From a virus: 64,000 bases of DNA. Positions 1 to 64,000 of the stretch are shown in pieces. The translations under genes were made by a program, and so were the position numbers. The number at the start of each line of letters is the position of its first letter. The first letter of the stretch is position 1. The notes under the pieces are model-generated. The model did no database searches, was not told the origin of the DNA, and was given only the letters and a program-made list of their open reading frames with translations. The stretch lies in the IMG/VR virus record IMGVR_UViG_3300034073_003944, positions 109,067 to 173,066 of that record; one strand, written 5' to 3'.

Positions 1-558
1 ATCAACAAATGTTATATTCAACAAGTAAAAGAAGAATTTACAGTATTAGCTTATTTTTTAAATTCTTTTAAACCACACAACATTTTAGAAATAGGATGTA
101 AAGGTGGTACTTTTTATCTGTTTAATAAATTTTCTACTGGTAAAAAAATTGGCTTAGATATCGACAACCAATATGAAATGAATATGCACTTTTATTCATA
201 TGGACAAGACTTCACATTTATACATGCAAACTCTCAACTAGAAGAGACATTTAATAAGGTAAAAAATATTTGTACATCATTCGACTTTGTTTTTATAGAT
301 GGAGATCATTCGTATGACGGTGTAAAAAAAGATTTTGAACTTTATAAAAATTTATTAAGCCCAAGAGGATATATTGGATTTCACGATATAGATCCGAATC
401 ATGTCTTTAAAGATAATGCAGGTGGACAAGTTTATAAATTTTGGCAAGAATTAAATTTTGGAAGTAAAACTGAAATTATTTGTCAAAAATCCAACGCCAA
501 TTATAATTTATGGGGACAACAAGAACATTACGGTGGAATCGGATTATGGCAACCCTAA
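1..558 (+). CDS. SAM-dependent methyltransferase-like protein, 5' end missing
   Basis: The frame is open from base 1, so the N-terminus lies outside the window; at least 185 residues are visible. A class I methyltransferase nucleotide-binding loop (LEIGCKGGTFYLF) is followed by GLDID, the acidic end of the second strand. Further on, FVFIDGDHSYDG and GFHDID are the pattern of the Methyltransf_24 / cephalosporin-hydroxylase-like group often found among polysaccharide genes. An internal ATG at 178 would cut off the SAM-binding loop and is not the start. The substrate is unknown; a role in sugar or glycan methylation is inferred from the glycan genes downstream. Confidence 0.6.
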   Translation: MNKCYIQQVKEEFTVLAYFLNSFKPHNILEIGCKGGTFYLFNKFSTGKKIGLDIDNQYEMNMHFYSYGQDFTFIHANSQLEETFNKVKNICTSFDFVFIDGDHSYDGVKKDFELYKNLLSPRGYIGFHDIDPNHVFKDNAGGQVYKFWQELNFGSKTEIICQKSNANYNLWGQQEHYGGIGLWQP

Positions 559-559
559 A

Positions 560-1294
560 TTATCTTATCTTAACGCCAAATATATCATTATTATAATTTA
601 CAAACAAAACATTGTCAAGTTTACTTTGAAGCGTATCTAACTCTTTTTTATGATAACTTTTTTCTTCATCTTCAATATCTTTGGTACTAAATGAATTACC
701 TGTAGCTACCCTTGCATCCTTTGCACTCATAACAATTTGTGGAGTCACTACTAAATAGTCACCTTCTTTTAATTCCTTTTTCTTTTTAGATGATTTACTG
801 TCTTGTACAATACACTTACCTTCACTTACATATATGTGTGTATATTTATCAGTTGATTTAACAAATAACTTGGCTTTATTAAACAATATATTCGCCATAG
901 ATGTACCCACTACATTTTGTTTATCACAATCACTAATTACATAAACCTCACCATTTACAGAAGGCGCAAATAATGATTCATTAACCTTAATTACTTCAGG
1001 CAACTTAAAATCGTTTACATACTTTATATCGTCATAAGTAAAATAAACTCCCGTAGATTCTTTTTGTGTAAAAGCAATTCTGTGTGGAAAGGTATAGGTC
1101 GTTGTTGAATTGGTGTCCGTAGTTAAACTTAGATTATTTTTAAGATTATAAGATTTACCTACAAGAATTTCCAAGTTGTTTACCTTGTTGTTTATAACTT
1201 CACTCAGTTCCGGTTGACCCGTGAAATCATAAATAAACACATCGTTAGCACACAGTGCAAAAGCCATTGAAAATATTGAGATTAATCGTTTCAT
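560..1294 (-). CDS. Putative secreted protein, unknown function
   Basis: A 244-residue protein beginning MKRLISIFSMAFALCAND, a convincing signal peptide (basic start, hydrophobic core, small residues before a likely cleavage site near residue 16-17). The rest is soluble and strand-rich. A stretch around residues 150-185 (EGKCIVQDSK, then KELKEGDYLVVTPQ) resembles the repeat-strand style of FecR-like periplasmic domains, but this is only a weak likeness. The C-terminal third has a charged helical part. It is the only minus-strand gene in the first 22 kb. Its start is preceded at 5 bases by a TATTTATT box matching the late-gene motif seen elsewhere, so it is probably transcribed separately from the glycan operon. 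Function not recognised. Confidence 0.6.
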   Translation of the reverse strand: MKRLISIFSMAFALCANDVFIYDFTGQPELSEVINNKVNNLEILVGKSYNLKNNLSLTTDTNSTTTYTFPHRIAFTQKESTGVYFTYDDIKYVNDFKLPEVIKVNESLFAPSVNGEVYVISDCDKQNVVGTSMANILFNKAKLFVKSTDKYTHIYVSEGKCIVQDSKSSKKKKELKEGDYLVVTPQIVMSAKDARVATGNSFSTKDIEDEEKSYHKKELDTLQSKLDNVLFVNYNNDIFGVKIR

Positions 1295-1299
1295 ATGTT

Positions 1300-1307
1300 A
1301 ATAAATA
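1300..1307 (-). promoter_or_regulatory. Putative late promoter box, variant TATTTATT
   Basis: On the minus strand CTATTTATT lies exactly 5 bases before the ATG at 1294, the same box and spacing as before the gene starting at 57704. Promoter activity is inferred from recurrence. Confidence 0.3.
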
Positions 1308-1352
1308 GTTGTTATAGATTGACTTAAATTAATTATAAGATACCATGATTAA

Positions 1353-2234
1353 ATGGAATCTAATGAAACGAAGAAAAATAGAGTAAGTTTTAGCCAATAT
1401 TCTACATACCTAAAGTGTCCACATAAATGGTATCTTGATTATGTAAAGAACTTACGGGAAAAGGAAGACAATATCAATACCACATTTGGTACTGCTATAC
1501 ATCATGCATTTCAGACCTACCTAGATGCTTTGTACAAACAAAGTGTTAGTGTTGCGGATTCATTAGATGTTAAAAAATTGTTTCAAGATAAATTTGCCGA
1601 AGAAGTAAAGAAGATCAAACAACTAGATGAATCTGAATACACCGACTTTATTTTTGATGGACACGATATTATTGATACATTTCTAAAGAGTGCTAATAGA
1701 ATCAAACATTTTCCACACGGTGATTATGAATTGGTTGGTATTGAAATTCCACTAGAAATTCCTATTAAGAACAATGTAGACTTTGTAGGTTTCGTTGATA
1801 TTGTACTTAAAGAAACTAATAAAGAACGATATAGGATCATCGACTTTAAGACATCTAGTAATGGTTGGAATCAATATCAGAGAGAAGATGAAAGTAAATA
1901 TTCACAACTACACCTTTATAAAAGTGTTTACAGCAAAAAATTCAATGTACCACTTAATGCTATTGATGTAGAGTTCTTTATTGTTAAGAGAAAACTTTTT
2001 GAAAAGGCTACATTTCCTCAAAGCCGAATTCAAGTATTTAAGCCAGCAAGCGGTCCACAAATAATTAAAGAATCTATAAATAACTTTATTCAATTCTTGG
2101 ATTATGGATTTAACAGTGACGGTACATACAATGATAAGAATCACTACCCCAAGATACCAGGTGATAGAAAGAAAAATTGCAAGTATTGTTTACATTATAA
2201 AAAGACATGTGATGGCAAAGCCGACAAATTATAA
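1353..2234 (+). CDS. Cas4/RecB-family PD-(D/E)XK exonuclease with likely iron-sulfur cluster
   Basis: A 293-residue nuclease of the PDDEXK_1 (RecB C-terminal / Cas4-like) superfamily. Visible motifs: SQYSTYLKCPHKWY at the N-terminus (helix with the first cluster cysteine, near residue 22), GTAIHHAFQTYL, GFVDIVL (motif II Asp) and YRIIDFKTSS (the D-x-K catalytic strand). The C-terminus carries C-x2-C-x6-C (CKYCLHYKKTC), which with the N-terminal cysteine forms the four-cysteine 4Fe-4S arrangement known from Cas4 and AddB. The likely role is 5'-3' or end-processing exonuclease in recombination or replication. No CRISPR array or cas1 is in the window, so a spacer-acquisition role is not supported. 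Confidence 0.8.
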   Translation: MESNETKKNRVSFSQYSTYLKCPHKWYLDYVKNLREKEDNINTTFGTAIHHAFQTYLDALYKQSVSVADSLDVKKLFQDKFAEEVKKIKQLDESEYTDFIFDGHDIIDTFLKSANRIKHFPHGDYELVGIEIPLEIPIKNNVDFVGFVDIVLKETNKERYRIIDFKTSSNGWNQYQREDESKYSQLHLYKSVYSKKFNVPLNAIDVEFFIVKRKLFEKATFPQSRIQVFKPASGPQIIKESINNFIQFLDYGFNSDGTYNDKNHYPKIPGDRKKNCKYCLHYKKTCDGKADKL

Positions 2235-2240
2235 TTAAGC

Positions 2241-2278
2241 ATATGTACATATGTAAATATATGTATATGTGAATATGT
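2241..2278 (+). promoter_or_regulatory. Cluster of five ATATGT repeats, possible operator
   Basis: ATATGT occurs at 2241, 2249, 2259, 2265 and 2273, filling the short gap directly before the ATG at 2280. No ribosome-binding sequence is visible in this gap. Ribbon-helix-helix proteins commonly bind short tandem repeats in their own promoters, and the next gene looks like one, so autoregulation is a reasonable inference. Confidence 0.35.
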
Positions 2279-2279
2279 T

Positions 2280-2495
2280 ATGGACCAATTTGTTACGACA
2301 GTAAAACTCAATCAAGAATTATATAATCGGTTTAAAGAACTAAACATTCGTGGAAAGATATCTTTCCAAGATTTTGTAAATAAGTGTCTTGAGAAGTATT
2401 TGGATGATATCGACTTTCAAAGTGAAATTAGTGAGAGTATCTGTCAAAAGTTGAGCCATAACACCCCATTTTCATTATCAAAAGGAATTAAATGA
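2280..2495 (+). CDS. Small ribbon-helix-helix-like DNA-binding protein
   Basis: A 71-residue protein whose first 43 residues fit the ribbon-helix-helix plan: a short strand (FVTTVKLNQ), a first helix (ELYNRFKELN) and a second helix (SFQDFVNKCLEKYL). The remaining tail is charged and probably flexible. RHH proteins act as dimers that insert the strand into the DNA major groove, usually as repressors. The five ATATGT repeats just upstream are a plausible own operator. It overlaps the following glycosyltransferase gene by four bases (ATGA-type junction), so it is co-transcribed with the glycan island and could regulate it. Family assignment is by pattern only. Confidence 0.5.
   Translation: MDQFVTTVKLNQELYNRFKELNIRGKISFQDFVNKCLEKYLDDIDFQSEISESICQKLSHNTPFSLSKGIK
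2481..2486 (+). promoter_or_regulatory. Ribosome-binding site AAAGGA for 2492
   Basis: AAAGGA lies 5 bases before the ATG at 2492. The same hexamer recurs before the ATG at 3041, which bears on whether that downstream half-gene is translated on its own. Confidence 0.5.
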
Positions 2496-3037
2496 GTAAA
2501 AAGAAAATACTTTTATTAAGTGATGATTTACGAATGCATAGTGGTATAGCTACTATGAGTCGTGAATTGGTACTAGGCACACTTCACCATTATAATTGGG
2601 TACAAGTAGCAGGCGCAATTGAACATCCTGAACAAGGTAAAATCATTGATATGAAAGAAGCTTGTGATAAGTTAAATGGTAGAACTGACAATTATCTTAA
2701 ATTATATCCCGTTAATGGATACGGTGATGAAGAAACTCTTTTTCAAATTATAGCTATGGAAAAACCAGATGCTATAATGCATTTTACTGATCCTAGATTT
2801 TGGGGGTGGCTCTATGCTATAGAACACCAAATTCGTAGTAAAATTCCACTTACATATCTTGATATTTGGGATGACTTACCGTATCCTATGTGGAATAAAC
2901 CATTCTACAAGAGTTGTGATGCTTTATTTGCAATTAGTAAACAAACTGATAATATCAACAAATGGGTTTTAGGACCAGAAAACTGTACTAGTATTTATGG
3001 TGATTTTGATAGTAACGGAAACATTATTAAAGGATAA
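2492..3037 (+). CDS. GT-B glycosyltransferase, N-terminal (acceptor-side) half
   Basis: A 181-residue protein that looks like the N-terminal Rossmann domain of a GT4-type glycosyltransferase: KKILLLSDDLRMHSGIA is the usual glycine-containing opening and the protein ends just where the interdomain linker would begin. The C-terminal donor-binding domain is encoded immediately downstream in the same reading frame (3041-4006), separated by one TAA codon (3035-3037) and one TTT codon. It may therefore be half of a two-subunit enzyme, a gene recently broken by a nonsense change, or a site of stop readthrough. Good ribosome-binding site (AAAGGA). Confidence 0.7.
   Translation: MSKKKILLLSDDLRMHSGIATMSRELVLGTLHHYNWVQVAGAIEHPEQGKIIDMKEACDKLNGRTDNYLKLYPVNGYGDEETLFQIIAMEKPDAIMHFTDPRFWGWLYAIEHQIRSKIPLTYLDIWDDLPYPMWNKPFYKSCDALFAISKQTDNINKWVLGPENCTSIYGDFDSNGNIIKG
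3029..3034 (+). promoter_or_regulatory. Internal ribosome-binding site for the second half of the split glycosyltransferase
   Basis: AAAGGA overlaps the last codons of the first half-gene and stands 6 bases before the ATG at 3041. It matches the site used by the first half, which favours independent translation of the second half. Confidence 0.45.
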
Positions 3038-3040
3038 TTT

Positions 3041-4006
3041 ATGCCAGTAAAAGGAAAACATTTATTACATTTAGTACCACATGGTATCAACAGCGACGAA
3101 TTTAAACCACTTCCAAAAAATGATAAAGAAGTGTTAAAACTTAAAAAAGAATATTTAGGCGACGGCGAATATAACTTTATAGTGGCATTTAACAGTCGTA
3201 ATGCACATCGTAAACATCCTGCAAATTTGATTATGGCGTTCAAGTCATTCTGTGCTTCAATCGATCAAGAATCGGCAAAGAAATGTGCATTGATAATGCA
3301 TACTGATAAAGTATGTGAAGCGGGTACAGATTTGGTTGCTACAATACAAGCAATTTGTCCAGAATATAAAGTCGTATTAGATGAAAGTAGAAAATCACCG
3401 GAAGAGATGGTTGCTTTCTATAACTTAGCGGATGTGACTGCAAATATAAGTTCAAACGAAGGATTCGGTCTTAGTATCGCTGAAAGTATAATGTGTGGTA
3501 CGCCTGTTATTGCAACTGTTACTGGTGGATTACAAGACCAATTAGGCATTGTAGATGATAATAACAACCCAGTCAAATTTAATCTTGAATTCGGTACCAA
3601 TGTTACCGGTAAATACAAGAAACATGGTATATGGGCTAAACCGATTTGGACTAAGGTACAAAACCTTCAAGGCAGTCCACCAACACCATATATCATGGAT
3701 GATTTGACAAACTATGATGATATAGCTGATGCAATTGCTTATTGGTACTTTTTGGGAAATGAAAAACGAGAAAAATGTGGATTGGAGGGTAGAAGATGGG
3801 CAATGAATGAAGGTGGTATAAATTCTAAAAATATGTGTGATCAATTTATTAAAGCGATGGATTTTACACTTGAAAATTTCACATCTGTTAATAAATTTGA
3901 CATTTTTACAACGGATGGTTATGATACTAAAAATCTACCTCAAGGAAAATTGGGATTTGAATTACATAAAGTGAATGTAGATAAAATCAAAAGTGAAATA
4001 CAATGA
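3041..4006 (+). CDS. GT-B glycosyltransferase, C-terminal (donor-binding) half
   Basis: A 321-residue protein starting at the linker of a GT4 enzyme (LVPHGINSDEFKPL is the usual HG-x-D/N pattern) and continuing through the nucleotide-sugar-binding domain. The hallmark E-x7-E motif is present (EGFGLSIAESIMCGTPVIA). Alone it lacks the N-terminal acceptor domain, which is encoded by the preceding gene in the same frame across a TAA stop. A C-terminal extension of about 60 residues follows the domain. Its stop overlaps the dUTPase start by four bases. If both halves are made they could assemble into one active transferase. Confidence 0.7.
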   Translation: MPVKGKHLLHLVPHGINSDEFKPLPKNDKEVLKLKKEYLGDGEYNFIVAFNSRNAHRKHPANLIMAFKSFCASIDQESAKKCALIMHTDKVCEAGTDLVATIQAICPEYKVVLDESRKSPEEMVAFYNLADVTANISSNEGFGLSIAESIMCGTPVIATVTGGLQDQLGIVDDNNNPVKFNLEFGTNVTGKYKKHGIWAKPIWTKVQNLQGSPPTPYIMDDLTNYDDIADAIAYWYFLGNEKREKCGLEGRRWAMNEGGINSKNMCDQFIKAMDFTLENFTSVNKFDIFTTDGYDTKNLPQGKLGFELHKVNVDKIKSEIQ

Positions 4007-4737
4007 AGATACAAGTACTTAAAAACGAAGACTATCAAGAAGTTTCAAACTTACCATCAAAAGGTACGGAACGTGCCACAGGATATGATATAGTTGCTAC
4101 AAGTGAACCAGAAATCGTTGGTGAAAAGAATGAAAATGGATCTTATAAAAGAATTGATTACATTCAATATAAAACTAATCTTAAAGTTGCTGTACAGAAA
4201 GAAGAAAAGTCATTGACAGGTTTTAGTCTCGAACTTACCGACTATGATATTTTAGCATTTCCTCGTAGCAGTGTTAGTAAGTACAATCTTCAATTGGCCA
4301 ATAGTATTGGATTGATTGATGCCGATTACAGAGGAGAATTACTACTTCGTTTTAATTATCTATGGCAACCGGAAGATTATAATTTATATACACATGAAGC
4401 CGGAGATGCAGTCAAAGGTGAATTATACACTTATATAGGCGGAAAAGTTAATTCAAGTAAAATCTATAAAAAAGGAGATAAGATCTGTCAACTTAAAGTA
4501 ACAAGAGTAGAGAATGTTAACTTCGAACTTGTAAATGAATTAGACTCCACAAATAGAGGTGAAGGTGGATTTGGAAGCACCGATAACAAAAAATCAGAAA
4601 ACGCTAGTGTGGCTGCTAAACAAATGTCTACAATGGAACACTTGTACAATAATATGACAAACAATGTGTCCACGCCAACAAAAAAATACAGTCAAACAAT
4701 TAAGGAAAGAGATCAACAATTTTTTAATCAAAAATAA
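4003..4737 (+). CDS. dut: dUTP diphosphatase (trimeric dUTPase) with extra C-terminal tail
   Basis: Hydrolyses dUTP to dUMP and pyrophosphate, keeping uracil out of phage DNA and feeding dTMP synthesis. The five trimeric-dUTPase motifs can be read: ATGYDI (motif 1), PRSSVSKYNL (2), GLIDADYRGEL (3, with the Asp that activates water), KGDKICQLKV (4) and the glycine-rich NRGEGGFGST (5). At 244 residues it is longer than the usual 140-170: there is an insertion of about 40 residues before motif 2, another before motif 4, and about 55 polar residues after motif 5. Overlaps the upstream gene by four bases. Confidence 0.85.
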   Translation: MKIQVLKNEDYQEVSNLPSKGTERATGYDIVATSEPEIVGEKNENGSYKRIDYIQYKTNLKVAVQKEEKSLTGFSLELTDYDILAFPRSSVSKYNLQLANSIGLIDADYRGELLLRFNYLWQPEDYNLYTHEAGDAVKGELYTYIGGKVNSSKIYKKGDKICQLKVTRVENVNFELVNELDSTNRGEGGFGSTDNKKSENASVAAKQMSTMEHLYNNMTNNVSTPTKKYSQTIKERDQQFFNQK

Positions 4738-4739
4738 AT

Positions 4740-6074
4740 ATGAACAAACCATTATGTTTAATTTCAGGACCAGTTTTTAATCGTAGCGGATATGGCGATT
4801 GGGCAACTGCTGTTGCTAAAAGTATTATTCGTTATGACAAATATGATGTTAAAATCGCACCAACTAGATGGGGAAACTGTCAAACAAAACGATTTTTTGA
4901 AGAAATTACAGATCCCGAAGATAAGATGTTATCGAGTAAATTTTTACAAGGACAATTAAACAAACAACCCGAATTATTTATTCAACTCACAATACCGGAA
5001 GAATTTCAACCAATTGGCAAATATAATATTGGTATGACTGCTGGTATTGAAACTACAATTTCACCGGGCCCTTGGTTAGAGGGAATTAACAAAATGAATT
5101 TAACTATAGGTTTGTCTAACCATGTTAAAAAAATATTTATGGACACTAAAATGTCTAAAAAACTTGAAAATGGACAAACGGTAAGTGTTCAGGTTGATAA
5201 ACCCATTGAAGTGTGTTTTTGGGGTGTAGATACAAACATTTATAAGAAAACGGAAGAAAAATCAGAAACAGTTGATCAAGCTTTATCTAAAATTGAAGAA
5301 AAGTCCGCTTTCCTTTTTATTGGTCAATGGACACACGGCGGTTTATTTAATGACAGAAAAGATATTGGTAATTTAATTAAAACATTTTGTAATGCATTTA
5401 AAAATAATGACAAAAATGATAAACCGTGCTTAATTATAAAAACGAGTGGTGCAAACTATTCAACTGTAGATCGGTTTGATATCTTAGACAAAATAAAAAG
5501 AATTAAAAGTGGATTAGGTGATAATTTGCCAAATGTTTATCTCTTACACGGAGAATTAAGTGATGTGGAAATGAACGCACTTTTAAATCATGAAAAAATA
5601 ATAGCACATGTTTCATTTACTCATGGAGAAGGATTTGGTCATCCATTGTTGTTAGCAACAATGAGTGGAAAACCTTTATTAGCACCTGACTGGAGTGGAC
5701 ATTTAGATTATTTAAACCCACAATATGCAAATTTGTTACCAGGCAATTTAGTAGATGTGAATAGATCGTCGGTAAATAATTGGATTTTAAAAGAAAGTAA
5801 ATGGTTCAAAGTTTCATATTCATTAGCTGAGACTAAAATGAAAGATGTTTATTCATTCCGTAAACAAGATAAGTTTAATAAACCAGCGGAATTTCTAAGA
5901 GCCGAGAATTTCGAAAAATTCAGTTTACAAGCAATGGATCAAAAATTGTGGGGTATTCTTGATAAGTATGTTCCTAAATTTGCAGTCGAAAATAGTTTTG
6001 TCTTACCAAAACTAAAACCCATAGCTAATAAAACAGATCAGAACAAAATTGTTTTACCTAAATTAAAAATTTGA
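4740..6074 (+). CDS. GT4-type glycosyltransferase
   Basis: A 444-residue GT-B glycosyltransferase. The N-terminus has the SGYGDWA loop; the middle has VCFWGVDTNIYKK, the linker pattern (HGVD-like with H replaced), and FLFIGQWTHGGLFNDRKD typical of the start of the donor domain. The donor-site motif reads EGFGHPLLLATMSGKPLLA: the first Glu is kept but the residue where the second Glu of E-x7-E should stand is Leu, so catalysis or donor choice may differ. The last 30 residues contain two similar segments (VLPKLKPI and VLPKLKI). It lies two bases after dUTPase and runs straight into the next gene. Confidence 0.75.
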   Translation: MNKPLCLISGPVFNRSGYGDWATAVAKSIIRYDKYDVKIAPTRWGNCQTKRFFEEITDPEDKMLSSKFLQGQLNKQPELFIQLTIPEEFQPIGKYNIGMTAGIETTISPGPWLEGINKMNLTIGLSNHVKKIFMDTKMSKKLENGQTVSVQVDKPIEVCFWGVDTNIYKKTEEKSETVDQALSKIEEKSAFLFIGQWTHGGLFNDRKDIGNLIKTFCNAFKNNDKNDKPCLIIKTSGANYSTVDRFDILDKIKRIKSGLGDNLPNVYLLHGELSDVEMNALLNHEKIIAHVSFTHGEGFGHPLLLATMSGKPLLAPDWSGHLDYLNPQYANLLPGNLVDVNRSSVNNWILKESKWFKVSYSLAETKMKDVYSFRKQDKFNKPAEFLRAENFEKFSLQAMDQKLWGILDKYVPKFAVENSFVLPKLKPIANKTDQNKIVLPKLKI

Positions 6075-6079
6075 TTAAA

Positions 6080-6727
6080 ATGTTTTTATCTTATTTAATA
6101 ACATCTCATAATGAAGAGGTTTGTTTGAGTAAACTTCTACAGAAATTGCTTTCATTTAAAAAAGAAAACCATGAAATAGTTTTATTAGATGATTATTCGG
6201 ATAATCCGGAAACTATTTCTATAATAAACAGTTGTAAATCAAATATTAATTTTTATCAAAAAAAATTAGACAAAGATTATGGAGCACATAAAAACTATGG
6301 TATAAGTCTTTGCAAAGGTAAGTGGATATTTCAAATAGATGCAGATGAATGTCCGACAGACTTGCTTTTAGAAAATATAGACGACATTTTAAAAGCAAAC
6401 GATTCAAATGAAGCGATTTGGTTACCGAGGTTAAATTATTTTTACGGAGTAACTCAACAAGACATATTAACATGGGGATGGCAATATAACGACGGTATGA
6501 TTAACTTTCCAGACTATCAATCTAGATTATATAAAAATTTACCTCATATTAAATATGAACGCAGATTACATGAGAAAGTTGAAGGATATAAAAGTTATGT
6601 ATTTATTCCTGCGCAAAAAGATATTGCATTGATACATGAAAAAACTATAGAAAAACAACGACAAACAAATATAAAATACAATCAGTTGTTTACGGAAGAT
6701 GAAAATAGGGGATATAGTGTAAAATAA
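6080..6727 (+). CDS. GT2 family glycosyltransferase (GT-A fold)
   Basis: A protein of about 215 residues with the GT2 plan: LSYLITSHNEEVCLSKLL opening, IVLLDDYSDNP (first aspartates of the nucleotide site), GAHKNYGI and WIFQIDADECP containing the DAD metal/nucleotide motif. The downstream half keeps an acidic and aromatic pattern but is short for the family. The ATG at 6080 is chosen; an in-frame TTG at 6071 overlapping the previous stop would add three residues. It resembles the WaaE/KdtX-like subgroup, but the acceptor is unknown. Confidence 0.75.
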   Translation: MFLSYLITSHNEEVCLSKLLQKLLSFKKENHEIVLLDDYSDNPETISIINSCKSNINFYQKKLDKDYGAHKNYGISLCKGKWIFQIDADECPTDLLLENIDDILKANDSNEAIWLPRLNYFYGVTQQDILTWGWQYNDGMINFPDYQSRLYKNLPHIKYERRLHEKVEGYKSYVFIPAQKDIALIHEKTIEKQRQTNIKYNQLFTEDENRGYSVK

Positions 6728-6731
6728 ATTT

Positions 6732-7157
6732 ATGAAATATATTACAAATATAGATACTTTATCAGCATTATTTGATCGATTAATAACGGAAAATATTAAA
6801 TTATATTTTTTTGAAAAAGATAATTTAACAGAAAAAAGTAATCATCAAAAATTAATAATTGAAGAAATAAAAAACAAAATCCGTACTCTATTGAGAGATA
6901 CTTATGAAAATAAACAATATGATTATTTTTCCGAAAAAAGAACTTTTAATGAAAATACAATTGTAGAATCGTTGGAAGAGTTGATAATTAATGACATTAA
7001 TATCGGAGAATCTGATAGAGAGCGTTTAAAACAAGTACAAAGCGATACACCCTCCATAGATAAGTTCATAGTAAATGAAAAGAGACTTAGAAAATCGAAT
7101 GAAGGTAGATCACGAAATAAAAATGAAATAGATCAACAATATAAAGATTTACTATGA
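6732..7157 (+). CDS. Conserved-looking protein of unknown function in the glycan island
   Basis: A 141-residue, mostly helical, highly charged protein with no recognisable catalytic motif. The N-terminal part (TNIDTLSALFDRLITENIKL) looks like a compact helical domain; the C-terminal third (from about residue 105) is basic and polar. It overlaps the downstream epimerase gene by four bases (ATGA), so it is translationally coupled to sugar genes. It may be an accessory or scaffolding protein for a transferase, but nothing in the sequence proves that. Confidence 0.5.
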   Translation: MKYITNIDTLSALFDRLITENIKLYFFEKDNLTEKSNHQKLIIEEIKNKIRTLLRDTYENKQYDYFSEKRTFNENTIVESLEELIINDINIGESDRERLKQVQSDTPSIDKFIVNEKRLRKSNEGRSRNKNEIDQQYKDLL

Positions 7158-8140
7158 ATGTATTAATAACAGGTGTTGCGGGTTTACTCGGATCTAATTT
7201 AGCTGATTATTTAATCAATAAAAATATTAATGTAATCGGTATAGACGATTTAAGTGGCGGATATATTGAAAATGTTAATGATAAGGTAAATTTTCACAAA
7301 CTAAATTTAATAAACGATGTCACTCGTTTAAACGAATTATTTAATACATTCAAGATCGATTTTGTTTATCACATGGCAGCATATGCCGCTGAAGGATTAA
7401 GTCCTTTTATACGAAATTATAATTATAATAATAATTTAATTGCTACAACAAATATTGTAAACTGTTGTGTGAATCACAATGTAAAACGACTCATATTCAC
7501 ATCTACTATGGCAGTTTATGGTGAAAACACTTTGCCGTTTGATGAAAAATACTTACCAAATCCCATTGATCCATATGGTATTGCAAAATATGCTTGTGAA
7601 CTGGATATAAAAGTTGCTGGAGAACAACATGGATTAGACTGGTGTATAATCAGACCACATAATGTTTATGGTAAAAAACAAAATATCTGGGACAAATATA
7701 GAAATGTTTTAGGTATTTGGATGAATTTACATTTAAATAATAAACCATTAACAATCTATGGGGATGGAAAACAAACCCGAGCGTTTTCTTATATCGACGA
7801 CAGCGTTGAACCTTTATGGAATGCTGCAATTTTCCCAGAGGCTTCTAAACAAATAATTAATTTAGGAGGAATTTATGAAACAAGTATCAATGAAGCATGT
7901 GATATTTTAATTAAAGTTATGGGAGGTGGAACTAAGGTGCATCTCGAAAAAAGACATGAAGTAAAACATGCATATTCTACTTATCAAAAATCCATAGATA
8001 TTTTGAAATTTAATCATCAAACTAATTTAGAAAATGGGTTAACCGATATGTGGACTTGGGCAAAAAATCAACCACGAAAAAATCAATTTATATGGCAAAA
8101 GTACGAAATTGAAAAAGGAATTTATAATTACTGGAAATAA
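7154..8140 (+). CDS. NAD-dependent sugar epimerase/dehydratase (GalE-like)
   Basis: A 328-residue extended short-chain dehydrogenase acting on nucleotide sugars. LITGVAGLLGSNLADYL is the G-x2-G-x2-G NAD-binding loop and IDDLSGG its acidic end. FTSTMAVYGE gives the catalytic Ser/Thr and DPYGIAKYACEL gives the Y-x3-K pair. RPHNVYG and GDGKQTRAFSYIDD are substrate-side motifs shared by UDP-glucose/UDP-GlcNAc 4-epimerases and dTDP-glucose 4,6-dehydratase relatives. Length is normal for the family. The exact sugar cannot be told from sequence alone. Coupled to its upstream neighbour by a four-base overlap. Confidence 0.85.
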   Translation: MNVLITGVAGLLGSNLADYLINKNINVIGIDDLSGGYIENVNDKVNFHKLNLINDVTRLNELFNTFKIDFVYHMAAYAAEGLSPFIRNYNYNNNLIATTNIVNCCVNHNVKRLIFTSTMAVYGENTLPFDEKYLPNPIDPYGIAKYACELDIKVAGEQHGLDWCIIRPHNVYGKKQNIWDKYRNVLGIWMNLHLNNKPLTIYGDGKQTRAFSYIDDSVEPLWNAAIFPEASKQIINLGGIYETSINEACDILIKVMGGGTKVHLEKRHEVKHAYSTYQKSIDILKFNHQTNLENGLTDMWTWAKNQPRKNQFIWQKYEIEKGIYNYWK

Positions 8141-8150
8141 ATTTTTAGTT

Positions 8151-8780
8151 ATGAAAAAAATAAAATTTGACATTCTTACAGAATCCGAACTAATCGAATA
8201 CGGCGTGTTTTCATCGGTAGATGAAACCTATGACTTTATAAAATCCAATCCTGAAAACCAACGTGGAAAAAATTCCATACAATGGATATACTTGTATATG
8301 GATGAGTTATATCAACTTGCTAAAGAATGTAATCATATTACCGAGATGGGTGTGAATGAAGTAAATAGTTCATGGGCATTCTTAAAAGCGAGGCCCAAAA
8401 AATTAGTATGTATTGATATTACATTTTCTTATGCTTATAAAAGAGTTAATTTTGAAGATCACATTTGGTTAGAATCATTAAAAGCTTTATCTAAAAAAGA
8501 AAATGTAGATTTAACATTAATAGAAGATGATACCACTAAAATAGAAATTGAAGAAACAGATTTATTATTTATCGATACGAAACACACTTACCAACATCTT
8601 AAAAAAGAATTAAATTTACACGCTAATAAAGTTAAAAAATATATAGCATTTCACGATACAGTTTTGTTTCCGGAGTTAAATAACGCCATCATTGAATTTT
8701 TAGAAACGAATAGAAATTGGACAATATATAAAAATATAAAAACCAATCCCGGTCTTCTAATCATAAAAAATAATACATGA
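8151..8780 (+). CDS. Methyltransferase-like protein
   Basis: About 209 residues. The order TEMGVNEVNSSWAFL, KLVCIDIT, LLFIDTKHTYQHLKKEL and YIAFHDT follows Methyltransf_24-like class I methyltransferases (SAM-loop, acidic strand end, then a D-T/G-K-H-T-Y metal-type motif and F-H-D). The SAM loop is degenerate (only one glycine where the family has three), so activity is uncertain. The ATG at 8151 is preferred over a TTG at 8109 that would overlap the epimerase. Overlaps the next gene by four bases. Confidence 0.55.
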   Translation: MKKIKFDILTESELIEYGVFSSVDETYDFIKSNPENQRGKNSIQWIYLYMDELYQLAKECNHITEMGVNEVNSSWAFLKARPKKLVCIDITFSYAYKRVNFEDHIWLESLKALSKKENVDLTLIEDDTTKIEIEETDLLFIDTKHTYQHLKKELNLHANKVKKYIAFHDTVLFPELNNAIIEFLETNRNWTIYKNIKTNPGLLIIKNNT

Positions 8781-9439
8781 ACAACATAATCAACGAAATT
8801 TTAAATAAAAAATTGACTCTAATTGATAGAGAAAGATTTGATTGTATTATTGATTTAAAACAGCAGGTTGAATCTCATGATGGCGATATAGTAGAATGTG
8901 GAGTTTATAAAGGAGGTATGGCTATATTTTTAGCTCATCTATTTCCTTTAAAAAAAATATGGGTGGTAGATTCATTTAGAGGATGTCAACCTTTAAAAAA
9001 CGCTTTATTTAAATATGAAAAAGAAGAAAGATGGAAAGATGGAGAATTTTCAGCTTCCATAGAAGAAGTAAAAAATAACTTCAAAAAATTTAACATTTTA
9101 GATAAGAATCGAATAATTTATTTAGAGGGTTGGGTAAAAGATACATTACCTACATGTGATATAAATAAAATATTACTGCTTAGAGTAGATGTTGATAGTT
9201 ATAGTGCAACCCGTGAAGTATTAAGATATTTATATGACAAAGTTGTTTTAAATGGCGTAGTAGTGTTCGATGATACATGTTGTTATGAAGCTATGGATGC
9301 TATCAAAGATTTTTTCATAATCGAAAAACAACAGCCAAATATAAATTTTTATACAGCAAAACACGAAAAAATAGATTTATTGAACATCGACTCAAAAAAT
9401 GTTCCGTGTGGTTGTTACATGATTAAAAAATATGAGTAA
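8777..9439 (+). CDS. TylF-type SAM-dependent O-methyltransferase
   Basis: A 220-residue protein matching the macrocin O-methyltransferase (TylF) family, which methylates sugar hydroxyls in glycosylated natural products and polysaccharides. Visible: IVECGVYKGGMAIFLAHL (SAM loop), KIWVVDSFRG, LEGWVKDTLP, then LLRVDVDSYSATREVL and VVVFDDTC, the acidic residues that bind the metal in this family. Length is typical. It overlaps the preceding gene by four bases and the next by eight, so it is part of one operon. The likely job is methylation of a sugar made by neighbouring enzymes. Confidence 0.8.
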   Translation: MNNIINEILNKKLTLIDRERFDCIIDLKQQVESHDGDIVECGVYKGGMAIFLAHLFPLKKIWVVDSFRGCQPLKNALFKYEKEERWKDGEFSASIEEVKNNFKKFNILDKNRIIYLEGWVKDTLPTCDINKILLLRVDVDSYSATREVLRYLYDKVVLNGVVVFDDTCCYEAMDAIKDFFIIEKQQPNINFYTAKHEKIDLLNIDSKNVPCGCYMIKKYE

Positions 9440-10376
9440 AAAAATTGTAATAGTTCCAGTATTTTGTGAAACTCACTTAATTAAACTTCAAATAGATAAT
9501 ATATTTAATACGATTGATCCAGATATATTAATTTACAACGAAGGAATGTTTCCTCATGGTCCCGAAAGTTGTACTAATATGGCCGGATTTAAAGAAAAAT
9601 ATACTCTAAATAGTGAAGGAAAACGAGGGTTTGACTATCCGGAATTACAAGAAATAATATTTGAAGCTCAAAAAAAATATAGTAATAAGAAAATTATATT
9701 AAATGAGATGGAATACGATCCAAATGAAAAATCTGCTACCAAACATTATACAAAAGCGTGTAGTAATTTTAAAGAATTAAATATTGATGTTAATGTTGGT
9801 GATTTTATATTTCCATTTGAAGGAGATGTATTTCATCTAGAGAGTGATAAAGATTCGATTGAATCGTACATGTCCCAATTAAATCCAGACACCGGTTTTA
9901 GAAGTATATGGGTAGATTTCGTACAAAATCAATATTACGCGGAACTTAAAAGTCTCAAACCATTCTTTAAAAATCAAGAGGGTAGTACCAGAAAAATTTG
10001 CATAAAATATGGCACTCAAAAATTTTACGAATCTGTTATAGGAAATTTTGAATCTAGAAATTATGAAGCGTTGTATTCTACAGAACTAGTAACATACCAC
10101 TATCCGTGGTTTAGATTTGGAAAATATTTAGACTTAAGATACGATCAACTTAATAGACCCGATTATTATTGGAAATACTTTTCTCAGGCTTTAAATTACA
10201 TAGATGAATTAAAATACGCACGTGTATGTGCTAAGCCTGATAAACAAGGTACATACAGATATTTAAGTGCAGTAAAAATAAATCACCCAGAAGCTATAAA
10301 ATCACATCCAAACTATATATCCGATATTGATATTGAAACTATTATTAACAATAACCACATCATCGATTATAAATGA
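9432..10376 (+). CDS. Putative glycosyltransferase-like protein (GT-A-like)
   Basis: A 314-residue protein opening with KKIVIVPVFCETHLIKLQID, similar to the first strand-helix of GT-A enzymes. It contains DFIFPFEGDVFHL, in a position and style resembling the D-x-D-bearing strand, but a strict D-x-D is not visible (EGD instead). Rich in aromatic residues in the last third (YHYPWFRF). It is tightly packed between the TylF-like gene and another GT-like gene with overlaps on both sides. A transferase role is inferred mostly from context. Confidence 0.45.
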   Translation: MSKKIVIVPVFCETHLIKLQIDNIFNTIDPDILIYNEGMFPHGPESCTNMAGFKEKYTLNSEGKRGFDYPELQEIIFEAQKKYSNKKIILNEMEYDPNEKSATKHYTKACSNFKELNIDVNVGDFIFPFEGDVFHLESDKDSIESYMSQLNPDTGFRSIWVDFVQNQYYAELKSLKPFFKNQEGSTRKICIKYGTQKFYESVIGNFESRNYEALYSTELVTYHYPWFRFGKYLDLRYDQLNRPDYYWKYFSQALNYIDELKYARVCAKPDKQGTYRYLSAVKINHPEAIKSHPNYISDIDIETIINNNHIIDYK

Positions 10377-11383
10377 AATTACAAAATAAATATGCAATAG
10401 GCACACATGTTATGTTCTATGAAATAGAAATGTATCCGGATTTTATAAACGGATTAATAAATCTATTAGAAGCTGTAGAGAACAAAGAAAATGTCTACTT
10501 AGATTTTTGTTTTAATACATCTGAATATTTTGAAAAGATTGATAAAAACAAAATAAGTTTAGATAACTTGTTCATTAAGTTTAATAGTGGTATAGAAAAA
10601 TTAAAAGCATTGGGTTATAATAACATAAAAACTGATATTAAAAACATCAACGATGAAATTTACAATATAGCAGATTATAGAAGAGACTTTAACAACAACT
10701 ATTGCAAAAAAGTTGATTTTTTAATGTGGGGAGAAACTGACAGTTTCTTTCCAAAAGAATCATTTAAAGTACTCGAATCTTTAAAAAATTATACAGATAA
10801 AAATAATTTTCATCGTTATATCTTATCGTGGTCGGAACGGAAAATGTGGGATGAATCTTGGAAAGTTACTGAACATGTTGACTATGAAAATATAATTTTT
10901 GTAGATACACCGGATCAAGTTGATAATGAAAATTATGCTAAATCTCCGTTGTCCATCGAAAAAATGAATTTAATAAATTCAAAAACTGTAGATATAGATA
11001 TCAGAGTAACAAATGAACCTAAAATTGATGGCAGTTGTTTAGTAATCAGTTCAGATTTGATTAAATGTGGAGTCAACATTCCTCACAGTCTTTTGTGTAG
11101 TGGTGATGATAGTAGTTTAGGCGTAATTGCAAAACAACTTCTGGGAGATAAATTCATACAAATCGTCGTTAAAAATATATTAAAAGTACATGCTAGAAGA
11201 CATCCCAAAAAAAGAATGTATATTTTAAATGAAAACAATCCCCGTGGTTTTTGTGGTAAAGAAAAGGGTGATTGGTGGAAAATTTTACAAGATTACTCTA
11301 AATCCAATTTAAACATTTTATTAAATAATCAAAATAAATTCTATACATTTGACGATGTATTTGATAAAATAAAAAACATATGA
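10373..11383 (+). CDS. Putative glycosyltransferase-like protein
   Basis: A 336-residue protein with a GT-A-like layout: an opening strand (YAIGTHVMFYEIEMYPDF), a central KVDFLMWGETDSFFPKESF in which ETD sits where the metal-binding acidic triplet is expected, and a late SGDDSSLG segment. A cluster of basic residues (HARRHPKKR) follows near residue 275. No exact family is recognised. Coupled by four-base overlaps to the genes on both sides. Confidence 0.45.
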   Translation: MKLQNKYAIGTHVMFYEIEMYPDFINGLINLLEAVENKENVYLDFCFNTSEYFEKIDKNKISLDNLFIKFNSGIEKLKALGYNNIKTDIKNINDEIYNIADYRRDFNNNYCKKVDFLMWGETDSFFPKESFKVLESLKNYTDKNNFHRYILSWSERKMWDESWKVTEHVDYENIIFVDTPDQVDNENYAKSPLSIEKMNLINSKTVDIDIRVTNEPKIDGSCLVISSDLIKCGVNIPHSLLCSGDDSSLGVIAKQLLGDKFIQIVVKNILKVHARRHPKKRMYILNENNPRGFCGKEKGDWWKILQDYSKSNLNILLNNQNKFYTFDDVFDKIKNI

Positions 11384-11733
11384 AAATGCCAATATCAGAA
11401 ATAGCAGATAGATATAGTATAACTCTTTTAAAAAGTGAACGAATTGAAGGAGTAAATCTAACAGATGAATTAAATGCCTATTTACAAGAATTAAATAAGT
11501 ACGAAGGTATACAAAGTTATTTAGAAAGACTGTATCAGATAAACGGAGAAATTTGGGATTTGGAATCCGACATTAGAAAAGGTAAGGAGAATATACTCGG
11601 ACTTGAAGAAGTTGGTAGACGAGCAATTATGATTCGAGGTAAGAATAAGATTCGAGTTGGAATTAAAAATGAAATGGTAGAGAAATACGAAGAAGGATTC
11701 AAAGATATAAAAATGAATCATGCTAGTGTATGA
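11380..11733 (+). CDS. Small helical protein of glycan clusters, unknown function
   Basis: A 117-residue, all-helical, charged protein beginning MKMPISEIADRYSI. Small proteins with an S-E-I-A-D-R-Y-S-I-like opening are familiar companions of surface-sugar genes in bacteria and phages, from memory of such clusters, but no function is established here. The middle (residues 25-65) could form a helical hairpin. Both ends overlap neighbouring glycan genes by four bases, so it is made in step with them. Confidence 0.5.
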   Translation: MKMPISEIADRYSITLLKSERIEGVNLTDELNAYLQELNKYEGIQSYLERLYQINGEIWDLESDIRKGKENILGLEEVGRRAIMIRGKNKIRVGIKNEMVEKYEEGFKDIKMNHASV

Positions 11734-12671
11734 ATGTATGTTTTGTAAGCCAAAACGGTCATATAGGAAAACTACCACGAAATTTTGAAAATTGTAGAGT
11801 AGAGTTTGCTTGGCAAATTGCATTAAACTCGGATCATCTATCTTTTGATTATATTTGTAAAAACAAAGTACAATCGTACGACTTAGTTATAATAATTCTA
11901 CCGAAGAAACTTGAATTGATTAATATCAATCAAATATTAGATATTTGTAAATCTATTGGTAAAAAAGTAACAGTAATGCAAGAAGGTCCGTGTTGGTATT
12001 ACCAAGATTACAAATACGAAGATCAAGTTAATTATATAAACTTTTTGAATGAGATGGACTTTTTATTAGTCCATAATAAAAGTGATGTAGCTTATTTTAA
12101 AGGTATATTTAAGAAACCTACATTTAATCTACAATCTTTAATGATTGAAGATACAGTTAAAAATATAATTAATAAAAATAGTGGATATCCAATCATCGGT
12201 GGTAACTTTTGTAGCTGGTACGGTGGAGTAGATAGTTATTTTGTTGCCCGTAATTTTAATAAAGATATATACATACCTAGTATGGGTAGGAAAATAACCA
12301 ATGAGGAAAACTTCCCAAACTTAAAACATTTACCTTATATGCAATGGACGCAATGGATCCATACACTATCTCAATTCAACATAGGTATTCATTTGATGAG
12401 AACACATGCGGCTGGTACATTTGCCCTTAATTGTGCTTATTTAGGTATACCGTGTATCGGTTATAAAGGATTGGATACTCAACAAATATTACATCCATTA
12501 TTAACGGTTGATGTAGGTAATATAGAAAAAGCAAACGAATTAGCTATACAATTAAGAGATGATGTAGATTTTTATAATAATTGTTCTTTTCATTCTAAAG
12601 AATTATATCAAATATATTATACAGAAGAAAAGTGGTTACAAAATTGGAATAAAATTTATGAACAAATTTAA
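11730..12671 (+). CDS. Putative GT-B-like glycosyltransferase
   Basis: A 313-residue protein with two Rossmann-like halves. The first half contains alternating strands and helices up to VTVMQEGPCWYY and FLLVHNKSD; the second has NIGIHLMRTHAAGTFALNC followed by AYLGIPCIGYKGLD. This last stretch copies the donor-site helix of GT-B enzymes (helix, then G-x-P-x-I/V) but lacks the glutamates of E-x7-E. It ends 14 bases inside the next gene. Donor and acceptor cannot be assigned. Confidence 0.5.
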   Translation: MNVCFVSQNGHIGKLPRNFENCRVEFAWQIALNSDHLSFDYICKNKVQSYDLVIIILPKKLELININQILDICKSIGKKVTVMQEGPCWYYQDYKYEDQVNYINFLNEMDFLLVHNKSDVAYFKGIFKKPTFNLQSLMIEDTVKNIINKNSGYPIIGGNFCSWYGGVDSYFVARNFNKDIYIPSMGRKITNEENFPNLKHLPYMQWTQWIHTLSQFNIGIHLMRTHAAGTFALNCAYLGIPCIGYKGLDTQQILHPLLTVDVGNIEKANELAIQLRDDVDFYNNCSFHSKELYQIYYTEEKWLQNWNKIYEQI

Positions 12672-13461
12672 AATTGGCATTGTTGGTTACGGATATGTTG
12701 GAAAAGCGTTTCATAATTTTTTTAAAAATCATTACGAATGTTTAATTTATGATCCAAACTTAAATACAAGCGTAACCAAAGACGAAATCAATAAATGTAA
12801 TTTAGCAGTTGTATGCGTTCCTACTCCCGAAAAACAAGATGGTAGTTGTGATACGAGTATTGTGGAAGAAACAATTAGTTGGTTAAAAACGGAATTAATT
12901 CTTTTAAAAAGTACAGTTGAAATTGGCACAACCGATAAACTAATCAACACTTTTAATAAAGAAATTGTATTTAGTCCCGAATTTGCAGGTGAGTCAAAAT
13001 ATTGGACACCGGATGGATTTACAACTGATGTTAAACAAACACCATTCTTTATATTTGGTGGTAAAAAAGAACTATGTTACAAATTAATTGAAATTTACAC
13101 ACCTATAACCGGTCCAAGCAAAACATACCGGGTAACAGATACAATCAGCGCGGAGATTACAAAATATGTAACAAATACACATCTAGCTATGAAAGTTGCA
13201 TATTGCAATGAAATATACGATTTGTGTGAAAAACTCGGAATAAATTATTATGAAATGAGAGATTTATGGTTATTAGATCCCCGTACTACTAAATCCCATA
13301 CAGCTGTATTTGCAAATGACCGTGGATTCGGAGGAAAATGTTTTCCAAAAGACACAAAAGCTTTAGTCAAATTGGGAGATAAAGTTGATATAAATCTTTC
13401 AATTTTAAAAAGTGTGTTAAAAAGTAATGAAGAAATGATCAAAAAAAATAATGTTATTTGA
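12658..13461 (+). CDS. UDP-glucose/GDP-mannose dehydrogenase-like protein lacking the C-terminal domain
   Basis: Family members oxidise a nucleotide hexose twice to a uronic acid using NAD. Here the NAD domain (KIGIVGYGYVGKAFHNFF), the VVCVPTP strand, the LKSTVEIGTT segment and the central helical domain with the catalytic cysteine (GFGGKCFPKDT, Cys near residue 228) are all present. The protein stops at residue 267, whereas usual members are about 400-450: the C-terminal UDP-binding domain is missing and the next gene starts four bases later. It may be a shortened enzyme or work with another protein; the intact active-site motif argues against simple decay. Confidence 0.75.
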   Translation: MNKFKIGIVGYGYVGKAFHNFFKNHYECLIYDPNLNTSVTKDEINKCNLAVVCVPTPEKQDGSCDTSIVEETISWLKTELILLKSTVEIGTTDKLINTFNKEIVFSPEFAGESKYWTPDGFTTDVKQTPFFIFGGKKELCYKLIEIYTPITGPSKTYRVTDTISAEITKYVTNTHLAMKVAYCNEIYDLCEKLGINYYEMRDLWLLDPRTTKSHTAVFANDRGFGGKCFPKDTKALVKLGDKVDINLSILKSVLKSNEEMIKKNNVI

Positions 13462-13464
13462 ATT

Positions 13465-14268
13465 ATGATTGAAGATAAATTTACCATATGTACTAGTTTT
13501 AATCATAGACTTTTTAAAGATCCACATCAAATTGCATATAAAAGTCTACCAAAAATTTTCAAAAATAGTAAATTTTATGTCTATCACGAAAATTCTTTTG
13601 ATTCAAAAGTAGATAACATATCAATCGATTTTTCTGACAAATCGGACAATGTTATATTATACGATTTATATGAAAAATTTCCGTGGTTAGAAAATTACTT
13701 AAAAACAAGTCATTTTTCAAAACTATCTAATCATTCTAATTATTGGATAAGAAATTCGGAATATTGGTTTAGAAAAGTAGTAAGTCTTGTAGATTTTATT
13801 ATGACTGCAAATGAAACCGAATATGGTATTTGGTTTGATTGTGATTCTACTGTTATCAAACCATTTGACCAAAGATTTTTAAACCAGTTATCAAATAATG
13901 ATTGGTGTTGTATTTTCAGAGAAGAGTGGGGAGTAACTATTGAAACCGGATTTCAAGTTTTTAAACTAAATGACGACCGTGTTAAAAATTTTTGTTTAAA
14001 GTATTTAGAATATTATACAAGCGGCGATGTTTTTAAAAATGAAAAACAATATGCCGATAATTTTGTATTGGAATCATGTTTTAAAAAATTTGACCACGAT
14101 TTAAAATTAGGCCGGTTATTAACAAATAACTTTGATATTTACGAATATATCAAACACTTTAAACGCCCTTTAGGATTAGTCCGTGAACGGAAACGATTGA
14201 TTGAAAAAAAGAACGAATTTTATTTAAAAAATAACAAACTTTTTAATAAATCAATTATCAATATTTAA
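13465..14268 (+). CDS. Putative GT-A glycosyltransferase
   Basis: A 267-residue protein with the first strand FTICTSFNHRLF and a clear D-x-D-type site, IWFDCDSTVIKPFD, followed by WCCIFREEWGVTIETGFQVF, a layout seen in GT8/GT32-like enzymes that use a metal-bound nucleotide sugar. It starts immediately after the dehydrogenase-like gene (ATG at 13465) and ends just before another GT-A gene with a similar plan; the two may be distant relatives. The C-terminal 30 residues are basic and polar. Confidence 0.6.
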   Translation: MIEDKFTICTSFNHRLFKDPHQIAYKSLPKIFKNSKFYVYHENSFDSKVDNISIDFSDKSDNVILYDLYEKFPWLENYLKTSHFSKLSNHSNYWIRNSEYWFRKVVSLVDFIMTANETEYGIWFDCDSTVIKPFDQRFLNQLSNNDWCCIFREEWGVTIETGFQVFKLNDDRVKNFCLKYLEYYTSGDVFKNEKQYADNFVLESCFKKFDHDLKLGRLLTNNFDIYEYIKHFKRPLGLVRERKRLIEKKNEFYLKNNKLFNKSIINI

Positions 14269-14273
14269 TTTTT

Positions 14274-15029
14274 ATGAATGCTAATTGTATAGTAATGATC
14301 GCAATTGAAGATAATTTTTCAAAATACAACCATAAAGACTATTTTGAAATTTCAATTGAAGCTTGGAAGAAATATTGTACTAAAAACAGTATAGATTTTA
14401 TCTTAATTGATAAAAAATTAAATTCAATTCCACATTCAAAATGGACAAAACATTTTTTATTTGATTATATTGAAGATAAATATGAAAAGATAGGAATGGT
14501 AGATTTCGATACTATACCTAAGTGGGATATGCCTAATCCGTTTGAATTGTATAATGATGAATTTTGTGGAGTTATTGATAATTGTAATTTAAATTGGTTA
14601 AACAATAGTCTAAATGCATATAAATCTACATTTCAAGAATTGGATGTCGATATAAAAATAAGCGAATACATAAATAGCGGAGTCTTATTTTTTACAAAAA
14701 ATCACAAATTTGTTTTTGAGGAAATGAAGCACTTTTATTTCAATAACAAAACGGTTTTAGATAATTGGAGTGTTTCAAACACCGGTCGAGATCAAACTAT
14801 TCTAAACTTAGTTTTAAAAAAACTTAATATTAAAAAGAAATATTTTCCATATAGTTGGAACACAGTTTCTATGATAAAAAAAGGAATGTTTTTTTATAAT
14901 GATAAGTTACAAGATTTTACTCCTTTTTTTATAAAATATGGAAATATATGGCACTTTACCGGATTTTCAATTGAGGAAAGAACTAATATTATTAGACAAC
15001 TTTGGTCTCAAACAAAACACTTATATTAA
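14274..15029 (+). CDS. Putative GT-A glycosyltransferase
   Basis: A 251-residue protein. Key stretch: KIGMVDFDTIPKWDMPNPFEL, in which DFD is the metal/nucleotide D-x-D. Then YINSGVLFFTKNH is the N-S/G-G-V/F strand typical of GT8-like and related enzymes, and TGRDQTILN gives the later D-Q motif. Its stop (15027-15029) shares a base with the next start (TAATG). The following gene has the same layout of motifs, so the pair probably arose by duplication. Confidence 0.65.
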   Translation: MNANCIVMIAIEDNFSKYNHKDYFEISIEAWKKYCTKNSIDFILIDKKLNSIPHSKWTKHFLFDYIEDKYEKIGMVDFDTIPKWDMPNPFELYNDEFCGVIDNCNLNWLNNSLNAYKSTFQELDVDIKISEYINSGVLFFTKNHKFVFEEMKHFYFNNKTVLDNWSVSNTGRDQTILNLVLKKLNIKKKYFPYSWNTVSMIKKGMFFYNDKLQDFTPFFIKYGNIWHFTGFSIEERTNIIRQLWSQTKHLY

Positions 15030-15802
15030 TGAAAAACATAATATTTATCCCAGCAGTAATTTCTGACAAAGGAGAAAAAAAGTTGAGAAACACTCCTTTA
15101 ATCAAAAAAATATTTGACTATAGTATACGAAGTTGGAAATACTTTGCTAATAAACATAATTGTACAGTAGTTGTTTTAGACGAACCAATATTAGATACTA
15201 ATGTTACTAGTATGGCGTGGCAAAGATATTATGTTTTAGATTTATTGGAACAAAGTAATATTAAATACAATCAAGTCTTAATAGTAGATGCGGATACTAT
15301 TGTACATCCAAATTGTCCTAACTTTTTTGAATTAACTGAAAACAAATATACCGGCGTACACGATGGTGTAGTATATGAATGGGTAATGAGAAGTGTAGAG
15401 TGTTACAGCAAATTATTATTTAACAACTATAACTTAAATGTTTGGAATTATATTAATGGTGGATTTCAAATAATCAACGAATCACATAAAAATCATATAA
15501 ATAAGTTCAAAGAATTTTATATAAATAACCGAGAGGAAATTTATCAAGTTGAATCCAATATAAAATTAGGTACAGATCAAACACCTATGAATTTCTTTCT
15601 ACAAATAAATAATGTTGATACTAAAATTCTACCGTATGAATTTAACATGACGGGATTACATCTATCTGAAGGTTTGAACGAAGATTTAATTTTTACAAAT
15701 TTAGGATGGGTTTATCATTTTAATGGTATACCTGATGAAACTTACGGTTCAAAAGTAGAATATTATATGAATAAAACTTTTAAAAAATTGTATGATAACT
15801 AA
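15029..15802 (+). CDS. Putative GT-A glycosyltransferase
   Basis: About 257 residues. LIVDADTIVHPNCPNFFEL holds the D-x-D site; YINGGFQIINESH and GTDQTPMNFF are the matching later motifs, in the same order and spacing as in the preceding gene (14274-15029). The ATG at 15029 overlapping the previous stop is preferred to a TTG at 15002. Overlaps the next gene by eleven bases. Substrates unknown. Confidence 0.65.
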   Translation: MKNIIFIPAVISDKGEKKLRNTPLIKKIFDYSIRSWKYFANKHNCTVVVLDEPILDTNVTSMAWQRYYVLDLLEQSNIKYNQVLIVDADTIVHPNCPNFFELTENKYTGVHDGVVYEWVMRSVECYSKLLFNNYNLNVWNYINGGFQIINESHKNHINKFKEFYINNREEIYQVESNIKLGTDQTPMNFFLQINNVDTKILPYEFNMTGLHLSEGLNEDLIFTNLGWVYHFNGIPDETYGSKVEYYMNKTFKKLYDN

Positions 15803-16754
15803 AAAGAACATCAATGGAAATCCAGAATTTGGTTGTGAGTTAACTTTAACCCTACCATATGCATATCATCTCCATCTAAAGAATGAATTGGGAACCGTTA
15901 GAACTGTTAAAGGCATGAAACCATTTTATTTTTTTACAGACCAAATTGAAGAATATTATAATGATCGATCTGTAGATAATAAAGTGGCTTTAAAAGATGT
16001 ACCGAATAATTGGATACACCACAATGCATTAGCAATAACCGGTAAAGATTATAGTGAACTAACAGACGAAGAAAAAAGAAATGTAAATGGTGTATTAGAT
16101 TATAGAGAATGGACTCCACCTCCCATAAGGGAACATTATCTTAAAAATAATGAAATAAATATAAAAGAAAAATTCGTAGTAATATGCAATAGATTTAATC
16201 TTGAACACGGACACTTTCCATATGGATACTTTGATATTCCACTTTTACAAGATATCTTTGAATACTTTAATAAAATTAATTACAAAGTAATTTATAAACG
16301 ACCTGAAAATAATGAATTTCCAGTTGATTGTAATGAAACTAGTGATATCATAAATAAATACGGCATTAAAGCAGAAGATGCAAATGGAAATGTTGTTGAT
16401 GATAAACAAATAAGCCGAATGTATGATAATGTTATCGTATTTGATGATTTACATAAAGAATATTCACATTTATCTTACAATGTTTTTCAATTACAATTAT
16501 TTTCTAAATCTTCCGGTTTTATTTCGATGGGAGGTGGAAACACCCTATTGAGTTGTTATTTTAAACAACCTGTAGTTTCTTATTTTACTACTACAAAAGA
16601 AATGAGAGATAATTACTTTGGTAAAAATTCCTATTATAGGAAACTTTCAAATTGTGATTTTTATCCAATAAAAGATCCAGAAAAAAATATACAAGAAAGA
16701 GGATATAGAGATTACACGGAATTATTAGAAACAATAAAAACAGTTTTTAAATGA
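15792..16754 (+). CDS. Unknown protein of the glycan island, possibly GT-B-like
   Basis: A 320-residue protein. From about residue 120 it resembles one half of a GT-B fold: KFVVICNRFNLEHGH, then KVIYKRPEN, VIVFDDLHKEYSHLSYNVF, SGFISMGGGNTLLSCYF and QPVVSYF. The segment SMGGGNTLL followed by helix and QPVVSYF is like the nucleotide-binding loop of glycosyltransferases that act on surface polymers. The N-terminal part is not recognised. It ends with a four-base overlap into the PseB-like gene. Confidence 0.45.
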   Translation: MITKKNINGNPEFGCELTLTLPYAYHLHLKNELGTVRTVKGMKPFYFFTDQIEEYYNDRSVDNKVALKDVPNNWIHHNALAITGKDYSELTDEEKRNVNGVLDYREWTPPPIREHYLKNNEINIKEKFVVICNRFNLEHGHFPYGYFDIPLLQDIFEYFNKINYKVIYKRPENNEFPVDCNETSDIINKYGIKAEDANGNVVDDKQISRMYDNVIVFDDLHKEYSHLSYNVFQLQLFSKSSGFISMGGGNTLLSCYFKQPVVSYFTTTKEMRDNYFGKNSYYRKLSNCDFYPIKDPEKNIQERGYRDYTELLETIKTVFK

Positions 16755-17677
16755 AAAACAAGAAAATATTTATCACAGGAGGAGCAGGCTTTTTAGGTAA
16801 AAATATCGTCAAAAGATATTATGACGATAATGAAATAACTGTATTTAGTCGTGATGAAGCAAAACACTATTATTTAAAAAAGCAATTTCCTAAAATAAAA
16901 TGTGTTGTTGGTGATATAAGAAATTATGATCTGCTTAAAAGAAGCAGTAAAAATCACGAAGTAGGAATATTTGCTGCAAGTTTAAAGCAAATTGAAGCTG
17001 TCGATCAAAATGTTGAAGAATCGGTAAAAATTATAATTAATGGTGCCATTAATAGTAGAAGAGTCTCTGAAGAAAATAATTTTGAATCTGCATGTTTCAT
17101 TTCTTCTGATAAAAGTCGATCCGCTACAACGCTTTATGGATCTATGAAATTCGTCGCAGGTGAAAGTTTTATTGTAAATTCAGACGCAAATTTCCCAAAA
17201 CTAAGCACGGCTATTTACGGAAATGTATTAAACTCGACAGGTAGTATAATTCCACTAATTTGGAACGCTTTACAAAACAAATATGCATTAAAATTGTATT
17301 CTACGGAAATGACTCGATTTATGATATCAGTCGATGAGGCTATTGATTTAATAGAAGCTTCATTAAAAGTTAATGGGTATAATGTAATACCCGAAGTAAA
17401 AAGTTTTCGTATACAAGATTTATTTGAAATATACGCCGAATTATTTGGTTTGAAATACGATGTAGATAAACCCCGAATTTCAGAAAAACTCCACGAAATC
17501 ATGATATCGAGTGAAGAAATACCGCGTGTTAAAAAAGAAGATGCATATTTTTATATGCATTACAAAGAAACATATAATCGAGTATCGTTTCCAAATAATG
17601 AATTCTCTAGTAAAGATGTATGTATAAGTAAAGAAAAACTAAACAATATTTTGAAATCCTTTAATTATTTTGAATAA
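16751..17677 (+). CDS. PseB/CapD-like nucleotide-sugar dehydratase/epimerase
   Basis: A 308-residue NAD(P)-dependent enzyme of the polysaccharide-biosynthesis branch (UDP-GlcNAc 4,6-dehydratase/5-epimerase group). IFITGGAGFLGKNIVKRY is the cofactor loop. FAASLKQIEAVDQNVEES corresponds to the A-A-L-K-Q/H-V-P strand of PseB/FlaA1. CFISSDKSRSATTLYGSMK carries the S-S-D-K and Y-x3-K catalytic residues in the family's order. In that family the product is a 6-deoxy-4-keto sugar that later becomes pseudaminic acid, QuiNAc, FucNAc or similar. The C-terminal region is shorter and divergent. The aminotransferase that often follows is not seen nearby. Confidence 0.75.
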   Translation: MKNKKIFITGGAGFLGKNIVKRYYDDNEITVFSRDEAKHYYLKKQFPKIKCVVGDIRNYDLLKRSSKNHEVGIFAASLKQIEAVDQNVEESVKIIINGAINSRRVSEENNFESACFISSDKSRSATTLYGSMKFVAGESFIVNSDANFPKLSTAIYGNVLNSTGSIIPLIWNALQNKYALKLYSTEMTRFMISVDEAIDLIEASLKVNGYNVIPEVKSFRIQDLFEIYAELFGLKYDVDKPRISEKLHEIMISSEEIPRVKKEDAYFYMHYKETYNRVSFPNNEFSSKDVCISKEKLNNILKSFNYFE

Positions 17678-17678
17678 T

Positions 17679-18902
17679 ATGTATCCAGAGTATAAATTAA
17701 GAACCAGTTGTGCAATTTGTAAAAATTTAGAACTAAAAACAATTTTTGATTTCGATGAAATATCTTTAGCGGGAAATTTTCCAAAAAAAGATGAACTAAA
17801 TCACTGTAAAAAATATCCTTTAAAATTAAAATATTGTACAAACTGTTCTTTGGTACAGACAGATAGTATAATTAATTCGGATTTTTTATTCAAAGATTAT
17901 CGTTACATGTCATCTATAGGTTTAAGTAAACATTTTTCTTCTGTAGCAATGTTGTACAAAGAAAAGTTCGGCTTAAATAATAACAGTAAAGTATTAGAAA
18001 TAGGATCCAATGATGGAGTTTTATTAAAACCATTCATGGATTTAGGTATACCGTGTATGGGATTTGATCCATCCATAAATATATCTAAAGTAGCACAAGA
18101 AAAGGGATGTAATGTAATTGTAGATTATTTTAGCAAAACGACGGCAACTAAATACCTAAAAGAAAATGATTATGACATAATTTGTTCAAATAATTGTTTT
18201 GCACATATCGATGACATTCATTCTATACTGGAAGGAGTATCATATAGTTTAAAACCAGATGGACATTTCATAATTGAAGTACATTATTTAAAAAACTTAA
18301 TCGAACAGTTACAATATGACTTCGTATATCATGAACATTTATATTATTACTCGTTATCAGCTTTAAATTATTTATTTAATTTACACGGATTATCAATTGT
18401 AGATTTTGAAGAAATCTCTATTCATTCGGGTAGTATAAGAGTATACGCTTCAAAAAATAAAAAAACAAATGAAAAGGTGGATAATCAATTAAATTTTGAA
18501 AAAAATATCGGAATGACAAATTTTGAGTATTTTGAAAATTACAGTCTCAAAGTTAAGAACCATATCATTTCTTTACAAAATATAATAAAAAATTTAAAGA
18601 ACGAAGGTTTTACTATAGCTGGGTACGGTGCATCTGGTCGAGGTAATGTGTTACTTAACATGTGTAAGTTTACTTCAAATGATATATCATTTATAATAGA
18701 TGAATCACCCGAACGTTACGATCGTTATGTAGGTGGTACTGACATTCCCATATTCAATAAAAACTATTTAAACTTAAATAAACCGAATTATATTTTAATT
18801 TTGGCTTGGAACTATTCGGATATGATAATGGAAAAATTAAAATCCGAAAATTTCAAATATATAATTCCTTTTCCAACTGTAAAAATTCACTGTATTCCGT
18901 GA
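17679..18902 (+). CDS. Sugar C-methyltransferase-like SAM enzyme
   Basis: About 407 residues in the three-part plan of NDP-sugar C-methyltransferases (TylC3/NovU-like): an N-terminal zinc site (CAICKN near residue 12 and CTNCSLVQTD near 53), a class I SAM domain (VLEIGSNDGVLLKPF, GFDPS) with the catalytic-region NNCFAHIDD and VYHEHLYYYSL, and a C-terminal Rossmann-like domain (IAGYGASGRGN, FIIDESPERYD). Family members methylate C-3 of a 4-keto sugar, fitting the keto-sugar-producing enzyme just upstream. ATG at 17679 is chosen over a TTG at 17670. Ends with a GTGA overlap into the next gene. Confidence 0.85.
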   Translation: MYPEYKLRTSCAICKNLELKTIFDFDEISLAGNFPKKDELNHCKKYPLKLKYCTNCSLVQTDSIINSDFLFKDYRYMSSIGLSKHFSSVAMLYKEKFGLNNNSKVLEIGSNDGVLLKPFMDLGIPCMGFDPSINISKVAQEKGCNVIVDYFSKTTATKYLKENDYDIICSNNCFAHIDDIHSILEGVSYSLKPDGHFIIEVHYLKNLIEQLQYDFVYHEHLYYYSLSALNYLFNLHGLSIVDFEEISIHSGSIRVYASKNKKTNEKVDNQLNFEKNIGMTNFEYFENYSLKVKNHIISLQNIIKNLKNEGFTIAGYGASGRGNVLLNMCKFTSNDISFIIDESPERYDRYVGGTDIPIFNKNYLNLNKPNYILILAWNYSDMIMEKLKSENFKYIIPFPTVKIHCIP

Positions 18903-19696
18903 AGATTTTAATACTAGGACATAAAGGAATGTTAGGACATATGGTGATGAAATATGTATCTCACCTTCAGATAAATCATGAAATAATAGAACAACGATGG
19001 CCATCAAATGAATTCACGGAATCAATTAAAAATTCTAATTCAGACTTTTTAATAAATTGTATAGCATGTATTCCACAAAAATATTCTACATGGAATTTAT
19101 ATAAAGAAACAAATATCGATTTACCGATTTTTTTAATAAAAAATTTCAACGGTAAAATAATAAATCCCACATCCGATTGTGAGTTTTCTGGAAATATAAA
19201 ATTAGGCAAGTTTTACGAAAAAAACCATATGAAAGATGTTACAGATGATTATGGAATAAGTAAATCACATACAACAAATATTTTATTAAACTATAATAAT
19301 GTAAAACAAATAAGATCTTCATTAATAGGACCGGAAATAAAAGGTAAAGTGTGTTTAATGGAATGGTTTTTTAGACAAAATAAAGATATACACGGTTATA
19401 ATAACCATTATTGGAATGGTATAACTACCTTAGAATGGACAAAACAGTGCTTAAAATTAATAGAGAACTGGGATAGATCGGATAACTTAATTCAGTTAGG
19501 TACAACTCCCATAACTAAGTATGATCTTTTATGTTTTTTAAATAAAATATTTGAATGTAAAAAAAACATAATATCTATTAGTACGGAGTTTATTAATAGA
19601 AGTTTAAAAAGTGACTATTTAATAAAGAATATTGAAGATCAATTAATTGAGTTAAAACAGTTTTATTATGAAAATAAGTTTCATTCAGCCGAGTAG
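18899..19696 (+). CDS. RmlD-like NDP-4-keto-sugar reductase
   Basis: About 266 residues with a GTG start overlapping the previous stop. KILILGHKGMLGHMVMKYV is the G-x2-G-x2-G cofactor loop, FLINCIACIPQKYS the next strand, INPTSDCEFSG the Ser/Thr-containing catalytic strand (compare STDYVF-G in RmlD) and DDYGISKSHTTN the Y-x3-K pair. RmlD-like enzymes reduce the 4-keto group made by dehydratases, so this would complete a dehydratase, C-methyltransferase, reductase series with the two genes before it. A longer ATG-start frame from 18806 overlaps the methyltransferase and is rejected. Confidence 0.75.
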   Translation: MKILILGHKGMLGHMVMKYVSHLQINHEIIEQRWPSNEFTESIKNSNSDFLINCIACIPQKYSTWNLYKETNIDLPIFLIKNFNGKIINPTSDCEFSGNIKLGKFYEKNHMKDVTDDYGISKSHTTNILLNYNNVKQIRSSLIGPEIKGKVCLMEWFFRQNKDIHGYNNHYWNGITTLEWTKQCLKLIENWDRSDNLIQLGTTPITKYDLLCFLNKIFECKKNIISISTEFINRSLKSDYLIKNIEDQLIELKQFYYENKFHSAE

Positions 19697-20870
19697 AAAT
19701 AACCTAAAATATCTTAAATGGAGTTATGAAGCTATTCGTAAAAATCTAAGCCATAAAGAACACGAAATATGTGTAGCAGACGATTTTAGTAATGATGGTA
19801 CAGAGGATTGGTGTAAAGAAACCGCAGCAAAAGATCCAAATTTTAAATATATTCGTAATAACGGTCCAACTCGGTTGGGACATACTATTTTATATGATCG
19901 TTTAATCAATGAAGTTGCAACTAATGATGTGGTAATGATCTACCACGCAGATATGTACGCATGTCCTAATTTTGATAAATATGTTGAAAAATATATTCAA
20001 CCAGGCACAATTGTTAGTTTAACTCGTATAGAACCACCTCTACATCCACCAGGACCAGAAAAAATTTGTGTTGGATTTGGTCAAGAGCCAGAAGAGTTTA
20101 AGGAACAAGAATTCTTAAAATGGTTCAAAGATACCAGTCTATCCCGTAAAGATAAAACCACAGAGGGTATTTTTGCGCCGTGGGCCCTTTATAAGAAGGA
20201 TTTCCAATCTATAGGAGGTCATGATGAACTATATGCACCTCAAAGTAAAGAAGACAGTGATATATTTAATCGTTTCTTACTTAATGGTTATAAGTTTATT
20301 CAGACATGGGAAGGTTGTGTATATCATATGACTTGTAGAGGCAGTAGATATAATCCAACTATCACCACTGTAGGTAAAGAAAGTGACGAATGGTTAGCTC
20401 AAAACAATCGTAGTGCTAGAAACTTCATTCGTAAGTGGGGTCACTTTGTTAAACACAATGATACAATGAAACCTATCGTACCTAAACGATATGATATTGG
20501 ATTCGTTGTTAAGAATTGTGATGCTTATAAATTAGCTTTGTTAGAACCGTGGTGTGATACAATCTATACCGATGTACCATATGATCAATACATCAATATT
20601 GAACAAAAAAATACTAAGTTTGATTTAGATAAGAAACTCAAACGATATGAAGATCAAAAGATTAATGATGTTATCATAGAATTTGATGCTAATAAATTAA
20701 CCAACGAAAGTTTTGAATTTTTTAACTCGTTACAACTTATACTCGAAGATAGTGGTCAAATAGGTGATTCTGAATTTGATATATTTAAATTAAAAATAAA
20801 AAATTTAAGTGATTATAGTAAAAACTTAATAAGTATTAACGATAATTGGTACAAAAATAAATTATTGTAA
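19668..20870 (+). CDS. GT2 family glycosyltransferase with extra C-terminal domain
   Basis: A 400-residue protein. The first 250 residues are a GT2 domain: ISFIQPSRNNLKYLKWSY, ICVADDFSNDGTEDW, VVMIYHADMYACPNFD (the acidic metal/nucleotide motif, here H-A-D), IGGHDELYAPQSKEDSDIF (the E-D of the catalytic base region) and a late aromatic segment. The C-terminal 130 residues form a second domain that starts RYDIGFVVKNCD and is not recognised. It overlaps the RmlD-like gene by 29 bases. Its base composition looks a little less AT-extreme than its neighbours. Confidence 0.75.
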   Translation: MKISFIQPSRNNLKYLKWSYEAIRKNLSHKEHEICVADDFSNDGTEDWCKETAAKDPNFKYIRNNGPTRLGHTILYDRLINEVATNDVVMIYHADMYACPNFDKYVEKYIQPGTIVSLTRIEPPLHPPGPEKICVGFGQEPEEFKEQEFLKWFKDTSLSRKDKTTEGIFAPWALYKKDFQSIGGHDELYAPQSKEDSDIFNRFLLNGYKFIQTWEGCVYHMTCRGSRYNPTITTVGKESDEWLAQNNRSARNFIRKWGHFVKHNDTMKPIVPKRYDIGFVVKNCDAYKLALLEPWCDTIYTDVPYDQYINIEQKNTKFDLDKKLKRYEDQKINDVIIEFDANKLTNESFEFFNSLQLILEDSGQIGDSEFDIFKLKIKNLSDYSKNLISINDNWYKNKLL

Positions 20871-20883
20871 CTAAACAAATATC

Positions 20884-21474
20884 ATGAACATAGAAAAAAT
20901 TCTATCGATATTACCAGATAAATTTGCTAGTAAACGAACCACCTCAAAAAAATTTAAAACGGATCTTTACAACTTTTTTAACGAAGAAAAATATAAAGAC
21001 TTTAAATGTGCTGAATTAGGCATTTTTAATGGCGATTCTACACTTTTATTATGTAATTTATTTAAACATGTAATTGGAATAGAATATTCACAAAAACAAA
21101 TTGATATAGCTACAAATTTTTTAAAAAAGAATAATTTAAATAATTTTGATTTTTTACTTCACGATTTATATAATCGAAAATTTCCATATGTCGGTGAAAT
21201 AGATGTTTTTATGATTGACGCTGTACATACGTATGAATGTGTTAAAATAGACACATTTAATTGTATAAATAGTAAAAAAGAATCTTCGATTGAAAACAAA
21301 AAATTATACTTTATATACGACGATTATGGTGCATTTCCCCCAGTTAAACAAGCAGTCGATGAACTAATTTCATCGAATGTTTTATCCGTAGTTAAAAAAA
21401 TAGGATATATGCCTGGAGAAAATTTTGTAAACAAATTATTTGATTATGAAGGCATAATTTGTATAGAAACATAA
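20884..21474 (+). CDS. SAM-dependent methyltransferase-like protein
   Basis: A 196-residue class I methyltransferase-like fold: CAELGIFNGDSTLLLCNLF (SAM loop), VIGIEYSQKQIDIA (second strand), then DVFMIDAVHTYECVKIDTF and YFIYDDYGAFPPVKQAVDE, the H-T-Y and D-D-Y-G patterns of Methyltransf_24/TylF-like enzymes. It may methylate a sugar or small molecule. It ends the run of recognisable glycan genes; two small unknown genes follow. Confidence 0.65.
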   Translation: MNIEKILSILPDKFASKRTTSKKFKTDLYNFFNEEKYKDFKCAELGIFNGDSTLLLCNLFKHVIGIEYSQKQIDIATNFLKKNNLNNFDFLLHDLYNRKFPYVGEIDVFMIDAVHTYECVKIDTFNCINSKKESSIENKKLYFIYDDYGAFPPVKQAVDELISSNVLSVVKKIGYMPGENFVNKLFDYEGIICIET

Positions 21475-21489
21475 AACCAATTTAAGAAA

Positions 21490-21885
21490 ATGACTTTATT
21501 TCACATGATAAATTACTTTATAATAGATTTTTCGTTACTATGTTTTATTTCTTTTATATTAATAGTGTGGTTTGAAAGTGATATAGTACAAACCTTTGCT
21601 AAATTAACAAAGACTCGGAATTTACTTAAGATACCGGAGTTTGAAAAATATAAACTTGAAGAAGACATAATGTCCAATTACGCTAACTTTTTATATGCAA
21701 AATATCCTGGCTATCTAACGAAATTGATTAGTTGTCCAATTTGTTTATGTTTTTGGACAAATTTAATTCTTGGTAATGTACTTTTATATTATTTAGGATT
21801 TCCCCAACTATATTTTTTAATTATTTTTTCTATAAACTATATTTTTAGTTTATTCTTTTATCTAATTATTAGAAAATTATTATGA
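21490..21885 (+). CDS. Small membrane protein with CPICLCFW motif
   Basis: A 131-residue protein with an N-terminal membrane segment (residues about 7-27), a charged soluble part (30-70), then SCPICLCFWTNLILG and one or two more hydrophobic segments to the C-terminus. The C-P-I-C-x-C-F-W at the membrane edge resembles small phage and bacterial DUF1360-type membrane proteins, from memory. Role unknown. It overlaps the next gene by four bases. Confidence 0.55.
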   Translation: MTLFHMINYFIIDFSLLCFISFILIVWFESDIVQTFAKLTKTRNLLKIPEFEKYKLEEDIMSNYANFLYAKYPGYLTKLISCPICLCFWTNLILGNVLLYYLGFPQLYFLIIFSINYIFSLFFYLIIRKLL

Positions 21886-22163
21886 CTGTAGGTGGTTATC
21901 AGGACTTTATAAATAAATTTGGCGCTGACAATATACCATCAATAGATAATTTAAAAAATTGTTTATTGATACTAGGAAAAATTTGCAATTGTCAAAAACA
22001 AAGAAAACATTTAAAATCGGAAGAATGTAATAAAGTTTATATTAACTTGATAAATTCTACAATTTCAAACATGGTAGATTATTTAAAAACAAAAACTACC
22101 GATGATGAAATAATATTTTATTACAACGGTAGTCATGAAATTAAAAGAATTAAATTGCGTTAA
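21882..22163 (+). CDS. Small protein of unknown function
   Basis: A 93-residue helical protein with three cysteines (CLLILGKICNCQK and later EECNK). No family recognised. It is the last + strand gene of the left arm and its 3' end overlaps the 3' end of the opposing dNMP kinase gene by 14 bases, so the two transcription units converge here with no obvious terminator hairpin between them. Confidence 0.45.
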   Translation: MTVGGYQDFINKFGADNIPSIDNLKNCLLILGKICNCQKQRKHLKSEECNKVYINLINSTISNMVDYLKTKTTDDEIIFYYNGSHEIKRIKLR

Positions 22164-22791
22164 TCTTCTTTAGAGCCGTAGTTACATTCTCTAGAATATA
22201 TGGATGTTCTTCTAGCTTAACATCATTTAGTTTAAACTTATAATCCTCCCACTCAAACGCATAATCTGCTTTAGCCTTAACTTTAGGGTTATTAAACAAT
22301 TCATGTTCATTGGGAGCAGCTTCATAAATCTTTACAGGTTTAGCTGTACTAATTCTTCGTTTAGAAGGAGCTTCAGCCATCTGATATTTAGTAATATGAA
22401 TCAACTTACCATCCATCTTTCGTTGTAACCAATAACACTCATCTTGTGGATAAACATCGTACCTTATATCAGTAATAAAAACAAAATCAGCCTTGGATGT
22501 ACTCATCCGAGTTTCTACTTTAGTAGTCCAATACTTACCTTCGCTGATTTTACGCATTACATCACCATACGCAACAAGCAATGGTCTAATAACATTTTTC
22601 TCTTCAGTCTTTTCTGTAAAAACATCTATACCGGTTTTGTCTTTAAGCAATCCCTTCAAATCGCTCTTCAATTCATATGCAAGTGCGTGTCGTTCAGTCT
22701 TAAAACCTTTATCAGTTAAAATCTTTTGTGCAACTGTAGTAAACAAATCTTTACCACTTCTAGCCAATCCACTTATTCCTATAATCTTCAT
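22150..22791 (-). CDS. Deoxynucleoside monophosphate kinase
   Basis: A protein of about 213 residues beginning MKIIGISGLARSGKDLFTTV, a P-loop (G-x4-G-K-D) like that of T4 gp1-type dNMP kinases, which convert dNMPs to dNDPs for phage DNA synthesis. The later DVMRKISEGKYWTTKVE and FVFITDIRYDVYPQDE (with the D-x-R lid and acidic residues) match this group. The ATG at 22791 is preferred; an upstream ATG at 22824 lies inside the preceding gene and adds only a basic leader. It sits directly after a clamp-loader-like gene. Confidence 0.75.
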   Translation of the reverse strand: MKIIGISGLARSGKDLFTTVAQKILTDKGFKTERHALAYELKSDLKGLLKDKTGIDVFTEKTEEKNVIRPLLVAYGDVMRKISEGKYWTTKVETRMSTSKADFVFITDIRYDVYPQDECYWLQRKMDGKLIHITKYQMAEAPSKRRISTAKPVKIYEAAPNEHELFNNPKVKAKADYAFEWEDYKFKLNDVKLEEHPYILENVTTALKKINAI

Positions 22792-22792
22792 A

Positions 22793-23269
22793 TTATTTAA
22801 ATAACTTTTCAATTTCCTTTTCACTATAACCGTATCCCTCGATTAGAGATACTAGTTCTTGAATACCTTTATCGTTAGACATAAGTATGTTGTAATAATC
22901 TGTGGCATCTCGTTCACCCACTTTAAATTTATTACATATACAATCCAATATAGTTTGGTTTATACTTTCAGTACTTTTCTTAATATACTTACAAAACTTA
23001 CGACCATGTGGTATCACATCAATCAATACTTTATAAAATTGTTCTTCAGGTATAACTTGAAAATATTTTGATACTATCGCCATTTCTTCAATCACATCAC
23101 TATCCATACTCAATATACGCACAAGCATATATTTGTTAAATGACTTCTTTTCTTCATCGGTCAAATTAACATAATAATTAGGATCTTTTACCTCACGAAT
23201 GTGATTGATGTGATCAAACAATCCTTTAGTCTTTGGCTTTTCGGCTACGGCTGTTTTCTTTGACTTCAT
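22793..23269 (-). CDS. Clamp-loader small subunit, T4 gp62-like
   Basis: A 158-residue helical protein. Two stretches resemble T4 gp62: VLIDVIPHGRKFCKYIKKS (compare the P-R-G-K-R-Y-G-K-W-A-K segment) and ATDYYNILMSNDKGIQELVS (compare the N-Y-K-S-I-L-T segment), in the same order. gp62 works with the gp44 ATPase to load the sliding clamp onto primer ends. The gp44 and gp45 genes are not in this window. The likeness is by eye and the first 45 residues are not conserved, so this call is moderate. Confidence 0.55.
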   Translation of the reverse strand: MKSKKTAVAEKPKTKGLFDHINHIREVKDPNYYVNLTDEEKKSFNKYMLVRILSMDSDVIEEMAIVSKYFQVIPEEQFYKVLIDVIPHGRKFCKYIKKSTESINQTILDCICNKFKVGERDATDYYNILMSNDKGIQELVSLIEGYGYSEKEIEKLFK

Positions 23270-23483
23270 TGTTCATCATTCTAACACTTTTCTTCAACAA
23301 CTCAATATCTTTTACAATTTGAGATAATTGTTCATTATATACTTCAAGTGCTTCTGACACAACAAGCATATTGTCATCCAATTTCTTTAACAACCTATAG
23401 AACAAATAGGTATTAATTAAAGAAAATGTGGTTGCTAGTATAACTAGCAACCACATCCAAACCAAGTTATGGTTTTCGTTCAT
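23226..23483 (-). CDS. Small single-pass membrane protein with coiled coil
   Basis: An 85-residue protein with one hydrophobic segment (about residues 8-29, VWMWLLVILATTFSLINTYL) followed by a charged helix with heptad-like spacing of Leu/Val (residues 32-70) and a basic end. Overlaps the start of the gp62-like gene by 44 bases. Such proteins occur among phage lysis and membrane-remodelling genes, but no spanin or holin signature is clear. Confidence 0.5.
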   Translation of the reverse strand: MNENHNLVWMWLLVILATTFSLINTYLFYRLLKKLDDNMLVVSEALEVYNEQLSQIVKDIELLKKSVRMMNNEVKENSRSRKAKD

Positions 23484-23493
23484 TCGTCAACAA

Positions 23494-23751
23494 TTAAGCG
23501 CGGCTAGCACGGGTAGTGCGAGTAGCGGTACGTGTAGCACTGGTAGCATTGGAGCTATACCCAGCTGCCAAAACTTCACGAAGAGCATTGATCTGACGAC
23601 CGGTGAGATCAACACGAGCGTTTCCAGCACGGACAGTCAATCGTGAAGCCTTCTTAGCCTTCGGAAATGGAGTAGAGAGATAAATCTCAACACCAGTGGA
23701 GTTGTGGCCGACGAAGTTAGTCTTGTTACGAGTATTCTTACGAGTATACAT
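23494..23751 (-). CDS. Small basic protein, unknown function, GC-richer than neighbours
   Basis: An 85-residue, strongly basic protein. The middle (ASRLTVRAGNARVDLTGRQI) looks like a small strand-strand-helix unit, and the last 18 residues are a Ser/Thr/Ala/Arg tail (ATRTATRTTRASRA). Composition is visibly less AT-rich than surrounding genes, as also seen for the gp32-like gene and 29007-29369, suggesting high expression or different codon selection. A nucleic-acid-binding or virion role is possible. It is followed on its 5' side by a 105-base gene-free, pyrimidine/purine-rich interval. Confidence 0.5.
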   Translation of the reverse strand: MYTRKNTRNKTNFVGHNSTGVEIYLSTPFPKAKKASRLTVRAGNARVDLTGRQINALREVLAAGYSSNATSATRTATRTTRASRA

Positions 23752-23856
23752 ATTACTTATTTTCCTTTTATTTTTTGTTTGTTTTGTTTCGTTAGTTGTT
23801 CGCTAACTTAGATTAATCTTACTATAGGTTGTTAAAACTGTCAACAACTTTTTTGA

Positions 23857-24768
23857 TTAAATTTTATATTCTTTCTCAAATCGTTCAATGGCATAGTCTT
23901 TCGCCTTGAACTCGAACTCAAAGTCTGCATCAAAATTAACATACTCACTAGGCAATTCACGAACATAATCACCGTGTGCTCGAGGATTACTATTATTAGG
24001 ATCGTTGTCACTAAAATGAAATAGTGGTCGATACTTACCCCAAGTAGATTTAGCTAGATTTACAGCTTCTTTAGCAGTCAATTTACCACCATTACAACGA
24101 AAATGAAGATTGTCATAGGTAATTGGAATACCAGTCTTAGAATAAATTAGATCATACAACTGTTCAATTTTCCAACTATTAGGTTTGTCTTCGTTTTCGA
24201 GGGTCAATCTAGACTTCACATTATGAGAAAGGCTGTTATATACATCAATAAAACGCAAGGCGATGTCATTTATGTTACCTTTATAACAGTTCATATGAAT
24301 GTTGATAGGAGATTCATAACTTTGAGGTAATCCCATCATGTCCATCATTTTAGCATGCATGTTCAATTCTTCAACGGATTTCTTAACTACATTAGAATTT
24401 GCACTTGCAGGTACAACAAATTGGTCTGGATGTGTACTACAACGAATATTATTTTCCTTGATTATTTTAGCACACAGATCAAATTCATTCTTAATAGCTT
24501 TGAAATTGTAAGTATTTTCAAGCAATAAATTGGCTTCTGGAAGTGTTTCTAGTGGCATCATTCCACTACTGATACGGTAGTTCCACTTGTTTTGTGCACA
24601 AAATTCAAGTGTTCTACGAGTAACAAAAATATTGTTGAGTGTACGATCCGCTACGATTTTTTCAGCTTCATTGCGTTTAAGTGTAAAAAATCGCGTCTTA
24701 GTCATTGTAGACGCTTTGATACCTTGTTCTTGTAGTTTAAGGGAAATGCAGCAAAGAGATTTATTCAT
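23857..24768 (-). CDS. uvsE: UV damage endonuclease (UvdE/UvsE)
   Basis: A 303-residue TIM-barrel nuclease that nicks DNA 5' of UV photoproducts and some other lesions. The family's barrel-strand motifs can be read in order: NYRISSGMMPLE, RCSTHPDQFVVPAS, INIHMNCYKG, LTLENEDKPNSWK, GIPITYDNLHFRCN and PLFHFSDNDPN; the His, Asp and Glu residues bind the three metals. Length is normal. Its start is 42 bases from the end of the long tail-fibre gene. Together with the dNMP kinase and clamp-loader genes it belongs to the DNA-maintenance set of the phage. Confidence 0.9.
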   Translation of the reverse strand: MNKSLCCISLKLQEQGIKASTMTKTRFFTLKRNEAEKIVADRTLNNIFVTRRTLEFCAQNKWNYRISSGMMPLETLPEANLLLENTYNFKAIKNEFDLCAKIIKENNIRCSTHPDQFVVPASANSNVVKKSVEELNMHAKMMDMMGLPQSYESPINIHMNCYKGNINDIALRFIDVYNSLSHNVKSRLTLENEDKPNSWKIEQLYDLIYSKTGIPITYDNLHFRCNGGKLTAKEAVNLAKSTWGKYRPLFHFSDNDPNNSNPRAHGDYVRELPSEYVNFDADFEFEFKAKDYAIERFEKEYKI

Positions 24769-24810
24769 CTCTCTACTTATAACACAGTTTTTATATTATG
24801 TCAATTTTTA

Positions 24811-27411
24811 TTACCAAGCGTATAATGGAATTTTATATTTAGTTCCATTAATCATAATTCCCATATATCCTTGTAAAGCACCTGCACCAGAAATAAACAA
24901 TTTGTGAGATGAGGGTCCGGATCCGGTCAAAGGAAATCTAAATTTTAGACTACCACTTATTTCAACATCATCCAATATTCTAATATCGTTTTGAACTAAA
25001 ACCGTGCTTCCCGTCAAAGTTGTAAAATACGCAGTACTTCCAGATGTGTTTATTAATTTGTTATTACTACTTGTTAAATAATTTATATTAGCTTTTTCTA
25101 TAGACGATGTATAAGCATATGTACGACTACTGGTAAGCCTTTCTATTCTAGCTCTACTAGCACTAAATTTACTAAATCTAGCATTGCTACCCGTAAGACT
25201 GCCTGATATCATTACAAAACTAGAAAGATTTCCTATTTTAATTCTTGGAGCAATATTGCCTACATTTACAAAATTAGAATTATTACCTACATAAACTTGA
25301 GGTACATCTCTAAACAAACTGGCTGTAGTTAAAGAAGTGCTTCCTAAGTCATAACCTATGTATAAATTACCATCAATAGTACATTCATTTCTAAAAGGAT
25401 TGTATTGAATACCTCCATCTGTATATAAATTACTTTGTCCTACAGTTTTATCTACCAAAGGTACATATAAATCGGTATCAACATTAATTAGTGAAACATT
25501 AATGGATCCACTTATACTCGAAGTTATATTCGTAACTTTCAATGAGATAAATTTAGCGTTACTCGAAGTGAGTTGTGTAAAAATACCGTTACTTCCACTT
25601 ATACTACCGGTAAATGATCTTGCAACCACATTATCAACAAATACCGCATTTGATCCACTTATACTACCAGTGAACGATGTAGCGATTACACGACCTTCTA
25701 TAGTTGCATTACTCGCGCTTAACTTAGTAAAACTAGCTAAATTTCCTTTTATACTTCCCGTAAATTCCGCTGCATTTACATAACCAACGATTTTAGCATT
25801 GCTACCACTTAATTTCGTAAATATACCTTTGCTACCACTTATGCTGCCGGAAAATTCAGGAGCGATCGCTCTTATTGTGAATCTAGCTGTACTACTAGTG
25901 ATTCTTGTAAAAAATCCTCTTGTGCCTGTTATACTTCCGGTAAATGATGTTGCTATGACTCGGCCGCTTATTCTAGCATTACTACCACTTAATCTGGTAA
26001 AAATAGCCCTACTACCACTAGCACTACCACTAAAATTTAACGCGGTAACTCTATTCATCGAATAAATGTTTGCTCCGGTCAAATTTGTAATTTTAGCAAG
26101 ACTCCCACTAAAACTGCCTGTAAAATCCGTGGCTTTAACATTTCCGTCTATTTCTAAATTTGCTAAAGGTGATGCTTTATTAATACCAACATTTCCATTT
26201 GTATCAATTACTAATCTGTTATTTACGCCTAAAATAGGCGGTGTTTTTGAAGCTGCATAACTTATTTTAAACTTATCGTCTGTAACATCCAACCCAAGTG
26301 TAAAACTGTGTGTATCAGGACCAACAAACTGTACAGTAGAATCGTTTGAACCTTGAATTCTTAATTCTGCGGCTGAACTAGAAGATATATGTAATATTTC
26401 GGCAGGATTGCTTGTACCAATACCGATATTGGTGCCATCATCAAAAATTAAACTATTTCCCAACGAACTGTTGGATGTAAATTTAGGTACATAATCAATT
26501 GTACCGTCTATATTGGCAACGCTTCCGCTAAAACTGCCTGTAAATGATTTAGCTACTACTCGGCCTTCAATTTTAGCATTACTTCCACTTAATTTTGTGA
26601 AATTAGCTCTACTACCACTTATACTGCCTGTAAAGTTTGTTGCTATAACTTTTCCACTTATCCTAGCGTTACTTCCACTTAATTTTGAAATATTTGTATT
26701 AATAAGTGTAGCTAAACTAGCACTTATACTTCCTGTAAAAGAATTCGCTACTACTCTTCCGGTAATTTTAGCGTTACTGCCGCTTAATCTGGTAAAATTA
26801 GATGTACTTCCACTTATACTAGCTGTTAAATTTGAAACATTTAAACTTCTGAACCTACCGTTGCTACCCGATATACTTCCGGTAAAGCTACCAGTAAAAT
26901 TGCGTGCGCGGACTTGATTTGATAAAAACTTTGAGTATGTGCCCACACCATTACTACCTATGATAAGATCTGTAGCACTAGCTCCAAAGTTTATACTTTG
27001 TGGGTTTGATAACAAATTAAAAGAAGTATTATTTGTTTCAAATGAAATACCCGCGTAGATTGTACCATCTACAGTCAAATTATCATTTGCGGCATCATAT
27101 AAAAAGCTAGTACTATCCGTTCTTAGCACACGTCTACCATCACCACTTGGACTTACAAATAACACACTTGAGTATCCAACTAGAGAAGTTGAGTTTTTGA
27201 CATATACACTACCACTTACGCTGCCTGTATAATTAGTAGCTGTTACATAACCTTCTTTTGTTACTTTAAACTTAGAAGTACCACCTATTTGTAAATCTAT
27301 TAATTTACTACTCGCGTCGGATGGACCGGAATCGGTCACATTCATTAATATTGCTGTTTGATCACCTATACCAAACGTAGCAGTCATTGCGTTAATAGGA
27401 GTATTAGCCAT
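24811..27411 (-). CDS. Long repetitive tail fibre-like protein
   Basis: An 866-residue protein built from many imperfect units of about 28-32 residues with the core SFTGSISGS followed by FTKLSGSNAKI and GRVVA, alternating small residues and hydrophobic positions in the manner of triple beta-helix fibre shafts. The N-terminus (to about residue 70) is a non-repeat attachment-like region. A non-repeat block with GIGTSNPAEILHIS and GNVGINKASPLANLEI, a pattern common in phage fibres, lies between residues about 320 and 430. The C-terminus MGIMINGTKYKIPLYAW is like a small end domain found on other phage fibre proteins. It may trimerise and contact the host or decorate the virion. Confidence 0.75.
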   Translation of the reverse strand: MANTPINAMTATFGIGDQTAILMNVTDSGPSDASSKLIDLQIGGTSKFKVTKEGYVTATNYTGSVSGSVYVKNSTSLVGYSSVLFVSPSGDGRRVLRTDSTSFLYDAANDNLTVDGTIYAGISFETNNTSFNLLSNPQSINFGASATDLIIGSNGVGTYSKFLSNQVRARNFTGSFTGSISGSNGRFRSLNVSNLTASISGSTSNFTRLSGSNAKITGRVVANSFTGSISASLATLINTNISKLSGSNARISGKVIATNFTGSISGSRANFTKLSGSNAKIEGRVVAKSFTGSFSGSVANIDGTIDYVPKFTSNSSLGNSLIFDDGTNIGIGTSNPAEILHISSSSAAELRIQGSNDSTVQFVGPDTHSFTLGLDVTDDKFKISYAASKTPPILGVNNRLVIDTNGNVGINKASPLANLEIDGNVKATDFTGSFSGSLAKITNLTGANIYSMNRVTALNFSGSASGSRAIFTRLSGSNARISGRVIATSFTGSITGTRGFFTRITSSTARFTIRAIAPEFSGSISGSKGIFTKLSGSNAKIVGYVNAAEFTGSIKGNLASFTKLSASNATIEGRVIATSFTGSISGSNAVFVDNVVARSFTGSISGSNGIFTQLTSSNAKFISLKVTNITSSISGSINVSLINVDTDLYVPLVDKTVGQSNLYTDGGIQYNPFRNECTIDGNLYIGYDLGSTSLTTASLFRDVPQVYVGNNSNFVNVGNIAPRIKIGNLSSFVMISGSLTGSNARFSKFSASRARIERLTSSRTYAYTSSIEKANINYLTSSNNKLINTSGSTAYFTTLTGSTVLVQNDIRILDDVEISGSLKFRFPLTGSGPSSHKLFISGAGALQGYMGIMINGTKYKIPLYAW
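25500..26900 (-). repeat. Region of imperfect in-frame repeats encoding T-G-S-I-S-G-S units
   Basis: About a dozen diverged units of roughly 84-96 bases recur within the fibre gene, each coding for FTGSISGS plus a variable spacer. DNA identity between units is partial, so they are old duplications kept by selection on the protein, not recent tandem copies. Limits are approximate. Confidence 0.6.
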
Positions 27412-27438
27412 AAATTACGATATCATCTATTTAATAAT

Positions 27439-27446
27439 TATAAATA
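27439..27446 (-). promoter_or_regulatory. Putative late promoter box TATTTATA
   Basis: On the minus strand CTATTTATA lies 27 bases before the ATG of the fibre gene (27411). It is the same box as before several virion genes. Promoter activity is inferred. Confidence 0.35.
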
Positions 27447-27474
27447 GATAACACTTTAAGTAATTTATAACTAA

Positions 27475-28659
27475 TTATCGTCCTACTTCTTTAAAATAAG
27501 CGTCTTTGGCTTCATCGTAACTCATACCTATCATTTTATTATAATAATGTATTTCAGGCTTTAAATTACCTTCACTCTTTAATTTTTTATATCTTTCTAT
27601 CGCTTTAGGTCTCCACCATTCCAAAATACCAGTTATATCCTTCTTAAAGAGGTCTTTTATCTTCAATTGATCATCGTTAATTTTATTTTGAAGGTACTCT
27701 TTAGTATTCTCATAAAAACAACTATAATACACACCACGTTCGTATCCATGCATATAATGACTTTGTTTTATTCCACATTTACTAAAGATCATGGATATCA
27801 CCCTACTCTTAGCACCTGTTACAGGACCGGATACACCTTCCTTTTGAGTCATTGCTTTCTCATATTTATCAGCATAATTTTCTTTTACCCATTCATGCCA
27901 AACTTTGTAAATGGTATCATCCGGTTTAATTGCAATCTTACCAGCACTGGTACCACATTTATGCCACCACTTCAAACTATTATACATACTATAACTACCA
28001 TACAAACTAGTTGTAGTCATACCTACAAGAGTTTGATTGTATAGTTCTTTCCATTTATCTTGTACACCTTTACTTACAACCATAGCAGCCGCAAGTTTAC
28101 CACCCAAAAAATTATAACCAAATGGTTGTGTACTAATAATACTACTACCAATAGCACTGTGAGCTAATTTCTTATCCTTTATCTTATTGTTCTTGTTCCA
28201 ACCAATATAATTGTCACGGTCGGTAATTGTAATAACATCACTACTTACAGCCAATACACCGATATATGGTGTTTCGGGTTTATTTCTATCTACAATAAGA
28301 AACTTAAGAAATCTACCAGGTGTTTGATTAAACTCAAATGTGCTTACAAATACCCTAAGCAATGTCCAATCTTCATTTTGTTGTTTGGTTTCTACATATA
28401 CCAACTCAGGTTGACAATTCTCAATTTCTTTAATCGTAGATACCTCATCATTTATATCCGTAGGATGCCAGATCTTAGCTTTAATAGTATTTAATTTACT
28501 AGCGACATCTCTATAATTTTGAGTCTCTAACCACTTCTTATAGAATGTCTGTTCTTCCACAGACATCGCTTTTAAATAATCTAAATTTGTTATCAAACTT
28601 TTCTTATTAGAATCAAAATCAAATGCTTCTACACCAAAAAATTCTTGTAATGCGTCCAT
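27475..28659 (-). CDS. DUF4338 (DruA-like) domain protein
   Basis: A 394-residue protein whose centre resembles the DUF4338 domain, best known from DruA of the Druantia defence system: TPGRFLKFLIVDR, IGVLAVSSDVITITDRD followed by NYIGW, QPFGYNFLGGKLAAAM, and LVGMTTTSLYGSYSMYN followed by a K-C/L-G-T-x-G segment. These are set in the same order as I remember for the family. The N-terminal 100 residues and the C-terminal 130 are not recognised. No other Druantia gene is nearby, so a stand-alone phage function is more likely (nucleic-acid modification, counter-defence or superinfection exclusion are all open). Stated from pattern memory; a profile search is needed. Confidence 0.5.
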   Translation of the reverse strand: MDALQEFFGVEAFDFDSNKKSLITNLDYLKAMSVEEQTFYKKWLETQNYRDVASKLNTIKAKIWHPTDINDEVSTIKEIENCQPELVYVETKQQNEDWTLLRVFVSTFEFNQTPGRFLKFLIVDRNKPETPYIGVLAVSSDVITITDRDNYIGWNKNNKIKDKKLAHSAIGSSIISTQPFGYNFLGGKLAAAMVVSKGVQDKWKELYNQTLVGMTTTSLYGSYSMYNSLKWWHKCGTSAGKIAIKPDDTIYKVWHEWVKENYADKYEKAMTQKEGVSGPVTGAKSRVISMIFSKCGIKQSHYMHGYERGVYYSCFYENTKEYLQNKINDDQLKIKDLFKKDITGILEWWRPKAIERYKKLKSEGNLKPEIHYYNKMIGMSYDEAKDAYFKEVGR

Positions 28660-28706
28660 ATATACACTATATCACCCCACTCAAAAAAACTCAATTCGAA
28701 GTTATA

Positions 28707-28937
28707 TTATATTTTTCTTTGTATTAATTTGAATTCGATAGACAATCTATTTTTAGATCTTTTAACAGTCTGCAATTCCCATTTTTCTTTAAACTGATCT
28801 ATATACTTGTTCGTACCATTATCTATAAATTCCAACGGTTTCTTACCGTCGAGAAATTCTTTTTCATCATAAACCAAAAATATTTTTTTATCGGTTTTAT
28901 CCAAATACAATATTATTTTATCTTTATTTTCAGCCAT
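28707..28937 (-). CDS. Small protein of unknown function
   Basis: About 76 residues, alternating Lys/Asp/Glu with strands (IILYLDKTDKKIFLVYDEKE). No family recognised. Two in-frame ATGs exist, at 28943 and 28937; the second is preferred because the TATTTATA box at 28943-28950 then lies 5 bases before it, as in other genes. A terminator ends the preceding transcription unit directly upstream, so this gene needs its own promoter. Confidence 0.45.
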   Translation of the reverse strand: MAENKDKIILYLDKTDKKIFLVYDEKEFLDGKKPLEFIDNGTNKYIDQFKEKWELQTVKRSKNRLSIEFKLIQRKI

Positions 28938-28942
28938 ACCCA

Positions 28943-28950
28943 TATAAATA
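28943..28950 (-). promoter_or_regulatory. Putative late promoter box TATTTATA directly after a terminator
   Basis: The minus strand reads TTTTTCTATTTATA: the U-tract of the terminator runs straight into the box, which stands 5 bases before the ATG at 28937. This back-to-back terminator and box is repeated before the gene starting at 57704. Confidence 0.45.
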
Positions 28951-28982
28951 GAAAAAGCAGACTCTTAAATTAAGAATCTGCT
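28951..28982 (-). terminator. Rho-independent terminator after 29007-29369
   Basis: A near-perfect hairpin (AGCAGA, mismatch, TCTTAA paired with TTAAGA, mismatch, TCTGCT; 28956-28982) is followed on the minus strand by TTTTTC. It lies 24 bases after the stop of the gene at 29007-29369. Confidence 0.75.
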
Positions 28983-29006
28983 CTTCATTATTATGACAGT
29001 GAAAGA

Positions 29007-29369
29007 TTAAGCAGTTACCTTATCGCTAACATCGGCATCGATTGTAACAATCTTACTAGATGCAGCAGCATCAATCTTCATAACATTAACAGTCAACCCA
29101 TCCTTGAGAATAACCTCACGGGACTTAGCTTCCTCAATATGAGCGGCCGTAGGATTGCCGTGTACAAATACAATAGTAGGACGACCCTTACCATTGTGTA
29201 GTACTCCAATATCATTAACTTCACCAGTTTCAATAGCCCTCTTCAAACGAACTCGTAGAGTAATCTCTACAAACTCCTTGTTAGCCTCATTCAACTCCTT
29301 AATTGTAAAGATATTGGTAGGCCAAGTAATAGTTAGGTTGGTCTTGTTCTTACGATCAGTCTTCTTCAT
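29007..29369 (-). CDS. Small, probably abundant protein of unknown function
   Basis: A 120-residue protein with a very good ribosome-binding site (AAGGAG before the ATG) and its own terminator, so it forms a compact single-gene unit at least at its 3' end. Composition is less AT-rich than average here. The first half is basic (LRVRLKRAIETGEV, then LHNGKGRPTIVFVHG), the second half strand-like and acidic. A nucleic-acid-associated or virion role is possible; no family recognised. Confidence 0.55.
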   Translation of the reverse strand: MKKTDRKNKTNLTITWPTNIFTIKELNEANKEFVEITLRVRLKRAIETGEVNDIGVLHNGKGRPTIVFVHGNPTAAHIEEAKSREVILKDGLTVNVMKIDAAASSKIVTIDADVSDKVTA

Positions 29370-29444
29370 TTTTATTTCTCCTTATTATTTTTGTTTATGT
29401 TTGCTGGTTTATTACACCATAAATTATATTATATCACTCTTATA

Positions 29445-31502
29445 TTATATGTCAACACTTTCCATCATCTTTTTATTAAGAGTGTTTGTAATCTGTACAA
29501 AGCTCTCCGTATTAATGTAATTAGCATCACTGCCATACATCATGTTGAAAAGATTCTTACTATCCGGATTCATATAGTCATAGATAAAATAACTAATAAC
29601 ATTGTATCCATTGTTACGAATCTTCTTCACTTGAGTCTGTGTATGTTTAGCCGCTTCAGGTCCATTATATGAAAACATACTACCACCATCTCCAGTATAA
29701 TGAAAATACGGTTCACCGTCACTCAAGTTAACAAAATAACTATTTGTATCATTATCAACAACAGGCAAATACTTCATAATCGCTTCGTAACACAAACCTT
29801 CAGGTGTAACACCCGTACAGTCTAAATACGGAAACAAATTACGAATCTTACTAAACTTATCAACCTTAGAATTATACGCTATCAGAATGTATGGATTACG
29901 ATGTGTAGTAGTTCTAAAGCTAATAGTAAGATGTACATTATCAAGCATTGACGCTGCTTTTGCCAAAGCAACACACATACGAAGAGCACGATGCCACTTT
30001 TTACCCCTCATGCTAGAACTAGCGTCAACACTAACATGAAAATTAATCTTCTTATACTTTTCAGTAACGGTAGTATAAAAAATGTTCTCGTCGCTAAATC
30101 CTAGTTCGTGAATCAAACGCTTATCCAGCTTTCCAGTATATCTACGAGAAAACTTATGAGTATTAACTTCATTACGAACTTGTAGACGACGACCAATCTT
30201 AGTACCAAGAATAATTCCTTCGTTAACAATATTTGTATTAATCCTAACCATTTCACCGCTAGAATCATTTACAAACATGGGACACTCATCGGAAAAGAGT
30301 AGTTCCTTTGTCATATTCTTAACAAGAATACACTCTACAGCACCCGTCAGATTGTGACGCTTGACCAGATCATGTGCCACATCAACAAGTTCAACCTTAC
30401 TCTTTTCAAGCGTATCAAGAACATTCTTGTCACGACGAGATACCTTCTTCTTTTTAATCGTACCCTTCAAGAAATCCTTCTGTTTAGCAAAAGCCTTCTT
30501 GATTCGTTCCAACTTAGCTTTGGAAATGTTAGAGTCTTGTCCAATATTATCAACAATAGGATTATTTTCTTGAATAACTTCAGACGATTGACCGCCTAGA
30601 AGGTCGTCAATAGAAACCATAGAGGATCCAACATTATTAGTGTCATCCTTATTAGGATCAGAACCATCGCCTGATCCACTACCGGTACTAACAACCTCGC
30701 TCTCATACTTATATTCATTAATATTCTTGAAAACAATTTCAGCAATATCGAGTGCAACATTCAAACGATCTTGAGGAGAAGTCAAACGCTTAATATTACT
30801 AAGATCAAGCTTCCTCGCAATCTCAATCAATCCAGGCAATGCCTTCAGATCCGTATTAGGATTTGTAAAATTAATAATACGAAACATATATGACTCTGCA
30901 CTTGGTACCTTGTACAGATCACTCTCCAATGCTTCGGTAATAACCTTAGCATTAAAATATTTATCGTACAACGCTTCATAATAACCTCTATAACCGGGTG
31001 CGTTAGCATGTACAGTGTAGTCAATAAAACGATCCTCAACATAATTGAAAAGATCCTTACAAAAATGACCCACATCCTCTTTATTAATATTAAGAGGTTC
31101 TGTAATATCGTAAATGCTACGGGGAATTTTCATCCATGTAGTCTTGAACAATTCAAAATCACTGTACTTAACATGACTAGCCTCATGTAGAGCCAATCCT
31201 ACAGCAACATCAAAATTATCCTTTTTATTGATATCACTGCTAAGATAAACTTGAGTACCGTCAGTACAATTAATATTTGAATCATTAAATGATACCGGAA
31301 TATTTTTGTTCGTCAGAATACTAACATAGTTAGCAATGGCACGACGAGCCGAAGACAACTTAATCAACTGACGAGTATGTTCGCTTTGACGATCATTATC
31401 GATGATTGAATTGTCATCAGCATTCTCTTCGTCACGACGAGCATCATCAATAAAATCCCACTCGTCATACTCTGTTAGCCAAAAATCACTTAGGCCGCTC
31501 AT
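29445..31502 (-). CDS. VWA-domain protein with HExxH-type motif, CobT-like
   Basis: A 685-residue protein. Near residue 105 it has LALHEASHVKYSDF, an H-E-x2-H motif typical of zinc peptidase-like folds. The C-terminal third is a von Willebrand A domain with an intact metal site: HVSVDASSSMRGKKW (D-x-S-x-S) and later FVNLSDGEPYF. An acidic Gly/Ser/Asp-rich linker lies near residues 270-290. The partner AAA+ MoxR/CobS-like ATPase gene lies 25 bases upstream, the usual pairing in which the ATPase and VWA protein form a remodelling or metal-chelatase-like machine. The target is unknown. No cobalamin synthesis genes are present, so a CobT role in B12 synthesis is not supported. Confidence 0.75.
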   Translation of the reverse strand: MSGLSDFWLTEYDEWDFIDDARRDEENADDNSIIDNDRQSEHTRQLIKLSSARRAIANYVSILTNKNIPVSFNDSNINCTDGTQVYLSSDINKKDNFDVAVGLALHEASHVKYSDFELFKTTWMKIPRSIYDITEPLNINKEDVGHFCKDLFNYVEDRFIDYTVHANAPGYRGYYEALYDKYFNAKVITEALESDLYKVPSAESYMFRIINFTNPNTDLKALPGLIEIARKLDLSNIKRLTSPQDRLNVALDIAEIVFKNINEYKYESEVVSTGSGSGDGSDPNKDDTNNVGSSMVSIDDLLGGQSSEVIQENNPIVDNIGQDSNISKAKLERIKKAFAKQKDFLKGTIKKKKVSRRDKNVLDTLEKSKVELVDVAHDLVKRHNLTGAVECILVKNMTKELLFSDECPMFVNDSSGEMVRINTNIVNEGIILGTKIGRRLQVRNEVNTHKFSRRYTGKLDKRLIHELGFSDENIFYTTVTEKYKKINFHVSVDASSSMRGKKWHRALRMCVALAKAASMLDNVHLTISFRTTTHRNPYILIAYNSKVDKFSKIRNLFPYLDCTGVTPEGLCYEAIMKYLPVVDNDTNSYFVNLSDGEPYFHYTGDGGSMFSYNGPEAAKHTQTQVKKIRNNGYNVISYFIYDYMNPDSKNLFNMMYGSDANYINTESFVQITNTLNKKMMESVDI

Positions 31503-31527
31503 ATTATTATTAAGTTAAATGTTCTAA

Positions 31528-32517
31528 TTAGAACGGAGGTTCGAACGGAGGTTGGTCACTCTTAAGCGGGTCATTGAACAGAGTATCCTTAGTCTCGCTA
31601 GGAACATACTTCTGTACAAGCTGCTTCATGTAGGTTCGTTCACTGTCAACTCCACCGTCCTCAGTAAAATTAGGATAGATGGTACTCTCAGCGATTTCAA
31701 GCAAATTAAATCCGTCAACAATAAGTTCAGCAATTTCAACCGTACTACGAGTAGGAATAAAATTAGTCAACTTACTATCATCTTGCTTGACTTGCTTACG
31801 AGTGTGATCGGCAATCTCACAAACAGACTTGAGTGTATGTAGCTGACTATCATCAGCAATATTGAAACGAGTCTTAAGAAGATTAAACTCACTATCAACA
31901 TCCAACGGATTCATCTCAATCTTAACCGGAAAACGGCTAAGTAGAGCACGATCCATAACACGGGTAGCCGTATACTCGTTACCAACATTAGCAGTAGCAA
32001 TAAAAGTAACACCATCGGCAACCTTCACAATTTCACTGTCTTCCTTTTCATCCAAACGAAGATATCGTTGAAGATCGTCAAGCACAGTCATCAAAATGTT
32101 CACACCGTCGTGATGAGCACGGCTAATCTCGTCAAGAAGAATAATAGCACTTGGAGTACGAATAGCCTTGACAAAACTGGACTCCTTAAAAAGCGTACCA
32201 GTGCTCTTATCAAAATGAGTATTACCAATAAGTGCAGACCTAGCATCTTGCGTAGCACCCAGATTGAAATAAAAGAAAGAGGATTCCTTACCAAGTACCT
32301 TAGCGACGGTTTGTGCAGCAAGAGTCTTACCACATCCAGTAGGCCCTAGAAGCAAAATGTTCTTGCCACGAATAGCGGACCTAACCATGTACTTCCACTT
32401 CAAATCATCCATGATAAGAGAAGTAGGACGCAAATTAATACACTTATCAAGATAATCCTTGATATTGAAGTTTTTAGAAGTGAGAAGGTTAATGTTGTCG
32501 TTCTTGTTGTTTTTCAT
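31528..32517 (-). CDS. MoxR/CobS-like AAA+ ATPase
   Basis: A 329-residue AAA+ ATPase. Walker A is LLLGPTGCGKTLAAQTVA (about residues 55-70), Walker B is AIILLDEISRAHHDGV, sensor 1 is FIATANVGNEY, and the arginine-finger region is RVMDRALLSRFPVKIEM. These match the MoxR/CbbQ/CobS group that works with VWA-domain proteins, and the VWA gene follows immediately. The N-terminal 40 residues may dock the substrate or partner; the last 20 are Pro-rich (DQPPFEPPF). Probably forms a hexamer that remodels a protein complex in the infected cell. Confidence 0.85.
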   Translation of the reverse strand: MKNNKNDNINLLTSKNFNIKDYLDKCINLRPTSLIMDDLKWKYMVRSAIRGKNILLLGPTGCGKTLAAQTVAKVLGKESSFFYFNLGATQDARSALIGNTHFDKSTGTLFKESSFVKAIRTPSAIILLDEISRAHHDGVNILMTVLDDLQRYLRLDEKEDSEIVKVADGVTFIATANVGNEYTATRVMDRALLSRFPVKIEMNPLDVDSEFNLLKTRFNIADDSQLHTLKSVCEIADHTRKQVKQDDSKLTNFIPTRSTVEIAELIVDGFNLLEIAESTIYPNFTEDGGVDSERTYMKQLVQKYVPSETKDTLFNDPLKSDQPPFEPPF

Positions 32518-32573
32518 ATTGTTTTAATGTTATAAGACAATATTACCACAGTTTTAAAGAAAGTCAACTGACA

Positions 32574-32605
32574 AAATAAAAAAACCGCTGAATTTCTTCA
32601 GCGGT
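32574..32605 (-). terminator. Strong rho-independent terminator with GAAA loop
   Basis: On the minus strand ACCGCTGAA, loop GAAA, TTCAGCGGT (32584-32605) followed by a T-rich tract TTTTTTTATTTT. It follows the stop of 32625-32975 by 19 bases and separates it from the MoxR-VWA pair. Confidence 0.85.
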
Positions 32606-32624
32606 CCATAATACTTTGTTTTTA

Positions 32625-32975
32625 TTAACGACGACCGCGATGGTATCTATGACCTCCACTTGCACCACCCACCCATACGGTACCTGTTACTGGAGAACGA
32701 TAACAGTCAGGACGATAATAATTTACTACGGGTATTGTACAATTAGGTTGAACAACTATAGGAGCCGGGGCAGTATAAACCACTTGTTGTACAACAGGTT
32801 GAGCAATTACTACTGGTTGTGTATAAACTACAGGAACATAAACAACCGGAGGAGCATATACACGAGCACATCCACCACCGATTCCGAAAGATATTCCCCA
32901 ACTAAAGCCACCTGCTTGTACAGATGCAATAGAGAATATGCTTGTTAAAGCAGCTAGAATAATTGATTTTTTCAT
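32625..32975 (-). CDS. Secreted Pro/Val/Tyr-rich small protein
   Basis: A 116-residue protein with a clear signal peptide (MKKSIILAALTSIFSIASVQAGG, cleavage likely after V-Q-A). The mature part is low-complexity: repeated V-P/Q-V-V-Y and Q-P-V-V stretches between residues 40 and 80, then a Gly/His/Arg-rich end (HRYHRGRR). Such proteins are typical of bacterial envelopes and unusual for a phage. A strong terminator follows. Only two cysteines or so are present in the mature part. It may be taken from a host and change the cell surface; function unknown. Confidence 0.6.
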   Translation of the reverse strand: MKKSIILAALTSIFSIASVQAGGFSWGISFGIGGGCARVYAPPVVYVPVVYTQPVVIAQPVVQQVVYTAPAPIVVQPNCTIPVVNYYRPDCYRSPVTGTVWVGGASGGHRYHRGRR

Positions 32976-33024
32976 ATAGTTATTAAACTAATTTAAGTAT
33001 AACAGATTACAAAATATTATCAAA

Positions 33025-33393
33025 TTATTTATTTGCTAAAGTAGATTGTGTTTTTACACCCGACTCTAGTTTATGTATTGAAAAATCTTTTTGATGATTA
33101 TAATAAGATATCGCAATAAAAACGGCTACGCCTACTATGATTGTACAACTAGTAGTTATCCAAGTTCTAAAATGTTCTAGTTTAGAAACTCTATCATAAA
33201 GACCTTTAAATTTTTCGTGAATACCAGGTTTTGCTTCACTAACATTTTCAACATAACCAATAAAATCTTTTATTTTTATTACATTTTGATCGGTTTTATC
33301 TACTGTAAGTTTTATATGTTCAACATCTTTTTTGATACTGTTTAGTGTAACATAAAAATTTGTTAAATCCGAAGAAGACAATAAATCGCTCAT
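33025..33393 (-). CDS. Membrane-anchored coiled-coil protein
   Basis: A 122-residue protein: helical charged N-terminal 75 residues (IKKDVEHIKLTVDKTDQNV), one membrane segment (about 80-99, WITTSCTIIVGVAVFIAISY) and a polar tail. Ribosome-binding site AGGA precedes the ATG. The plan resembles small phage membrane proteins of lysis or exclusion modules, but no specific family is evident. It stands next to another unknown and the PAS-domain membrane protein, all on the same strand. Confidence 0.5.
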   Translation of the reverse strand: MSDLLSSSDLTNFYVTLNSIKKDVEHIKLTVDKTDQNVIKIKDFIGYVENVSEAKPGIHEKFKGLYDRVSKLEHFRTWITTSCTIIVGVAVFIAISYYNHQKDFSIHKLESGVKTQSTLANK

Positions 33394-33408
33394 TTTTTAT
33401 CCTATAAC

Positions 33409-34038
33409 TTATTTTTTCTTAGTCTTACCGCCTTTTGTATATTTAACTACTAGCTTTTGTAAATTTTTTGGTAGTGTTGGTGGAGTATAATCTGGCTTCT
33501 TTGATTTATAATCTACTTGTCTTTCAAACTTACCAACTTCTCGCATTGGTTGTGTTGGATCATCAACCTCTTTATTCATTGGTTCGGCTTTTATTTGCTT
33601 AGAAGGTTTATTGTCCTTTTCAGGATCTACCATACTTTCATCAGATAACTTATCACCTTTCTTACCACCTTCTTTATCCTTACTATTCTCAACATTTCTA
33701 CTATATGTACTATCTACATAATTTAGTTCATTTTCATCTAAATAATCCTTAACGAACTTCTTTACATCTTCGTACTTTACATATAGTTTCTTTACTCTAT
33801 CGGTACCGTCTTTAAATGCTTGTATATCGTAAATATTATGAGTTATCGGTCTAATGCTGATATGATGTGGCTCACACTCACATACATTATAGTTACCCTT
33901 ATCATCTAATACTACCGGCTTCTTTATCTCCTTCGCTAACTCCTCCATCATATCAGCAAAAGATTCCGATGCGTTCGTGTATTTTTGTTCAAGCGTTTCT
34001 TTAACTAGCTTATTTACGGTTTTTTTGGAATAGCTCAT
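33409..34038 (-). CDS. Hydrophilic protein of unknown function
   Basis: A 209-residue, very polar protein. The N-terminal 100 residues look folded (helices at both ends, a strand region with CECEPHHISIRPITHNIYDI), while residues 110-195 are Lys/Asp/Glu/Pro-rich and probably disordered, ending KYTKGGKTKKK. The TATTTATA box 9 bases before its start suggests late expression, hence possibly a virion or assembly protein. Confidence 0.5.
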   Translation of the reverse strand: MSYSKKTVNKLVKETLEQKYTNASESFADMMEELAKEIKKPVVLDDKGNYNVCECEPHHISIRPITHNIYDIQAFKDGTDRVKKLYVKYEDVKKFVKDYLDENELNYVDSTYSRNVENSKDKEGGKKGDKLSDESMVDPEKDNKPSKQIKAEPMNKEVDDPTQPMREVGKFERQVDYKSKKPDYTPPTLPKNLQKLVVKYTKGGKTKKK

Positions 34039-34047
34039 ATCTCTATA

Positions 34048-34055
34048 TATAAATA
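34048..34055 (-). promoter_or_regulatory. Putative late promoter box TATTTATA
   Basis: Minus strand CTATTTATA, 9 bases before the ATG at 34038. Same extended box as at 28943, 27439 and 61031. Confidence 0.35.
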
Positions 34056-34076
34056 GTATCTGTTATATAATTATTA

Positions 34077-34634
34077 TTATTTTTTAATTTCTTCTAATAC
34101 ATGTATATGTCCAATATAACCGTAATTTTCGTTTCTTATAGCAGTTACCTTTACATTATAAATATTACCTTCTCTATCTACTACTCTATGTTCACTGATA
34201 CTACTTCTTTTATCTCTTATAGCTTTATCCCATTCTTTTTCAACATGTTCTAAATCTTCACCATGTACTCCATTTTTCCATCCATTACCCAAGAAATATT
34301 CAACATCGTGTTTCAATAATTGACAATATTTCTCATTTACCCATGTACAACTACCACTCGTATTACATTCAAATATAGGTTCGGGTCTATTATCCAATAT
34401 CCACTTTTGTCTACAACATATGGTATTTATTGCATCTGAATCTTTGTTCACCTGAGTTTGTATAGCGGTAACTCTATCTTTTAAAGACTTACCACCATTA
34501 GGTTTAACTTCTTCAAGAATATCTTTAATATTCTTATTTAGATTATTAACCCACTTAAATACTACAAATAAAAATCCACCAACAGTTACCAATGCTATTA
34601 TAGTTTGAAGAATGGAAAAAATAAGGTTCATCAT
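34077..34634 (-). CDS. PAS-domain membrane protein
   Basis: A 185-residue protein. Residues 3-28 are a membrane segment (LIFSILQTIIALVTVGGFLF), residues 30-75 a charged helix like the signalling helices of sensor proteins, and residues about 78-183 a PAS fold: PEPIFECNTSGSCTWVN, YFLGNGWKNGVHGEDLEHV, SISEHRVVDREGNIYNVKV and GYIGHIHVLEEI follow the PAS-fold order closely. PAS domains sense small ligands, redox or light and mediate dimerisation. There is no output domain after it, so it may titrate or hetero-dimerise with host sensor proteins. Start could be either of two adjacent ATGs. Confidence 0.75.
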   Translation of the reverse strand: MMNLIFSILQTIIALVTVGGFLFVVFKWVNNLNKNIKDILEEVKPNGGKSLKDRVTAIQTQVNKDSDAINTICCRQKWILDNRPEPIFECNTSGSCTWVNEKYCQLLKHDVEYFLGNGWKNGVHGEDLEHVEKEWDKAIRDKRSSISEHRVVDREGNIYNVKVTAIRNENYGYIGHIHVLEEIKK

Positions 34635-34654
34635 ATTATAAAAATAATTGTTTA

Positions 34655-34668
34655 TATAAATATAAATA
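34655..34668 (-). promoter_or_regulatory. Putative late promoter, double TATTTATA box
   Basis: Two overlapping TATTTATA copies (34655-34662 and 34661-34668) lie between the terminator of the ribonucleotide reductase gene and the PAS-protein gene. Transcription must restart here if that terminator works. Confidence 0.4.
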
Positions 34669-34672
34669 AAAA

Positions 34673-34694
34673 AGCACTTAACTTAATAAGTGCT
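34673..34694 (-). terminator. Rho-independent terminator after the ribonucleotide reductase gene
   Basis: AGCACTT paired with AAGTGCT around an 8-base loop, flanked by A-run and T-run on both strands; on the minus strand it is followed by TTTTTTATTTAT and lies 21 bases after the stop at 34716. Confidence 0.75.
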
Positions 34695-34715
34695 CTTTTT
34701 TAAATGTTTTTTATA

Positions 34716-36692
34716 TTATCTAACTGGACATACACCACTTTCACATTCAATGCCTTGTAGAAGTTCTCCACTTGTATTGATAGTAAGGTTACTGAGTGGT
34801 TTAACCTTCTCTTTAGCCTTCAAATAAGCATCTTTATCTATTTCTTGATAAGGAGCTTGCTTAAAGCCGTGTTTCTGTCTTAACAAGAAACTTACACTCT
34901 TGACATTATTCTTATAATTATCTTTCAACCAACCCTTAAGCTCATTCAACTCAGATGGTTCATAATAAGCCGTAACACTTACAGCATTATCACTCCATAC
35001 CTTTTGAAGTTCCTTAACCATGTTCAATTGTTTAATAACACCCATATCATCCGCTAAGATTGCACCTTCCGGAGTTTCACATGGAAAATAAACAACAACT
35101 GTATCATGATTTTCCGTACCATCAAAATTCAACAAGAATTCGGTGTGGTATCCCAAATCTTTACAAATTTGTACGAGCTTGTCACTACTGCTCATACGAA
35201 CTGTTCGCATATAATACTTACTGTAAGCAGGATGTACACCTGGAGTAGCTCCTCCAAGCAAACTCAATGTACCACTTGGCTTAACTGTGGTCAACTTAAT
35301 GCTTTCCGGCCATCCTCGTTCCTTACTCCAGCTCTTATCAAACTTACGAAGTTCAACATAACACTTATCTAACCAAGGAACTTTATCAAGTGATTGACAA
35401 ATACCAGTAACACCCAACCCGAGTCTCATGTTCTTATGAACAATCTTATTGGTTTCTTCGTGAATAAATGGAAGTGCTGCAATAGCCTTTTGAGTCTTAT
35501 AAAGCAACTTAGCACAATCATTTAATTCGTCTTGTGACTCAATATTATTTAAATAAAGTTCACAAAGATTACAACATTCATAATCACTCAAACTAATTTC
35601 ACCACACGGATTTGTTCCAATAACATTATCAACATCTGTTGGATACAACTTACTATCCTTAAGAGGACCATCCTTCAATCGTCCATACTTTTGACTGAGT
35701 GGTAAATTGAAGAATCCATATGGTTCACCATTAGCAAAACCGGTTTCTTTATTAATCTCATAACCATTAGTCCAAAACTCATCAATCAAATGACTATAAT
35801 CGTCAACATAAAGAGTATTGTTGCTCATGGCTCTCCAGTTAGGTACATTACCAGCACTCCAATTCTTAGCTCTTATATAAAGAATATCATCAGGATCACC
35901 CAAAGCAATTTCAGCACTTCTACGAACATTACCAGCAACAACAATGCTACCAATAATATTACAAATATCAAGTACATCAATACTTCTAAGCTTCTTAGCT
36001 TCTCTGCTTTGGAAGATTTTTGTAATCTTCTCAATACCATCAACTAAGATAGATGGACCACTTGCTTTACCACCAAATCCACTAATCTTTTCACCGGCAC
36101 CACGAACAAGAATTGTGCTATATGTAAAACTTTTACCGGTAACATAAAAAGCATCAAGTACATTAGCCAACAACTTGACCCATCCTTCTCTTGTATCAGG
36201 TACAATAAAATCAGCATCCTTGGTTGGTTGATGTGTAACATTTACATCTTTCTTGATTCTAGGAAGTTCGTGTACATCTTCACGACGAACGCTGTATCCA
36301 ACACCTCCACCCAACATCAAATTCTCAAATAAAAACAAAAATGCTTTGGGTTCTCTAATACTTGTAAACCAACAATTTAGAAGACTGTTTGCACCGAATC
36401 TATCAACTGTGCTAGTGCCTAATTGCCAAAGCATTCTTCCGGCAAAATTACACTTCAAGTTAAAGACATAATCAAAAAGTCTTTCAGCTTCTTCTTTAGT
36501 ATATTGGGCACCAATCTTTTGCGCACCGTTTATACACCTTTCAATGGTTTCATGCCATTCTTCGGTATTACCATCATCTTTCAATCTAGCATATGTTCTT
36601 TTATATACTATATAGCCCAATCCATTAAAACCCCAATTGGGTTGTTTCTTTGCATACTTCTTGACAAAATCTTTACTTAAAATATCACTCAT
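34716..36692 (-). CDS. nrdJ: Adenosylcobalamin-dependent (class II) ribonucleotide reductase, monomeric type
   Basis: Reduces ribonucleotides (triphosphates in the monomeric type) to deoxyribonucleotides using a B12-derived radical. Key residues: SLLNCWFTSI with the N-terminal redox cysteine, GTNPCGEISLSDYECCNLCEL with the radical cysteine of N-P-C-G-E, TVKPSGTLSLLGGATPGVH for substrate binding, and the C-terminal redox pair in CESGVCPVR. 658 residues fits the single-chain Lactobacillus-type RTPR. There is a GAAAGG ribosome-binding site and a terminator follows. T4 itself uses class I; class II needs no oxygen or separate radical subunit but needs B12 from the host. Confidence 0.9.
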   Translation of the reverse strand: MSDILSKDFVKKYAKKQPNWGFNGLGYIVYKRTYARLKDDGNTEEWHETIERCINGAQKIGAQYTKEEAERLFDYVFNLKCNFAGRMLWQLGTSTVDRFGANSLLNCWFTSIREPKAFLFLFENLMLGGGVGYSVRREDVHELPRIKKDVNVTHQPTKDADFIVPDTREGWVKLLANVLDAFYVTGKSFTYSTILVRGAGEKISGFGGKASGPSILVDGIEKITKIFQSREAKKLRSIDVLDICNIIGSIVVAGNVRRSAEIALGDPDDILYIRAKNWSAGNVPNWRAMSNNTLYVDDYSHLIDEFWTNGYEINKETGFANGEPYGFFNLPLSQKYGRLKDGPLKDSKLYPTDVDNVIGTNPCGEISLSDYECCNLCELYLNNIESQDELNDCAKLLYKTQKAIAALPFIHEETNKIVHKNMRLGLGVTGICQSLDKVPWLDKCYVELRKFDKSWSKERGWPESIKLTTVKPSGTLSLLGGATPGVHPAYSKYYMRTVRMSSSDKLVQICKDLGYHTEFLLNFDGTENHDTVVVYFPCETPEGAILADDMGVIKQLNMVKELQKVWSDNAVSVTAYYEPSELNELKGWLKDNYKNNVKSVSFLLRQKHGFKQAPYQEIDKDAYLKAKEKVKPLSNLTINTSGELLQGIECESGVCPVR

Positions 36693-36808
36693 AATAAGAA
36701 CCTTTCTGTAGGTAGAAAATAACTATCAATTTAAAAAATAAAATTTTATTTGCATCAAAAACTTTTAAAAACTTTTTTATAACTTTTTATAAATTTTATA
36801 ACTATGAA

Positions 36809-38194
36809 TTACTCATCGTCTTCATCAACATTGTGAGCATTCCACTTGTTCTTGAGAACTTTCTTTACTTGATTCTCACCGTCCATCATTTCATTCAATA
36901 CAGCAAGACCTTCACGACTGTTCTCAGCAAAAATTTCAATTTGACCACAACCAGCATTCATCTTACTCGGGAATGTCAAACCATCTGGTCCGAAACGATT
37001 CTTAATAACATGAAAACGAGCAGTATGACTTTGTTTATCTTGAACCTTACGACTCAAACTCATAACAAAGTCAGCAGTCATAATCTTACGATAACTGTCA
37101 GCAATATTATTCGCCTGAATAATATCTTCATCCATGGCAGCTCTATTTGATTGTGAAGCACTCCAAATAGGAACTTGTAATTCACCGGCGACACCACGAA
37201 GTTCTTCATAAATACCACCAGCTTCGCTATAACTGTTACTATTTCGTTCACTCTGTGATGGACGAAGAATATCGGCGTAATCAACAATAATCATATCCAC
37301 TTTTGTACCAAGTAATGCTAATCGTTCACAATGTGCCTTGAGACTATAGGCACTAACAGTCTTAATTGGGAAATACTTAATAACAAGTTTACCAGGCACT
37401 TCTGTAATCTTCTGTTTTACAATATCAATATTGTTCCTAATATTTTGGAAATCAATACCTGTAAAACAACTGTCGTATCTCAATCCAACATAATTTTCAT
37501 TCAACTCAAGTGTAAAATGTACAACATTCTTACCTTGTCTCATAGCTTCAGCGCCAAGCTTACAGAGTACCCAGCTCTTACCACTACCGGCACAAGCTGT
37601 AATAATGCCAAGTTCGCCAGGTCCAAGTCCACCGTCCATAATTGTATCAATTTCTGTCCAATTGGTTTTGATGCAATTACGGCTCATCACGCTCATTCGT
37701 TTTTCAATTTCTTCACCATAGTCATGTCCAATATTGCGTTCCATACCCGCCTTTAAAGCATGGTCAACAACATTCTTAATCTTTTCATACTGACCCGTAG
37801 CAAGCAAATCGGCACTTTCAAAGATTGCATTCTTCAACTTTTGATTCTTACAAAATTCAAGAAACTGTTCCTTAACAAACTTAAGATCGTTATCATTTAC
37901 CTTTTGATAAACAAGTTTAAGATTATCTACGATAGATTTCTTTAACACTTCATTATCTACAGTATCAATCTTAATTTTAAATACGGTAAGAGTAGGAATA
38001 TCTTTGTATTCGTTATAATAATTCAAACTCTCCTTAAGGATCCACTTATGTGCATCACTCTCAAAAAACTCAGCTTCTACAATGTCGTGAATTCGTTCAA
38101 TAAAAGAACGATCTGACAATAGACACGAAATGCACTTAATCTGGAAGTCCAGACCATATTTTTTTAAATTATCAATAATTTGTTTGTTCTCCAT
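36809..38194 (-). CDS. Replicative DNA helicase, DnaB/gp41 family
   Basis: A 461-residue hexameric helicase that unwinds DNA ahead of the replication fork and recruits primase. N-terminal helical domain (residues 1-150) as in DnaB/gp41, then the RecA-like motor: GPGELGIITACAGSGKSW (Walker A near residue 205), VVHFTLELNENYVGLRYD, MIIVDYADILRPSQ (Walker B with the Asp), VPIWSASQSNRAAMDED (motif H3-H4) and an acidic C-terminus (VDEDDE), often used for protein contacts. Neighbouring genes are the 5' nuclease, UvsX and gp32, forming the replication block. Confidence 0.85.
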   Translation of the reverse strand: MENKQIIDNLKKYGLDFQIKCISCLLSDRSFIERIHDIVEAEFFESDAHKWILKESLNYYNEYKDIPTLTVFKIKIDTVDNEVLKKSIVDNLKLVYQKVNDNDLKFVKEQFLEFCKNQKLKNAIFESADLLATGQYEKIKNVVDHALKAGMERNIGHDYGEEIEKRMSVMSRNCIKTNWTEIDTIMDGGLGPGELGIITACAGSGKSWVLCKLGAEAMRQGKNVVHFTLELNENYVGLRYDSCFTGIDFQNIRNNIDIVKQKITEVPGKLVIKYFPIKTVSAYSLKAHCERLALLGTKVDMIIVDYADILRPSQSERNSNSYSEAGGIYEELRGVAGELQVPIWSASQSNRAAMDEDIIQANNIADSYRKIMTADFVMSLSRKVQDKQSHTARFHVIKNRFGPDGLTFPSKMNAGCGQIEIFAENSREGLAVLNEMMDGENQVKKVLKNKWNAHNVDEDDE

Positions 38195-38240
38195 AAAAAT
38201 AGTATACCTGCGTAATTAAGTTTTACAACTTGTTATATGC

Positions 38241-39308
38241 TTATAACACAAAACTATTTAGTTTTCCAAATGTTTCCTGTACCCAAACCATATAATTGGG
38301 AAGATTATTCCACATTTTGTCTTCTGTTATTAACTTGCTGAACCCCATCTTGTCAATTTTAGGAATTTGTTTAGCAACTATTTCCTCAATTCTCAACTGT
38401 GTAAAAGATTGTATTTGAGTATTGTGTAACTGCATCAATTCATAATTGCGTTCAAGCAATAGCTTATTATCCAATACTCTTTCGTAAATCTTATACTTTC
38501 CCTTATTATTCTCACTATAATTGTAGATTTGTTGTAAGCAAACCTGTGGTTCTTCACCTAGAAAAGGAAATGCTTGTAACACTCTCTTCAATCCAACACC
38601 ATCCAATCCGGGTATGTTATCACTTACATCACCTTCCATAACTCTGTAGAAAACAAAATTCTTGCAGTTGATTCCGTATTCATCTACAATTTCTTTACAA
38701 CCAAAAATCTTTTTCTTTACCGGACTCCAAATATTAATCTTATCACTAGCTAACTGCAAAAAATCTTTATCCGTAGACATTATTGTTACATTACTATCTT
38801 TGAATGTCTGTTTAGCCAAATAAGCAATAGTATCATCAGCTTCTACTTGATCTAGCGCCATTACAGTAACAGGCAATACATCCAAATAATTTACAGTACG
38901 AATCAATTCTTTTTTGAAATTTTGCGATTCTGTAATACTGTCTGACAACTCTTCGTAAGTTCTATTCAACCTAATGTCAGTTCTTCTACCGTTTTTATAA
39001 CCGGGATATATTTTTCTTCTCTTTTGAGAACCACCTTTACCGTCAAATACAACAATAACCCGTGTAGGATTTAATAATTTAATTGCATATCCTACGCTCT
39101 TAAGAAATCCAGCAATACCACCTGTGTGTAATCCATCATCATTAAGAGATGGTACCGCCATAAAACTTCTAATGTAAGTATTTAATCCATCAACAAGAAG
39201 AATATCGGAGTTAATATTCTTTTGCAGTCCACTAACTCCGACATCTTCTTTTATGTTCTCAAATAACGAGAACAGTTTCTTTCGTTCGTTGGAAGTAAAT
39301 CCACTCAT
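38241..39308 (-). CDS. 5'-3' exonuclease / RNase H-like flap nuclease (T4 Rnh family)
   Basis: A 355-residue FEN/5'-nuclease family enzyme, expected to remove RNA primers from lagging-strand fragments. Acidic metal-site motifs: ILLVDGLNTYIRSF, VIVVFDGKGGSQKRRKIYP, VEADDTIAYLAKQ, NVTIMSTDKDFLQL and VMEGDVSDNIPGLDGVGLKR (the helix-hairpin-helix DNA-binding part). All the expected aspartates are visible. It overlaps the 3' end of uvsX by four bases (TGA/ATG type), so the two are coupled. Confidence 0.85.
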   Translation of the reverse strand: MSGFTSNERKKLFSLFENIKEDVGVSGLQKNINSDILLVDGLNTYIRSFMAVPSLNDDGLHTGGIAGFLKSVGYAIKLLNPTRVIVVFDGKGGSQKRRKIYPGYKNGRRTDIRLNRTYEELSDSITESQNFKKELIRTVNYLDVLPVTVMALDQVEADDTIAYLAKQTFKDSNVTIMSTDKDFLQLASDKINIWSPVKKKIFGCKEIVDEYGINCKNFVFYRVMEGDVSDNIPGLDGVGLKRVLQAFPFLGEEPQVCLQQIYNYSENNKGKYKIYERVLDNKLLLERNYELMQLHNTQIQSFTQLRIEEIVAKQIPKIDKMGFSKLITEDKMWNNLPNYMVWVQETFGKLNSFVL

Positions 39309-40444
39309 TCTTCAGAACCAGCAGTTTCTTCTTCCGTATCAACAACAGCATCCTCAACAATTTGACTATTGGGATCCTTGTACTTCATAATCACAGCTTC
39401 ACAAATCTTAAGATAAAGTTCTTCTTTAAGTTTTTCATCAGATTGCATTGTGCTTACAAAGTCCTTAGATTGAAACTTCCAATCTTCGCCATTATCCTTC
39501 TTATAGGAATAATAAGCGCCGCCTTGTTTAATAATACTATTGTCTTTCAGAATCTTAATCCAACTACTATAGTCAGCAATACCACTGTCAAAGTAGATCT
39601 CAAAGTTAGCTTGTCTCTGAGGCGGACCCATTCTGTTCTTGATAACAACCGCCTTACACTCATTACCGATGATTTCTTCACCCTTCTTGAGCTTACCAGT
39701 GTTATTCAAACGAACTCGTACACTACAATGATAAGCAAGTGCCTTACCACCACTCACCACATACTTGTCACCGAATGCCATAGCATTTAGGTTTTGACGA
39801 AGCTGGTTAGTAAATACAGTGAGAACCTTTTGCTTACCAATCATGTTGGTGATCTTTCTCATAGCCTTACTAATAATAATACTCTTACCAGTAGCGAAAC
39901 CATCTTTACCATGTTCACTTTCCAACTCAGCCTTTGTAGAAGCTGCGGCTACAGAGTCAATGATAAGTGTAAGAATACGATCCTTATTGCTCTTACGAAC
40001 GATTGCGATCATTTGTTCCATCTTTTCAAAGATATCTTCAACGGTTTCACATTGAACATACAGAAGTTTAGACAGATTTACACCAAGGCTCTTCCAGAAT
40101 TCCGGAGCAGCTGCATTTTCAGTATCAATTACGACTGCAACACCACCCTTGCGTTGTGTTTCAGCACAAATATGAGCCGATACTAGACTCTTACCAGTAC
40201 CTTCCAATCCGTTAAATTCAACCATCTTTCCTACAGGCAATCCACCGTGTGGGCGGTTGCTAATAGCTAAATCTAACAGTGAAGAACCTGTACCGATCCA
40301 ATCACTAACTTCTGCTGGATTTTCTTCTTCATCCAAGAAATAAGCGATCTTACCACCGTCTTTATTTGCTTTGTTTAACTCATTTGCCAATAACTCAACA
40401 AGTTCATCTCGTTGATTAGTTTCTTTATTAGATTTTTTTGCCAT
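39305..40444 (-). CDS. uvsX: RecA-family recombinase, UvsX-like
   Basis: A protein of about 379 residues. Strand-exchange ATPase with Walker A GLEGTGKSLVSAH (near residue 75), VVIDTENAA, the catalytic-Glu region, LTLIIDSVAAASTKAELES (Walker B) and VFTNQLRQNLNAM followed by VSGGKALAYH (loop 2 region). The C-terminal 40 residues are acidic (EDAVVDTEEETAGSEE), as in RecA. The ATG at 40444 is preferred; the longer frame from 40486 runs through the hairpin after gp32. It promotes recombination-dependent replication together with the gp32-like protein just upstream. Confidence 0.85.
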   Translation of the reverse strand: MAKKSNKETNQRDELVELLANELNKANKDGGKIAYFLDEEENPAEVSDWIGTGSSLLDLAISNRPHGGLPVGKMVEFNGLEGTGKSLVSAHICAETQRKGGVAVVIDTENAAAPEFWKSLGVNLSKLLYVQCETVEDIFEKMEQMIAIVRKSNKDRILTLIIDSVAAASTKAELESEHGKDGFATGKSIIISKAMRKITNMIGKQKVLTVFTNQLRQNLNAMAFGDKYVVSGGKALAYHCSVRVRLNNTGKLKKGEEIIGNECKAVVIKNRMGPPQRQANFEIYFDSGIADYSSWIKILKDNSIIKQGGAYYSYKKDNGEDWKFQSKDFVSTMQSDEKLKEELYLKICEAVIMKYKDPNSQIVEDAVVDTEEETAGSEE

Positions 40445-40460
40445 AACAGGTATAACTAGA

Positions 40461-40492
40461 AAACCGGTGGCATATAAAAATACCACCGGTTT
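40461..40492 (-). terminator. Hairpin between gp32-like and uvsX genes, possible terminator or attenuator
   Basis: AAACCGGTGG paired perfectly with CCACCGGTTT around a 12-base AT loop, followed on the minus strand by TTTTC (short U-tract). It lies 11 bases after the gp32-like stop and 17 before the uvsX start. The short U-tract suggests partial termination, which would allow more gp32 than UvsX. Confidence 0.55.
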
Positions 40493-40502
40493 AATTTATT
40501 TT

Positions 40503-41330
40503 TTAGGAGTTAAACAAATCGTCAAAAGCAGCGGTAACATCGTCCGTTGCAGCTGACTTAGCCTTGGCAGCACTTGGAGATGCTGTCGGCTTGGAAGCAG
40601 CTGGAGCAGCTGCTGGTTGTGCTGGAACATCGTCATCATCAGCAGAAACTACTGGTGTTTCGGTTGTCTCAGCAGTGTCAGGATTCAACCACTTATCCAT
40701 GACATCCTTAAGTTCATCATAAGAGAACTCAGGAAATAGATCAAGAATGTTAACTTGAGACTTGAGTGCTTCAAGCAACTGAGCGTTCTTCGGATCAACA
40801 GCGATACTCGTATTTGGCTTAACACGAATATTAGTTTCAGGGAAACTCTTACCAGATTCATCGCCAGTCTTGAACTCAACAACAATGTCTCGTCCACTGG
40901 TCAAGTCGGTAATATCACCGAAATCGGGATCGCTGATAATAGAAAGCAGCTCTTGATAAACTTGCTTGCCAAATCCCCAAAACTTGACACCTTCATGTTC
41001 CTCACCGCGAACGATGACAGGAGCAAAAGTACGCATCTTGGGTTCCATCTTACGACCCATCTTCCAATCCTCCTTATCACCGGTCTTCTTGAGACGGTTA
41101 CTGAACTCAACAATAGGATCTGGACGACCGAAACTATCAGGACTCAAATATGTCTTACCATTAATGTTGTAATGAAACTTGAGTTCAATGAAAGGATTTT
41201 CCGGAACATACTTATAGGGAACAATACGAACAACTTGCTTGCCCGGCTTGGGCTTCCAAATAAGATTGGACTTTTGATTTGTGTTTGAAAGAGAGTTCAA
41301 ACGACTCTTTAGTTTACTAATGTCTAGCAT
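40503..41330 (-). CDS. Single-stranded DNA-binding protein, T4 gp32-like
   Basis: A 275-residue protein. The basic N-terminus (LKSRLNSLSNTNQKSNLIWKP) resembles the LAST-type cooperative-binding region of gp32. The middle is an OB-fold-like core with aromatic and basic residues (VVRIVPYKY, FHYNING, KFWGFGKQVYQELL). The C-terminal 60 residues are Ala/Pro/Ser/Asp-rich and end with an acidic DDVTAAFDDLFNS, the tail that contacts replication partners. The zinc-finger cysteines of T4 gp32 are absent. GC-richer codon use fits high expression. An AT-rich leader with four CAATTA repeats and no clear ribosome-binding site precedes it. Confidence 0.8.
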   Translation of the reverse strand: MLDISKLKSRLNSLSNTNQKSNLIWKPKPGKQVVRIVPYKYVPENPFIELKFHYNINGKTYLSPDSFGRPDPIVEFSNRLKKTGDKEDWKMGRKMEPKMRTFAPVIVRGEEHEGVKFWGFGKQVYQELLSIISDPDFGDITDLTSGRDIVVEFKTGDESGKSFPETNIRVKPNTSIAVDPKNAQLLEALKSQVNILDLFPEFSYDELKDVMDKWLNPDTAETTETPVVSADDDDVPAQPAAAPAASKPTASPSAAKAKSAATDDVTAAFDDLFNS

Positions 41331-41335
41331 AATTT

Positions 41336-41372
41336 TAATTGATTAATTGTTAATTGTTTAATTAGATAATTG
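41336..41372 (-). promoter_or_regulatory. CAATTA repeat leader of the gp32-like gene, possible autoregulatory site
   Basis: CAATTA occurs four times on the minus strand (positions 41336-41341, 41344-41349, 41351-41356, 41367-41372), all within 42 bases of the start codon and with no G-rich ribosome-binding site. T4 gp32 is known to repress its own mRNA by binding an unstructured A/U-rich leader; this would be an equivalent site. Confidence 0.35.
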
Positions 41373-41428
41373 ATAATTATTTAAGTACTTACTCAAGTAT
41401 AAAACGAACTATCAATAAATACATATTA

Positions 41429-42334
41429 TCACAAAAGATAATCTTGTAAACTTATTTTAGTAAACAATTTTTTAACCTCGTCGTACCGCCAAAATTCACA
41501 TTTTAAAAAATTAATAATATTAATCATTCGGTTAATATCTTTTTTTCTCAATGATCCATTCGGATAATAATGTCGGGGTTCATCATATTCAACTACAATA
41601 TTTTTTTCTACATCATACGCATCTAGCCAATAACCCAATTCTTTTATATAAAATTCACCGCCATTTAAAGCATGTCTCAGTTTCCATCCATATTCTTTAT
41701 TAAGTTGTTCAAAATATTCACATGCTTTTAAATTGAAATTTGGACAAATTTTACCATGTTTCATTTCCAACTCTTGAAGTTTTTTAAGTCTCATTTTAGT
41801 TTTGACTTCACTTCTTTTAGCCGGATTTTTGTCGCCTGTAAATTTTCCCTTTAAAGATTCACTAATTTTTATTTTTGATTCAACATTATGATTTTTTCCA
41901 TACATCGGATGATTTGGACCTCGCATACCAACCTTACCTAAGTGTTTATTTCTTATTTTTTCTTTTGTTTCATCTGTATGTTTTTTGCCGTACATAGGAT
42001 GATTTTTTCCCTTTATTTTTTTACTTATATTATTTCTTTGTTCCGGCGATAAAATTCTTCCTTTGTTTTTTGAAGAAATTTTATTTTTACTGACACATGT
42101 ATGATTTTTTCCATGCATGGGGTTGTTTTGACCACTATAATTTCTACACATCATACATTTAGATTTTTTATTAATTTGACGGATCATATCAAGTTTAAGA
42201 CCATATAATTGAATAGATTCACACCCATCACATTTTTTAAAGTATTTTCTAGTATTATTAATTAAAATATACGGATAATCTTTTGATCTATCATAAAAAC
42301 ACTCATATACACAATCATTTATAGTAATATTCAT
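41429..42334 (-). CDS. Free-standing homing endonuclease with NUMOD3 repeats and PD-(D/E)XK/VSR-like C-terminus
   Basis: A 301-residue selfish endonuclease. The N-terminus has a C-x2-C...C-x2-C zinc-like site (KKCDGC, KCMMCRNY). It is followed by at least four NUMOD3-type DNA-binding units, each with N-P/H-M-Y/H-G-K and a short helix (NNPMHGKNHT, NHPMYGKKHT, NHPMYGKNHN). The C-terminal domain has LGYWLDAYDVEKNIVVEYDE, the D...(D/E)-x-x-E-type core of EDxHD/VSR-like nucleases, then a conserved W-R-Y-like end. It is inserted between the gp32-like gene and a small unknown gene; genes next to essential replication loci are typical targets. Confidence 0.8.
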   Translation of the reverse strand: MNITINDCVYECFYDRSKDYPYILINNTRKYFKKCDGCESIQLYGLKLDMIRQINKKSKCMMCRNYSGQNNPMHGKNHTCVSKNKISSKNKGRILSPEQRNNISKKIKGKNHPMYGKKHTDETKEKIRNKHLGKVGMRGPNHPMYGKNHNVESKIKISESLKGKFTGDKNPAKRSEVKTKMRLKKLQELEMKHGKICPNFNLKACEYFEQLNKEYGWKLRHALNGGEFYIKELGYWLDAYDVEKNIVVEYDEPRHYYPNGSLRKKDINRMINIINFLKCEFWRYDEVKKLFTKISLQDYLL

Positions 42335-42397
42335 AATATAGTTTAGTTATATCAATAGCCATAAATAAATATAAAACAAAAATACAAAAGTATTATA

Positions 42398-42796
42398 TTA
42401 AGCTGAAACTATAGAAAATAGTTTTAATGGAACAACTTTTACCCCAATTTCATTGGTTAGGATGATACAATCCTTATACAGATCCCAATTTAATTGGTAT
42501 GATTTATCGTATACACCGCCGTTTTCTTCAGCAATGAGCTTGTTCATAGCATTGAGTGTATATAGTGTATTTGTTTGTTTTTTACGATGTATACTAATAG
42601 TACCTTTATAACGATTATTTTGTTGTCCTTTTAATATATTAAAGGTTAGATATAACTCTTTTAAATTCTTTTCATTCACAAAAACAAACAGTTTCCGATC
42701 AATTAAATCATATTGATATTTAACTTCGTCTATAACTTGATTGTAATTGGTACTATTAGCAAATGTACACAATAATTGTTTTTGTGGTAAATTCAT
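42398..42796 (-). CDS. Conserved phage protein of unknown function
   Basis: A 132-residue alpha/beta protein. The opening QKQLLCTFANSTNYNQVID, the middle KELYLTFNILKG, and ISIHRKKQTNTLYTLNAMN followed by acidic residues and a tryptophan resemble small proteins I recall from T4-like marine phages that are also uncharacterised. It lies seven bases after the next gene's end and may be co-transcribed with it. No catalytic motif is visible. Confidence 0.55.
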   Translation of the reverse strand: MNLPQKQLLCTFANSTNYNQVIDEVKYQYDLIDRKLFVFVNEKNLKELYLTFNILKGQQNNRYKGTISIHRKKQTNTLYTLNAMNKLIAEENGGVYDKSYQLNWDLYKDCIILTNEIGVKVVPLKLFSIVSA

Positions 42797-42802
42797 GTTA
42801 TG

Positions 42803-44632
42803 TTAAGATAGTACATCTACAAAACCAGCAAAATTTTTTCCTTCTTTTGCAGTGAAATTAATTAATGTCTTATTTGTTTTTTTGTTTATTATTTTAATTG
42901 TTACTTTACCGGGTTCATTTACAATATCAATGTCAGATAAATCTAATGAAGGATGTTTATCAATTATTTGTGATTTTCCAGATTTAACTTGTTTGGTACC
43001 TACAAGTGCCATTAAAAACTTAGTTTCAGTATCTTCAAATCCCATTACTTTTAATACATTTTTAATAAATTTATCTCTATTTTCGGTTGAAGATGTATAA
43101 AAAGATTTTAATTTATTAGCTACTTTTTCAGCTAGATATTGATTAAGAGGATATCTTGCTCTTTCTCTGATGCCCCTTAAAGCTTCAAGATAATCTTCAC
43201 TTTCCTTAGCTTTTTTAGCATGCGCTACAGCTAAATTTGCTTCACTTGCATTTTTATTCAATTCTTTGAATTTAGGATCCGATTTCAATTCTTTCATAAA
43301 TTGTTCAGCAACATCTTCTCCACATAAATGTTTTACTAAACTATTTTTCGTAGTATTAGCCAAATTAACTTGTTTCGTTTGGTACATCTTAAGACTATAT
43401 GCATCAAGAACTTCTTCACCGGATGATTTTTTGACCTTTAATCTTATATCCGCTTTAAATTCTGCGCCTTGCAAAAATGATTTATTATCAAGAAATATTT
43501 GTAATATATTACCTTTGTTTTTACCAACCGAATTTATTATGTAAGATGCCATATCGTTACTAGCCAATGATATGACGGATCGGATTTGTTCATACTTACT
43601 ACCGGCAGCTTTTCTTAATTTTGCATCCCAATCATTTACAGTAGTTTCTACTTCGGGTATATATCGTTTACCATTTGCGTCTAATTGTACAACTTTAAAA
43701 ACCAATCCTTCTGTTAATACAACATCAATTGGAGTTTCATTTTTTTCAATTACATATTTAACAGTCAATGCTTCATTATAGTTGCCTCTTATAGCTTCTA
43801 ATGCACCTTCTGTTTTTATAGAATCTGGATTTTCTAAACCAGTGTTGTCTTTAGCAATTGATGATGGAATAGTAATATCAGTTTCTTCACCGGGTGATAA
43901 ATCTGCCATTGAATTATCAACTAAACGACTTACGGTACTTTTAAAATAAGATTTAACTTTATTCCAAGTAGATTTTAAAATATCACTTACTTTAGTTAAA
44001 AGAGATTCATTAGTTACAATTAACGGTTTATTAATTTTTTCATCAAATATTTGTTCGCCAATCAGATTTCCTTCAGTATCATACCATGTCAAACCTTTGT
44101 TGTAAAAACCGTACCTTTTAGCTTCATCTACACTATAGTTTACTAAAGGAGTTTCTCCAGTCAAAATATAATCTACGGCATGTGCATCTACTACTTTTTC
44201 TTTTGGAGTTCTATCTTCATAACTATCTTCAGACGCATCGTCTGCGTTTTTTGCTAATTCCGTATCTATAGGCACACTGCCTTTTGGCTCTTCAGGTTTT
44301 TGTTCAATATCAACAGGTGGTTCCGTAAATATGTTTGTTTCACCCTTCTTAGGATTTTCAGCAAAATGAGTACCCTTATTTATTGCTCTATCACGATATT
44401 CTTTGTTTGGAAATGTGACAAGTATACCATCTTTATTATAAGCCTGTCTGTCAGGAAATTTACCAGCTTCAAATAATTGTGCGGTTTTATTTACAATTGT
44501 TTCAATATCAAAACCAGCGTTTTCAAGATATTCTTGAAGCACAAAAACATGATCTGCGTTTTTCAGATCTATAACACCATTTTTAATACGGTTATCGCAA
44601 CATACATCATTTAATACGGATTTAAAGTTCAT
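42803..44632 (-). CDS. Large protein of unknown function
   Basis: A 609-residue protein with a polar, Pro/Glu-rich section (residues 85-145) and a helical C-terminal half. Around residue 390 it reads FKADIRLKVKKS, then AYSLKMYQTKQVNLAN: a D-strand followed by (S)-L-K, which faintly resembles the D...xLK core of restriction-endonuclease-like folds, but this is speculative. A region KKAKESEDYLEALRGIRERA is likely coiled. Its start carries TTTATA 4 bases upstream plus a full TATTTATA at 11, so late expression is likely and a virion-associated role is possible. Confidence 0.5.
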   Translation of the reverse strand: MNFKSVLNDVCCDNRIKNGVIDLKNADHVFVLQEYLENAGFDIETIVNKTAQLFEAGKFPDRQAYNKDGILVTFPNKEYRDRAINKGTHFAENPKKGETNIFTEPPVDIEQKPEEPKGSVPIDTELAKNADDASEDSYEDRTPKEKVVDAHAVDYILTGETPLVNYSVDEAKRYGFYNKGLTWYDTEGNLIGEQIFDEKINKPLIVTNESLLTKVSDILKSTWNKVKSYFKSTVSRLVDNSMADLSPGEETDITIPSSIAKDNTGLENPDSIKTEGALEAIRGNYNEALTVKYVIEKNETPIDVVLTEGLVFKVVQLDANGKRYIPEVETTVNDWDAKLRKAAGSKYEQIRSVISLASNDMASYIINSVGKNKGNILQIFLDNKSFLQGAEFKADIRLKVKKSSGEEVLDAYSLKMYQTKQVNLANTTKNSLVKHLCGEDVAEQFMKELKSDPKFKELNKNASEANLAVAHAKKAKESEDYLEALRGIRERARYPLNQYLAEKVANKLKSFYTSSTENRDKFIKNVLKVMGFEDTETKFLMALVGTKQVKSGKSQIIDKHPSLDLSDIDIVNEPGKVTIKIINKKTNKTLINFTAKEGKNFAGFVDVLS

Positions 44633-44643
44633 TTAGTATAAAT

Positions 44644-44651
44644 TATAAATA
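44644..44651 (-). promoter_or_regulatory. Putative late promoter box TATTTATA
   Basis: Minus strand TATTTATA 11 bases before the ATG at 44632, followed by a second partial copy (AATTTATA) exactly 4 bases before that ATG. Confidence 0.35.
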
Positions 44652-44660
44652 TAAATATAT

Positions 44661-45941
44661 TTAAACTAATACTAAATCATTGTAATTCTTTCCTTTGTAA
44701 ACCTTTACCTTAAATCGTTTATTCTTAATAATTTCTATCAAATCAACTATTTCAGATTCTTCTACATTGCCCACATCAAACAATATAGCGTCATAATTGT
44801 ACAATATAGGAAGTATTTCTTTACCACTTACATATTTCAAACAAGCATTCAATCTATCAATACCATACTCAGTTTCAGTAGCTTGTATGATATATGCAAA
44901 CAGTTTATTTTTATTTGCGTCTACGATGTGTTTATTTGATATCTTACGCTTATAAATCGGAGTGGTTACATAACCTCTAGATTCAAACTTTTGCCAATAT
45001 TCATCCTTAAGTTTCTCAACAGCAGCAAAATATGGTATATCACAATACTGTTTAGGTATTTGACCATATAGGTTTACCATCGTAAGTTTCTTACTTTTAC
45101 CCAATAATTCAGCACTTACAGTATCGGTTTTATAATAGTATTTAGCTAAATGTTCGTATATCGTCTGGTTATCCGGTACTTTATAATCTACCAGATTAGC
45201 AACAATATATGGATGAAATCCCGTGAAATCCACCATCAGTAGATGACCGTTTTCATATCTAGATACAAAACTAGCTCTAGACCCATCATCCTTCTTAAGT
45301 GCTACATAATTTACACCGTCATAACAGTTACTAGGTCTACCGGTTGGATTATAGATATGATAGTCGGTATATACAAAATTCTTGTATGTTCGTGCTTCAA
45401 AGTACTTATCGTATACATCTTTATCAATCTTTATACCATTCTTTTCCACTTGATAAAGCGTTTCACTAATAACATTATTGAAGAATTTGAAACAATAAGT
45501 GTCCGTTTTATATTCACCCAAGTCTTTTACTTGTTCCACTTCAGTATCAAAGATTTTCTGATGAACTGCATATGGCAATATCAAATTAAAATCTTTTATA
45601 TTACGATTTGATATCAAAAATGTATTCTTGCATAAATCATCAGGTTCATCTATTACTTCATTGTTTCTAATGAAACTAAACAGATTTACATCAATTAACT
45701 CACAATTCAACCAATACTTATAGGTCTTCTTATTGTTTACATAAACAGTTTTATCACTCAATGAGTTTTTGAATTCTTCAAATGTACAATCACTTGGCAA
45801 ATCTGTGTGGGTAAAATTGATATAATTCTTATCACCGGTTGTATAATCATAAACAAATGCAGCAATAGGTTTATTGCACACATTATGACGATTTATGTCT
45901 TGTGTGATAAGTTTTAAATATATCTTATTGGATAACCGCAC
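44661..45941 (-). CDS. Divergent family-A DNA polymerase-like protein
   Basis: A 426-residue protein with a GTG start. The C-terminal 260 residues follow the palm/fingers order of DNA polymerase I: YNPTGRPSNCYDGVNYVAL (compare T-G-R-x-S-S...N-L-Q-N-I), LLMVDFTGFHPYIVANL in place of motif A (D-Y-S-Q-I-E-L-R; the catalytic Asp kept), KKLTMVNLYGQIPKQY for motif B (K...Y-G), and LYNYDAILFDV in place of motif C (H-D-E; the Asp kept, His and Glu changed). The N-terminal 160 residues do not look like the PolI 3'-5' exonuclease. Both metal-binding aspartates survive, so activity is possible. It stands between tail genes, not in the replication block. Confidence 0.65.
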   Translation of the reverse strand: MRLSNKIYLKLITQDINRHNVCNKPIAAFVYDYTTGDKNYINFTHTDLPSDCTFEEFKNSLSDKTVYVNNKKTYKYWLNCELIDVNLFSFIRNNEVIDEPDDLCKNTFLISNRNIKDFNLILPYAVHQKIFDTEVEQVKDLGEYKTDTYCFKFFNNVISETLYQVEKNGIKIDKDVYDKYFEARTYKNFVYTDYHIYNPTGRPSNCYDGVNYVALKKDDGSRASFVSRYENGHLLMVDFTGFHPYIVANLVDYKVPDNQTIYEHLAKYYYKTDTVSAELLGKSKKLTMVNLYGQIPKQYCDIPYFAAVEKLKDEYWQKFESRGYVTTPIYKRKISNKHIVDANKNKLFAYIIQATETEYGIDRLNACLKYVSGKEILPILYNYDAILFDVGNVEESEIVDLIEIIKNKRFKVKVYKGKNYNDLVLV

Positions 45942-45972
45942 AATATAACACTACACCAAAACAAATTATTTG

Positions 45973-46362
45973 TCAACTCGGTTTATAAAACTGGGTGTAG
46001 TTTGTAAAAATATCTTTGACACCCGGAATTTCACTACTGACATCATTTACTTGTTTACGGTTAAAATCAACAACTCCTTGTTGTATCAACATATTTCCTT
46101 GATATTTGTTGTTCAAAGTACCTGTTATTTTCCATCTAAACTTTATTTTTTTATACAGAACGGTAGAGACAAAACTATAATTGTCTTTTGAGACTTCAAT
46201 TATTTCATTTGAATTAATTCTACCTACGACATAACGGTCTATGAATCCGATTCTATAATCATTTTGATTGGGTTGTGGCAAAAACGCTATAGGTAGATTT
46301 AGATTAAAATCGCCCAGATCTAATTTCATTTTTACAGAATCAGATGTATCTTTTATGTTCAT
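45973..46362 (-). CDS. Unknown protein of the tail/baseplate module
   Basis: A 129-residue strand-rich protein (LDLGDFNLNLPIAFLP, FRWKITGTLNN). It overlaps the start of its upstream neighbour's stop by four bases (ATGA-type junction with the hub-like gene), so it is translated with tail genes and is probably a baseplate or tail component. No family recognised. Confidence 0.5.
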   Translation of the reverse strand: MNIKDTSDSVKMKLDLGDFNLNLPIAFLPQPNQNDYRIGFIDRYVVGRINSNEIIEVSKDNYSFVSTVLYKKIKFRWKITGTLNNKYQGNMLIQQGVVDFNRKQVNDVSSEIPGVKDIFTNYTQFYKPS

Positions 46363-49241
46363 AATGGCACTAATTCAATATCTTGACCAGCTACACATCT
46401 AGCTAAACAACCAACAACTGTTTCCCACTTACCACCGCCTTCAACTATGTTATGTGTTACATCTGTTATCATAAACAAAACATTTTCCGGTATATAAGGT
46501 TTTGGTAAGTTGGTTATTCCAAAATGTTGAAACATTCTGAATCCGAATATTCCATCAAATGTAACAGTTATTTGAAAGTTAGGAGATATACCACTATATA
46601 ATGGCAAGTTATTTTCAACATCACCGTCATCTATTATTTGAGATAATTTATCTTTTAATTCGGGTGGTAAATTAAGTTGTTTATAATTTTTATCAGCATT
46701 GTCTGGATTTTGACCGTCTTTTACATAAGCACTAGTCATCATCAAAACATTTTCGGATTTACCGTATGTTTGTATACCAGCAATAAGTGGATTTTGATCA
46801 ACTGTTATTTCACTCTTTGAAGGCACTTCATTGCTTTCACCCGTACCGTCATCGGTTGGATTAAATTTTTCTAATCTATCAATATAAGAAATTGCGGGTT
46901 GACTTGAATTTCTAGCAGACATTGATGTGTCACTATTAATTGGTTTATTTTGTCCCGCTTGAAATAATGTTAATGTAGCTTGTTCAGAAGTAAGTGAAGT
47001 GTTAAGAGTAACGGATTTTATAAACGAATCGGTACCTCCGACATCAAATACATAAACCTTACTTAATGTAGGCGCTTTATCACCTAAATTAGCGTAGTTG
47101 TTATCTACAATAGATAATCCACCCGAATCCGATTGTGATACTTGAAACTTCCAGAAACCATCTACAGCATCATTAATTAAATTCAAAACAGCTGTCGCAA
47201 ATTGTTGTAAAGTGGTTATATTTTTATCTTCGGAAATCTCCATTATCTTTTTATGTGCAACATATATGTTTTTAAGATTACCAAATTTATGTTTAAGATA
47301 TGTTCTTTGAATTGTATCAGGTCTACCTTTTTGTGGATCAACCAAAGCTAGTTCTTGACCACTTACAGTTACAGTTTTATCAAATATGAATGGAAAAGAT
47401 ATATTAGTTTGTGGATCGGTTTCAGAAATTCCATATTCACCGCCGATATCGTAATAAAGTCTATTAATTAGAGTATCTAAATTATCTCTATATGAACCCG
47501 CTGTTTTAAATACAGTTTCTACTTTTTTAGCAGACTTAAATATCTCACTTGAATTTTCTACTTCCAAATCATACCGTGAAGAGAAAAATGGATCATTTAT
47601 ACTACCAACCGGTACATAACCATTCAAATTAGCAATATTTGTTGCAGCTTCTTGTCGGGTATCGTTATCGGTTGTATCTCCATTTAAAGACTGTATTATT
47701 TCAGGAGAAGGTGCAATTTTACCAATATTAAACTTCGGCGCAATTCCATTTGGAATTAATACACTCGGATCACACGATATTAAATTTGGATGTGCATTGA
47801 TTATTTTATCTACATCAATTGTAAAAGTTTTGTTTTTTTCAACCGAACAAAATTTATTAACAACTTCAAATAAAAAGTCTAATTGTAACCAGACATCATC
47901 ATTATTTTTGGAGTCAAAATCTTTATCGTTTAAATAAGAAAGTGCTGTATAACCAGATGGCGAACTATATTTTATGAAATTGTTTCCATCCGGTACAGCT
48001 GGTTTTTGATAAATAGTAGGTGTATTTGTTCTTCCTATAAAAATTCTGTTTTCTTTTTTACCACCATAAAAACTACTTTTTGTAACATGTTTAATTATTT
48101 CACCATCATATTCATTCTCAAGTTGAGCACCACCTACTGTGGCCGCTACATACTCCATAAAGTTTTTACGATGTATAATTGTTTCTTTAATTTTAGGAAA
48201 TGCTGTTTTAATAAATGTCTTTAATCCAGAATATTCTTTCGTGCCACTAGGTACATCATTTCCATCTTTGTCTTTAGTAGTTTGTAAGGTTGTACTTACA
48301 TTATTTTCGGCAGGCATTCCTGCGTATAAAGCTTGTCTTGATGTCAATTCTACATTGCAGTTATAAACCTGACCATCTTGCGTTGAAAAGTCGTACTTTG
48401 TAATAATTCCGGTTATACACCCATAATTTCCGTATGATTTATACCATCTATCTACAACAGTTTGTGGTGTTTGAATTAAGTTCCAACACTCTTGTTCATT
48501 ATTTAAATCAATAAGAGACTCTATGTTGAAAAGATTCCAACCAAGTTCAATAAAAACATTTATTCTCGGAGTCAAGAAAAAAGGTGCTAGGTATTCTAGT
48601 TGTGCTAAACTATAACATTTGAATTTAAAACTGCCATAAGCCAACATGTCCTTGCTTGTTCTTATTTCAACACTTTCAAGATTTGGTGGAGGAAGTATCG
48701 GTGAAACCTCTGTTTTTTGTATTGATGTTTTTTCAACTAATCTAGTTTCTCCATTTAAAGATTCATTTCCGTAATAGTTTGATGCCCATTTATAGTTAAA
48801 TTGACTTCTAAATGACGGGTCTATGTAATGTGGTGTACCATCTGCTTCATAACCAATTATAGCTTTATCTTGTTTTAGAATATTTCCCTGTTGTTTATAT
48901 CCGAACGATTCATAAAAACCGTTTCCGGACATGAACAAAAATCCTTTATATTCTTTTTCTTTGCCGTTTTTTTCTAAAATTTTTGATTTAGGAACCAGAC
49001 CATTACCGGCCAATCCAGTGCCGTTAGAAAAAATTCTAACCCAAGGAGTCATTGGTCCTTTATACTTTGAGTGATTTTTATAAAAATCGTAAACTGTTCC
49101 AGAAGGATTGCCTGGAGTGGGATACTGCATTCCTATATTGTTTGAATTTTTTCTTCTTCTCAACTCACGAACTAAGGCTGTCGGTATATTTTGTACTTCC
49201 CACCACTGTGGCGCTTCTTCTATTTCGGTTTGATTAGCCAT
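46359..49241 (-). CDS. Large tail/baseplate hub-like structural protein
   Basis: A 960-residue protein directly before (upstream of) small baseplate genes. The region near residue 200 (LESVEIRTSKDMLAYGSFK, then LEYLAPFFLTPRINVFIELGW) and the C-terminal VLFMITDVTHNIVEGGGKW followed by V-G-C-L-A-R resemble the beta-barrel domains of phage hub and spike proteins of the gp27/late-control-D type, in which F-x-I-x-x-V-x-H and G-x-W are usual. The middle part is long and not recognised. No lysozyme motif was seen. Its gene order (after LysM protein, before tape measure in reverse) supports a baseplate hub role. Confidence 0.6.
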   Translation of the reverse strand: MANQTEIEEAPQWWEVQNIPTALVRELRRRKNSNNIGMQYPTPGNPSGTVYDFYKNHSKYKGPMTPWVRIFSNGTGLAGNGLVPKSKILEKNGKEKEYKGFLFMSGNGFYESFGYKQQGNILKQDKAIIGYEADGTPHYIDPSFRSQFNYKWASNYYGNESLNGETRLVEKTSIQKTEVSPILPPPNLESVEIRTSKDMLAYGSFKFKCYSLAQLEYLAPFFLTPRINVFIELGWNLFNIESLIDLNNEQECWNLIQTPQTVVDRWYKSYGNYGCITGIITKYDFSTQDGQVYNCNVELTSRQALYAGMPAENNVSTTLQTTKDKDGNDVPSGTKEYSGLKTFIKTAFPKIKETIIHRKNFMEYVAATVGGAQLENEYDGEIIKHVTKSSFYGGKKENRIFIGRTNTPTIYQKPAVPDGNNFIKYSSPSGYTALSYLNDKDFDSKNNDDVWLQLDFLFEVVNKFCSVEKNKTFTIDVDKIINAHPNLISCDPSVLIPNGIAPKFNIGKIAPSPEIIQSLNGDTTDNDTRQEAATNIANLNGYVPVGSINDPFFSSRYDLEVENSSEIFKSAKKVETVFKTAGSYRDNLDTLINRLYYDIGGEYGISETDPQTNISFPFIFDKTVTVSGQELALVDPQKGRPDTIQRTYLKHKFGNLKNIYVAHKKIMEISEDKNITTLQQFATAVLNLINDAVDGFWKFQVSQSDSGGLSIVDNNYANLGDKAPTLSKVYVFDVGGTDSFIKSVTLNTSLTSEQATLTLFQAGQNKPINSDTSMSARNSSQPAISYIDRLEKFNPTDDGTGESNEVPSKSEITVDQNPLIAGIQTYGKSENVLMMTSAYVKDGQNPDNADKNYKQLNLPPELKDKLSQIIDDGDVENNLPLYSGISPNFQITVTFDGIFGFRMFQHFGITNLPKPYIPENVLFMITDVTHNIVEGGGKWETVVGCLARCVAGQDIELVPL

Positions 49242-49246
49242 ATAAC

Positions 49247-49540
49247 TTAACTATTAACTTGCTTTAGATTCTGTAATATCGTTGGTAAGTTGCCAGGTAT
49301 TCTTAATTGTTTATCTGCTTTAACTGACAACTTTCCATCGGAAATATTATTAGCAACCGCTATTACCCACCAATAACTTTCGTCACCATAATACTTTTTA
49401 GCCAAAGCATCTAAATAATTCTCTTCTGAGATTGTTACATATATATCGTCTTCACTTTCAGGTATAACAGGATAAAAAGTAGTTTTGTATACTAATTTAC
49501 CATCAAATCTTTTTTCTGTTGGAGTAAATTGATATCTCAT
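49247..49540 (-). CDS. LysM-domain baseplate protein, T4 gp53-like
   Basis: A 97-residue protein. ISEENYLDALAKKYYGDESY followed by WWVIAVAN and KLSVKADKQLRIP is the phage LysM-like unit found in gp53-type baseplate wedge proteins, where it helps join wedges around the hub. The N-terminal strand region (FDGKLVYKTTFYP) is usual for this group. It lies six bases after the hub-like gene start and three from the large structural gene, so all are in one operon. Confidence 0.75.
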   Translation of the reverse strand: MRYQFTPTEKRFDGKLVYKTTFYPVIPESEDDIYVTISEENYLDALAKKYYGDESYWWVIAVANNISDGKLSVKADKQLRIPGNLPTILQNLKQVNS

Positions 49541-49542
49541 AA

Positions 49543-52122
49543 TTATTGACCTTGTACATCAGTATCATATCTCATGTTAAGAGAAAAACTATTGTCTGAT
49601 ACATTTGCTGATTTATCACCGTAATTATCTTGTGACATACCCGGTTCACCGTTTTCATCATTAATTTCAAATGTGCTAACAGGAGCGTTACCCCAAACTG
49701 CTCTACCGGTTTTAGCTCTATCTTTTTCCATAATAAACATTTGCATTGTTATGTCAGCTTCTCTCGGGAATTGAGCGACTTTACCTTTCATATCCTTATA
49801 TATTCTACCAATGTTGAAATTCCAATCATTATTCTTAATATAATCTTCGTTTAATAATTCCCACGAAGCATCGTCCGGTATTTGAACATTAACACTTGTT
49901 ATGACAACGAAATGTTTTTTATAAAAATCGCCTAATGTTAATTGTACCATTGGAGGTATCATGAATCCACCGTTTACGGTAGATGTATAATTAGCAGGTC
50001 TTGTTAATCCCACCAAATAATTTATTCTTTGCCACATTGGCATCAATTCTTTTACGCTATGAGCAACAACTTTAAATCCGAGATTTAGATCTCTAGAAAA
50101 GTTTTTATAGTAATATAACTTATCAGGACGACCCAAATATTCTACCGGTTCCCAATTTGCAGTATTATTTTCTTGTATACCTTTTATAGTAGCGTTAAAT
50201 GGTATAAATCTGTTATTTACAATATCGTAAAAGTAAAACTTAATGAAGTCCGGTCCCAGTCCATTCCATTTATCTTTTGAATCATATTTATCGGTAAATT
50301 CACTGTCGTTCATTACACCCAATGAATTTACATAATCAACATCATTCGTTGGTCGTATAAATCTATCTTTATCTTGCTTTTGTCCAAATCTGCTAGGGAA
50401 TTTTATGGTATCTTGATTTTTTCTATATTTGCCTTGGTAAGTTATACTATCAGGATCATTTGCTGGTGTTGTTTTACTTCTAGCGGATTTTACTTTAGCT
50501 ATGTAATTAAATCCAATATCTTCCCCTAAAAATTGTTGTGGTTTGCCTAACGCAGCGGTATAACTATAATTAGCTTTTCTTACATCAGTTTGAGTAGATT
50601 CAAAAATATTATTAAGTTCACTTACTAATTGAGATGTTTTATCTGTAAATGTAGTTTTGTAATTAGTGGATAACTTTTTATCTGTAAAGATGTTATAGTT
50701 TAGTAATTGATCACTGAATTCGTTATCCGGTGTTACTTTTACAACATCGCCGTAGCGATTTGATCCGTTTGAAATATTGCTTCCATTAACCGAATCTATT
50801 GATTCTTGAGTGACTTTACTGGTATCACTTAAATCTAATTTACCTAGATTTCCGGTTGTATCAAATGTTATTCCTAGCTTACTATTTGTTCTATTGTTGG
50901 CTGTATTACCATTTACATATAATCTAAGTTTATTTGTTGAATTACCACCGTTATAGAATCTAATTGCAACGGATCCGGCGTTTGTAACAGTATTTGTATT
51001 AAGTCCGATTCCTTTTAATAAAGCACCAAAAAATCCACCCTGAGATTTTGATTGTGTGCCACTGTATAAAAGATAATTGCCTTGATTTACGCCTGTACTT
51101 AAATTTGGATTCGTATCAGTTGCTTGCGTAGCAAATGCACTCCACCTATCAGATGTCAACATGTATTGATATGTGTTTTCATCAGCACGATATTTTAATC
51201 CTGCTATAGGTTGTGTAGGTGGAAATATACCACCCAACAAAGAATTGTTTTTTAAGAAAGATCCGGCTGCTTTTAATAAATTACCAAAAAATCCACCACC
51301 ACCGGATGGTGGTATGAGTGATGAATATCTTGAAGCATTATAAGCATTTGTAGCAGTATTACCTCTAATCAATCCTTTAGCACCATCTTGTGCCATTATA
51401 GGTAATACTACATCACTTTTGTCACCACCACCAAATATACCACCTATATTGAAAAATCCACCCAATCCAGATTTAGGTTCACTATCAGCACTAGCAACTG
51501 TGCTTCTTGGTGGTGGCGGATTTGCCGCTGTTTTTCCAAATAAACCGCCTATTGTATTTACTACTCCACCTAAACCAGCTGCACCAATCAGTCCGCCTAA
51601 TAAATTACTAGTATCAATAAATCTTTGTGGTCTATTTAGTAATCCAAATGAAGCGGGCCAAAAGGCAGCCAATATTGGACTTGCAGGATTATAAACCTTG
51701 GTTTCGTCAAATGTTTGTAATCCTTGTAGCAATAATTGTTTTGTAAAAAATGTTACACCTTTACTTGATCCTAAAAATCTACTTACTCTGGTAGTATCTC
51801 TTAATGCTGCTTCTACTGGAAATATACGATTTGCATTAATTTTTTGTCGTTGACCTTGATTTGGATTTACATAAAAAGGTGGAGCTAATTGTGACTGTAC
51901 TAGTCCTTTTAAATAAAGATCTTGTGGTTTATTTTTGCTATAAATTACTTCACTATTGTTACCGGTATTAAATATTACTTCTAATTTACCGGGTGCTCTT
52001 GTATCAATAAATTGACCGGTTGGTACGGGTAGTAACAATCCATTTGATTGTACTTGACTTAATGTGCTTACTTCCGCACCAGTTGGTGCTAGACCCGCTA
52101 CATATGTATTACTATTTGCCAT
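49543..52122 (-). CDS. Large virion structural protein, probably baseplate or tail
   Basis: An 859-residue protein. Residues about 175-310 are Gly/Phe/Leu-rich flexible segments (LLGGLIGAAGLGGVVN, NIGGIFGGGDKSD, GGGGFFGNLLKAAGSF). The C-terminal 280 residues are a folded part (KWNGLGPDFIKFYFYD, LNLGFKVVAHSVKELMPMW, GFMIPPMVQLTLGDFYKKH) in the style of T4-like tail-tube-terminator or baseplate-associated proteins. It sits between the LysM protein and the tape measure. The TATTTATA box lies 4 bases before the ATG. Exact counterpart in T4 is not known to me. Confidence 0.6.
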   Translation of the reverse strand: MANSNTYVAGLAPTGAEVSTLSQVQSNGLLLPVPTGQFIDTRAPGKLEVIFNTGNNSEVIYSKNKPQDLYLKGLVQSQLAPPFYVNPNQGQRQKINANRIFPVEAALRDTTRVSRFLGSSKGVTFFTKQLLLQGLQTFDETKVYNPASPILAAFWPASFGLLNRPQRFIDTSNLLGGLIGAAGLGGVVNTIGGLFGKTAANPPPPRSTVASADSEPKSGLGGFFNIGGIFGGGDKSDVVLPIMAQDGAKGLIRGNTATNAYNASRYSSLIPPSGGGGFFGNLLKAAGSFLKNNSLLGGIFPPTQPIAGLKYRADENTYQYMLTSDRWSAFATQATDTNPNLSTGVNQGNYLLYSGTQSKSQGGFFGALLKGIGLNTNTVTNAGSVAIRFYNGGNSTNKLRLYVNGNTANNRTNSKLGITFDTTGNLGKLDLSDTSKVTQESIDSVNGSNISNGSNRYGDVVKVTPDNEFSDQLLNYNIFTDKKLSTNYKTTFTDKTSQLVSELNNIFESTQTDVRKANYSYTAALGKPQQFLGEDIGFNYIAKVKSARSKTTPANDPDSITYQGKYRKNQDTIKFPSRFGQKQDKDRFIRPTNDVDYVNSLGVMNDSEFTDKYDSKDKWNGLGPDFIKFYFYDIVNNRFIPFNATIKGIQENNTANWEPVEYLGRPDKLYYYKNFSRDLNLGFKVVAHSVKELMPMWQRINYLVGLTRPANYTSTVNGGFMIPPMVQLTLGDFYKKHFVVITSVNVQIPDDASWELLNEDYIKNNDWNFNIGRIYKDMKGKVAQFPREADITMQMFIMEKDRAKTGRAVWGNAPVSTFEINDENGEPGMSQDNYGDKSANVSDNSFSLNMRYDTDVQGQ

Positions 52123-52126
52123 TAAT

Positions 52127-52134
52127 TATAAATA
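52127..52134 (-). promoter_or_regulatory. Putative late promoter box TATTTATA, 4 bases before ATG
   Basis: Minus strand TATTTATA, ATTA, ATG (52122). No ribosome-binding sequence fits in between; a transcript starting from this box would be leaderless or nearly so. Confidence 0.4.
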
Positions 52135-52139
52135 TTAAA

Positions 52140-55100
52140 TTAGAAAGTTGTTGCTTGACCTAAAGAACCAAATTTATTAGAAGATGCAGCTAATAACTGA
52201 TTTGCCTTTTGTCCATCTATATAAACAGCTATTTGACCAGAACTCATTAATTGTGTCAATTTATCCAATTTTTCTACAACTAATCTATTTGAGTTAACAA
52301 TTGCATCTACAAGTTCATTTCCGACAGGTGTTTTTCCAGGTTCTCCAACTGCTTTAGTTGGTTCAGTTGTGCCGCCACCTACAATGTTTGTTACTAAAGA
52401 TATGCCTTTACCAACAACATCCATTATAAATCCACCAATACCCTTTATTTTTTCCCAAACTAACTCAAGTCCTTTTAATACACCGTTGAATGCTGTAGAG
52501 AATACATTTCCAAATAATGTACCTATTTCAGAAATAATTGGTTTTACGGATTCTAGTGTAGATTTAATGAAATCAAATCCCAATTTAAAAGGTGTAACTA
52601 ACGAATCAAATATACTACTAACTGCGCCGTTAAGAGTACTTAATATAGTTGATAACATTTCTATGGTGAATATTGACTTTATAAGATTCCACGCCATTTT
52701 GTACGGCGCAGTCACGATGTCAAATACCTTGACAACTAAACCGGTCAATGTTGACAATACGGTCTCCATCGTATCAGTGGTAAATATTTTTTTAATAACT
52801 GACCATGCTAATTTATATGGAGATAACAATCCGTCTAACAGCATGCTTCCAATTGATACTATACCGTTTACTATAGATAAACCCAATTTAGATGGAGATT
52901 TGCCACCGAAAAAAGATGTAATCCACTCCCATCCAGATTTAAATGCGGAAATTAAAGCTTCGTACAACATCGGACCTATAGCAACTAAACCTTTTACCAA
53001 TAAAAGTCCTAGTTTTCCGACTACTATAAGTATCGCTTTCGGCAGTTTATAAAAAGAGAATATTAATATTTCAACAAGTAAGGATCCAACATTTTTAAAT
53101 ATTTTTCCCCATTCTATTGGTTTTCCACCACCGCCACCTTTGCCTGTGAAAAGACTTTCAAACATGTCGGGTAATTTAACAAATGCATCTAAAAGACCCG
53201 TCGTTATGTCTTTGTATATTGCGCCAAAATCAACTTCTGCAAGAAAGCCTGGTATTTTCTTTATTAATCCCCACGCCATTTCTAGTGGTTCTAGTATTAA
53301 ACTTTTAAATACTCCTTTTAGCCCAGCGGTAATTTTGTCTCCCATCGATCCCGTTGTTTCGGTAAATCCTTTTATGAACGCGGCAACTCCTTGAACCACT
53401 GTTATTAAAATTCCTATTGGTCCTAAAAATTTAGCAACCGTACCAAACAAAGGCCCTATTTTACTGATCCACCCAAAAGCGGCTCCGGCACCAACCTTGC
53501 CTAATGTGCCAAATAATCCGAGTATCGGTTTAAATACGCCCGTTACTAATTTACCAAATCCCGAAATGATAGGTGTAATTGGTTTAAAAACTCCAGTTAC
53601 TAATTTACCAAATCCCGAAGCAGCTGATGTAACAGGTTTAAAAACTCCAGTTACTAATTTACCAAATCCCGAAGCAGCTGATGTAACAGGTTTAAAAAGG
53701 TTGCCAATTTTTGAACCTACATTTGAAACTCCGGAGGTTATTGATTTTAAAATATTATTTGTTTTTGTACGAAAATTTGAAATTCCTTCGGTAACCAGTT
53801 TAAAAATATTACTAATTTTAGTACCTATGATTGAAACACCAGACTTAATTGAATTAGTTACAGGCGAAATTTCGGAACCAAATTTTCTAAATGCGTCTCC
53901 TATTTTTTTAGTAAGTGTTACAGATTCTTGTAACGGTTGAGTTGTACCACTAATTGCATTTTTTATTTTAGAAAATATTGTAAATACAGAATATGTATCT
54001 TTTTGAAATAAAGATATAAACATTCTTATTTTTAAGAACGGTTGAATTAATTCTTCGGGTTTAAGTTTTTCAAATAAATCAACAATTTTATCCATGACAA
54101 TTGTTATTGCTTCTAAAACAGGCAACATAAACTTCTGCAATTGTTGATTGATTTTATTTTGCAAAGTTGCCATTCTTTCTTGATTACTCTTAGATTTTAA
54201 ATCTTGTTCATATTTTTGTTGAGCCAATTTTGGATTATCTTTAAGAGCTTTTTGTTCTTTTAATCTTTCTTCAGCCAATTTTCTAACTTCCGGATCTTGC
54301 GATTTTAAAGCGTCTTTTATACGAGTTTCAGCTTCTAACATGTCTTGTAACTCTTTTACAGATTTACCAGCTGCTTGAGCAAACGCTTCTTGTGCCAACG
54401 GATTGAGTTGATTAAACTTTATTTTCTTAGCTTGATCTAATATAACTTTGTTAGCTTCAACCACTTTTCCTTGGAATGCCAATCTACGAGCTTCATTAAA
54501 GTTAATATTCTTGCCAATTAAAGCGCTTGCCTTAAGTTCGTTTTGTATGCTACTTTCAAAATTCAAAAGACCCTTAGCAGTAGCTGCCATATTAGTCAAT
54601 GTGGTACCCATCTGTCTTGCTTGTGCGGCGGCTCTTACCATTTCATCCGCGTTTTTACCTGCAAACATTCTTACATCATCACTAGCATCGGCAACTTCAT
54701 TCATTACATCTTCTAGTCCAACACCATATGCTTTAGCAGCGGCACCTGCCATACTCAGCATGTTTGTTTTAGACTCAGCACTCTTACCGCTTACACCACC
54801 AATTGTTTTTAAGAACTTTGCACTTGTATCAGCTGATATACCCATTTGTTTGCTAAACACGGTTATATCTTTTACCATTGCACTATTTCTTCCGGAAATA
54901 TATGAAAAGTTTTTACCTACAGTTGATATTGTATTAGCAACATCTGTTGCGGATACACCAAAATGTGCTAAATCTACAGAGGTGTCTCTTATTTGTTTTT
55001 CTAATCCTTCGGCGTCTTTTCTAAATAAACCGAATTGTTGTCTTACTTGCGTTGTTACTTTATCTATTTCCTTAAATCGGTCAAAAGTCTGTGATAACAT

Positions 55101-55688
55101 TTCTTTAAAACTAGACGGTATATTTAATTCTTTAAAAATAAATTCTTTTGATTTTAAAACGGATTGTGTCAATTTAGCGGTTTTAAATCTTTCTTTTTCT
55201 AACTCAACTATTTTACCGGAAACTTTTTTCTGTTCTTCTAAAGCCCTAACTTCTTCCATCAATGCATCTTTAACATCACCACTCGTAACCAACATTTCTT
55301 GTTGTTTTGCGTCTATTGTGGCCTGTAGTTTTGCTTGTTGTTCTAAAGCGTACTTTAAATTATTAGCTGACTCATTCATTTCCTCCTGAATTTTAGATGA
55401 CAAATCGTAACCACCGGTTGTTTTAACTACACTTTGATAAAGTGCTTTCTGTTCGTTATTCATACGAGACAGTCCACTTTCCAATAAGGCTTGTTTTTTT
55501 CTAGTTTCTACAATAGTTTCTAAAGCTTTGTCAAGATTATCTCCCCACTGTCTAGCTTTAGTAGAAACGCGGGTAAACTCAAAGTCTAATCGTTTAAATG
55601 CATTAACAATTGCGTCGGCTTCAGGACCACCTCTTTCAAGAATGTCTACTATTTCTTTAGCTTTTGTTGAATCAAATGGGGTTGCCAT
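52140..55688 (-). CDS. Tail tape measure protein
   Basis: A 1182-residue protein that sets tail length and is ejected ahead of DNA. The first 600 residues are long helices with coiled-coil spacing and contain the conserved phage tape-measure core (VSATDVANTISTVGKNF, GISADTSAKFLKTIGGVS, AAAKAYGVGLEDVMNEVA). The second half is made of hydrophobic, amphipathic segments with short tandem repeats (18 residues, GFGKLVTGVFKPVTSAAS) and repeated W-x-x-I/V-K-x-I/F patterns that may form membrane-active parts. A TATTTATA box lies 4 bases before the start. The gene follows gp26 and its frameshift frame, the canonical tail-chaperone/tape-measure order. Confidence 0.85.
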   Translation of the reverse strand: MATPFDSTKAKEIVDILERGGPEADAIVNAFKRLDFEFTRVSTKARQWGDNLDKALETIVETRKKQALLESGLSRMNNEQKALYQSVVKTTGGYDLSSKIQEEMNESANNLKYALEQQAKLQATIDAKQQEMLVTSGDVKDALMEEVRALEEQKKVSGKIVELEKERFKTAKLTQSVLKSKEFIFKELNIPSSFKEMLSQTFDRFKEIDKVTTQVRQQFGLFRKDAEGLEKQIRDTSVDLAHFGVSATDVANTISTVGKNFSYISGRNSAMVKDITVFSKQMGISADTSAKFLKTIGGVSGKSAESKTNMLSMAGAAAKAYGVGLEDVMNEVADASDDVRMFAGKNADEMVRAAAQARQMGTTLTNMAATAKGLLNFESSIQNELKASALIGKNINFNEARRLAFQGKVVEANKVILDQAKKIKFNQLNPLAQEAFAQAAGKSVKELQDMLEAETRIKDALKSQDPEVRKLAEERLKEQKALKDNPKLAQQKYEQDLKSKSNQERMATLQNKINQQLQKFMLPVLEAITIVMDKIVDLFEKLKPEELIQPFLKIRMFISLFQKDTYSVFTIFSKIKNAISGTTQPLQESVTLTKKIGDAFRKFGSEISPVTNSIKSGVSIIGTKISNIFKLVTEGISNFRTKTNNILKSITSGVSNVGSKIGNLFKPVTSAASGFGKLVTGVFKPVTSAASGFGKLVTGVFKPITPIISGFGKLVTGVFKPILGLFGTLGKVGAGAAFGWISKIGPLFGTVAKFLGPIGILITVVQGVAAFIKGFTETTGSMGDKITAGLKGVFKSLILEPLEMAWGLIKKIPGFLAEVDFGAIYKDITTGLLDAFVKLPDMFESLFTGKGGGGGKPIEWGKIFKNVGSLLVEILIFSFYKLPKAILIVVGKLGLLLVKGLVAIGPMLYEALISAFKSGWEWITSFFGGKSPSKLGLSIVNGIVSIGSMLLDGLLSPYKLAWSVIKKIFTTDTMETVLSTLTGLVVKVFDIVTAPYKMAWNLIKSIFTIEMLSTILSTLNGAVSSIFDSLVTPFKLGFDFIKSTLESVKPIISEIGTLFGNVFSTAFNGVLKGLELVWEKIKGIGGFIMDVVGKGISLVTNIVGGGTTEPTKAVGEPGKTPVGNELVDAIVNSNRLVVEKLDKLTQLMSSGQIAVYIDGQKANQLLAASSNKFGSLGQATTF
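53527..53688 (-). repeat. Three tandem 54-base in-frame repeats in the tape measure gene
   Basis: Units 53581-53634 and 53635-53688 are identical over 54 bases; unit 53527-53580 is a diverged copy. Each encodes 18 residues (GFGKLVTGVFKPVTSAAS or the like). Perfect identity of two units points to a recent duplication, which would lengthen the tail slightly. Confidence 0.85.
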
Positions 55689-55692
55689 ATGA

Positions 55693-55700
55693 TATAAATA
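55693..55700 (-). promoter_or_regulatory. Putative late promoter box TATTTATA, 4 bases before ATG
   Basis: Minus strand TATTTATA, TCAT, ATG (55688), directly before the tape measure gene and after the frameshift ORF. Confidence 0.4.
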
Positions 55701-55722
55701 TACTATATATCATGTTTTTATA

Positions 55723-55942
55723 TCAAAATGGTTTATCTATTTTCCCCGGCTTTTTAGAAGGTTGTTTATAGGATTCGTTTTCTCTGTTTTTTATATCTAC
55801 TAATTGGTGATAGTAGAAATTACGCAAGAATACAGGCAATTTATAAGCAATATCTACATTTATAGCTCCCTGTGAAAAGTAACACAATTCAAATATTTGT
55901 TTGTGTACAATTACTTTATACTCCGGCGTCAGGCCAAAAAAA
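55723..55942 (-). CDS. gp51-like extension frame reached from gp26 by +1 frameshift
   Basis: After the gp26 stop (55916) an open frame continues for about 66 codons to a TGA at 55723-55725 with no ATG or GTG in it and only late TTG codons. Upstream it overlaps the end of gp26 and stays open back to the seven-T run at 55936-55942; a +1 slip there (codons TTT TTT, skip T, GGC) joins the frames and adds 70 residues in place of the normal last 6. The protein (VIVHKQIFELCYF, then YKLPVFLRNFYYHQLVDI) has the style of the small protein that follows gp26 in T4-like phages (gp51). Alternative: one extra T from sequencing error, in which case gp26 is naturally longer. Confidence 0.55.
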
Positions 55943-56752
55943 CTGTACCGTCATCGGTACATCCATCCTTTCTTCGTTCTGACACTGTTCACATGCAAAA
56001 TTAAATCCTAAATCAAGTTCCGGAGCAATAGACTTTACATAACCTCTAAGCGCCATGCTGTCTCTTGATAGTAATTCATTATCTACGAATTTAGCTATAG
56101 AAGCTGGATCACGCTTATCATCAATACTTGTAATCATTCTCTTTAAACGAGTAGTTACTTCAGCGCTAGCGTTCTTTTTGACTTTGGATATAGCTTTTGA
56201 ATCACGATCTATATTTTCTTCATCACCCGATGTTAATAACTTGAAAGTGATTTTTCTCTTTGAAGTTGGAAATATAAACTCAAATTCATTGACTCCTCTC
56301 TCCATGTTTGAAAAGTCAACATCTTTTTCTTGAACTTCACCTAGATTGATAGTAACTTTGTTTTCAGTGTTACATCTCTTACATTCAATCTTAACGGGCC
56401 CGTAATTATCGCCATATGCCAATCGTCTAGCAGCAATAAACAAAGCGTTCTTGTCAACCATCAACAAATCCGCCACATTTACACCTGGAGTTACAATCAA
56501 ACTTTCAAGAAGTTTATCAAGAACAATACCCTTCTTTATGTAATTTTCATTCGTCAAAATATCTTCTTCTTTTGCAGTCATCATCTTCATATCAATACTG
56601 CCCTTGCTCAAGGGAGATTTTTCATCATAAAAATAACCTTTAGAAGGCAGGTTGATATTTTCAGCAGGATATGTTGTTGAATTTACAGAACTTTTTGTAG
56701 AAGTAGATTCGTGTTCTTGTTTTAATTTTTGAATAAAAATTTCGTCGCTCAT
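55916..56752 (-). CDS. T4 gp26-like baseplate/tail-assembly protein
   Basis: A 278-residue member of the T4 baseplate gp26 group (Pfam T4_baseplate). Typical features: the opening INLPSKGYFYDEKSPLSKG, the helical NYIKKGIVLDKLLESLIV and VDKNALFIAARRLAYGDNYG, then two C-x2-C zinc-ribbon-like sites (CKRCNTENKV and CEQCQNEERMD) and the usual end FFWP. gp26 helps assemble the baseplate hub. The seven-T run inside the last codons is a possible frameshift site leading into the next frame. It lies 228 bases upstream of the tape measure, as tail chaperones do in other phages. Confidence 0.8.
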   Translation of the reverse strand: MSDEIFIQKLKQEHESTSTKSSVNSTTYPAENINLPSKGYFYDEKSPLSKGSIDMKMMTAKEEDILTNENYIKKGIVLDKLLESLIVTPGVNVADLLMVDKNALFIAARRLAYGDNYGPVKIECKRCNTENKVTINLGEVQEKDVDFSNMERGVNEFEFIFPTSKRKITFKLLTSGDEENIDRDSKAISKVKKNASAEVTTRLKRMITSIDDKRDPASIAKFVDNELLSRDSMALRGYVKSIAPELDLGFNFACEQCQNEERMDVPMTVQFFWPDAGV

Positions 56753-56801
56753 AACTTTATAACAATATATAGTCTACACTTAGTATTTTATGTTTTTATA
56801 A

Positions 56802-57704
56802 TTAAGTTTTGGCTTGATGTTTTGCGGCATCAACCATTGATTTTTTAGCATCTACAGTTTTCTTAGCATTATTATATGTAACTTCAGCTGCATCTTTTTC
56901 TTCAGGTGTAGTAGCATTATCATACTTTTCTTTGGCAAGATTATATTTTTCTTGAGCGTCATCAAGTTCTGCTTGTCTTTGTGCTACTAACGCTAAATTA
57001 GCTTTGTGTGTTGCCGACTTTACTTTAGCTTCATCTTCTTTGAGAATATTACGAATAATAGATTTTAAAGCTTTTTTTTGTGATTCAGTAAGTTGTAATT
57101 CGCCTAATTTAGTATCCATAATGTTTTGTACGATTTTACTATACTTTCCAAATAAATCAGTTATAAATAATTTCTTTTCTTCCGGTGATAAAGATACATA
57201 TTGTTTTCTTAATTCACTCGCACTCGTTGCTGGTTTACCCAATACAGTAAATGTAGTTGTAGGCACAGTATCAATATAACCATGTTTTATAGCAGGTTGT
57301 AATTTATCTAATTTTTTAGGAAGTGGTTGTAAATACGACGGACTGCCATCCTTTTTAGTAAATTTGCTAAATCTGGGATCCTCAGACATGTCCTTTTCAC
57401 TGACAGCAAAAATTACACTATCTCTATTTAAATCAATAGGTATTTTACCTTCTAAATTTGTTATATTATAATTTTGAGTAACATTAAGTATTTTGTTCGC
57501 CGGTATACCCGTCAATGTCATCATTTGTAATTTTTCGTTGAAATCAAAAGGCGATTTAGGTAATTCCACTTTATCGGTAGTTGTTATATATACATCACTA
57601 CCACCGTATTTTGTACTTAAATAATCATATACTCCTTTGTGACCCTTGTGGAAAGGATGAAATCTACCGGGATAAATTACAAATAATTTTTTACCTAATT
57701 GCAT
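56802..57704 (-). CDS. HxGH nucleotidyltransferase (NMN/pantetheine-phosphate adenylyltransferase superfamily) with coiled tail
   Basis: A 300-residue protein. The N-terminal 170 residues are a nucleotidyltransferase fold: IYPGRFHPFHKGHKGVYDYL contains the H-x-G-H motif that binds the nucleotide phosphates, and PATSASELRKQYVSL carries the later S-x-x-x-R motif. Usual members transfer AMP or CMP to a phosphate (NAD, CoA or lipid-head precursors). The C-terminal 75 residues are an Ala/Glu/Lys coiled coil (QAELDDAQEKYNLAKEKYD). It is preceded by a terminator and a TATTTATT box, 5 bases before the ATG. The role in a phage tail module is unclear: NAD-related metabolism or modification of a virion or host molecule. 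Confidence 0.75.
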   Translation of the reverse strand: MQLGKKLFVIYPGRFHPFHKGHKGVYDYLSTKYGGSDVYITTTDKVELPKSPFDFNEKLQMMTLTGIPANKILNVTQNYNITNLEGKIPIDLNRDSVIFAVSEKDMSEDPRFSKFTKKDGSPSYLQPLPKKLDKLQPAIKHGYIDTVPTTTFTVLGKPATSASELRKQYVSLSPEEKKLFITDLFGKYSKIVQNIMDTKLGELQLTESQKKALKSIIRNILKEDEAKVKSATHKANLALVAQRQAELDDAQEKYNLAKEKYDNATTPEEKDAAEVTYNNAKKTVDAKKSMVDAAKHQAKT

Positions 57705-57709
57705 ATAAT

Positions 57710-57717
57710 AATAAATA
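57710..57717 (-). promoter_or_regulatory. Putative late promoter box, variant TATTTATT, directly after a terminator
   Basis: Minus strand TTTTTCTATTTATT, ATTAT, ATG (57704). The same terminator-then-box arrangement is seen at 28943-28982. Confidence 0.4.
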
Positions 57718-57718
57718 G

Positions 57719-57743
57719 AAAAACCCCAGCGTTTGCTGGGGTT
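57719..57743 (-). terminator. Rho-independent terminator after the tail tube gene
   Basis: AACCCCAGC, loop AAAC, GCTGGGGTT with a following TTTTT on the minus strand; 19 bases after the stop at 57763. A run of T on the + side makes it possibly bidirectional. Confidence 0.85.
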
Positions 57744-57762
57744 CTTTTTTGTAAAACATCTC

Positions 57763-58254
57763 TTAGTATTGGAGAATTGCGTAGTCGTATGCTACACCAA
57801 CAGTGATCATTTGAGCAGCACCGTCATCGCTCCAATCCATATCGGTGAAATCGGCACTGGTAATGAAAGCACCCTTCAATTGCCATTCTTCTACTTTATC
57901 GCCTACAGGTCCGAGAACATTAATGGTTATATCCTTCTTATAGAAGTCTTGATAACCATCACGACCTGTTACAGATTCGTGGTGCAAACGAACCCATTCC
58001 ATTACTGCTTGAGCGCCAGAAGGAACAATTGGATCATAAAGTTCCATTGATACTTCATCCCAAACGCTCTTACCCTTATAGTAAGTCTTGACATTGATGT
58101 GATCAAGTTCTTTCTTAGCTTGAGTAAGTTTAGGGCGGTTAACCTTCTTTACGATAAATGACGGAATACCGTCAACATAAAGAATAAATCGGTTTTTAAC
58201 CTTTGGTTCAAACGCCGTATAAAATATTTCACTCGGATTTAGTAATTCTGCCAT
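57763..58254 (-). CDS. Tail tube protein, T4 gp19-like
   Basis: A 163-residue protein that stacks as hexamers to form the tube. KNRFILYVDGIPSFIVKKVN, the KTYYKGKSVWDEVSMELYDP segment, VMEWVRLHHESVTGRDGYQ, DITINVLGPVGDKVEEWQL and TDMDWSDDGAAQMITVGVAY match gp19 throughout and the length is exact for the family. The gene has a GAAAGG ribosome-binding site, a TATTTATA box 26 bases before the start and a strong terminator, as expected for a very abundant virion protein. Confidence 0.9.
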   Translation of the reverse strand: MAELLNPSEIFYTAFEPKVKNRFILYVDGIPSFIVKKVNRPKLTQAKKELDHINVKTYYKGKSVWDEVSMELYDPIVPSGAQAVMEWVRLHHESVTGRDGYQDFYKKDITINVLGPVGDKVEEWQLKGAFITSADFTDMDWSDDGAAQMITVGVAYDYAILQY

Positions 58255-58280
58255 AATTTTTACCTTTCTTTACTGTTTAT

Positions 58281-58288
58281 TATAAATA
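58281..58288 (-). promoter_or_regulatory. Putative late promoter box TATTTATA for the tail tube gene
   Basis: Minus strand TATATTTATAATAAAC, 26 bases before the ATG at 58254, leaving room for a leader that holds the GAAAGG ribosome-binding site. Confidence 0.4.
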
Positions 58289-58362
58289 TAAAAAAAATAA
58301 ATATTTTTTATTTATTGTAAAAATTTATTAATATTTATCTATATACGAACCCAAAGTTAATT

Positions 58363-59874
58363 ATGAGTAGACCAAAAAATAATCCAGACTTTGTTAATAA
58401 AACATGTAAACATTGTAATGGTGTATATAGCGTTTCATTTTATAAAAGAAAAAAATCCACTTATTGTAGTAAGAAGTGTGCCAATTCCGATATAGATGTT
58501 TTAAATAAAATGAGAAGTTCCCAGTCAGAAACATATAAAGAAAAATATGGTGGTTTGCATCCGATGCAGACAAGAGAAACACAAAGTAATTTTCAAAAAG
58601 CAATTCTTGCTAAATATGGCGTAACTAGTTATAGCAAGCTTAAAGAGTATAATGTTAAAGTAAGAAAGACTAAGCTGGATCGTTATGGCGATGAAAACTA
58701 TACAAACATTCAAAAAATAAAATCTACTTGTCTAGAAAAGTACGGCGTTGATAATGTATTAAAGTCCGATAAAATCCGTGACGAAATAAAAAATAAATCA
58801 AAACAAATAAGATATGAATTTTTAAAAAATTATTGTACCGTTAGAAACATAACGCCATTATTTAGTGACAGTGAATATATCGGATATTCATTTAGAAACA
58901 AATATAAGTTTTTGTGTAATAAATGTAATAAGCAATTTGAAACGGATGTTTATAGGATCAATCATATTTTTTGTAATTACTGTAATCCTTTAGATAAAGA
59001 TACAATTGAAAATGAAATATATTTGTTTGTAAAATCAATTGTTGCAAATGATATTGTTATAAAAAGAAAAGATAGAACGGTTTTAAATGGTAAAGAGTTG
59101 GATATTTATATACCTTCAAAAAATATAGCAATTGAATTTAACGGACTTTATTGGCACAGTGAGAATGGTAATAATATTAAAAAAACATATCATTTAAATA
59201 AAAGTCGTAGTTGTATTTCAAAAAGCATACGGTTGATTCATATTTTTGAAAACGAATGGGTTTATAAAAAAGAAATTGTTAAATCTATACTATGTAACAT
59301 TTTGCAAGTTAATACAAATAAAATTTATGCGAGAAATTGTGTTGTTAAGAATGTAAGCCAAAATGAAAAAAATATTTTTTTAGAACATAACCATATTCAA
59401 GGCAAAGACAAATCTTCTATTCAATATGGTTTGTTTAATAACGGGGAACTCGTATCAGTAATGACCTTTGTTAAATCTAGATTTGATAAAAAAATACAGT
59501 ATGAAATGTATAGATATTGTAATAAATTAAACACAAACATTATAGGAGGTGCTTCTAAATTATTTAAACAATTTTTGGAAGACTATTCTCCTGATACAAT
59601 AGTGTCTTACAGTGATAGAAGATATTTTAATGGTACAATTTACCAAACCCTCGGCTTTAATTTTATTGAAAATACACCACCAAATTATTGGTACATAAGT
59701 CCTGATTACAAATCGTTACATAATAGAATGACTTTTCAAAAGCATAAGCTTATAAAAGCATTGGAAAAATATGATCCAACTTTAACCGAGTGGGAAAATA
59801 TGTTACAGAACGGTTTTGATAGAATTTGGGATTGCGGCAATGGTAAATGGATTTGGAACTTAATCTATACTTAA
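58363..59874 (+). CDS. Free-standing homing endonuclease of the EDxHD/VSR-like type
   Basis: A 503-residue endonuclease on the opposite strand to the surrounding tail genes, as expected for an inserted selfish gene. Residues 13-40 hold a zinc site (CKHCNGVYSVSFYKRKK, CSKKCAN). There follow several repeats with K-Y/Y-G-x-x-N (EKYGVDNVLKS, DRYGDENYTNIQK, AKYGVTSYSKL) used for DNA contact. A second zinc site (CNKCNKQF, CNYCN) comes next. Then LDIYIPSKNIAIEFNGLYWH, a nuclease core with D...E-x-N-G-x-x-W-H, and a C-terminal half with an acetyltransferase-like HIQGKDKSSIQYGLF pattern often fused to these nucleases. It ends 15 bases inside the convergent gene. Confidence 0.75.
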   Translation: MSRPKNNPDFVNKTCKHCNGVYSVSFYKRKKSTYCSKKCANSDIDVLNKMRSSQSETYKEKYGGLHPMQTRETQSNFQKAILAKYGVTSYSKLKEYNVKVRKTKLDRYGDENYTNIQKIKSTCLEKYGVDNVLKSDKIRDEIKNKSKQIRYEFLKNYCTVRNITPLFSDSEYIGYSFRNKYKFLCNKCNKQFETDVYRINHIFCNYCNPLDKDTIENEIYLFVKSIVANDIVIKRKDRTVLNGKELDIYIPSKNIAIEFNGLYWHSENGNNIKKTYHLNKSRSCISKSIRLIHIFENEWVYKKEIVKSILCNILQVNTNKIYARNCVVKNVSQNEKNIFLEHNHIQGKDKSSIQYGLFNNGELVSVMTFVKSRFDKKIQYEMYRYCNKLNTNIIGGASKLFKQFLEDYSPDTIVSYSDRRYFNGTIYQTLGFNFIENTPPNYWYISPDYKSLHNRMTFQKHKLIKALEKYDPTLTEWENMLQNGFDRIWDCGNGKWIWNLIYT

Positions 59875-61026
59875 TTTTTTATCAATCAAGTTTTTAGATG
59901 TGTCTTTAATCTTATTGATGTAACCTTTTGTTCTCAATAACTTGAATACCAAGTTTTCCGTGCTATATTCACCTACACTATCTAAACCGGTTTGACGCAT
60001 ATCATATATCTTTTTCATTAACTTCTTAAGTGCATCAATATCTTCACTTTCTACTGCTTTATCTATTCTAGCGGTTAAATCTTTATACTTTTTCTTTATA
60101 GCGTCTTTATCAATATCTAAATCCTCGTATTCAGGCTTTAAAACCCACTTATCATTTAATATGCTGTATACTGCTTGACTTTTGTTTTTTTCGTCTATGT
60201 CTTGTATATAAACTTCAACCGGGTGATTGCCTACTCTTATGTGATGATTTTGATTCCAATTGCTTTTAAGTGCATCAACATATCCTTTTACTAAATCTTT
60301 ATTTTCGTCAATATCTTTAAAATCAATTAATATATGTAAATCAATATCGCTTGTGGGAGTCCAGTTATAACCCGCACTACTACCTATCATTAGTATATCT
60401 TTTATAGGCGCTTCTAATTCAGTATTTTCATAAAAGGCTTTGCCTATTTCTTTGAGTGATTTAAGCACATCTTGCTTAAGATTATCATTCTCATCAAAAA
60501 GTTGGGGGTTAAGTATACTATTATAAATTCTATTAGATTCTTTTATACCGGTTAATTCTTTTAACTTATTAATAGTGTCTATGCTATTTTTATGTAATAT
60601 GGCTTTACCACCAGCTTTTACAAACTCATCAACATTTTGAGGCTTGTCATCAATTAATATACTATCAGGTGTAGCAAATTTAGCTTTATCGGTTGATTTG
60701 CTAACAAGATTAGGCTTAAGCTTAATATTGTTATTTTTAAGCCAAATTAACTTACCTTTAGTTGCAGCTGAGTTTGGTGCATGACTTAATATTTCAGTGT
60801 TGCAACAATTCAAAAAATTGTAAAGTAATTCACCATCAGTCATCCACGGCAATGTAGCATAATACTCACTGCCTTTATCGTTAACTAATTGATAACGAGC
60901 TTCTTTGCCTTTGTCAGCTTCATATTGTTCAACAGGTATACCACCACTAAAGCGTTCAAATTGCTTAGCCCAATCAGCAATTACTCCATCCATATCCAAA
61001 TATACTTTAAACTTAGGTACTTTCAT
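59860..61026 (-). CDS. Fusion of HAD-type phosphatase and pol-beta-like nucleotidyltransferase
   Basis: A 388-residue protein. Residues 1-165 are a HAD hydrolase of the 5' nucleotidase type: KVYLDMDGVIADWAKQFERF (D-x-D-G-V nucleophile), ILSHAPNSAATKGK (motif II/III) and SILIDDKPQNVDEFVKAGG (motif IV). From about residue 200 a nucleotidyltransferase domain begins: MIGSSAGYNWTPTSDIDLHI (G-S-x11-D-x-D) and HPVEVYIQD (third acidic residue). The pairing suggests that one half makes or removes a phosphate and the other adds a nucleotide to it, but no pathway is known. A box CTATTTATA stands 4 bases before the ATG. Confidence 0.7.
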   Translation of the reverse strand: MKVPKFKVYLDMDGVIADWAKQFERFSGGIPVEQYEADKGKEARYQLVNDKGSEYYATLPWMTDGELLYNFLNCCNTEILSHAPNSAATKGKLIWLKNNNIKLKPNLVSKSTDKAKFATPDSILIDDKPQNVDEFVKAGGKAILHKNSIDTINKLKELTGIKESNRIYNSILNPQLFDENDNLKQDVLKSLKEIGKAFYENTELEAPIKDILMIGSSAGYNWTPTSDIDLHILIDFKDIDENKDLVKGYVDALKSNWNQNHHIRVGNHPVEVYIQDIDEKNKSQAVYSILNDKWVLKPEYEDLDIDKDAIKKKYKDLTARIDKAVESEDIDALKKLMKKIYDMRQTGLDSVGEYSTENLVFKLLRTKGYINKIKDTSKNLIDKKLSID

Positions 61027-61030
61027 CTAT

Positions 61031-61038
61031 TATAAATA
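61031..61038 (-). promoter_or_regulatory. Putative late promoter box TATTTATA, 4 bases before ATG
   Basis: Minus strand CCTATTTATA, ATAG, ATG (61026). The 175-base interval upstream (61027-61201) holds no other clear gene or hairpin. Confidence 0.4.
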
Positions 61039-61201
61039 GGTAATATTCAGTGTTATTTTTATAAAAAGTACCTATGCTTTAAGCAGCTTATTATATAAGC
61101 ATTTATTATATTTTATATCTCATCAAGTACTTTCAGTTCATCAAAGCGCTTGCTTATACTTATACTTTCTATAAATTCAAAAGTCAAAAAAAATATTTAT
61201 T

Positions 61202-61405
61202 TTATTTTTGATTTGTTTCTAATGATTGATTAAATTGTTCTTGTGACATTCTGACTACCACTGAATTTTTCCGTCTCTCCAATTCCATATCTATCAAATC
61301 TAAATTTTTTTGCAGCCTTTTAATTTCGACTGTTGTATCATATGCAAACGCTTTTAATTCAATATCACTCAATTCAAAAACAGGTTTATTCGTGTTCATA
61401 TTCAT
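61202..61405 (-). CDS. Small coiled-coil protein of unknown function
   Basis: A 67-residue protein; residues 10-47 (ELSDIELKAFAYDTTVEIKR, then L-Q-K-N-L-D-L-I) form a helix with heptad-like spacing. Similar short proteins occur between virion genes in T4-like phages, from memory. It starts four bases within the end of the glycosyltransferase gene upstream, so it is co-translated with it. Confidence 0.5.
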   Translation of the reverse strand: MNMNTNKPVFELSDIELKAFAYDTTVEIKRLQKNLDLIDMELERRKNSVVVRMSQEQFNQSLETNQK

Positions 61406-62424
61406 ATATATTCACTTAATATATTATCTATTTTTTTTAAAAATCGTTCTTTTGTGAATTGACTAGCATGTTTAGCGGCCAAATAACCTTTGTGTTTTAC
61501 TTCATCTCGGTTATTATAACAATATATCATTTTTTCAATCATATCATCTTCGTTAAATTCACTCCACTTACCACTATGTTCGCCCCAGTGATTTTTACTA
61601 TACACTTCTTCGTATTTTATTTCAAATCCAACTTGATTGTTAATAAATTCTTTTAATCCTCCATAAGATGTATATATCACGGGTCTACCACAACACATAC
61701 TTTCTTGTTGCATCATTCCCCATCCTTCACAGGTAACGCCGCTTACATATACATCCAAATTATAATACCAATCACATAATTCGTTTTGATTGTATGTGGC
61801 ACTGATGTATTTTATACGAGAATCAAATATTTTATTTGTAATAGATGTACATGTTTTAACTTGTAATTCAACATCGTTAAATCCACGAAACGCTTTGATA
61901 AAACAGTTAATAACTTTATTTAAATTTTTACGAGGATCTTCATTTGCAACTCCAAATATAAATTTATTTTTATCATTATGTTTCTTATAAGAAAAAAAAT
62001 TTGTGTCACAAAATAAAGGTACAACATCTATTTTTGTATTTAATCCTTGGTTTTTAAAATTAATTTTATTATAGTTGTTTGGTACCATTATATGATGGAA
62101 TTTACTTAATATTTCAATCATTAAATCATTAATTTTCGTAGATTCCCACATTGTAAATAATACTCTAGGCCTATCAAACGAAATATGTGTAAAAACATTA
62201 TGCATTGATATATCATTTGATAGACCAAGCAAACATAAATCCAATAAATCGGAATCGTAAGTATAATTTTTGTCAAAAAATGAAAGATATTTTTCGGATA
62301 TTGGAGTGTAAGATCTCGGTATTACATTATATCCATTTTTTGGCAAATCATTTAATAAAGTATACAACAAGTTTCCATAACCAGATTCAAAATTGTATGT
62401 CGATGTTAGTGTAATATTTTTCAA
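61402..62424 (-). CDS. GT4-type glycosyltransferase among tail genes
   Basis: A 340-residue GT-B enzyme starting at a TTG that overlaps the stop of the gene before it (TTGA). FGVANEDPRKNLNKVINCFI begins the donor domain, DVYVSGVTCEGWGMMQQESM holds the complete E-x7-E motif, and CCGRPVIYTSYGGLKEF follows. Unlike the left-arm transferases it lies in the tail-fibre region and is co-transcribed with fibre genes, so it may glycosylate a virion protein. The first 150 residues form the acceptor domain (FESGYGNLLYTLLNDLP). Confidence 0.75.
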   Translation of the reverse strand: MKNITLTSTYNFESGYGNLLYTLLNDLPKNGYNVIPRSYTPISEKYLSFFDKNYTYDSDLLDLCLLGLSNDISMHNVFTHISFDRPRVLFTMWESTKINDLMIEILSKFHHIMVPNNYNKINFKNQGLNTKIDVVPLFCDTNFFSYKKHNDKNKFIFGVANEDPRKNLNKVINCFIKAFRGFNDVELQVKTCTSITNKIFDSRIKYISATYNQNELCDWYYNLDVYVSGVTCEGWGMMQQESMCCGRPVIYTSYGGLKEFINNQVGFEIKYEEVYSKNHWGEHSGKWSEFNEDDMIEKMIYCYNNRDEVKHKGYLAAKHASQFTKERFLKKIDNILSEYI

Positions 62425-62693
62425 TTTGGTATATAATAACTACCTATAACACTCTGTTCAGTTAATAATTTATTTGCTGTGACCGCCATGGAAGAACTTA
62501 ACATGGAAAATGCCGTATCAATACATTCTTCAGTGGTTTTTCCAATAAACTGAGATCCTGTTAATACAGTTTCGTGATACGCTGATATCGACTCGTCATC
62601 CACATGCACTAGATTAAACCCGACGATTTTAGCGGGAGTCTCGCCTAATTTATGATCAGAATATCTTATAATTTTAAATTTAATATTTTTCAT
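62421..62693 (-). CDS. Unknown small protein between fibre gene and glycosyltransferase
   Basis: A 90-residue alpha/beta protein (IKFKIIRYSDHKLGETPAKI; TEECIDTAFSMLSSSMAV). It lies three bases after the fibre-like gene's end and overlaps the glycosyltransferase start, so it belongs to the same unit. No family recognised; a fibre accessory protein is possible. Confidence 0.45.
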   Translation of the reverse strand: MKNIKFKIIRYSDHKLGETPAKIVGFNLVHVDDESISAYHETVLTGSQFIGKTTEECIDTAFSMLSSSMAVTANKLLTEQSVIGSYYIPN

Positions 62694-62696
62694 ATA

Positions 62697-63347
62697 TTAT
62701 CCCCACAATCTTATATAATATGTTCCAGCTACAACGGATGTCGCTGGACCCACATTGGCGCCAATTTTTACCGCCAACCATCCTTTAAAAACACTAAAAT
62801 TTGCACTGTTAGTAGATCCATTTCCACCACAATTTGTAAATTCTAAAGCTGGTTTACTTGTACCACCCGCATTTATAAGCAATTTTCCATCAGTAGAGTT
62901 TATTCCAGCTGCAGCACCTATACCAGTATTACCCGTTATAGTACATGTACCTCCCACATCCAATGTATATGCAGCTCCGGTTGTACCATTGCCTACTGAA
63001 AGACCTGTACCTCCAATATTAGCTGTATAAGTACCACCGTTATTTACAAAATAAATTAATTGTCCCGATGAAGCGTTTAAATATGTGTTTCCAACAGGAC
63101 CGTGCATTAAACAATAATTAGTGGTAGTACCGCCGGTATTAGTTGTAGCTGCATGATAAAAGCTAGCATAATCTCCCCAAGATGGATGTCTACCTACTAC
63201 AGCATTTCCAGCTCTAAATAAACAATAATTTGCACTATTATTCCAAGCTAATGATCCTGTAAGATCTAATTTATATGAAGGCGGTGTAGCGGATGTAACA
63301 AGAACCCTTAAACTGCTTGTAACACCTGTTAATTGTAATTGTGCCAT
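62697..63347 (-). CDS. Tail fibre-like structural protein
   Basis: A 216-residue protein rich in Gly, Thr, Ser and Asn. AAYTLDVGGTCTITGNTGIG and DGKLLINAGGTSKPALEF copy the repeat style of phage fibre shafts that precede intramolecular-chaperone domains. The first 110 residues are also strand-rich (KLDLTGSLAWNNSANYCLF). No chaperone domain is fused here; the neighbouring fibre gene upstream has one. Probably a virion surface or fibre protein. Confidence 0.6.
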   Translation of the reverse strand: MAQLQLTGVTSSLRVLVTSATPPSYKLDLTGSLAWNNSANYCLFRAGNAVVGRHPSWGDYASFYHAATTNTGGTTTNYCLMHGPVGNTYLNASSGQLIYFVNNGGTYTANIGGTGLSVGNGTTGAAYTLDVGGTCTITGNTGIGAAAGINSTDGKLLINAGGTSKPALEFTNCGGNGSTNSANFSVFKGWLAVKIGANVGPATSVVAGTYYIRLWG

Positions 63348-63364
63348 ACTTTATATAACTATAA

Positions 63365-64000
63365 TTATAATCCCAACTTTTTATTTATTATATTTATTTG
63401 TTCTTGTTGTTTATCAATTAAATCAACAATTTCTTTTATGCCTTGTATTAACACTGCGGTTAATTTCGTATAATTAACACCGCTTAATTTACCATTGTGA
63501 TCATAACTTACAAATTCAGGATAAATTTTTTCAACTTGTTCAGCTATCAAACCTATCATCAATTCAGATTTAGGATCATTTTTATATCTAAAATATACAG
63601 GTACTAAAGAAAGTATCTTTTGTAAATGTGGAGGTATTAATGGCGTTATATCAGTTTTACTACCTTCTGTAGATGTTTCAACTAACGAACCAGCAACAGT
63701 AAGCGTTGTTCCAGAAACACTTAAGAAACTTACACTTTGTAATGTAGTTGTACTTGTTGTTTTTACAAGATAATCGGGTTGATTTGTAAACGAACCACCA
63801 CTTATACCACTTGTACCTGCAGGAGCACTTAAACCGGAAGTTCCTTGTGTACCGCTGCTACCACTTGTACTATTACTACCGCTTGTACCCGCAGCCCCAC
63901 TCTTACCAGCACTACCATTTGTTCCGCTACTACCGCTTGTGTTGCTACTACCACTTGTACCAGCAGCACCATTTGCACCGTTACTACCGTTTGTTCCGCT
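63365..64000 (-). CDS. Collagen-like tail fibre with C-terminal intramolecular chaperone (S74-like), 5' end missing
   Basis: The frame is open from the right window edge to the stop at 63365 (at least 211 residues). The visible N-terminal part is a Gly-x-y repeat (GTNGSNGANGAAGTSGSS and onward for about 65 residues), as in collagen-like phage fibres. A short strand region follows (TTTLQSVSFLSVSGTTLTV). The C-terminus reads FRYKNDPKSELMIGLIAEQV, then E-K-I-Y-P-E-F-V, the signature of the endosialidase-type chaperone (Peptidase_S74) that trimerises the fibre and is then cut off. A final coiled helix (LIDKQQEQINIINKKL) fits the family. The apparent ATG/TTG near 63560 is internal. Confidence 0.8.
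   Translation of the reverse strand, partial: SGTNGSNGANGAAGTSGSSNTSGSSGTNGSAGKSGAAGTSGSNSTSGSSGTQGTSGLSAPAGTSGISGGSFTNQPDYLVKTTSTTTLQSVSFLSVSGTTLTVAGSLVETSTEGSKTDITPLIPPHLQKILSLVPVYFRYKNDPKSELMIGLIAEQVEKIYPEFVSYDHNGKLSGVNYTKLTAVLIQGIKEIVDLIDKQQEQINIINKKLGL

Follow-up and report, generated by a model that had tools for sequence, protein, structure and literature searches.

Sequence evidence for +1 frameshifting in the tail assembly chaperone genes of a large clade of T4-related phages

Introduction

It is already known that tailed phages make tail assembly chaperones by frameshifting, and that gp26 and gp51 of T4-like phages are such chaperones. In phage lambda, the genes ahead of the tape measure gene yield a short chaperone and a frameshift-extended one, in a ratio set by slippage (PMC5009743). 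For T4-like phages, earlier work assigned gp26 (TAC-N) and gp51 (TAC-NC), members of PF12322, to the tail assembly chaperones and placed frameshifting in other groups of these phages (Vladimirov, Gautam and Davidson 2022, Virology 566:9-15; cited by PMC10885494 and PMC12846349). Judging from these citing papers, the remark in a first-pass annotation of the DNA studied here, that the T4-type pair was not, to its knowledge, described as a chaperone pair made by programmed frameshift, was out of date. The frameshift signals of T4-like phages are described as -1 poly-T in a 2025 paper (PMC12846349). Shifts in the +1 direction are represented by the release factor 2 gene prfB, which naturally slips at CUU U or, less often, at UUU U, and by the tail chaperone frameshift of the myovirus HSTV-2 of Halorubrum, which is described as very likely +1 (both PMC5009743).

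Here we analyse a locus in the last 64 kb (hereafter the window) of a 173,066-bp IMG/VR virus record. Taking the two parts of the reading jointly, we consider it highly probable that this locus encodes the tail assembly chaperones of a T4-related contractile-tailed phage, the gp26-like protein being TAC-N and a frameshift product TAC-NC, and that TAC-NC is made by +1 ribosomal frameshifting at the site YUU UGG C. The argument is built on sequence comparison, gene order and analogy with lambda.

Gene layout and proposed mechanism

Table 1. Features of the chaperone locus and neighbouring tail genes (window coordinates)
Feature	Coordinates	Strand	Support
TAC-N (gp26-like, zero-frame product, 278 aa)	55916..56752	-	PF12322, phrog_150
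Slip site TTT TTT T|GGC (zero frame TTT TTT TGG C)	55933..55942	-	same or variant site in 235/240 distinct loci
TAC-C, C-terminal domain in the +1 frame (70 codons and a stop following the slip)	55723..55935	-	conserved family
Tape measure protein, 1182 aa	52140..55688	-	phrog_58 E=7.8e-19; further tape measure PHROGs
Tail tube protein, upstream, same tail module	57763..58254	-	phrog_4542 E=1.1e-27; PF06841 E=6.7e-6

On the minus strand, the gp26-like gene ends in ATG ACG GTA CAG TTT TTT TGG CCT GAC GCC GGA GTA TAA, with its run of seven T at 55942-55936. A second frame overlaps this 3′ end and stays open for 75 codons, starting at 55950 and closing with a stop at 55723; it is the open frame lacking ATG and GTG that the first-pass annotation had noticed before the tape measure gene, and we find it as described. 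The accompanying claim that this frame has no start needs qualification: neither ATG nor GTG occurs before or near the junction in the window, but a TTG at 55887, 16 codons past the junction, is the sole start candidate, though relatives place it inside conserved coding sequence. Read in +1, the second frame begins with GGC (55935-55933), and the TAC-NC fusion would comprise 272 + 70 = 342 aa. Only 34 nt separate the TAC-C stop from the tape measure ATG (55688), so that the pair lies beside the tape measure gene in the T4-type position. Among the 18,779 codons of the window genes there is a single in-frame TTT TTT TGG; this rarity and the recurrence of the arrangement in 235 of 240 distinct loci go beyond chance. 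Because the source record contains one PF12322 gene and one copy of TAC-C, no fused copy replaces the frameshift.

We propose that most ribosomes would stay in the gp26-like frame until it terminates, yielding TAC-N of 278 aa. When tRNA-Phe occupies the P site, paired to UUU, and the A site presents UGG (Trp), a fraction would slip by +1, tRNA-Phe would re-pair with the overlapping UUU, and GGC would be read next, yielding TAC-NC of 342 aa. By analogy with lambda, TAC-N would coat the tape measure protein as gpG does, and the C-terminal helical domain of TAC-NC would recruit tail tube subunits as gpGT does. We infer the occurrence of the shift, its efficiency and the action of UGG as a slow codon; the chaperone function is argued from homology, synteny and the lambda analogy.

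Several other genes of the window deserve mention. Inside the tail module lie a NUMOD3 homing-endonuclease-like gene (41429-42334, minus strand, E=2e-21) and a DUF7487 gene on the opposite strand (58363-59874, plus strand, E=1e-12). Elsewhere, 27475-28659 (minus strand) matches PF14236 (E=1e-22), the family of the Druantia defence component DruA, and 23857-24768 (minus strand) encodes a homologue of the UV-endonuclease UvdE (PF03851, E=1.9e-40). A long run of genes at 2492-20870 (plus strand) resembles, by eye, sugar-nucleotide, glycosyltransferase and methyltransferase genes.

Identity of the two chaperone domains

The assignment of TAC-N is the firmer of the two by profile comparison. It matches PF12322 with E=3.2e-14 and 53.6 bits (cut-off 24.5), phrog_150 (baseplate hub) with E=5.7e-16, and a profile of T4 gp51 and cyanophage gp26 with E=4.5e-8, the last match ending at the junction residues. 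Its AlphaFold model has a pLDDT of 89.8, and when this model is compared with the PDB (350,542 chains), the HK97 tail assembly chaperone 2OB9 ranks first and third, at E=0.85, which is non-significant alone. The proposal of the first-pass annotation that gp26/gp51 belong with the frameshifted tail chaperones agrees with the published assignment, and the PF12322 match, a position next to the tape measure gene, and the predicted short and long products fit it.

TAC-C is, by its pattern of substitution, protein-coding. Over 82 disjoint pairs of sequences, substitutions by codon position stand at 1137:743:2382, and the third position is the most substituted in 82/82. These counts, taken on close disjoint pairs, were used in place of NG86 dN/dS over all pairs, whose median of 0.69 is misleading and is attributed to divergent, badly aligned tails. 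The conserved residues are G-L...EY, GG, Y, MP and R (alignments A2 and A8), and the AlphaFold model consists of three helices with a mean pLDDT of 84.9; a structure search with this model returned no significant match.

The relationship of TAC-C to gp51 is less certain. Comparison with the T4 gp51 C-terminus and cyanophage gp51 gives a weak match in hhalign when deeper alignments are used (E=5.5e-5, probability 66%), as against a probability of 3% with shallow alignments. The two PHROGs that most TAC-C members match, though weakly, are phrog_634 (gp51) and phrog_32580 (tail assembly chaperone), and NCBIfam contains no match to either TAC-N or TAC-C. Separately, 12 of the 69 TAC-C members in alignment A8 match Pfam DUF6760 (best E=1.6e-5); DUF6760 may represent the TAC-C of other contractile systems.

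Survey of homologous loci

A tblastn search located gp26 homologues in Microcystis phage Mel-JY01, the Flavobacterium phages immuto, a Streptococcus phage record and two huge uncultured phages, and a separate search placed the second ORF of Mel-JY01 and immuto at the corresponding position. With gp26 as the query, scans of IMG/VR and bacterial genome assemblies supplied about 290 further loci, and 240 distinct loci were evaluable after the removal of duplicates. Since loci were picked on gp26 and not on the second ORF, recovery of the latter is not built into the survey. The second frame lies at +1 in 235 of the 240, at -1 in three, and is provided with its own ATG in two. In all 235 the +1 junction falls at the same point, which in the window is the seven-T run in the last gp26 codons that the first-pass annotation had picked out from one sequence.

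The arrangement is poorly served by current annotation. In immuto, TAC-C is annotated as a truncated 36-aa hypothetical ORF (MW353176.1, 150607-150717), and in Mel-JY01 as a TTG-started hypothetical protein (PP395634.1, 35980-36216), the locus there being recorded as two hypothetical proteins. The analysis settles to which class this gene pair belongs, for which even cultured phages carry wrong annotations.

The few loci that depart from the +1 arrangement serve as natural controls. The -1 second frame is confined, among the surveyed loci, to the LR756511 clade (L006, L257-L259), whose site, T TTT TTC, is a heptamer of the canonical -1 kind. In L271 (3100-3600) and L275 (3100-3500), an ATG of its own makes TAC-C a separate gene, with an N-terminus about 20 residues longer, and the slip site has degenerated to TTC TTG TAT CCT and TTC CTT TGG CCA, respectively. 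Relatives with an own-ATG second ORF, which had been expected to speak against a frameshift, therefore exist, but only as two divergent loci that lack the slip site, and their loss of the site where a start is present supports the frameshift model.

Variation and constraint at the slip site

At the 235 loci the junction codons are TTT TTT TGG CCT (168), TTT CTT TGG CCT (34), TTC TTT TGG CCT (13), TTT TTT TAC CCT (9), TTT CTA TGG CCT (4) and CTT TTT TGG CCT (3), with four singletons. The A-site codon is the sense codon UGG or UAC in nearly all. Among 101 gp26 columns with conserved amino acids, the slip-site codons TTT, TTT and CCT rank as the top three for synonymous conservation. Their codon identities are 100% and 99% for the two TTT and 99.5% for CCT, compared with 63-86% TTT at Phe columns elsewhere. 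On a FastTree phylogeny, changes between TTT and TTC number four at slip codon 1 and one at slip codon 2, against 17-30 at each of seven other Phe columns on the same tree.

Conservation of CCT can be put down to dual coding, because GGC CTN must give Gly-Leu in the +1 frame. The wobble constraint on TTT does not arise in this way, because both products read those codons in the zero frame; slippage would be its natural reason. Comparison across the loci shows both frames and the slip site to be under selection, and the junction to be fixed. With at least 235 distinct natural sites, the family represents a large data set on the variation accepted at bacterial +1 frameshift sites.

Alternative explanations

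Since slips of +1 and of -2 lead into the same frame, relatives are needed to settle the direction; the window alone could not discriminate. A -2 shift, as in phage Mu, would give a fusion with one extra Phe, and the re-pairing that it needs is possible at TTT TTT TGG and TTT CTT TGG, amounting to 216 of the 235 loci. It is impossible at TTC TTT TGG, TTT CTA TGG, TTT CTA TTC and TTC TTT CGT, which make up 19 distinct loci spread over several lineages, whereas +1 re-pairing of the P-site tRNA is possible at 235 of 235. On the tree, the incompatible sites arose at least three times for TTC TTT and at least four times for CTA. We regard the -2 shift as unlikely, and the +1 slip proposed in the first-pass annotation has stood up.

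It is less likely again that TAC-C is a separate gene, started at the TTG at 55887 or by coupled reinitiation, with no fusion at all. The TTG in the window, the annotated TTG start in Mel-JY01, the truncated ORF in immuto and the two own-ATG loci are all consistent with a separate gene, as is the presence of some +1-frame ATG, GTG or TTG upstream of the junction in 116/212 loci, so that separate initiation may occur in some of the phages. Yet conservation starts at the GL..EY motif by the slip site, upstream of the TTG, and in many loci start codons are wholly absent (48/212 lack ATG, GTG and TTG all the way from the nearest stop upstream to a point 20 codons beyond the junction). A separate gene would also leave the TTT TTT codon constraint unexplained.

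Transcriptional slippage, in which RNA polymerase would add or drop a U on the T run to give the fusion, is known in bacteria on long A or T runs, and the window offers seven T. Such slippage usually needs nine or more T, for which seven is short. Further, 35 loci with TTT CTT TGG or TTT CTT TAC, 13 with TTC TTT TGG and five with CTA have a longest T run of three or four, the TTT CTT TGG variants having none above three, and we consider the idea highly improbable. Given that -2 re-pairing fails in 19 loci and that transcriptional slippage is implausible for these variants, the +1 shift is the only single mechanism that would serve the whole family.

The chance that a sequencing error added one T to a run of six, gp26 then being simply a longer single gene, is close to negligible: a seven-base run is a usual place for an indel error and one base fewer would fuse the frames, but TTT TTT recurs in 178/235 distinct loci from many assemblies, 57/235 carry CTT, CTA or TTC variants that lack such a run and are still +1, and the cultured phages Mel-JY01 and immuto share the arrangement. 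The alignment of relatives that the first-pass annotation had recommended accordingly finds a conserved slippery run with both frames open, in independent assemblies and in cultured-phage genomes, and the sequencing error that it had offered as the alternative can be set aside.

Initiation signals, stimulators and tRNAs

Shine-Dalgarno signals do not rise above chance in this phage. Among the 52 window genes of at least 150 aa, a 5-mer precedes 0/52 and a 4-mer 6/52, against 8.8% of random 17-mers. A missing ribosome-binding site consequently proves nothing here, and the lack of signal suggests a host such as Bacteroidota.

No candidate stimulator emerged around the slip site. The gp26 alignment shows no synonymous conservation upstream of it, no internal Shine-Dalgarno was found, and downstream folding is unremarkable (mean z -0.5). 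A hairpin in the window, GTACCG-ATGA-CGGTAC (55960-55945, z -2.3), was considered and rejected, the structure not being kept in relatives (mean z -0.9). The phage tRNAs in the stretches read are Leu TAA and CAA, Ile, Met, Glu and Lys, with no Phe or Trp among them, so that phage tRNAs do not explain the slippage. The +1 sites occur in phages whose genome lacks Shine-Dalgarno signals, and the stimulator that is classical for prfB is missing from them.

Comparison with known systems

The +1 direction and the YUU UGG C slip site in a large aquatic clade appear to be new, as we found no description of them in the literature consulted. The closest described system is the T4-type gp26/gp51 pair, with which the locus shares a homologous TAC-N, a probably homologous TAC-C, the same place in the tail module, and short and extended products. 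Unlike the window, with its +1 frameshift at YUU UGG C, T4 encodes gp26 and gp51 as two separate genes on opposite strands. Both match PF12322, and gp51, paralogous to gp26, is extended at its C-terminus; it is probably the same TAC-NC product made from a fused gene, with TAC-C as the probable homologue of its extension. The cyanophages P-SSM2 and S-PM2, together with phiM12 and Cr30, also differ from the window clade, in having a -1 second frame, with U UUU UUC or U UUU UUU at the overlap.

We tentatively suggest a wider evolutionary picture, as possible rather than probable. Homologous PF12322 chaperones would take four forms at one junction (a -1 shift, a +1 shift, a second gene with its own start, and a fused gene), and the direction of frameshifting would have switched in evolution. 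The +1 form would be driven by a sense codon at YUU UGG C and need neither a Shine-Dalgarno nor a structural stimulator; the host's supply of Trp-tRNA may set its efficiency. The -1, +1, own-ATG and fused (T4 gp51) forms would then represent several solutions to one need, namely a little of the extended chaperone and more of the short one.

Lambda gpG/gpGT resembles the locus in having a short and a frameshift-extended chaperone before the tape measure gene, the likeness drawn here being one of arrangement, and differs in shifting by -1. The same contrast applies to canonical -1 frameshifting at XXXYYYZ, since the window and 235/240 loci have their second frame at +1. In direction the nearest parallel among tail chaperones is HSTV-2, likewise a myovirus, with a shift that is very likely +1, though an archaeal one. 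At the level of the slip site it is prfB, where CUU or UUU in the P site slips onto UUU at CUU UGA C, a sequence from which CUU UGG C differs by one base. The prfB site has the stop codon UGA in the A site and an internal Shine-Dalgarno as its stimulator; the family described here has a sense Trp codon, no such stimulator was found at the window site, and the system is not autoregulatory.
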